Shown here one piece after another: positions 1 through 21,281 of a stretch of 21,281 nucleotides of DNA. The position numbers and the translations under genes are program-made. Numbering within the stretch: the stretch's first letter is position 1; every line of letters starts with the position of its first letter. The notes under the pieces are model-generated. The model saw nothing but the letters and a program-made list of their open reading frames with translations. It made no database searches and had not been told where the DNA came from. Location: the NCBI RefSeq assembly GCF_003437535.1, contig NZ_QSQT01000049.1:1-21281 (forward strand), read 5' to 3'. This DNA comes from Phocaeicola plebeius. Its GTDB lineage: Bacteria > Bacteroidota > Bacteroidia > Bacteroidales > Bacteroidaceae.

Positions 1-52
1 TTATACCCTAATAAGCTGCCGGAAAGTGAACGGGTATGCTCCGGAATATGTA
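1..52 (+). repeat. Left copy of a 52-bp terminal inverted repeat
   Basis: Positions 1-52 are the reverse complement of 21229-21280 with one mismatch (C at 41; the other copy gives T), so base i pairs with 21281-i. The repeat stops at 52/53, within three codons of the first recognisable residues of the nuclease-like gene, so it breaks that gene. It contains an internal inverted hexamer (ATACCC at 3-8, GGGTAT at 32-37). It could be the inner end of two oppositely oriented mobile elements outside the window, or a crossover site for inverting the 21 kb between. Family not recognised. Confidence 0.9.
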
Positions 53-527
53 CATTGTGATAGATATTGAGTTTTCGGTTACGGACGATGAAAGTGTCAG
101 CTATCATTCGAATGAATATTCTCATCCTCGCTTTGACCTCATTGCCGTACAGCCAGGAAAGAATTATCGGCTGGCTGTCATTGAACTGAAAAAGGGAATA
201 GGGGCTACGGGGCTGCAAGGGGATGGCTCTTTTAATAAAAATATGAAGTCTGGAGTACAAGATCACATCGCCAAGTTTAAGGATACCTTAGGGAGCGACA
301 AGGGATATCGTGAATTTATACAGGAAATGGAAGGTGTATTGTCGGCAAAGGTAGAGTTTGGAATATTGCCGAAAGAACTTGAGGGTGTAAAAATCCCGGT
401 TGAGAAGCCTGAATTCTATCTGGCATACGCGGGCCCGGAGATGGAGCGTTTCAAGAAGGCGTGTGACGAAATCGGGCAGCCGTGCATCTGCATCATGGAC
501 GAACAGAAACCGCTCTTGAAACTATGA
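36..527 (+). CDS. PD-(D/E)XK nuclease-like protein, 5'-truncated
   Basis: The 163 codons hold what looks like the core of a PD-(D/E)XK nuclease fold: an acidic residue in DIEFSV (about residue 12), Asp in RFDLIAV (about 34), and a strand ending in the E-x-K signature IELKKG (about 50-55), followed by a helical C-terminal half. The N-terminus is missing. The frame is closed by a TGA at 27-29, and the first 5-6 codons come from the terminal inverted repeat, so the natural start lay in DNA replaced by that repeat. The stop overlaps the next gene's ATG (ATGA at 524-527), so the three left-hand genes formed a translationally coupled set. The substrate is unknown; the fold call rests on motif spacing only. 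Probably non-functional unless ATG 36 or 48 suffices. Confidence 0.55.
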   Translation: MLRNMYIVIDIEFSVTDDESVSYHSNEYSHPRFDLIAVQPGKNYRLAVIELKKGIGATGLQGDGSFNKNMKSGVQDHIAKFKDTLGSDKGYREFIQEMEGVLSAKVEFGILPKELEGVKIPVEKPEFYLAYAGPEMERFKKACDEIGQPCICIMDEQKPLLKL

Positions 528-1142
528 ACATCACGATTCATCGGGGGCCAACCAGATAGGAGGATGCATTACAGAAATATCAACGGAAGACTGTAAGGTG
601 CTGATTGATTTGGGGAGCAATCTTCCTGGATATCATGGTGCGGGCGCCAAAGAAGTGTTGCTTGGTAAGTATGAGGCCTTGATGGCTCACGGTGATTATA
701 CAAAGCTGGTGGAAGCGGTGAAAAGAATGCGTACTTACCATACCGCCAGATGTATGGATATATCTGGCAAAGGCAAGATATTCGTTACGCCGTATTTTGT
801 GAGCCATTCAGCTTTCGATGCGTATATGTTGCTGATTGAGTGTGAAGGAAAAAGGATTCTTCATACGGGGGACTTCCGTGGACATGGCTTTTTAGGGAAA
901 GTCGTATTCGCAGCCTTTTTCCGGGCAGGATATATGATGGAGTAAAAGATGGTTTTCACACAAGCGGTCATGCCGATGTACAGACTTTAAGAGAGGTATG
1001 CCAGGCTGTAAAACCTCGGATAGGGATTATTTCTATTCATAAGGAAGCAGGCCATAGGTATGAGGAGCTGGGGCTTTCCGATTATAAGGTGTTTGGAGAG
1101 GGTGAAACAGAAACTGATAACATTCATATTTCAATTCAATGA
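524..1142 (+). pseudogene. Metallo-beta-lactamase-fold (beta-CASP/RNase J-like) hydrolase, decayed
   Basis: Reading from ATG 524 gives MNITIHRG and then a stop. Adding one G to the G5 run at 543-547 restores a typical N-terminus (...NQIGGCITEIS..VLIDLGSN) that continues in the frame ending at 945. That frame carries ...FVTPYFVSHSAFDAY...HTGDFRGHGFLGK, then loses similarity near 900. The C-terminal part resumes in another frame (from about 903: ...RIYDGVKDGFHTSGHAD...ISIHKE...) to the stop at 1140-1142. No HxHxDH metal-binding motif exists in any of these frames, and the sequence jumps from SNLPG straight to YHGAGAKEV. There are thus at least three lesions: a -1 frameshift, loss of the metal-binding segment, and a larger internal deletion with frame change. 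Normal relatives are, from memory, over 400 residues. Its stop overlaps the phosphoesterase start (ATGA at 1139-1142). Confidence 0.75.
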
Positions 1143-1705
1143 GAATTCTTCAATTATCAGATACGCATAATCAACATGCGCGGCTGGCGGAACTTCCAGA
1201 GGCGGATGTGGTGGTGCATTGCGGAGATTTTACAGAAAACGGAACGGAAGAGGAAGTACTTGACTTCCTGAATTGGTTTGCGGGACTTCCGTATCCTCAT
1301 AAGCTATTTGTGACAGGGAATCATGATTTGTGCCTCTGGGATGCGGAGGAGATTGAGGACCTGCCCGACGGTATGCACTTTCTGCAAGACCGTGGGTGCG
1401 TGATAGACGGGGTGAGGTTCTTCGGCCTGGCTTACAATCATCCGGAAAGTCTGATTCCTGATGGGGTGGATGTACTCCTTACGCACGAGCCTCCGGTGAT
1501 GTTACTGGACAAGTCGGCCGGAACGCATTGGGGGAATGCACCGCTTCGCCGGCGGGTGTTGGAAGTGAAGCCCCGCTATCACCTATATGGGCATGCTCAC
1601 GAAGATTGGGGAGTGATGAAGATGGAGGATGTTGTGTTTTCCAACGGGGCCTTGGCGGACAACTGCAACAGGTTGTGCCGCCGGCCCCGGTTGTTTGCCT
1701 TATGA
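1139..1705 (+). CDS. Calcineurin-like metallophosphoesterase
   Basis: This is a complete 188-residue protein with the metal-binding motifs of the calcineurin-like phosphoesterase superfamily in order: LSDTHNQH (D-x-H, residues 6-12), VVHCGDF (GD, about 26-31), VTGNHD (GNHD, about 58-63), a His in LLTHEPP (about 114), and the C-terminal YGHAHED (GHxH, about 150). Compact size and motif spacing resemble the small 239FB/MPPED-type branch. The start overlaps the stop of the decayed MBL gene, so it was probably translationally coupled to it and remains the only intact member of the trio. The natural substrate cannot be told from sequence; related enzymes act on phosphodiesters, including cyclic nucleotides. 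Only 18 bp separate its stop from that of the convergent lipoprotein gene. Confidence 0.85.
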   Translation: MRILQLSDTHNQHARLAELPEADVVVHCGDFTENGTEEEVLDFLNWFAGLPYPHKLFVTGNHDLCLWDAEEIEDLPDGMHFLQDRGCVIDGVRFFGLAYNHPESLIPDGVDVLLTHEPPVMLLDKSAGTHWGNAPLRRRVLEVKPRYHLYGHAHEDWGVMKMEDVVFSNGALADNCNRLCRRPRLFAL

Positions 1706-1723
1706 TGTCAGGGCAGTGTACTT

Positions 1724-2839
1724 CTATTCTTCTGCTTCTTGAGTTTGTTGCAGGATGGTTTTTCCGTTGTGCTGTACTTTCAGGGTGGCTTTGTCGCCCA
1801 TGGTTACCACATAGCGGTAGCTGCCTTTTGAGAAGAGGAAGGTGTTGTCCTTCTCTACATAGTTGCCGTTCAGCACCAGTTCGGGAGTATCTGACATCTG
1901 CTGTGTGCTTTTCCAGGAAGCGTATCGCATGGTTTCTCCGTCCAGATTGTCGATGCGGATAATGTAATCTTTCGTTCTGAAAAACAGTTCCAGTCGTTGG
2001 TAGTGGTGTAACTGAGGATGCAGCCAGAAAGGAGCTCCGGTTTTCTGATAGACAAAATCTGTGCCATTGAAATGGTAGATGTCGTATCGGTCGGAAATGC
2101 AGTTCATGCTGTCTGTGGTGGCTACATACAGGTTTTGTGCTTTCTTGTCGTATTGGAAAAGCCAGTCCCATCCTTCGCCCAGATTGGCAAGAAAGTACCA
2201 GTCAGCAATGCTGTGTTCAAAGCCTATGGTGACTGAGCGTTTGCCGTGGCGTACGAAGCAAGGGGCACTGACGAGATTTCCATCTTTTATCCGCATAGCC
2301 ACCAGGGAATTGGCGGAGTAGTTGCTGGATATCCTGAAATAATCGTCGACCATGTACAGCTTGCTGCCGTCTGTACAGGGATAGGTATAGATGGTGTCGA
2401 TGTAGCTGCCGAAATCGATTTCATCGTGCTCGCCGTCGGGATGCAGCAGCATGTCGAGCGACTGGTGGACAGCTTTTATTTCCGTTCCGCTTCTGTACTG
2501 GATGAGGTTGCCCCAGCAGATCATGGTTCCGCCTTCGCCCGTATTCCATGAATAGATGCGCAGGCATTTGTCGTCTGAAGTAGCAATGGTGACGTATTCC
2601 TTTTTGATGCTTTGAGTGAAAGGATGGGAGAAAGTGGCGGTGTCGGTGAGTACCCAATTAATCAGAGCTTCGTGGGAGGGAGTGTAAAAATTCTCGAAGG
2701 CTTCTTCTTCAGATTTCGGCTGGGAATCTTCCAGCATTTTCAGTTCTTTCTTTTCCATCTGGGTAGTATGTGACGACTGACACGCATAGAGTGTTACCAA
2801 AGAACACAGCGACAGATACAGTAACGAATAAGCTTTCAT
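1724..2839 (-). CDS. Predicted lipoprotein of unknown function
   Basis: The 371-residue product begins MKAYSLLYLSLCSLVTLYACQSS: a short hydrophobic signal followed by a lipobox (LYAC, Cys about residue 20), so it should be lipidated and exported. The mature part is rich in aromatic and beta-type sequence with repeated DxxxLYVA/YDIYHF-like strands and no catalytic motif I recognise. I chose ATG at 2839 over an upstream in-frame ATG at 2917 because the latter would overlap the glycerate kinase and put 26 polar residues ahead of the signal peptide. It lies 41 bp downstream of the glycerate kinase on the same strand and is probably co-transcribed with it. Function unknown. Confidence 0.8.
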   Translation of the reverse strand: MKAYSLLYLSLCSLVTLYACQSSHTTQMEKKELKMLEDSQPKSEEEAFENFYTPSHEALINWVLTDTATFSHPFTQSIKKEYVTIATSDDKCLRIYSWNTGEGGTMICWGNLIQYRSGTEIKAVHQSLDMLLHPDGEHDEIDFGSYIDTIYTYPCTDGSKLYMVDDYFRISSNYSANSLVAMRIKDGNLVSAPCFVRHGKRSVTIGFEHSIADWYFLANLGEGWDWLFQYDKKAQNLYVATTDSMNCISDRYDIYHFNGTDFVYQKTGAPFWLHPQLHHYQRLELFFRTKDYIIRIDNLDGETMRYASWKSTQQMSDTPELVLNGNYVEKDNTFLFSKGSYRYVVTMGDKATLKVQHNGKTILQQTQEAEE

Positions 2840-2880
2840 GTTTTTAGGAATTTGGATGTGTGTATTTCGGGATAAAGATA

Positions 2881-3954
2881 CTACTTTTTCAGCTGATTCC
2901 ATACGGTTTCTACCCACCGGTGGATATTCTTCCGGGCGACTTCCGGACGGATGGCTTCTTCAAGGGGCATACCGTCGGGCGTAAGGCTGTCCACCCGACT
3001 GAATCCGGCATTCAGCAGGGATTCTGCATCGCTGGCTTTTCCGGCTACCAGCCAGACGGGAACATGCTGTGCCTGTGCCCGCCGCATCACCCGCTCGGGA
3101 AGCTTGCCCATGAGTGTCTGACGGTCGGCATGTCCCTCGCCGGTAATGACGAGGTCGGTATGTGTCAGGAGGGTGTCGAATTCGCAGAGGTCGAGCAGGA
3201 GGTCGGCCCCCGATTGGGTGGTAGCCTGAAGATATTGCAGGAAGGCGTATCCCAGTCCGCCGGCAGCTCCGGCACCGGGTTGGAAGGATGCGTCTCTGCC
3301 CATGCGCCGGGCGGACTCTTCGGCAAACTGACGGGCGCGTCGGTCCAGCTCTTCCACCATCTCGGGAGTGGCTCCCTTCTGTGGGGCGAAGATGTGAGCA
3401 GCGCCTTCGGGTCCGTAGAGCGGATTGTGTACATCGCTGGCCAGTATGAAGTGGCAGTCGGACAGAGGACCGTTTAACACGTCTTCTATCGTGCAACCGG
3501 GAGCCAGAGAGTCGGTCAGGCCCTGAAGCATGCCTTTTCCGGCATCGCTCGTACCGCTTCCGCCCAGTCCGATAAGGAAGCGCCGGCATCCGTGCTGTAT
3601 GGCGTGTGCCACGAGTTCGCCTACGCCGTAGGTGGTAGCTACTAACGGATTGCGTTCCTCGGCAGACAAGTACGTCAGTCCGCAGGCTTGTGCAGTTTCA
3701 ATGACGGCGGTTCCGTCGGGAGCAATGCCGTAGCAGACGGTGATGGGACGCATCAGCGGGTCGTGTACTTTCGCTTGGAGAAGTTGCCCGTGGAGGGCGG
3801 TGATAAAGGCCGGAAGCATCCCTTCGCCTCCGTCGGACATGGGGAGGGAACGGACTTCTGCCCCGCGGGCTGTCAGGGCGTGAGAAAATGCTGCCTCTAC
3901 TTCTGCTGAAGAAAGGCAGCCTTTGAATGAATCGATGGCGAGCAGAATTCTCAT
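2881..3954 (-). CDS. glxK: Glycerate kinase
   Basis: The 357-residue protein is a clear member of the bacterial glycerate kinase (type 1, glxK/garK) family, which phosphorylates D-glycerate, usually to 2-phosphoglycerate, feeding C3 acids into glycolysis. Visible landmarks: the N-terminal IDSFKGCLSS, the PMSDGGEG substrate loop (about 39-46), ETAQACGL (about 87-94), the glycine-rich LIGLGGSGTSDAGKGML (about 123-139), PGAGAAGGLGYA (about 225), and the C-terminal VITGEGHADRQTLMGKLP (about 270-287). Length is slightly under the usual 370-380. A Bacteroidetes-type promoter embedded in a palindrome sits just upstream (3966-4012), and the lipoprotein gene follows 41 bp downstream. A housekeeping-type catabolic gene, so this part of the window is probably core chromosome. 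Confidence 0.95.
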   Translation of the reverse strand: MRILLAIDSFKGCLSSAEVEAAFSHALTARGAEVRSLPMSDGGEGMLPAFITALHGQLLQAKVHDPLMRPITVCYGIAPDGTAVIETAQACGLTYLSAEERNPLVATTYGVGELVAHAIQHGCRRFLIGLGGSGTSDAGKGMLQGLTDSLAPGCTIEDVLNGPLSDCHFILASDVHNPLYGPEGAAHIFAPQKGATPEMVEELDRRARQFAEESARRMGRDASFQPGAGAAGGLGYAFLQYLQATTQSGADLLLDLCEFDTLLTHTDLVITGEGHADRQTLMGKLPERVMRRAQAQHVPVWLVAGKASDAESLLNAGFSRVDSLTPDGMPLEEAIRPEVARKNIHRWVETVWNQLKK

Positions 3955-3965
3955 GAGTGAGTGGG

Positions 3966-3994
3966 TTTTAGTAACTATTGCAAAGTTACTAAAA
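3966..3994. repeat. Perfect 10-bp palindrome over the glxK promoter
   Basis: TTTTAGTAAC at 3966-3975 and GTTACTAAAA at 3985-3994 are perfect inverted arms separated by nine bases. On the minus strand the -7 box of the glycerate kinase promoter occupies the loop and part of one arm, and the expected start of transcription falls in the other arm. This position suits an operator for a dimeric regulator. A terminator for the upstream operon ending at 4029 is the alternative, but the stem is AT-rich and weak. Confidence 0.6.
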
Positions 3995-4012
3995 ATAGGC
4001 GGAAGACTGCAA
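3981..4012 (-). promoter_or_regulatory. Bacteroidetes-type promoter of glxK-lipoprotein operon
   Basis: On the minus strand TAACTTTG (plus-strand 3981-3988) matches the Bacteroidetes -7 consensus TAnnTTTG exactly, and TTG (plus-strand 4010-4012) lies 21 bases upstream, as expected for the -33 element (consensus TTTG at 19-21 bases). Transcription would start near 3974, giving a leader of about 20 bases before the ATG at 3954. Confidence 0.65.
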
Positions 4013-4028
4013 GCACATTGGTGTGATG

Positions 4029-5741
4029 TCAGCTTTTGGAATCGGAAACGGTGTAGTTAAGCAGGTAAATGTCATCCGGAGAAATTTGTCCGTCTTCCGT
4101 CAGGATACGCCAGTCGGTGATTTCAGAGACGTGATACACATTTACGTCACCACAATGCAAAGAGCTGATATAGTAAGGTTCGTTCAGTGCTTCTGCCCGG
4201 AATGTGTCGGGGCCGATGAAACCTTTCATGCGGAACCAGATGTGTTCTTTCTGTTCCTTTTCATCGGGGTCTGCGAATTCCGGATCGACCGTCAGCCCCA
4301 GTTTGACGATAGCCGATTCCGGGTCGGATGCACAAGCTCTTCTCATATAGTCAAGGCGCTCAAGGGCCATGTCTTTCATACGCCGTGTTTCAGCATTGGT
4401 AATCATGCACAGCAGGTTATCGTCCATTTTGTCCGCTAGGTCGGTAATAGGCACATATTGATGCTGATTCATGGCTTCTTCGCTTGGGTAGGCAAAAAGC
4501 ATGCAGGAGTGGGTGTTGTGTCCATATTTACGTTGCTGGAGTCCTCCGTTTACCTCCTGAGGGTATCGTTGCAGTGCTTCAGGCCATGATATCAGTGTGC
4601 CCACTAATGGTGAGTTGTCAGCAAATCGCGCCAGCAATACCGGTTCTCCTGTTTCCGGAATTTCTTCGTTGTCAAGCAGACTGCAAGCCATGGTGTTCAT
4701 CACTTCTCCAATTTCGTTCAGGTTTTTCTTTCCGGCATCCAGAATTTCTATTTCCGGCAAGCCACATCGGGCCAGTCCGTGTGTGTGAAGCCAGACTTCG
4801 TCCTTTTCATACGTCACGGCATGTATCTGATAGATGTACTGTGGGCTGGGAGGAGTATTTGAAGCAGCTGCCAGGTGGGCCCATTGTCCGGAGAAAATCT
4901 GTTCGGCACTTTCGTCAATGATGGCCACCGGTTCCGGCATCAGGGCATCAATGAGCTTGAGCTGGAAGTGGAAGGATGACTTATGGTCTTTTCCGAAAGG
5001 CATGATAACCATCAGGCCGAATTCAGCCTTTGCCAGTTCTTCATTTTCTTCATCAGAAAATATGTGTCTGCGCTGTATTGATTTGTAACTGTCGTAAGCG
5101 GGATAAGGAGAGAGGTCGACAGCATAAGTCTCTCCATGATAGCTGATGGTAATGAAAGGTTGCTCACCGTCGTTCTCGGAAGCCACGGACAATACTTCTA
5201 CTCCCTCCATCCGGCTGATGCGCCTGATCTTTTCTTCGCGGTCGAAAAGGGTGTCTTCCTGGTCGCTCCAGGGAATGGCGAGCATGTATGATTTTTCTTC
5301 GTAATAGGATAAAGGCTGTTCGGAAGGAGAGGCGAGGAAGTCGGTCACACGCCGGCATTCTTCCAGTGCTTCTTTTACATCACTCCAGAATTCCTGGGTT
5401 TCGGGGTCATCATCTATCATTTGCATGACGGCGTCGAAATAGGGTATAGCTTCTTTTTCACGCTCCAGGTGCATCAGCGCGTATCCCATTCTGCAATGCC
5501 AGTTCGGGTCGTTCCGGCCTTCTTCTCTGGTCGATTCTAACAAATCCAGTGACTTGAGCAGATAAGATTCTCCATGGTTTATACTGTGGCCATAGTTTGC
5601 GTATTCACGTGCCAGAAGACCGGTGAGTTCATAACCTCGTTCTGCTTCGGGAACAGATTCCATCAGTCGGATGGCTTCTTCTATTTGTCCTTTTTCCAGA
5701 AGTGCCTGCACTTCCTTTATCATGTCATTTTGATTTTTCAT
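4029..5741 (-). CDS. DUF4026 / DUF2314 protein with TPR-like N-terminus
   Basis: The 570-residue cytoplasmic protein has three parts. Residues 1-130 are TPR-like helical pairs (QALLEKGQIEEAIRLMESV; WHCRMGYALMHLEREKEAIPYFDAVM). About 145-430 resembles DUF4026 (SYMLAIPW...FGLMVIMPFGKDHKSSFHFQ..., PVAIIDESAEQI). About 455-560 resembles DUF2314 (EHIWFRMKGF...PYYISSLHCGDVNVYHVSEITDW). No enzyme motif is seen. It starts 31 bp after the rhomboid-fusion gene and is surely in the same operon. Its N-terminal module is related in pattern to that of the large TPR protein at 8759, across the intervening divergent region. DUF2314-type and SUFU proteins occur near contact-dependent toxin systems, so an immunity-related role is possible but unproven. 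Confidence 0.8.
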   Translation of the reverse strand: MKNQNDMIKEVQALLEKGQIEEAIRLMESVPEAERGYELTGLLAREYANYGHSINHGESYLLKSLDLLESTREEGRNDPNWHCRMGYALMHLEREKEAIPYFDAVMQMIDDDPETQEFWSDVKEALEECRRVTDFLASPSEQPLSYYEEKSYMLAIPWSDQEDTLFDREEKIRRISRMEGVEVLSVASENDGEQPFITISYHGETYAVDLSPYPAYDSYKSIQRRHIFSDEENEELAKAEFGLMVIMPFGKDHKSSFHFQLKLIDALMPEPVAIIDESAEQIFSGQWAHLAAASNTPPSPQYIYQIHAVTYEKDEVWLHTHGLARCGLPEIEILDAGKKNLNEIGEVMNTMACSLLDNEEIPETGEPVLLARFADNSPLVGTLISWPEALQRYPQEVNGGLQQRKYGHNTHSCMLFAYPSEEAMNQHQYVPITDLADKMDDNLLCMITNAETRRMKDMALERLDYMRRACASDPESAIVKLGLTVDPEFADPDEKEQKEHIWFRMKGFIGPDTFRAEALNEPYYISSLHCGDVNVYHVSEITDWRILTEDGQISPDDIYLLNYTVSDSKS

Positions 5742-5772
5742 AAGATATGTGTTTTTAAGGTGAGTATTTCTG

Positions 5773-8037
5773 TCAGGATTTCAATTGTACGGATTCTATC
5801 AGCTTCTGGGCTTCAGCCTCATGGCTGTCGTCTGTGGTTAAGCAGATAATCAGATAGCCTTCGAGTGTTTCACGGTCCAGCCGGAATACCAGGGTCTGCT
5901 GCACATGGATGGTGCCTCCTCCAGCTACCGGATAGTCCATGGGAACAGATATTTTTTCGAACTCCTTTCCCTGGACGTTTATTTTCTCAACTGGTTCTCC
6001 TTGCATGGAATGCAGGATGGTGCGGTGCATCTCGTCCAGTTCCTCTTCAGTATCAAACTTGTTGTGATTGATTGCTATGCTGTTTTGTTCATCCAGCAAA
6101 TAGAGAATGCATTGTTCGTTTGATTTTTGTGTCATCCAGTGTGCCGGATAGGAACAGCTGAATCCAAGCTGGTCGACAGTATAAGTTTCCCATTTGTCAG
6201 GGTCGGTCGTGGTGGGAGGAGACAAGACGGGGGTGTCAGAGTTGGCAGTTTCTTCTCCATCTGTTTCTTCAGTGGCATATTTTTCCAGTTCTCCGCTTTT
6301 CCATGCTGCCTGTATTTCCTCGTATTCTGATGGAGCAAGACGTGTCTGTTCGGTAAATGCCAGTATGAAGAGTACCAGAAGTACTCCTTCGGCGATGCGG
6401 GAAATGGCCCGGCTGTCTGTTTGCATGCGGTCGGCCTGCACGTAGCCTGCTCCCAGCAGCAAGCCGCTTACCAGTCCGCCTACATGAGCTGCATTGTCAA
6501 TTCCTTCCGTTCGGGCTCCAGTGAGCAGGTTGTACACGACGAAGAGTCCGATGCTGTACAGCAACGACCGCCGTTGGTGACGTTCTATGCGATGGAACAG
6601 AAGGTAGGAAAGGAAGATACCGTATAATCCGAAGATTGCTCCAGAAGCCCCTGCACTGATACTGTCAGGGTGTATCATCAGACTGGCAGATGCAGAACAG
6701 AGTCCGGTGAGCACGTATGCCACACTCAGCCGGTCGGTACCCACGAGTTGTTCCAGGTAGGCACCGATATAAAGCAGGGCATACATATTCATCAGGAGAT
6801 GGATGACCCCGATGTGGATAAAGTTGCAGGTAAACGTGCGCCACCATTCGCCGGAGAGGGTAAGCGGACCGAAGTCGGCTCCCCATTTAAGGATGGAAAT
6901 ACCCGTCGGGAATAGGAAATTTACTCCGCAGAGCACCATTAGTAGGAAGATGGCTACATTGATGTATACCAAAATAGGAGTGGCCATATTGCCTTTTCGT
7001 GGGGTCAGTATGGAACGGAATGTCATTCTGTTGCTATCGTCCAGTATGACTCCGTCGTTTTCTGCGGAATGAAACGCGCTGTAACCTTCACAGGTGTTTC
7101 TACGGTCAGTGCGGGCAATGTGTGAACAGTCTTTTAGTTTGTCAAGTAGATTCGCCAGTCCGTTAGCCTGCTTGAATTCGGTTTCTTCTTTATATAAGGG
7201 ATACAGTTCGTAGAACGCTACTTTCTCACCATCGGGCAATGTACATTCTCCGGCCTGTTCATCCCGTTCTTCAGGGGAAAGGAGCAAGAGGGACTCCATG
7301 GCTGTGTTTTCATGCAATGGGCTGCCGTCGGATACCGTATGTCCGCATGCCAGCCAGATGTCTTTCTGCCGGGTAAGTTCAGCACACCGGAACAGCCACT
7401 CCACGGGCCATCTGTCTTCCGGTTCATTGCTTTCGGGGTTCCATTCCGGTGGAAGGCTGATGCAGAACTCGCACCGGGAGGGGAGATCCTTATGTGGCAT
7501 TTTCATGGAACTGGCACCCGCTCCACAGGTGACCAGCGTGTAATAATCATATCGGTTGGTTGGAGCTACGAGAAGTATTTCTACCGGAGAGTTTGTCTTT
7601 TCGCTTCGCAGAATGGCGTTGATGCTGCCGAAATATTTGCGGATGTGTGCCTGTACAGCCTCTTTCTGCTCACTGGTATAGGCAATGTAGGGATGCACGC
7701 TCTCTTTGTCATTTGTAATGCAGTGGCTGTTGTGTAAGCACTGCATGGTTTTGAAAAGCTTTTTAAGATTGGATTTGTTCTTCCCCCAGTCTATTATCTG
7801 TATGGTAGAACAGGCACTGGTGCCCACAATCTGTCCGTTTATTTCGCGAAGTGTTACTTTTTCCTCCCACGACCTCATGCTCATGGGAGTATAGAATACA
7901 GCTTCTGTGCGTGTCATGCCTCCCGCTCGCCAGCCCAACTGTCTGGCTGCTTCTGCCGCAACCAGCAGGGTTTCGCTTGGGCTACAGCCGGGAAGACTGA
8001 GTGTCATTTCTGCTTTAGGTTTAAATCCGATTGCCAT
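5773..8037 (-). CDS. SUFU-like domain fused to rhomboid protease and a C-terminal PsbP/DUF1795-like domain
   Basis: This is an unusual 754-residue fusion. Residues 1-95 form a small alpha/beta domain. About 110-300 resembles a suppressor-of-fused (SUFU-type) domain (VEILLVAPTNRYDYYTLVTCGAGASSMKMP; ISLPPEW; WPVEWLFRCAELTR; YPLYKEETEFKQ). SUFU is a known immunity domain in polymorphic toxin systems. Residues 351-560 are a rhomboid intramembrane serine protease: WWR (398-400), HIGVIHLLMNM (His408, His413, Asn417), catalytic Ser465 in GASGAIFG, His518 in NAAHVGG, about seven membrane segments. After an acidic linker (565-615) the C-terminus (616-754) has the WETYTVDQLGFSCSYPAHW pattern of PsbP/DUF1795-like domains and probably lies outside the cytoplasm. 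All rhomboid catalytic residues are present. First gene of a two-gene operon; no clear promoter found upstream. Confidence 0.85.
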   Translation of the reverse strand: MAIGFKPKAEMTLSLPGCSPSETLLVAAEAARQLGWRAGGMTRTEAVFYTPMSMRSWEEKVTLREINGQIVGTSACSTIQIIDWGKNKSNLKKLFKTMQCLHNSHCITNDKESVHPYIAYTSEQKEAVQAHIRKYFGSINAILRSEKTNSPVEILLVAPTNRYDYYTLVTCGAGASSMKMPHKDLPSRCEFCISLPPEWNPESNEPEDRWPVEWLFRCAELTRQKDIWLACGHTVSDGSPLHENTAMESLLLLSPEERDEQAGECTLPDGEKVAFYELYPLYKEETEFKQANGLANLLDKLKDCSHIARTDRRNTCEGYSAFHSAENDGVILDDSNRMTFRSILTPRKGNMATPILVYINVAIFLLMVLCGVNFLFPTGISILKWGADFGPLTLSGEWWRTFTCNFIHIGVIHLLMNMYALLYIGAYLEQLVGTDRLSVAYVLTGLCSASASLMIHPDSISAGASGAIFGLYGIFLSYLLFHRIERHQRRSLLYSIGLFVVYNLLTGARTEGIDNAAHVGGLVSGLLLGAGYVQADRMQTDSRAISRIAEGVLLVLFILAFTEQTRLAPSEYEEIQAAWKSGELEKYATEETDGEETANSDTPVLSPPTTTDPDKWETYTVDQLGFSCSYPAHWMTQKSNEQCILYLLDEQNSIAINHNKFDTEEELDEMHRTILHSMQGEPVEKINVQGKEFEKISVPMDYPVAGGGTIHVQQTLVFRLDRETLEGYLIICLTTDDSHEAEAQKLIESVQLKS

Positions 8038-8322
8038 AATTGAATTTTTTAGTGTAGTAATTCTTGTTTCAAATCAAATGCTGGCTTTTCGGTGTGTGCT
8101 TTACAGAAGGGTCCAGGCTTAATAAAATGGAAGCGGACATTTAATGGTATGAAAGGTTGTTTTAATTCGTGCGAAACGAAATTAGGTATATGAATTGATA
8201 AAAACAACTTCTTCGGAAAGTTTTAATATATTTTTAATAATTGCAAAAAACTATGTAATTAATAAGAAAATATACTTGGGAACTTCATTTGTAGACTGAA
8301 AAGTATAAAAAACTTAAATTAT

Positions 8323-8341
8323 GACCGCGTGGTCGTTTTTT
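8323..8341 (+). terminator. Possible intrinsic terminator without an upstream gene
   Basis: GACC (8323-8326) and GGTC (8331-8334) form a short stem around GCGT, followed by a T-rich run to 8341. The stem is only four pairs, and no plus-strand gene lies upstream, so it would have to end a small RNA from about 8100-8320. Weak. Confidence 0.25.
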
Positions 8342-8584
8342 TAAGACATATTAAGTGGAGAAATGAGGTATGGTAATCAATTTGTGGTATTTTTGAGCAA
8401 ATGAATGGTTGGTGTGTGTGCAAAATAAATTTTGTGTAACAGAATTTAGGACAGAAAACTCAGGGTACAGACAAAATAAGGAGGAAACAGGTAGGAAAGA
8501 ATTACTTGAAGTCGGTTTACTTGATATGGGGACTATGGAGGCTGTGCCTTGGTCTGTGTTCACTCCATGCAAATGAAGTGAAAA

Positions 8585-8688
8585 AAACGCAAGTGCATTT
8601 GCTGTCAAACGCCTTTGCGTTTCAAGTAAAACGCAAGTACGTTTCAGGTAAAACGTCAAAGCGTTTTCACACAAACGTAAAGGCGTTT
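8585..8688. repeat. Five tandem 22-bp units, each a 16-bp palindrome plus 6-bp spacer
   Basis: Units start at 8585, 8607, 8629, 8651 and 8673, exactly 22 bp apart. Each is AAACG, a variable six-base core, then CGTTT (first unit degenerate, CATTT). Examples: AAACGCCTTTGCGTTT (8607), AAACGTCAAAGCGTTT (8651). Six-base spacers differ (GCTGTC, CAAGTA, CAGGTA, TCACAC). The spacing of about two helical turns puts all palindromes on one DNA face, as for cooperative protein binding. They end 70 bp before the TPR gene start. They are too short and too close for CRISPR. Confidence 0.9.
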
Positions 8689-8758
8689 TTTGCCCCTGAC
8701 GAACTTCCTTGAATCCTGATGAATGAAAATAGATGTAAAACACAGAAAATCAAAACTT

Positions 8759-11272
8759 ATGAACCTTATAGAACAATGCCAACAGTGGAATGAACAAGAC
8801 GAGTTTCAAAAAATAATAGATGCCATTGAAACTATTCCAGCTGACCAGCGCACTCCGGAGTTGGATAGTGAACTGGCCCGTGCTTATAACAATTTGGCCG
8901 AACCTACAGACAGGCACCTTTTTCAAAAATCCCTTGCCTTACTGAAACCCCATGAAAACTATTTCAAGGGGGACCATTGCTGGAATTTCCGCATAGCCTA
9001 TGCTTATTATTATTTAGAGCAAGAGGGAAGAGCGCTCCACTATTTCCGGCAGGCCCTGGATGCACGTCCTGGTGATGAGGATACCCAGCAAATGATAGAA
9101 GCATGCCGTAAGGATTTGTCGTTGCCCCGGTTTAACAAGACCTTTCGTGAACGTACAGAAAAGGCGTGGGCTGCTTTTGAACGGGAAGAAGCAAGGCTGC
9201 GCAAGATTATGCGCGAAGATATACGCCATGAGCGTAGCAAAGAACTGATTAGCCGTTGTGAGCGTGTCCTTTCCATCGCCCTGAGTGACACGGCATTCGA
9301 ACTTGGTTGTCAAAAGGACCGATATGAACTGGTGCTGAGTCCTGAAGGAGAACGGATGAAGCTGTTTCCACTGGTTTATTTCCAACAACATGCTCCGGCA
9401 TCCGTGCGTAAGAACTGGGACATTATAGTAGGCCGTCAGAAAAATCCTCATTCCACAATTCGTATAGATGAATATGAAGTAAAAGGAAAAGATGTGGATG
9501 TGTGGATAGAACAGATAAAAGGCAAGCAGGTGGTGCTTACTCTTTATTGTGAGAAACTGCTTCCTCTGCTGAAAGAAAACGAAAACAAGGCTTGGTGGAT
9601 GGTGGCCAACCTGATGTCGCACGAGCTGGGTGAAATTGCTTACCTGTCTCTGATTCGCAGTTTCGAATTGACGGCTACACCTAAAAAGGGAATCAGCACC
9701 AAGCTGTCCGTACTTTCTGACGCATTGAAGGCAATGAATCTGCCCGATTACAAAGATGCAGAAGAATTCCTGATTCACAATCGTATCAACTATAACTTGA
9801 GCCCGGAAGAAGACAAAAATGCCGACTGGCGTCTGGATGTCTTTACAGGGAGTGCCTGTGTGCCTGCACTTATCAACGGCTATTTAAGTGCGGAACCAGA
9901 TGCCATGGATGAGCTTCATCAGGATGGCATTGTGGCTGGATTCTTTATTTATCCGGCAATTGAAGCTGTAGAAGGAGAGGAACGTACGAAACAAATGCAG
10001 CAACTCAGGGATGACTTGCAGGAGAAAATCCGGAAGCAGGCTGGCGATGATGTGGTAGCTTTTCTGGGGGGAGCTACGGGACTGTATTGCGGATACCTGG
10101 ATTTTATGGCCTGGGATTTAAGGAAACTATTAGAGGTTGCTGCCGATGTCTTTTCACACACCAATCTGCCGTGGGCATACTTCCATTCTTTCCGCCGTGA
10201 TGTAAGTACGGTAAGAATATGGGAACGTACAGTCGAAGAAGAAGCTCATCAACAGGGCATACATCCGGACACCGGTTCCCTGCTCTCGGCAGAAGACCTT
10301 CGTGCGCTGGAAGCTTTTCATGAAGGGGCCACCGGTTATTTCGGAAAAATGTTCAGCTACATTGTAGATTTTGTAAGGAAAGGTGTCAAGGAAGGCCGTT
10401 TTACAGAAGAACAGGCCCGGGCTGACCTCCAGATAGCCTTGTGGTATTCGTATAGCTGTATCAACCTGACCTCTTATGAATATTATTACCGTGCCATGCA
10501 GTGGATGCCCGATTCGGAAAAGAATGCTAAAGGATGTGCCACATGGTATTATCGTTACTCTTGTGCGCTGATGTATTGCAGTCGGTTGGAAGAGGCCCTG
10601 AAATATGCCGAGCAAGGAGCAAAGGAAGAGCCCGATTATCCCTGGATATGGCTTCAGGTAGGAAAACTCCGTTATTATTTCGGCGATAAGAAAGGCGCGC
10701 TGGAAGCCGTAAAGCAGGGGCTTTCACTTGAACCGGGCGATTATGAGTTCCTGACATTGGGCCGGGAGATAGAGCTGGGAGCCTCACTTGAACAGATGGA
10801 GTTCCACTGGATAAATCCGGATGCAGACCGCGACCTGCTTAACGGGCTGGATGAAGAGGCTGACGATAAGAGATGTACCATTTCCTGTCTGACAGTCAAT
10901 CCGGAAGGTCTTGCTCGTTTCCATCGGATATTTACCCCCGGACTGGTTACTGATTATGTAAAGAATTCACCCTATTGCCGCTTCAACTATCAGACGCAGC
11001 ATGGCAAGGTAGAAGTAGTGTTCAAGATGAACGAGGCGGGGCTTTCTAAACTACAGGCCGACTGGCTGGTAATGGTGAAAGATGCACTGGATGACGGACG
11101 CTGGGCTGCACATCGTACTACAGAAAATCAGGAAGGAGCGCTTGAAACCATTGTCTTAGGACTTGACTATTCCATTCTCTTAGAGTACAAGCTGAAAGGT
11201 CCGGATGAAGGATATGTGCAGGTGTGGTTGAACAAGGATGGCACACCCGTTTCAAATGAAAGCGGTGATTGA
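8759..11272 (+). CDS. Large TPR-containing protein of unknown function
   Basis: This is an 837-residue soluble protein (849 if the in-frame ATG at 8723 is used; I prefer 8759 because it aligns with the start of the related N-terminal module in the DUF4026 protein). An N-terminal TPR-like region (about 1-120: FQKIIDAIETIP...WNFRIAYAYYYLEQEGRALHYFRQAL) is followed by a middle region with AWWMVANLMSHELGEIAY and GGATGLYCGYLDFMAWDL, then a second TPR stretch (about 590-670: TWYYRYSCALMYCSRLEEALKYAEQGA, IWLQVGKLRYYFGDKKGALEAVKQGL) and a C-terminal alpha/beta domain. No signal peptide and no catalytic motif. It faces away from the SUFU-rhomboid operon across the tandem repeats and is followed 45 bp later by the MORN-like gene, likely co-transcribed. 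Function unknown. Confidence 0.85.
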   Translation: MNLIEQCQQWNEQDEFQKIIDAIETIPADQRTPELDSELARAYNNLAEPTDRHLFQKSLALLKPHENYFKGDHCWNFRIAYAYYYLEQEGRALHYFRQALDARPGDEDTQQMIEACRKDLSLPRFNKTFRERTEKAWAAFEREEARLRKIMREDIRHERSKELISRCERVLSIALSDTAFELGCQKDRYELVLSPEGERMKLFPLVYFQQHAPASVRKNWDIIVGRQKNPHSTIRIDEYEVKGKDVDVWIEQIKGKQVVLTLYCEKLLPLLKENENKAWWMVANLMSHELGEIAYLSLIRSFELTATPKKGISTKLSVLSDALKAMNLPDYKDAEEFLIHNRINYNLSPEEDKNADWRLDVFTGSACVPALINGYLSAEPDAMDELHQDGIVAGFFIYPAIEAVEGEERTKQMQQLRDDLQEKIRKQAGDDVVAFLGGATGLYCGYLDFMAWDLRKLLEVAADVFSHTNLPWAYFHSFRRDVSTVRIWERTVEEEAHQQGIHPDTGSLLSAEDLRALEAFHEGATGYFGKMFSYIVDFVRKGVKEGRFTEEQARADLQIALWYSYSCINLTSYEYYYRAMQWMPDSEKNAKGCATWYYRYSCALMYCSRLEEALKYAEQGAKEEPDYPWIWLQVGKLRYYFGDKKGALEAVKQGLSLEPGDYEFLTLGREIELGASLEQMEFHWINPDADRDLLNGLDEEADDKRCTISCLTVNPEGLARFHRIFTPGLVTDYVKNSPYCRFNYQTQHGKVEVVFKMNEAGLSKLQADWLVMVKDALDDGRWAAHRTTENQEGALETIVLGLDYSILLEYKLKGPDEGYVQVWLNKDGTPVSNESGD

Positions 11273-11317
11273 TATTAAAGGGTTTAAAGAATAAAATCAA
11301 CTTTAAAAACAAATGAC

Positions 11318-12415
11318 ATGAAACGAATAAACTATTATCTGCTGCTTCTGGCAACCATGCTGTGTGTATCATCACTAAATGCACAGAAAGAATACTCTAT
11401 AGATTGTGTCACTGTAATCAATTTGGGAGACGGGCGTATTCTTCACAGAGATATATCTGGCAATAAACCTCTCAATGGCGAACATCGTATCATTGACGGT
11501 TATCATTCTGCTTACATTCTTGCCGGGTTCAAAGATGGTCTCTACAATGGTGATTATGAGGAATATGTGTACAATAAGCTGAAAGCCAAAGGCTCATACA
11601 GAGAGGGATGGAAGAATGGAATCTTCAAGAAGTTTGATGATGAAGGCAGAGTGACAGAAGAAAAATCCTACAAGGACGGAAAACTTGATGGGGCACATCG
11701 TACATTCTATACAAACGGCAAGCTGGAAATGGAGCGTTTCTACAAAGAAGGAAAACAGGATGGGAAGGATTTGTATTATGAATTTGACGGAACTCTGCGG
11801 AGGGAACATAACTATAAGAATGGGAAACAGATTGGCAAACAATATTCATACATAAAGGGTACATTCGAACTGAAAGAAACATCCTATTACAATGAACAAG
11901 GACTGCTTGATGGTGACTTTGAGCAACTTTACTTGTTCGGTCAGCCTCGTACTATCGGCCATTACAATAATGGTCAAAAGGATGGTACCTGGATACAGAT
12001 AGCAGAAAGTGGAGATACGCTTCATATAACGACTTACAATAACGGAAACGAAGAAGGACTTCAGGTTCGTTTCGACAGAGCGACCGGATCACGAGTAAAG
12101 GAATTTTACAAAAAGAATAACCGTTATGACGGATTTTATAGAGAATACGACCCTGAAACTGGAGAACTTATTTATGAGGCAACCTACCAGTTCGGACGTC
12201 TTAACGGTAAAGCAAAATCATTGGTACGCGATAACCGTTTCGATTATTGGGAAATAAGTACATACGTCAATGGTCGACAGACTGGTCCTTTTGAGTCACG
12301 ATATGTAAAGAACGATAAAGTAAGAGAAATAGGTACATATCGCAATGGTCATCGCACCGGACGATGGAAACGCTATGACATCAATGGAAAACTGGAGATG
12401 GAATGGGAAGAATAG
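11318..12415 (+). CDS. Secreted MORN/YwqK-like repeat protein
   Basis: The 365-residue protein starts with a signal peptide (MKRINYYLLLLATMLCVSSLNAQ, cleavage near residue 22) followed by repeated units of about 23 residues of the form G-x-Y/W...Y...G-x-L. Examples: GSYREGWKNGIFKKFDDEGRV, KSYKDGKLDGAHRTFYTNGKL, RFYKEGKQDGKDLYYEFDGTL, GTYRNGHRTGRWKRYDINGKL. This is the MORN-variant pattern annotated as YwqK-family antitoxin, which pairs with toxins in some bacteria; MORN proteins elsewhere are structural or binding scaffolds. Export argues for a periplasmic or outer-membrane place. It lies 45 bp behind the TPR gene and is the last gene before the cassette array. No toxin partner is visible. 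Confidence 0.8.
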   Translation: MKRINYYLLLLATMLCVSSLNAQKEYSIDCVTVINLGDGRILHRDISGNKPLNGEHRIIDGYHSAYILAGFKDGLYNGDYEEYVYNKLKAKGSYREGWKNGIFKKFDDEGRVTEEKSYKDGKLDGAHRTFYTNGKLEMERFYKEGKQDGKDLYYEFDGTLRREHNYKNGKQIGKQYSYIKGTFELKETSYYNEQGLLDGDFEQLYLFGQPRTIGHYNNGQKDGTWIQIAESGDTLHITTYNNGNEEGLQVRFDRATGSRVKEFYKKNNRYDGFYREYDPETGELIYEATYQFGRLNGKAKSLVRDNRFDYWEISTYVNGRQTGPFESRYVKNDKVREIGTYRNGHRTGRWKRYDINGKLEMEWEE

Positions 12416-12469
12416 GAATTATGGTTTAATAATCCTGTGTGTTGGAAAGGCCGGTTAATGATAGAGCGT

Positions 12470-12514
12470 ATGAAAACAGTTATATCGTTATTTATTATTA
12501 ATATGCCAAGTTAG
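12470..12514 (+). pseudogene. Truncated 5' remnant of a lipoprotein cassette
   Basis: The short frame here reads MKTVISLFIINMPS. Its first seven codons and the preceding bases (TTAATGATAGAGCGT) closely match the start of the intact lipoprotein gene at 20012 (TTAATAATAATTGAACGT then MKTVISLLF...). The frame ends inside the first array site. This looks like the head of a former cassette whose body was lost, leaving its start fused to the next site. Confidence 0.6.
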
Positions 12515-12550
12515 CTGCTAAACGCAGCTTCTTGTCTAGCCATTATCAAC
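12505..12550 (+). repeat. Array site 1 (CAAG type)
   Basis: Outer stem CAAG (12507-12510)/CTTG (12531-12534), inner stem AGCTGC (12513-12518)/GCAGCT (12524-12529), loop TAAAC; unpaired TT on the left and T on the right; right box AGCCATTATCAAC. First site, fused to the cassette remnant, so the left box is absent. Confidence 0.75.
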
Positions 12551-12568
12551 TATAAAGTAAATAAGTGT

Positions 12569-13159
12569 ATGTACGAGATTTTTTTAGAAAAGAACATCAA
12601 TAGTATCAGGCAAACAGTTGATGATGCCTTTATTGCTAAATACGCCGATTTGTCTTATCCGGAACTGACTACTCTATGGCAAGAAGTTGGACTGGGCAGC
12701 TATTGTGATGGAATGCTTAAAATCATAAATCCGTCAGATTACCAAGATGTACTAAACTCTTGTTATATTATGGACTATGACACATCGTTTCTGACATTCA
12801 TGTGTACGGCTTTCGGTGATGTCTTTGCCTATGTAAAAAATTCAAGATTGAAAAATTACATTGTTTATTTGAATGTAAGATACGGAACATATTTAATTCT
12901 TCCGGATAATCTCGTATTATTGTTGGGTAAAATAATCTTTAACAAAAGTATCTTGAAAGGTTGGTTTGATTTAGAAAATTATCCTGTAATTCAAGACGTA
13001 ATGGGAACTCCGGACTATGACGAGTGTTTCGGATATTCTCCACTGCTGGCATTGGGCGGAAGTGAAAGTATTGAAAATGTCAAGATTGTCAAGACACTTC
13101 CTTATATAGATATAAGTACACAAACAATCGGCAGATTCAAAGATTCAGATAAATTTTGA
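12569..13159 (+). CDS. GAD-like / T6SS immunity (Tdi1-type, DUF1851) protein, copy 1
   Basis: The 196-residue cytoplasmic protein has an N-terminal GAD-like part (about 20-90: FIAKYADLSYPELTTLWQEVGLGSYCDGMLKIINPSDYQ...FMCTAFGDVFAY) and a C-terminal Tdi1/DUF1851-type part (WFDLENYPVIQD..GTPDYDECFGYSPLLALGGSESIENVKI). Proteins of this composition protect against type VI secretion effectors, Tdi1 of Agrobacterium (DNase immunity) being the model; which toxin this one blocks is not visible. It has two paralogues in the array, at 16572 (very similar, same length) and 19356 (more diverged). Start ATG at 12569 follows the site 1 right box by 25 bases. The following site is of the same type (GCAGG) as the one behind copy 2. 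Confidence 0.85.
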   Translation: MYEIFLEKNINSIRQTVDDAFIAKYADLSYPELTTLWQEVGLGSYCDGMLKIINPSDYQDVLNSCYIMDYDTSFLTFMCTAFGDVFAYVKNSRLKNYIVYLNVRYGTYLILPDNLVLLLGKIIFNKSILKGWFDLENYPVIQDVMGTPDYDECFGYSPLLALGGSESIENVKIVKTLPYIDISTQTIGRFKDSDKF

Positions 13160-13170
13160 GTTTGAAAAAA

Positions 13171-13220
13171 GTTGATAACAACGCAGGATAACGGCAAGCC
13201 GTTCCCTGCTGAAACATTAA
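13171..13220 (+). repeat. Array site 2 (GCAGG type)
   Basis: Left box GTTGATAACAA. Outer stem GCAGG (13183-13187)/CCTGC (13205-13209), inner stem AACGGC (13190-13195)/GCCGTT (13198-13203), loop AA, unpaired AT left and C right. Right box AAACATTA. Confidence 0.9.
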
Positions 13221-13231
13221 CGATAATAATT

Positions 13232-13927
13232 ATGAATACAGAAGAACTTTATATTTGGCGATATGGGATAGGTAAACTTCCTAAAGGATTATTGGAGTAT
13301 GGTAGATCTGATATCTGTGATACTTACGATGAGAGTAAAAGGCAGAAGTTTCAGAATCTCGGGCAATGGATGTGGCAAAATAATGACGGATGGCGCGAGA
13401 ATTTACCTCCCGTCTTATTCCTTGTATGCAACAAGAAACCGGGAATCCTGCAATTTGATTTTCTTGATAAAAGCAGTATAGAACTCAAAATCGTATCGGA
13501 AGATTTTTTGTCTTTACTTCAAGAAAATGGGTTTATCGATAAATATGATATTGCAACTGTCAAGGTAGTAGACAAGAAAAACGAATCTCTAACGGATAAG
13601 AAATACTATGCTCTACGTATAAATCATTTTGATAACGATTATTTTCATTTCGGGAAAGGCATAACATATCAGAGTGACTTTCAAAAAAAACTAGGTACTT
13701 GTTTTACAGTATATCCTGATATGAAACTGAAAGACAGTTCAATCAAACAGAATTTCTTTGTTTTGAATAGTATAGAATATAAAGATGGTATAATATTCCG
13801 AGAAAGAGTTTTGGATAAGGTATTGAATCTGTATAAACCTGAAATTTACAAATTATCAGACTACTCCAAACTATGGATAGATAATGACTTTTATCCATAT
13901 GGAAATGAATTTATGATTGTGAAATAA
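13232..13927 (+). CDS. Imm11/Imm43-like predicted immunity protein
   Basis: The 231-residue soluble protein has no signal or membrane segment. A pattern of a central strand-rich half (LPPVLFLVCNKKPGILQFDFL, SSIELKIVSEDFLSLLQENGF, YDIATVKVVDKKNESLTDKKYYALRINHFDNDYF) and a C-terminal half ending in short strands (KDGIIFRERVLDKVLNLYKP...YPYGNEFMIVK) resembles the Imm11/Imm43 group of polymorphic-toxin immunity proteins. Resemblance is by eye and moderate. I chose ATG 13232; an upstream in-frame ATG at 13172 would translate the whole of array site 2. It occupies a single cassette between sites 2 and 3. Confidence 0.6.
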   Translation: MNTEELYIWRYGIGKLPKGLLEYGRSDICDTYDESKRQKFQNLGQWMWQNNDGWRENLPPVLFLVCNKKPGILQFDFLDKSSIELKIVSEDFLSLLQENGFIDKYDIATVKVVDKKNESLTDKKYYALRINHFDNDYFHFGKGITYQSDFQKKLGTCFTVYPDMKLKDSSIKQNFFVLNSIEYKDGIIFRERVLDKVLNLYKPEIYKLSDYSKLWIDNDFYPYGNEFMIVK

Positions 13928-13931
13928 AATC

Positions 13932-13982
13932 GTTAACAAGGTCGAGATAACAGCTAAACGCTGTTGCTCACCAAACCATTAA
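13932..13982 (+). repeat. Array site 3 (GAG type)
   Basis: Left box GTTAACAA. Outer stem GGT-GAG (13940-13942, 13944-13946; unpaired C between)/CTC-ACC (13967-13972), inner stem AACAGC (13949-13954)/GCTGTT (13960-13965), loop TAAAC, unpaired AT left and G right. Right box AAACCATTAATAAC. Confidence 0.9.
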
Positions 13983-13999
13983 TAACAATAGAACGAAAC

Positions 14000-14458
14000 A
14001 TGAAGATAAGAATATTGACTTATTTACCTCACATCATCTACTTTTTAGTATTGGGAGTACTATTATTGTTATTGGTGTGGATTGTAAGTCCATCTGATAC
14101 AGGTGGAGGCATGGACTTTGCTCCTTTTTTACAGGCAGCTTTACTTTTTGCAGGTGTTCTTGCATATCTGATTTACGATTTGTCTTTACATAAGCTCAAC
14201 TTCAGAATATCTTCACAATTTATAATATTTATTTTTTTAGCATGGTCGTTTAGACATTACTTTAAGATGCAGGAGCTGAATAAATTATGTAGTGGTCATC
14301 CGGAACCTCCATATGATTCTCTTATACCTCCACCAATAGATGATTTTATAGTATTATGGGTTGTTTGTCAGGGGATTCTTTTTTACTTATTCTTATTTAC
14401 AAATGTTTCGTATTTGTTAAATAGAAAAAAGTTATTAACAAACCGGGATAACGCTTGA
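14000..14458 (+). CDS. Small multi-pass membrane protein (cassette)
   Basis: The 152-residue protein has about four predicted membrane helices (YLPHIIYFLVLGVLLLLLVWIV; PFLQAALLFAGVLAYLIYDL; FIIFIFLAWSF; FIVLWVVCQGILFYLFLF) and a proline-rich loop (PEPPYDSLIPPPIDD). The family is not recognised. The start at ATG 14000 is preferred over 13964, which would translate array site 3. The last residues (LTNRDNA) and the stop are encoded by array site 4, whose loop supplies the TGA. In this context a membrane immunity protein against a pore-forming or membrane-inserted toxin is a reasonable guess, no more. Confidence 0.75.
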   Translation: MKIRILTYLPHIIYFLVLGVLLLLLVWIVSPSDTGGGMDFAPFLQAALLFAGVLAYLIYDLSLHKLNFRISSQFIIFIFLAWSFRHYFKMQELNKLCSGHPEPPYDSLIPPPIDDFIVLWVVCQGILFYLFLFTNVSYLLNRKKLLTNRDNA

Positions 14459-14482
14459 CTGCGTTCCCCACTAAACCATTAT
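14431..14482 (+). repeat. Array site 4 (GGG type), overlapping a CDS end
   Basis: Left box GTTATTAACAA. Outer stem GGG (14445-14447)/CCC (14467-14469), inner stem AACGC (14450-14454)/GCGTT (14461-14465), loop TTGACT, unpaired AT left and C right. Right box AAACCATTATAAAC. The upstream gene's stop lies in the loop. Confidence 0.85.
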
Positions 14483-14502
14483 AAACAATAAAACAAATTT
14501 TT

Positions 14503-14937
14503 ATGGAAGATTTTGATATTCTAAAGAGATTTGACAATGATAAGCTAATAGATGTTGTGAAAAATTATAAGCGTTACGGCTATGATGATGAAATTCGTGA
14601 TTATGCTATTAATTTATTGGAAGAAAGAGGCTGGAGCGTTGAGGATTTGAAAACATTCGGTTATTGGGAAAATTCCGATTACGAAGAAGCATTGATACAA
14701 TACAAAGCTTATTGTAGAAATTCACTGATAGCTGTCTGTGTCTTGGTGTTAAGTCTTTGTATGCTGGCGCCTATCTATCTTGTATTTGTTTTTATGGCAT
14801 ATCGGAATGTATGTAAGTTCTATCAGGCATTAGGGAGAAAGGAAGAAGCCGTATTCTCCTTTGACTTGTGTTGGCATGTTTTGTTGTTCTTTTACCTAAA
14901 AGAGAAAATGAAAGAGGAGTTGAAAGGAATAAGATAA
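14503..14937 (+). CDS. Two-helix membrane protein with soluble N-terminal domain (cassette)
   Basis: The 144-residue protein begins with a charged, helical domain of about 70 residues (DILKRFDNDKLIDVVKNYKRYGYDDEIRDYAINLLEERGWSVEDL), followed by one or two membrane helices (LIAVCVLVLSLCMLAPIYLVFVFMAY) and a second hydrophobic stretch (FDLCWHVLLFFYL), ending in a basic tail. No known family recognised. It fills one cassette between sites 4 and 5 and starts 20 bases after the right box of site 4. Probably inserted in the inner membrane with its N-terminal domain in the cytoplasm. Confidence 0.75.
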   Translation: MEDFDILKRFDNDKLIDVVKNYKRYGYDDEIRDYAINLLEERGWSVEDLKTFGYWENSDYEEALIQYKAYCRNSLIAVCVLVLSLCMLAPIYLVFVFMAYRNVCKFYQALGRKEEAVFSFDLCWHVLLFFYLKEKMKEELKGIR

Positions 14938-14985
14938 GTTTATAACAAAAAACAACTTAACGTTGTCTCTCACCCAAACCATTAA
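14938..14985 (+). repeat. Array site 5 (degenerate)
   Basis: Left box GTTTATAACAA, inner stem ACAAC (14952-14956)/GTTGT (14962-14966), right box CAAACCATTAACAA. The outer stem is not maintained, so this site may be decayed. Confidence 0.7.
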
Positions 14986-15001
14986 CAAAAACAGAAAGTC
15001 T

Positions 15002-15313
15002 ATGAACAAAGAATACTTTGTATTAGAAATAGAGGACACAAGTTCTGCTGAGTATAGAAAGAACTATTGGAAAAAAGCAGCCGAAATTCTCCTTGAGAGA
15101 ATATATCAAAGAGAACAGTGCATATCCGAAAAGGTTAAAAATATCATAGAACTTTGTTCTTTACCCGAACATCGTTTTTTTAATGTAGATGTTTATATGC
15201 CTAAAAAAAGGAATAAGGCAGATACCAACTATTATGCTCTACATTACGACTTTACCTATATTCAAAATGATATATTAGGAATGATTGATTACCTTAAAAT
15301 GATAGAACAATGA
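15002..15313 (+). CDS. Small soluble protein of unknown function (cassette)
   Basis: The 103-residue protein has no signal peptide or membrane segment. An N-terminal strand (MNKEYFVLEIED) is followed by helices (YWKKAAEILLERIYQREQCISEKVKNIIELC) and strands with basic residues (FFNVDVYMPKKRNKADTNYYALHYDF), ending in a helix. I do not recognise the family. The start is ATG 15002; the longer frame from 14963 would begin with translated array site 5. The next gene follows after five bases with no site, so these two genes form one two-gene cassette. Confidence 0.7.
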   Translation: MNKEYFVLEIEDTSSAEYRKNYWKKAAEILLERIYQREQCISEKVKNIIELCSLPEHRFFNVDVYMPKKRNKADTNYYALHYDFTYIQNDILGMIDYLKMIEQ

Positions 15314-15318
15314 TTTAA

Positions 15319-15774
15319 ATGATGATTGGTATGCGTTATCCGTTCAATCTTTCTGAACCTTTGGTCATTCCACGGAAGAAAATCAGTACATTTGTGGAAG
15401 CCGGGTTGTGTATCGCTTATATATGGCTCTGTTGGGACATGCTGTCCGAAAGACTGGTTTTTGGGATTCCCGTAGGCCTATTTTTTTATTTTTTGGTGAA
15501 GGGTATCCGGCATTGGCACCATGTCATCCGAATCAGTGAACAGGGAATCACTACTCCCAAAAGAAAGCTGTTGCTTTGGAATAAAATCTTGTATTGCCGA
15601 TATGTGGTAGTGTATGGTAGATATACGCATGTAGAACTGTTTCTCCGTACTAACCAGAACTACAACGAGACAATCCTTCTGGATGATTATTTCTGTAACC
15701 ATCGGGAGTTGAGGGCTGCCATTGCATTTTACTCCAGAGGGAAGGTGGAATTGGAAAGTAAAGAAGAATTTTAG
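15319..15774 (+). CDS. Membrane protein with PH-like C-terminal domain (second gene of a cassette)
   Basis: The 151-residue protein (or 147 from ATG 15331) has two close membrane helices (FVEAGLCIAYIWLCWDML; LVFGIPVGLFFYFLV) and a C-terminal region of alternating strands (HHVIRISEQGITTPKRKLLLWNKILYCRYVVVYGRYTHVELFLRT) that looks like a membrane-anchored PH-like (YdbT/bPH-type) domain. The call is by pattern only. Base composition is less AT-rich than neighbouring cassettes. It follows the 103-residue gene by five bases, so the pair is probably translationally linked. A 97-bp non-coding stretch separates its end from site 6, the largest such gap in the array. Confidence 0.7.
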   Translation: MMIGMRYPFNLSEPLVIPRKKISTFVEAGLCIAYIWLCWDMLSERLVFGIPVGLFFYFLVKGIRHWHHVIRISEQGITTPKRKLLLWNKILYCRYVVVYGRYTHVELFLRTNQNYNETILLDDYFCNHRELRAAIAFYSRGKVELESKEEF

Positions 15775-15872
15775 TATGAAATTACATTACTGGAATAATG
15801 TTTTCAATTCCGGGTAACAGACAGTATCTTGTTCATAGACCTAACCCAATATTAGAATGGGTATAATATTTT

Positions 15873-15925
15873 GCTAACTAGGTTGAGATAACAGCTTAAT
15901 GCTGTTCCTCAAGCAAATCATTAGA
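15873..15925 (+). repeat. Array site 6 (GAG type)
   Basis: Left box GCTAACTA. Outer stem TTGAG (15883-15887)/CTCAA (15908-15912), inner stem AACAGC (15890-15895)/GCTGTT (15901-15906), loop TTAAT, unpaired AT left and C right. Right box AAATCATTAGA. In the bases before it a weak hairpin (ACCCA 15844-15848/TGGGT 15858-15862) is followed by an AT-rich run. Confidence 0.9.
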
Positions 15926-15935
15926 TATAACAGAT

Positions 15936-16544
15936 ATGAGAATATTTATACTATATTGCTTGCTCCTTTTTCCACTTAGCTATGTCATAGCGGAAAATGG
16001 CTGTATGGAACAAAGTTCTGCAAAATATCATTCTTTGGCTGAACAAGATTCCCTTTATATAGAAACGGAAAAAACAGAATCTGAAATTCTATATAGGTTA
16101 TGTTTTAATCAGCAAGGTAAAAAGAATGTTGTTTTTGAGTTGAAAGCGGTAGATGATAGTAGTATTGACTTCATACAAAGCTATACAATCATGGGTGTAA
16201 GAAAGTTTGATAGCTTTGCTGTGTACGATAATGTAGCAGACGGAAATCGTTTTTTGTTTTTTGATTATGAAAGTCAAATTGCTTATATAACGCCTACTTG
16301 TTTTTCCGGTTTCTATCCGATATACAGTTCTGTGGACTTTTCAAAAATGGAAGTTTTGCTACAAAATGAACATTCTTGTTTGAAGTATCCAAGTGATACG
16401 TTAAGTATTGACAGTAAGGTGACTTATGTTCCATTTAACTGTAATAATCGAATCATAAAGGCAATTTTTGTTCTATACGCTCAAGTAGGAAAAGATAATA
16501 AATATTTAAAACGAAAGATAGCATCTGGCGATGCTCCTTTCTAA
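15936..16544 (+). CDS. Exported protein of unknown function (cassette)
   Basis: The 202-residue protein starts with a signal peptide (MRIFILYCLLLFPLSYVIAENG, cleavage near residue 19-20). The mature part is beta-rich with regular charged/aromatic strands (SLYIETEKTESEILYRLCFNQQ; KNVVFELKAVDDSSIDFIQSY) and no motif I recognise. It probably acts in the periplasm, which would suit immunity to a periplasm-acting effector. Its last residues (IASGDAPF) and stop are encoded by array site 7, so the reading frame runs through the hairpin. Single cassette between sites 6 and 7. Confidence 0.75.
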   Translation: MRIFILYCLLLFPLSYVIAENGCMEQSSAKYHSLAEQDSLYIETEKTESEILYRLCFNQQGKKNVVFELKAVDDSSIDFIQSYTIMGVRKFDSFAVYDNVADGNRFLFFDYESQIAYITPTCFSGFYPIYSSVDFSKMEVLLQNEHSCLKYPSDTLSIDSKVTYVPFNCNNRIIKAIFVLYAQVGKDNKYLKRKIASGDAPF

Positions 16545-16552
16545 CCATTATC
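16505..16552 (+). repeat. Array site 7 (GAAAG type), overlapping a CDS end
   Basis: Outer stem GAAAG (16513-16517)/CTTTC (16537-16541), inner stem AGCATC (16520-16525)/GATGCT (16530-16535), loop TGGC, unpaired AT left and C right. Right box TAACCATTATCAACC. The left box is weak here (TTTAAAAC). Confidence 0.9.
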
Positions 16553-16571
16553 AACCATAAAACGTAGAAAT

Positions 16572-17162
16572 ATGTACGAAGAATTTTTAGAAAAAAGCCT
16601 CAATAGTAAGAGGCAAGCAGTAGATGATACTTTTATTGCTAAATATGCTGATTTGTCTTATCCCGAACTGAATACTTTATGGCAGGAGGTCGGGTTGGGA
16701 AGTTATTGTAATGGGCTGTTTAAGCTCATTAATCCGTCCGATTATCAGGATGTGATAAACTCCTGTTTTGAAAAGGAGGATGACCAATCATTTCTACCAT
16801 TCATGTGTACGGCTTTCGGCGATCTCTTTGCCTATGTAAAGAATCCGAGACTGAATAATTACGTCGTTTATCTGAATGTCAGATACGGAACATATTTAAT
16901 ACTTCCTGCCAATCTTCGTGCGATTTTTAATAAGGTAATGGTAAATGAAAGTTTTTTGAAAGGCTGGTTTGATTTAGAAAATTATCCTGTAATACAAGAA
17001 AAACTCGGAACTCCAGATTATGATGAGTGTTTCGGATATTCTCTACTATTGGCTTTGGGAGGAAGTGAAGACATTGAAAACATCAAGATAGTTAAGACTA
17101 TTCCGTACATTGACATTTGTACCCAAACAATCGGCGAATTTGAAATTGCAGATAAATGGTGA
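16572..17162 (+). CDS. GAD-like / T6SS immunity (Tdi1-type, DUF1851) protein, copy 2
   Basis: The 196-residue close paralogue of the product of the gene at 12569 has the same length, the same GAD-like core (FIAKYADLSYPELNTLWQEVGLGSYCNGLFKLINPSDYQ) and the same C-terminal GTPDYDECFGYSLLLALGGSED. Differences cluster in the middle (EKEDDQSFLPFM; PANLRAIFNKVMVNESFLKG), which might set toxin specificity. The upstream site is of GAAAG type, unlike the one before copy 1, but the downstream site is of the same GCAGG type, as expected if each cassette carries its 3' site. Presumed cytoplasmic immunity protein. Confidence 0.85.
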   Translation: MYEEFLEKSLNSKRQAVDDTFIAKYADLSYPELNTLWQEVGLGSYCNGLFKLINPSDYQDVINSCFEKEDDQSFLPFMCTAFGDLFAYVKNPRLNNYVVYLNVRYGTYLILPANLRAIFNKVMVNESFLKGWFDLENYPVIQEKLGTPDYDECFGYSLLLALGGSEDIENIKIVKTIPYIDICTQTIGEFEIADKW

Positions 17163-17173
17163 ATATAGAATAG

Positions 17174-17224
17174 GTTGATAACGAAGCAGGATAACGGCAA
17201 GCCGTTCCCTGCTGAACCATTACT
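17174..17224 (+). repeat. Array site 8 (GCAGG type)
   Basis: Left box GTTGATAACGAA. Outer stem GCAGG (17186-17190)/CCTGC (17208-17212), inner stem AACGGC (17193-17198)/GCCGTT (17201-17206), loop AA, unpaired AT left and C right. Right box GAACCATTACTAAC. The hairpin is identical to those of sites 2 and 11. Confidence 0.9.
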
Positions 17225-17236
17225 AACAATAGAACG

Positions 17237-17704
17237 ATGAATAAAACCGTCCAATCCATAGTATCATTGACTGCTTTCAGTGCTTTACTGATAGCCATAA
17301 CATTATTTTGTGGTGGCTTAGGTTTTAGTCGTCTGTTCGAGATATATGGTATTATGGAATATTGCCTTTTAGGTTTACTTATTATTACAGATGTATTGCT
17401 AATCTACAAGGTCTATAAACTATATGCAATGCAGCCTAAAGTGATAATGTTATTGCTGGGCTTGGAATGTTGCTCTGTCATTTTGTGGCTTGCCTTTATC
17501 TGTATAGACCAAAGTCTATTAGATTGGCAAATTACAAACTTCATATTGCAAGCTGTCAATTTAGATGGTTTCACGGGAGATGAACGAGGATTGAATATGC
17601 TTGCAGTATTATGCGGCATTATTTATCCTCTTTGGGGGATTTGGTGTTTATTCACTGGATTGAAGTTTATAAATAAGTTAGTAACAACGAAAGATAGCAT
17701 CTGA
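17237..17704 (+). CDS. Four-helix membrane protein (cassette)
   Basis: The 155-residue protein has four clear membrane helices (IVSLTAFSALLIAITLFCGGLGF; IMEYCLLGLLIITDVLLIYKVY; VIMLLLGLECCSVILWLAFICI; LNMLAVLCGIIYPLWGIWCLF). No family recognised. It starts 15 bases after the right box of site 8. Its C-terminus (NKLVTTKDSI) and stop are encoded by array site 9: the left box reads as KLVTT and the loop TGAC supplies the stop. Inner-membrane location inferred. Confidence 0.75.
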   Translation: MNKTVQSIVSLTAFSALLIAITLFCGGLGFSRLFEIYGIMEYCLLGLLIITDVLLIYKVYKLYAMQPKVIMLLLGLECCSVILWLAFICIDQSLLDWQITNFILQAVNLDGFTGDERGLNMLAVLCGIIYPLWGIWCLFTGLKFINKLVTTKDSI

Positions 17705-17728
17705 CGATGCTCCTTTCTAACCATTATA
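17677..17728 (+). repeat. Array site 9 (GAAAG type), overlapping a CDS end
   Basis: Left box GTTAGTAACAA. Outer stem GAAAG (17689-17693)/CTTTC (17713-17717), inner stem AGCATC (17696-17701)/GATGCT (17706-17711), loop TGAC, unpaired AT left and C right. Right box TAACCATTATAAAC. Confidence 0.9.
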
Positions 17729-17742
17729 AACAGTAGCAATAT

Positions 17743-18102
17743 ATGATAGGATATTTATGGTATAAGACGGAGTACTTCACCCGACATTCAGATACAAGTA
17801 TGTATTCTTGGCATGTTCCAAGTGTGTTAAGTACCGTAATAATATTTTACGGAGTAGATATAGCTTTGATTTATTGGGCAGCTACAAGTGTTAATCCGGG
17901 ATCACTTTTTCTGCTTGCCTTTCCTCTTATATGGATTATTCTGTATGTCTATTATCATTATAAACGACGGTATTTGAAAATTCGAGAGGACGAATCGTAT
18001 GAGAAATATTCCAATATATGGGCTATTCTATTTTTAATATTACCGTTTATTATTCTAATTGTATTGCTGTTTATGGCAGATAAATTTTATATGCCATATT
18101 AA
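17743..18102 (+). CDS. Three-helix membrane protein (cassette)
   Basis: The 119-residue protein has a short polar N-terminus, two closely spaced membrane helices (VPSVLSTVIIFYGVDIALIYWAA; SLFLLAFPLIWIILYVYYHY), a charged cytoplasmic-type loop (KRRYLKIREDESYEKYSN), and a third helix (IWAILFLILPFIILIVLLFMA). Family not recognised. It fills one cassette between sites 9 and 10, with its start 15 bases after the right box of site 9. Confidence 0.75.
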   Translation: MIGYLWYKTEYFTRHSDTSMYSWHVPSVLSTVIIFYGVDIALIYWAATSVNPGSLFLLAFPLIWIILYVYYHYKRRYLKIREDESYEKYSNIWAILFLILPFIILIVLLFMADKFYMPY

Positions 18103-18120
18103 TCTTTTATAATAAAATAA

Positions 18121-18173
18121 GTTCATAACAAGGTTGAGATAACAGCTAACGCTGTTTCTCACCAAACCATTAG
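18121..18173 (+). repeat. Array site 10 (GAG type)
   Basis: Left box GTTCATAACAA. Outer stem GGT-GAG (18132-18134, 18136-18138; unpaired T between)/CTC-ACC (18158-18163), inner stem AACAGC (18141-18146)/GCTGTT (18151-18156), loop TAAC, unpaired AT left and T right. Right box AAACCATTAGC. Confidence 0.9.
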
Positions 18174-18188
18174 CGAAAACATATTAAG

Positions 18189-18758
18189 ATGAAACGGATA
18201 GAATTGTTTATGAATATGCTATACTATTGTAATTATATGATTTTTCATAAGGTACAAAAAGGTCTTGATTGGCTTGTTTTCTCTATATTGGACAATGTAT
18301 GTACACGAAAGTTCTGCAAAAGCAATGGTTACTGGAAATATGTAAACAACTTTAAGCAGATGTATAATAAATCGATGTGGTTTTCAGAAAATAAAAAGAA
18401 ACCGCCGGTTAAGATTCTTAGTATGGCAGACACAGGAATTATTTTATTTATTTGCATTAACTCGTTTACAATACTGATTAACTTACTTACAATACTGGAT
18501 GCTATAGCTATAAAAACAGATATAGAAGAATATGATTTTTTCAATAACAAAATGGTATTGGGATTACTAATAATTATTCTTTGTATAATGATATATTTTA
18601 CTTATCATGTTTTTATAGATAGGAACGATAAATATGTTTCTTATTTCAAGAAATTCAGGAAACAGAAATTTTGGAAACTATTTATATGGTATATACTATC
18701 TTATAGTATGTCTATGGCTTGTCTTGGTATAACTTTAAGGTTTATTCTGACAAAATAA
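18189..18758 (+). CDS. Membrane protein with three to four helices (cassette)
   Basis: The 189-residue protein has a long basic and aromatic N-terminal region (residues 1-80, with Cys-rich NVCTRKFCKSNGYWKY), then membrane helices GIILFICINSFTILINLLTIL, MVLGLLIIILCIMIYFTYHVF and LFIWYILSYSMSMACLGITL, with a basic loop (KKFRKQKFWK) between the last two. The loop-plus-final-helix arrangement resembles that of the product of the gene at 20768, which may be a distant relative. Family not recognised. Single cassette between sites 10 and 11. Confidence 0.75.
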   Translation: MKRIELFMNMLYYCNYMIFHKVQKGLDWLVFSILDNVCTRKFCKSNGYWKYVNNFKQMYNKSMWFSENKKKPPVKILSMADTGIILFICINSFTILINLLTILDAIAIKTDIEEYDFFNNKMVLGLLIIILCIMIYFTYHVFIDRNDKYVSYFKKFRKQKFWKLFIWYILSYSMSMACLGITLRFILTK

Positions 18759-18775
18759 TAGCAGAAAGAATATTT

Positions 18776-18823
18776 CACTAACAAAGCAGGATAACGGCAA
18801 GCCGTTCCCTGCTGAACCATTAG
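18776..18823 (+). repeat. Array site 11 (GCAGG type)
   Basis: Left box ACTAACAAA. Outer stem GCAGG (18786-18790)/CCTGC (18808-18812), inner stem AACGGC (18793-18798)/GCCGTT (18801-18806), loop AA, unpaired AT left and C right. Right box GAACCATTAGA. Confidence 0.9.
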
Positions 18824-18836
18824 ATATAATTGATTC

Positions 18837-19280
18837 ATGCGATATACAGTTAATATAATAGTGAGTATAAAGGACGTTATTAAAAAGATGGATATTGAAA
18901 TACCAGAGTACATTTCAAATATCCAGTCTTTCTATTTATATCTTAAAGAGAAATGTGATTTACCACAGGTTAATCAAGGTGAAGTCTGTATTTGCAGTAA
19001 GGATAAGAATAGAGATATAACTTTATTTGTCATAACTGATACCGAATCAGTTCTTTACTCTCCCTTTGAAGATATAAGTATGTTTGCTTCTATTTTTCCT
19101 CTTTATATTTCTTATTGTAGCACTATTGCACGAGCAGAAGAAATATTTCTCGCAAATGAAGGTTCTCACTATTATATGTGGCATGAAGGTTATGAAGATG
19201 AGTATTCAAAGTATGGAATCGCTAAAGAATTGGAAGAAGAATGGCTTCAAGAATACTGTTTATCTCCCAAGATTCCTTAA
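18837..19280 (+). CDS. Soluble protein of unknown function (cassette)
   Basis: The 147-residue cytoplasmic-type protein has no signal or membrane segment. The N-terminal half is strand/helix (RYTVNIIVSIKDVIKKMDIEIPEYISNIQSFYLYLKEKC), the middle has strands with charged turns (GEVCICSKDKNRDITLFVITDTESVLYSPFEDI), and the C-terminus is acidic (ANEGSHYYMWHEGYEDEYSKYGIAKELEEEWLQEY). I do not recognise the family; size and acidity fit a small immunity protein. Single cassette between sites 11 and 12, start 14 bases after the right box. Confidence 0.7.
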   Translation: MRYTVNIIVSIKDVIKKMDIEIPEYISNIQSFYLYLKEKCDLPQVNQGEVCICSKDKNRDITLFVITDTESVLYSPFEDISMFASIFPLYISYCSTIARAEEIFLANEGSHYYMWHEGYEDEYSKYGIAKELEEEWLQEYCLSPKIP

Positions 19281-19285
19281 ATATA

Positions 19286-19335
19286 TCTAACAAGGTCGAG
19301 ATAACAGCTAACGCTGTTTCTCACCAAACCATTAG
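19286..19335 (+). repeat. Array site 12 (GAG type)
   Basis: Left box TCTAACAA. Outer stem GGT-GAG (19294-19296, 19298-19300; unpaired C between)/CTC-ACC (19320-19325), inner stem AACAGC (19303-19308)/GCTGTT (19313-19318), loop TAAC, unpaired AT left and T right. Right box AAACCATTAG. Nearly identical to site 10. Confidence 0.9.
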
Positions 19336-19355
19336 TAATAAAGAAAGCAATTAAT

Positions 19356-19940
19356 ATGTACGATAAGTTTTTAGATAAGAGCCTAAACAGCACTCGCCAA
19401 ACGATAGATGATACTTTTATTGCAAAATATGCTAATGCGGTATCGGAACAAATAATCGAACTTTGGAAAGAAGTTGGACTTGGAACGTTTTGTGATGGAT
19501 TGTTCAGAATTATTAACCCCGATAAATATAAGACAATAGTAGATTATAGTTATCCTTTGTATGAATATGAAACAGCAACTCCATTTATGACAACTGTTTT
19601 TGGAGATATTTTTGCTTATGTTAAGAATCCCGTGATAGGAAATTATGTCGTATTCATCAATGTAAGATACGGAACATTCAAGATTTTATCCGAGAATGTT
19701 GATATACTATTGAATGTGGTAATTTTCAACAAAAGTTGTTTGGAATCATGGTTTTCCTTAAATAAATATCCTATGATAAAATCAGAAAAGGGTGTTCCTG
19801 CATTGGATGAATGTTACGGATACGTTCCAGCATTGGCATCGGGTGGTATAGAATCAATCGATAGTATCAAAATTCTAAAAGCTATTCCGTATATAGAAAT
19901 GTCACTCCAATTTATCGGGGATTTGAAGCGAGTGCGATAG
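19356..19940 (+). CDS. GAD-like / T6SS immunity (Tdi1-type, DUF1851) protein, copy 3
   Basis: This 194-residue product is the most diverged of the three paralogues. It keeps the opening (FLDKSLNSTRQTIDDTFIAKYAN), the GAD-like core (LWKEVGLGTFCDGLFRIINPDKY...FGDIFAYVKNP), VVFINVRYGTFKIL, and the C-terminal GVPALDECYGYVPALASGGIESIDSIKILKAIPYIEM. Divergence suggests recognition of a different toxin variant or a separate acquisition, not recent tandem duplication. It sits two sites away from the other copies' type pattern (upstream GAG, downstream GGG). Presumed cytoplasmic immunity protein. Confidence 0.85.
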   Translation: MYDKFLDKSLNSTRQTIDDTFIAKYANAVSEQIIELWKEVGLGTFCDGLFRIINPDKYKTIVDYSYPLYEYETATPFMTTVFGDIFAYVKNPVIGNYVVFINVRYGTFKILSENVDILLNVVIFNKSCLESWFSLNKYPMIKSEKGVPALDECYGYVPALASGGIESIDSIKILKAIPYIEMSLQFIGDLKRVR

Positions 19941-19947
19941 AATATAT

Positions 19948-19997
19948 TACTAACAAACCGGGATAACGTTTGACAGCGTTCCTTGCTGAACTATTAA
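19948..19997 (+). repeat. Array site 13 (GGG type, partly decayed)
   Basis: Left box ACTAACAAA. Inner stem AACGT (19965-19969)/GCGTT (19976-19980) with a terminal G-T pair, loop TTGACA. Outer GGG (19960-19962) can pair only with wobbles to CTT (19982-19984). Right box GAACTATTAATAA. Confidence 0.75.
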
Positions 19998-20011
19998 TAA
20001 TAATTGAACGT

Positions 20012-20440
20012 ATGAAAACAGTCATATCATTGCTTTTTTTACTGTTACTCATAATGCAAAGCTGCGGGTTCGTATATGAACGGCATCTTACAGGAAACTA
20101 TTACCTGATAGCGGTAGATACCAAGGAGGATATGGATGTGTGTTATCATCAGAAAAATGATTCACCCTATACGGGAATAACGGGAGCCAGTGTTTATGCA
20201 GTGGGATATGATGATAATTTTATTCTTGTCAAGGCATATCGTGCTTTTAAGGACAGCATGGGCATTTCCTTACCCCGTTATGATAAGGATACAACCGAAT
20301 ATTATATTATTCCCGTAAACAACACACAAAAAGCATGGGAAGCACAAGAAAATAAGTTTGGGGCATTCAGTAAAAAGGATTTTGAAGTCAAGCGGAAAGA
20401 ATTAGGTGTACCGGATGATATAACTTTTAAGGAGTTATAA
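20012..20440 (+). CDS. DUF3997-like lipoprotein (cassette)
   Basis: The 142-residue product starts MKTVISLLFLLLLIMQSC: signal peptide and lipobox with Cys18, so an exported lipoprotein. The mature part (GNYYLIAVD...SPYTGITGASVYAVGYDDNFILVKAYRA...EYYIIPVN...FGAFSKKDFEVKRKELGVPDDITF) matches by eye the short DUF3997-type lipoproteins. ATG 20012 is used; the longer frame from 19970 would translate array site 13. A remnant of a second copy of this gene's start lies at 12470. The next gene begins 22 bases downstream with no site between, so the two form one cassette. Periplasmic-side immunity is possible. Confidence 0.75.
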   Translation: MKTVISLLFLLLLIMQSCGFVYERHLTGNYYLIAVDTKEDMDVCYHQKNDSPYTGITGASVYAVGYDDNFILVKAYRAFKDSMGISLPRYDKDTTEYYIIPVNNTQKAWEAQENKFGAFSKKDFEVKRKELGVPDDITFKEL

Positions 20441-20461
20441 ATATATTATTAATGAGAAAAG

Positions 20462-20737
20462 ATGACGTCTTATGTCGTTTATTATCAGATTATTAGTGGT
20501 GACAATATCATTATAAATCCAAAATATAAAATAGATATGATAGCATGTGTAATAAATATGATACTTATAGCGGTTTCACTGTTGCTACTCTTTTTATTAA
20601 GAAAGAAGAAATATAAAGGTGTAAAGAAAATAATAATACTAACAATATGCTTTGTGACAGGTCTGTATATTTTGTTGCAAATAATTATGTTGCTATATTT
20701 CTTCTTAGGCGATTTCTCTGCAGAAGAATTATGGTAA
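20462..20737 (+). CDS. Small two-helix membrane protein (second gene of lipoprotein cassette)
   Basis: The 91-residue protein has two membrane helices (MIACVINMILIAVSLLLLFLLRKKK; IIILTICFVTGLYILLQIIMLLYFFLG) joined by a basic loop, with a polar N-terminus. The bases before the start (GAGAAAAG) form a possible ribosome binding site. No array site separates it from the lipoprotein gene, so the two probably work together or travel together. Family not recognised. Confidence 0.65.
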   Translation: MTSYVVYYQIISGDNIIINPKYKIDMIACVINMILIAVSLLLLFLLRKKKYKGVKKIIILTICFVTGLYILLQIIMLLYFFLGDFSAEELW

Positions 20738-20742
20738 AAATA

Positions 20743-20763
20743 TCACTAACAAAACTAATAATT
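20743..20763 (+). repeat. Hairpin-less array site scar
   Basis: The bases TCACTAACAAAACTAATAATT keep what looks like a left box (ACTAACAAA) joined directly to a right-box-like end (ACTAATAA), with the whole hairpin missing. It lies where a site is expected, between stop 20737 and start 20768. Confidence 0.45.
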
Positions 20764-20767
20764 CTTT

Positions 20768-21157
20768 ATGATTAAATTCTTTTTTGATGCGATGTATTAT
20801 CAGTTCTTTATATACAATAGGGATAAATTTAAGTTGGAAGATCCACATGAGAGAACAATATTACTATTCTGTGGAATATTATTTCTACCGATAATTGCAT
20901 TGATTTATCCATTGATAAAAGAGAATTTCAATTATGATTTGCCGTTTATTTTCTTTGTTCCAATATTTTATATTCTATATTATTTTTTTAATAGATATTA
21001 TGTAAGAAAGGGAAAGGGAATTGAGATAATACGAGAAAAACCTTTATTGTTTAAAAGCCAACGTTTATCGTTCATTATCTCTTGGATGGTTTACCCATTT
21101 TTAGCTGTATTGCTTTATTTCATGATAACACATCGGCATTGGCTGAAAATAATATAA
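20768..21157 (+). CDS. Four-helix membrane protein (last cassette)
   Basis: The 129-residue protein has an N-terminal aromatic region (MIKFFFDAMYYQFFIYNRDKF), then helices TILLFCGILFLPIIALIYPLI, LPFIFFVPIFYILYYFF and SFIISWMVYPFLAVLLYFMI, with basic loops (YYVRKGKG, KSQR). Family not recognised; the pattern resembles the product of the gene at 18189. It follows the hairpin-less scar by four bases and is followed by an intact site (14), after which the terminal inverted repeat cuts the array. Confidence 0.7.
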   Translation: MIKFFFDAMYYQFFIYNRDKFKLEDPHERTILLFCGILFLPIIALIYPLIKENFNYDLPFIFFVPIFYILYYFFNRYYVRKGKGIEIIREKPLLFKSQRLSFIISWMVYPFLAVLLYFMITHRHWLKII

Positions 21158-21170
21158 TAAAGATTTAATA

Positions 21171-21223
21171 GGTTGGTAACAACGAAAGAAAGCATCTGAC
21201 TATGCTCTTTTCTAACCATTAGC
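21171..21223 (+). repeat. Array site 14 (GAAAG type), at the array edge
   Basis: Left box GTTGGTAACAA. Outer stem GAAAG (21184-21188)/TTTTC (21208-21212, one G-T pair), inner stem AGCATC (21191-21196)/TATGCT (21201-21206), loop TGAC, unpaired AA left and C right. Right box TAACCATTAGC. The terminal inverted repeat starts five bases later, where the next cassette should begin. Confidence 0.9.
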
Positions 21224-21228
21224 ATTAA

Positions 21229-21280
21229 TACATATTCCGAAGCATACCCGTTCACTTTCCGGCAGCTTATTAGGGTATAA
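21229..21280 (-). repeat. Right copy of the 52-bp terminal inverted repeat
   Basis: This is the reverse complement of 1-52 with a single difference. It abuts the right flank of array site 14, so it interrupts the array exactly where a next cassette would start. Both copies have their inner ends (TACATATTCCG) facing the window. Confidence 0.9.
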
Positions 21281-21281
21281 A

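Follow-up and report, generated by a model that had tools for sequence, protein, structure and literature searches.

Genes and cassette sites of the array

The window, i.e. the whole 21.3 kb stretch of DNA that was analysed, contains at 12440-21230 a low-GC array of 16 small co-oriented genes, all on the plus strand. Its GC content is 32.9% compared with 47.6% for positions 1-12415 and lies below 41% in 15 of the 16 genes, the exception being 15319-15774 (41.9%). A covariance model of the cassette site (R1; window threshold E ≤ 0.05) detected 14 sites, all of them on the plus strand and, within the window, confined to the array; one decayed and one lost site were found in addition. The first-pass annotation had described about sixteen small same-strand genes with sites of a fixed plan, and this description was borne out. 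Its statement that every gene is followed by a site holds for the 14 model sites and the decayed one, but not for the two-gene cassette at 15002-15774 or for the gene at 20537-20737, whose site was lost.

At the 5′ end lies a truncated remnant of a DUF3997-like cassette (12454-12496), which forms direct repeat D14 with 19998-20038 and is longer in locus L001. The start of the DUF3997-like gene seen in this remnant recurs at 20012. Site S1 (12494-12549; R1 53.5 bits) precedes a Tdi1-type immunity gene (12569-13159; PF08906 1.9e-15, PF08887 1.3e-12), and S2 (13171-13223; 57.7 bits) an Imm43 immunity gene (13232-13927; PF15570 1.9e-33). S3 (13929-13985; 64.6 bits) is followed by a small protein gene at 14000-14458, a membrane protein by sequence with no Pfam match at E ≤ 1, whose end overlaps S4 (14431-14485; 64.7 bits). 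The next small protein gene, with a hydrophobic stretch (14503-14937), matches an L061 cassette at 98.4% although the neighbours differ. Behind S5, whose outer stem is shortened (14938-14988; 46.3 bits), 15002-15313 and 15319-15774 form a two-gene cassette, R1 detecting no site between the two. S6 (15870-15927; 50.4 bits) and S7 (16502-16554; 47.7 bits) flank an ORF left without assigned function by the Pfam scan (15936-16544). A second Tdi1-type gene (16572-17162; PF08906 3.6e-19) leads to S8 (17174-17226; 64.6 bits). Three hydrophobic (membrane) protein ORFs follow at 17237-17704, 17743-18102 (with a homologue at the attI-like site of L059) and 18189-18758, each with its site: S9 (17677-17730; 70.1 bits), S10 (18121-18176; 68.7 bits) and S11 (18774-18826; 59.7 bits). 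Another ORF unassigned in the Pfam scan (18837-19280) and the third Tdi1-type gene (19356-19940; PF08887 8.3e-13, PF08906 1.3e-12) are separated by S12 (19283-19338; 67.6 bits). S13 (19946-20000; 55.1 bits) precedes a gene with a weak DUF3997 match (20012-20440; 20.8 bits, cut-off 25), which has a homologue at the attI-like site of L103. The decayed site S14 (20440-20502) was missed by R1 and recognized by eye and alignment. Comparison with the close relative G001 showed that the site between the small hydrophobic protein gene at 20537-20737 and the hydrophobic (membrane) protein gene at 20768-21157 has been deleted; it is still present in G001. The latter gene, which has homologous cassettes in L044, L005 and L006, is followed by S15 (21172-21225; 56.7 bits).

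The cargo recognized in the window by Pfam profiles thus comprises three Tdi1-type genes and one Imm43 gene. A scan of 150 of the 167 cassette proteins listed gave Tdi1 10 times, SMI1/KNR4 7, SUKH_6 5, PoNi 4 and Imm5 3 times. Genes of the window array probably protect against type VI effectors, and such a cargo would tie cassette capture to warfare between gut bacteria. As first proposed, genes start shortly after one site (median 20 nt after ATTA) and end at or inside the next (median 9 nt ahead of TAAC; inside the site in 39 of 170). The longest ORF lies on the strand of the sites in 170 of 171 inter-site intervals. Cassettes have a median size of 642 bp.

Altogether 205 cassette sites were found, 193 of which carry CATTA. 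Pairing within the site hairpin is beyond chance and covaries. In an alignment of 34 sites 82.6% of cells pair, compared with 67.6 ± 1.0% after shuffling (reached in 0 of 500 shuffles), and sliding the pairing partner by 1-3 columns lowers pairing to 24-45%. Two of five measures, double-change pairs and further pair types, did not clearly exceed the shuffles in this set (57 and 82 of 500), but were reached in only 3 and 8 of 500 when 148 distinct rows were used (88.7% of cells pairing versus 71.9 ± 0.6% shuffled); these rows derive from 150 aligned sites of the 205, in an alignment fitted to the R1 model. A pairing of the GTT and AAC outer boxes was rejected, with 68% of cells pairing and zero compensatory pairs. 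When four sites were folded as DNA, the folds were similar on both strands, except that S13 lacked the consensus fold on either. An asymmetric 2:1 internal loop is conserved (A in 123 and T in 142 of 150 sites on one side, C in 128 of 150 on the other), which is only suggestive of a strand signal for single-strand reading. The hairpin is probably recognized in its folded form as DNA. A search with one exact site pattern in viral contigs and a megablast of the array against phages gave no match, and a loose first site pattern was uninformative, matching 125 times in an uncultured Bacteroides MAG compared with 161 in the reversed control. A contig scan with the 849-aa TPR protein had led to this MAG (92%) and to Flavonifractor-type homologues.

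Cassette boundaries and exchange point as shown by comparison

Homologous cassettes were found in unlike neighbourhoods: identity starts just past CATTA, spans the gene and its downstream site, and ends at the next CATTA. As far as neighbours are visible within array and contig ends, 96 of 101 homologous cassette pairs lack a homologous neighbour, and the five exceptions are all between the window and G001. Among pairs that are at least 88% identical and whose neighbours are not homologous (34 upstream, 35 downstream), the base after the upstream ATTA is identical in 0.94 compared with a background of 0.27, while identity to its left is near background, apart from a few columns of the stem in which the excess reaches up to about 0.3. 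At the downstream site, the columns of left flank through right box are mostly above background, and the base directly behind the site drops to 0.23 (background 0.25).

The same picture emerged with one pair per cassette family (at least 80% identity), although the pairs are not fully independent because several loci come from one genome. Upstream, position +1 is identical in 22 of 25 pairs and position -8 in 9 of 25; identity is 0.53 over -25 to -5 versus 0.82 over +1 to +20. Downstream, positions -4 to 0 are identical in at least 25 of 26 pairs and position +1 in 6 of 26. Identity over -25 to -5 of the downstream site is only 73%, partly because some pairs changed their hairpin. A cassette doubled in L062, together with its L061 copy, has the same site through AACCATT, followed by C or A depending on the next unit, and among attI variants the difference falls on the base preceding ATT. 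Taken together, the duplicated cassette and the attI variants confine exchange to three bases, ATT, so that comparison shows the boundaries of the unit and places the exchange point to within three bases. This agrees with the earlier proposal of a recombining cassette array with an attC-like site, since the boundary is one motif on both sides of the unit; recombination probably occurs at the cassette sites.

At one junction, that of S3 with L044, identity runs on into the hairpin. This could reflect an exchange to the left of ATT, or a chance likeness of that hairpin class, the odd letter being common to 5 of 29. In five cassette families the gene and left box were kept and the hairpin was changed, so the left box may be a second exchange point. 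Such hairpin swaps bear on how genes obtain cassette sites.

Recombinase, attI-like site and alternative explanations

The first-pass annotation had advised looking for an integrase next to such arrays. An IntI/XerA-like tyrosine recombinase was indeed found 5′ of arrays in relatives (11 related arrays). A copy of 81-97% identity is present in 8 of 15 site-bearing genomes; in all 8 it lies on the strand of the array, and the first site follows on its 3′ side at a distance of 0.3-2.0 kb. L005, L007 and G415 show the same arrangement. No recombinase was detected in 6 of the 15 genomes at E ≤ 1e-30. The same genes in the same order with no recombinase nearby, named earlier as the outcome that would speak against cassette exchange, is not what related loci show. 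The closest PDB sequence match of the recombinase is the integron integrase IntI4 (3.2e-36), and the enzyme is probably the catalyst of cassette exchange.

Behind the recombinase gene a conserved attI-like site was seen by comparison in 10 of 11 loci, the sequence after the recombinase in L057 being the exception. These sites carry an ACACC/GGTG dyad and end in the cassette exchange motif, beyond which they have little in common with cassette sites over the 40 bases compared. Of the 10 first cassettes, eight are met again in inner positions at 82-99.7% (for one of the eight, in its own array only), and the homology begins within the letters (C/A)ATTA; for the other two, L047 gave a partial inner match and L051 none. 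The attI-like sequence would thus be a primary site.

The best explanation of these observations, and a very probable one, is that the array is made up of rAID recombination cassettes and operates in the manner of an integron. The mobile unit would be an immunity or membrane gene with its downstream hairpin site; the tyrosine recombinase would cut and join inside the right box, AACCATTA, in its invariant ATT, and units would move between arrays and into the attI-like site behind the recombinase gene.

If instead the sites were mere repeats at which ordinary homologous recombination shuffles genes, with the recombinase serving another purpose, break points should be scattered over the 45-bp site. 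Such repeats exist, since within one class two sites agree at 98% over 48 bp, and the S3/L044 junction would suit this explanation. However, identity changes within CATTA on both sides in the per-family counts, and also at the attI-like site, which hardly resembles cassette sites outside the motif; this explanation is largely refuted and very unlikely. The hairpins might also act in RNA, as terminators, processing sites or pause sites between the genes of a polycistronic transcript, with the adjacent exchange point being incidental. An RNA element would show covariation equally, the sites sit between genes on the coding strand, and RNA and recombination roles could coexist. On the other hand, the array matched no described Rfam family at E ≤ 1, the flanking boxes and exchange motif rank with the best-conserved positions of the site, and the attI-like sites with their own dyad share the terminal motif, so that a role in RNA alone is very unlikely.

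A different matter is the state of the array in the window. That its driver lies outside or acts in trans was expected from the beginning; the absence of a recombinase stood (tblastn with the recombinase, E ≤ 1e-5), but a driver in trans is only a candidate for this genome, since the copy in G001, located 5′ of another of its arrays and the only one seen there, is decayed. Either a recombinase supplied in trans serves the array, or the array is a relic. That it is a dead relic, built elsewhere or earlier and now decaying, is a tentative reading compatible with the cassette explanation of the system as a whole. In its favour are the decayed G001 copy, the mere recombinase fragments in L006 and L066, and the decayed and deleted sites of the window. 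In contrast, a 3.3 kb stretch is collinear and 99% identical between window and G001 but bordered by different cassettes, the arrays diverging directly past the ATTA of S8 and the right junction of S14 being a cassette boundary. Comparison thus shows cassette turnover, and whole-cassette differences at exact junctions, with the shared cassettes 99% alike, indicate that it was recent. Also against the relic reading, contigs of G001, which is a MAG, end inside arrays or close to them.

Relation to rAID systems and integrons

The original rAID paper is Ross 2019. Arrays of this kind and their 'conserved intergenic sequence motifs' have been published as rAID (PMC12247911), so the site is not wholly new, contrary to the first-pass annotation; what is new relative to the accessible part of that article is its behaviour as an integron-type cassette site. 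Shared with the arrays described there are short orphan immunity genes of low GC and one orientation, conserved motifs between the genes and, in relatives, a tyrosine recombinase on the 5′ side. The window array has at least two co-directional genes below 41% GC, orphan immunity genes (Tdi1 and Imm43) and 14 model sites that may correspond to the published motifs. The upstream recombinase is missing from the window, and a putative counterpart of the published B. fragilis recombinase is present 5′ of related arrays; because of this absence the window counts as an rAID-type array without recombinase rather than a full rAID system. Neither the exchange point nor the definition of the unit is given in the accessible text of PMC12247911, nor are the attI-like site and the covariation of the hairpin; the word integron occurs 0 times in the article, and literature searches joining integron-like with Bacteroidales found nothing. 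With these additions rAID changes from immunity genes beside a recombinase into a cassette machine whose unit, cassette site, primary site and exchange point, the last placed to three bases, are defined.

Integron attC sites have the core boxes RYYYAAC and GTTRRRY. The present system resembles integrons in its unit of gene plus downstream structured site, in one main exchange point at the right end of the site and in a primary site with the same exchange point beside the recombinase gene; arrays without recombinase resemble CALINs. It differs in that the alignment of the recombinase to IntI4 is split at IntI4's extra residues and its TIGR02249 (integron integrase) scores of 191.5 and 186.5 bits lie below the cut-off of 265, that none of the 205 sites has both core boxes, whichever orientation is read (12 have RYYYAAC by itself at the left box), and that the exchange motif is ATT in AACCATTA, while the left box may be a second exchange point. 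Lacking the IntI insertion, the cut-off score and the attC core pair, it does not belong to the integrons. The accessible part of the IntegronFinder 2.0 paper (PMC9024848) names a single complete integron from Bacteroidetes proper, that of Salinibacter ruber; an integron-like platform made of other parts may thus have escaped attC and IntI models. A second, IntI-independent integron in gut Bacteroidales, whose Xer/IntI-like recombinase reads a folded single strand and exchanges at both hairpin ends, is conceivable, though we regard it as doubtful. Exchange at ATT would then move gene-plus-site units, and exchange at the left TAAC would set a new hairpin behind an old gene, giving genes a direct route to cassette sites.

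XerA/XerH-type recombinases act at a single dif-type site. The present enzyme differs from them by an N-terminal extension of about 90 residues and by its association with cassette arrays. In a broader recombinase clade (46-54% identity) an order-wide search found R1 sites in 0 of 13 genomes, and three of its loci searched for repeats gave no recognizable array. Hairpin-like stretches were seen behind several recombinase genes of this clade. A copy of 49% identity in G150 had no detectable R1 site nearby; two more copies at 49%, in G246 and G203, lie near R1 sites.

Structure and distribution of the cassette site

A hairpin was predicted by RNAalifold from an alignment of 15 site sequences, with six of nine pairs compensated. 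With sites added from plasmid records of P. distasonis (L005), B. finegoldii (L006) and B. ovatus (L007), all three of which carry arrays, the set grew to 34 sites, in which both sides were changed at 10 of the 12 stem pairs. Between site classes the stem letters are very unlike, with pairing preserved. Each site comprises a left box, nTAAC(A/G)A, a hairpin, and a right box, (A)ACCATTA. Within the hairpin, the outer stem is at most six pairs long and is separated from an inner stem of six pairs, which ends in a loop, by a conserved internal loop that is asymmetric, with AT opposite C; 3′ of the right box, the next unit starts with a weaker AACAAT-like stretch.

A covariance model (R1) was built from the 34-site set. 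A search of Bacteroidales genomes with such a model was proposed in the first-pass annotation, which regarded the array as recombining cassettes, and the site does recur in relatives: at least 15 of 251 genomes from the family of G001, a closely related uncultured Bacteroides sp. MAG, matched R1 at E ≤ 0.001 and at least 12 of these had more than one match, clustered for the most part; both counts are lower bounds, since filtering was strict and 22 candidates were scored in each genome. Across the window and 30 comparison loci, 205 sites were detected at E ≤ 0.05; they are spread over the window and 29 loci, each carrying all its sites on a single strand. The same-strand gene arrangement described at first pass also holds, the longest ORF being co-directional with the sites in 170 of 171 inter-site intervals.

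Exchange unit, recombinase and attI-like site

From 170 cassettes, 101 homologous pairs were obtained. A homologous neighbour was present in just five, all between the window and G001 (neighbours past contig or array ends are not visible), and one pair spans two genera (L005 of P. distasonis and L006 of B. finegoldii, 97.8%). Column-wise identity of homologous pairs delimits the unit as the base after ATTA up to the next ATTA; these limits persisted when each cassette family was represented by a single pair (25 upstream, 26 downstream).

A recombinase, which the first-pass annotation proposed to seek beside such arrays, was indeed located there in relatives. In 10 of 11 loci, L057 being the exception, a conserved block, the attI-like site, lies 3′ of its stop codon, carries an ACACC/GGTG(T,C) dyad and terminates in ...(A/C)ATT. 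The recombinase is 368 aa long and contains a Pfam phage-integrase domain. Its top NCBIfam model was the XerA-type NF040815, slightly below cut-off, and its top PDB sequence match was IntI4. The residues at tyrosine-recombinase positions (Arg, Lys, His-x-x-Arg, His, Tyr) are invariant across 18 sequences.

Locus L062 contains a tandem cassette duplicate (99.7%) whose first copy sits at the attI-like site. The downstream site of this cassette reads AACCATT followed by C before the second copy and by A before other units (L062, L061), and the C is also present where that unit occupies the attI-like site. The base preceding ATT is A or C, varying among attI-like sites whose units follow C in other copies. 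Because the base after ATT tracks the next unit and the base before ATT varies among attI-like sites, exchange would hence fall within ATT, given that each base is assigned to the side it matches. The kind of system is already known as rAID (recombinase-associated acquired interbacterial defence); no earlier description of the integron-like mechanism (base-level boundaries, attI-like site, hairpin exchange) was found in the open-licence literature searched, which included PMC9024848, PMC12632263 and PMC8876359 besides the two articles cited below.

In L005 (12679-28385) and L007 (9780-28049), a TetR gene, the recombinase and the array adjoin RteC, primase and topoisomerase genes like those that Bacteroides conjugative elements carry. 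Divergent recombinases (46-54%) occur in other genomes of the order (L104-L116); on 7 of these 13 contigs just 82-504 bases (up to about 0.5 kb) remain beyond the recombinase stop codon, and several of the genes are followed by hairpin-like stretches. These genes may belong to further cassette platforms that use different sites.

Cassette turnover and hairpin changes

The proposal at first pass that the cassettes recombine agrees with cassette order in the relative: the window and G001 share a 3298-bp block at 99.06% (L044), with other cassettes beyond. The two split directly after ATTA at 17222 and again past 20495 at a decayed site. The chromosomal side of the window is also found in G001 (L001), with the MORN gene stretch at 97.1% and the first window cassette at 98.0% as far as the contig end. 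One window hairpin has been lost, apparently through deletion between two TAACAA repeats. A homologue (83%) of the cassette gene at 14503-14937 lies outside the array in L001 (3008-3443), between TPR and MORN genes.

Several multi-site arrays with a visible 5′ side (single-site L065 and L069 left out) lack an intact recombinase: no copy was found for the window, L001 and L050, whereas L006 retains an N-terminal fragment, L066 a C-terminal fragment and L043 a decayed copy. For integrase-less attC clusters, integrase loss and off-target insertion have both been proposed as origins (PMC8618304). The decayed L043 copy (4343-5098, minus strand), which has internal losses, lies 5′ of an array in G001. 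In L006, a long ORF annotated as Imm5 family (1823-6880) resembles the recombinase N-terminus over its first ~96 residues (60%).

To look for a possible second exchange point, hairpin swaps were screened in the 65 pairs whose genes are at least 80% identical, requiring left-flank identity of at least 0.75 and hairpin identity below 0.70. The left flank was kept and the hairpin changed in 10 pairs, two of which were set aside for the shortened site S5 (14938..14988). All eight remaining pairs, from five cassette families, switch at or right behind the left TAAC box (TAAT in two sequences). Template switching could be an alternative source of these swaps; that the recombinase itself makes them at the left box is our conjecture.

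Cargo and neighbouring genes

Of 167 cassette proteins, 150 were scanned and 17 omitted as near-duplicates. Those scanned included Tdi1 (10), SMI1/KNR4 (7), SUKH_6 (5) and PoNi (4) proteins, as well as three each of Imm5, Imm-NTF2 and Imm11. The proposed role of the cargo against type VI effectors is taken from published rAID work (PMC12247911). On the minus strand of the window, a single ORF at 5773-8037 fuses a SUFU and a rhomboid domain and adjoins DUF4026/DUF2314 and TPR genes; this region is perhaps a second immunity island alongside the array. Homologues of the window's 849-aa TPR protein (55-57%) are present in Flavonifractor/Clostridia MAGs (L002, L003, L004), which suggests that this protein moved between phyla.
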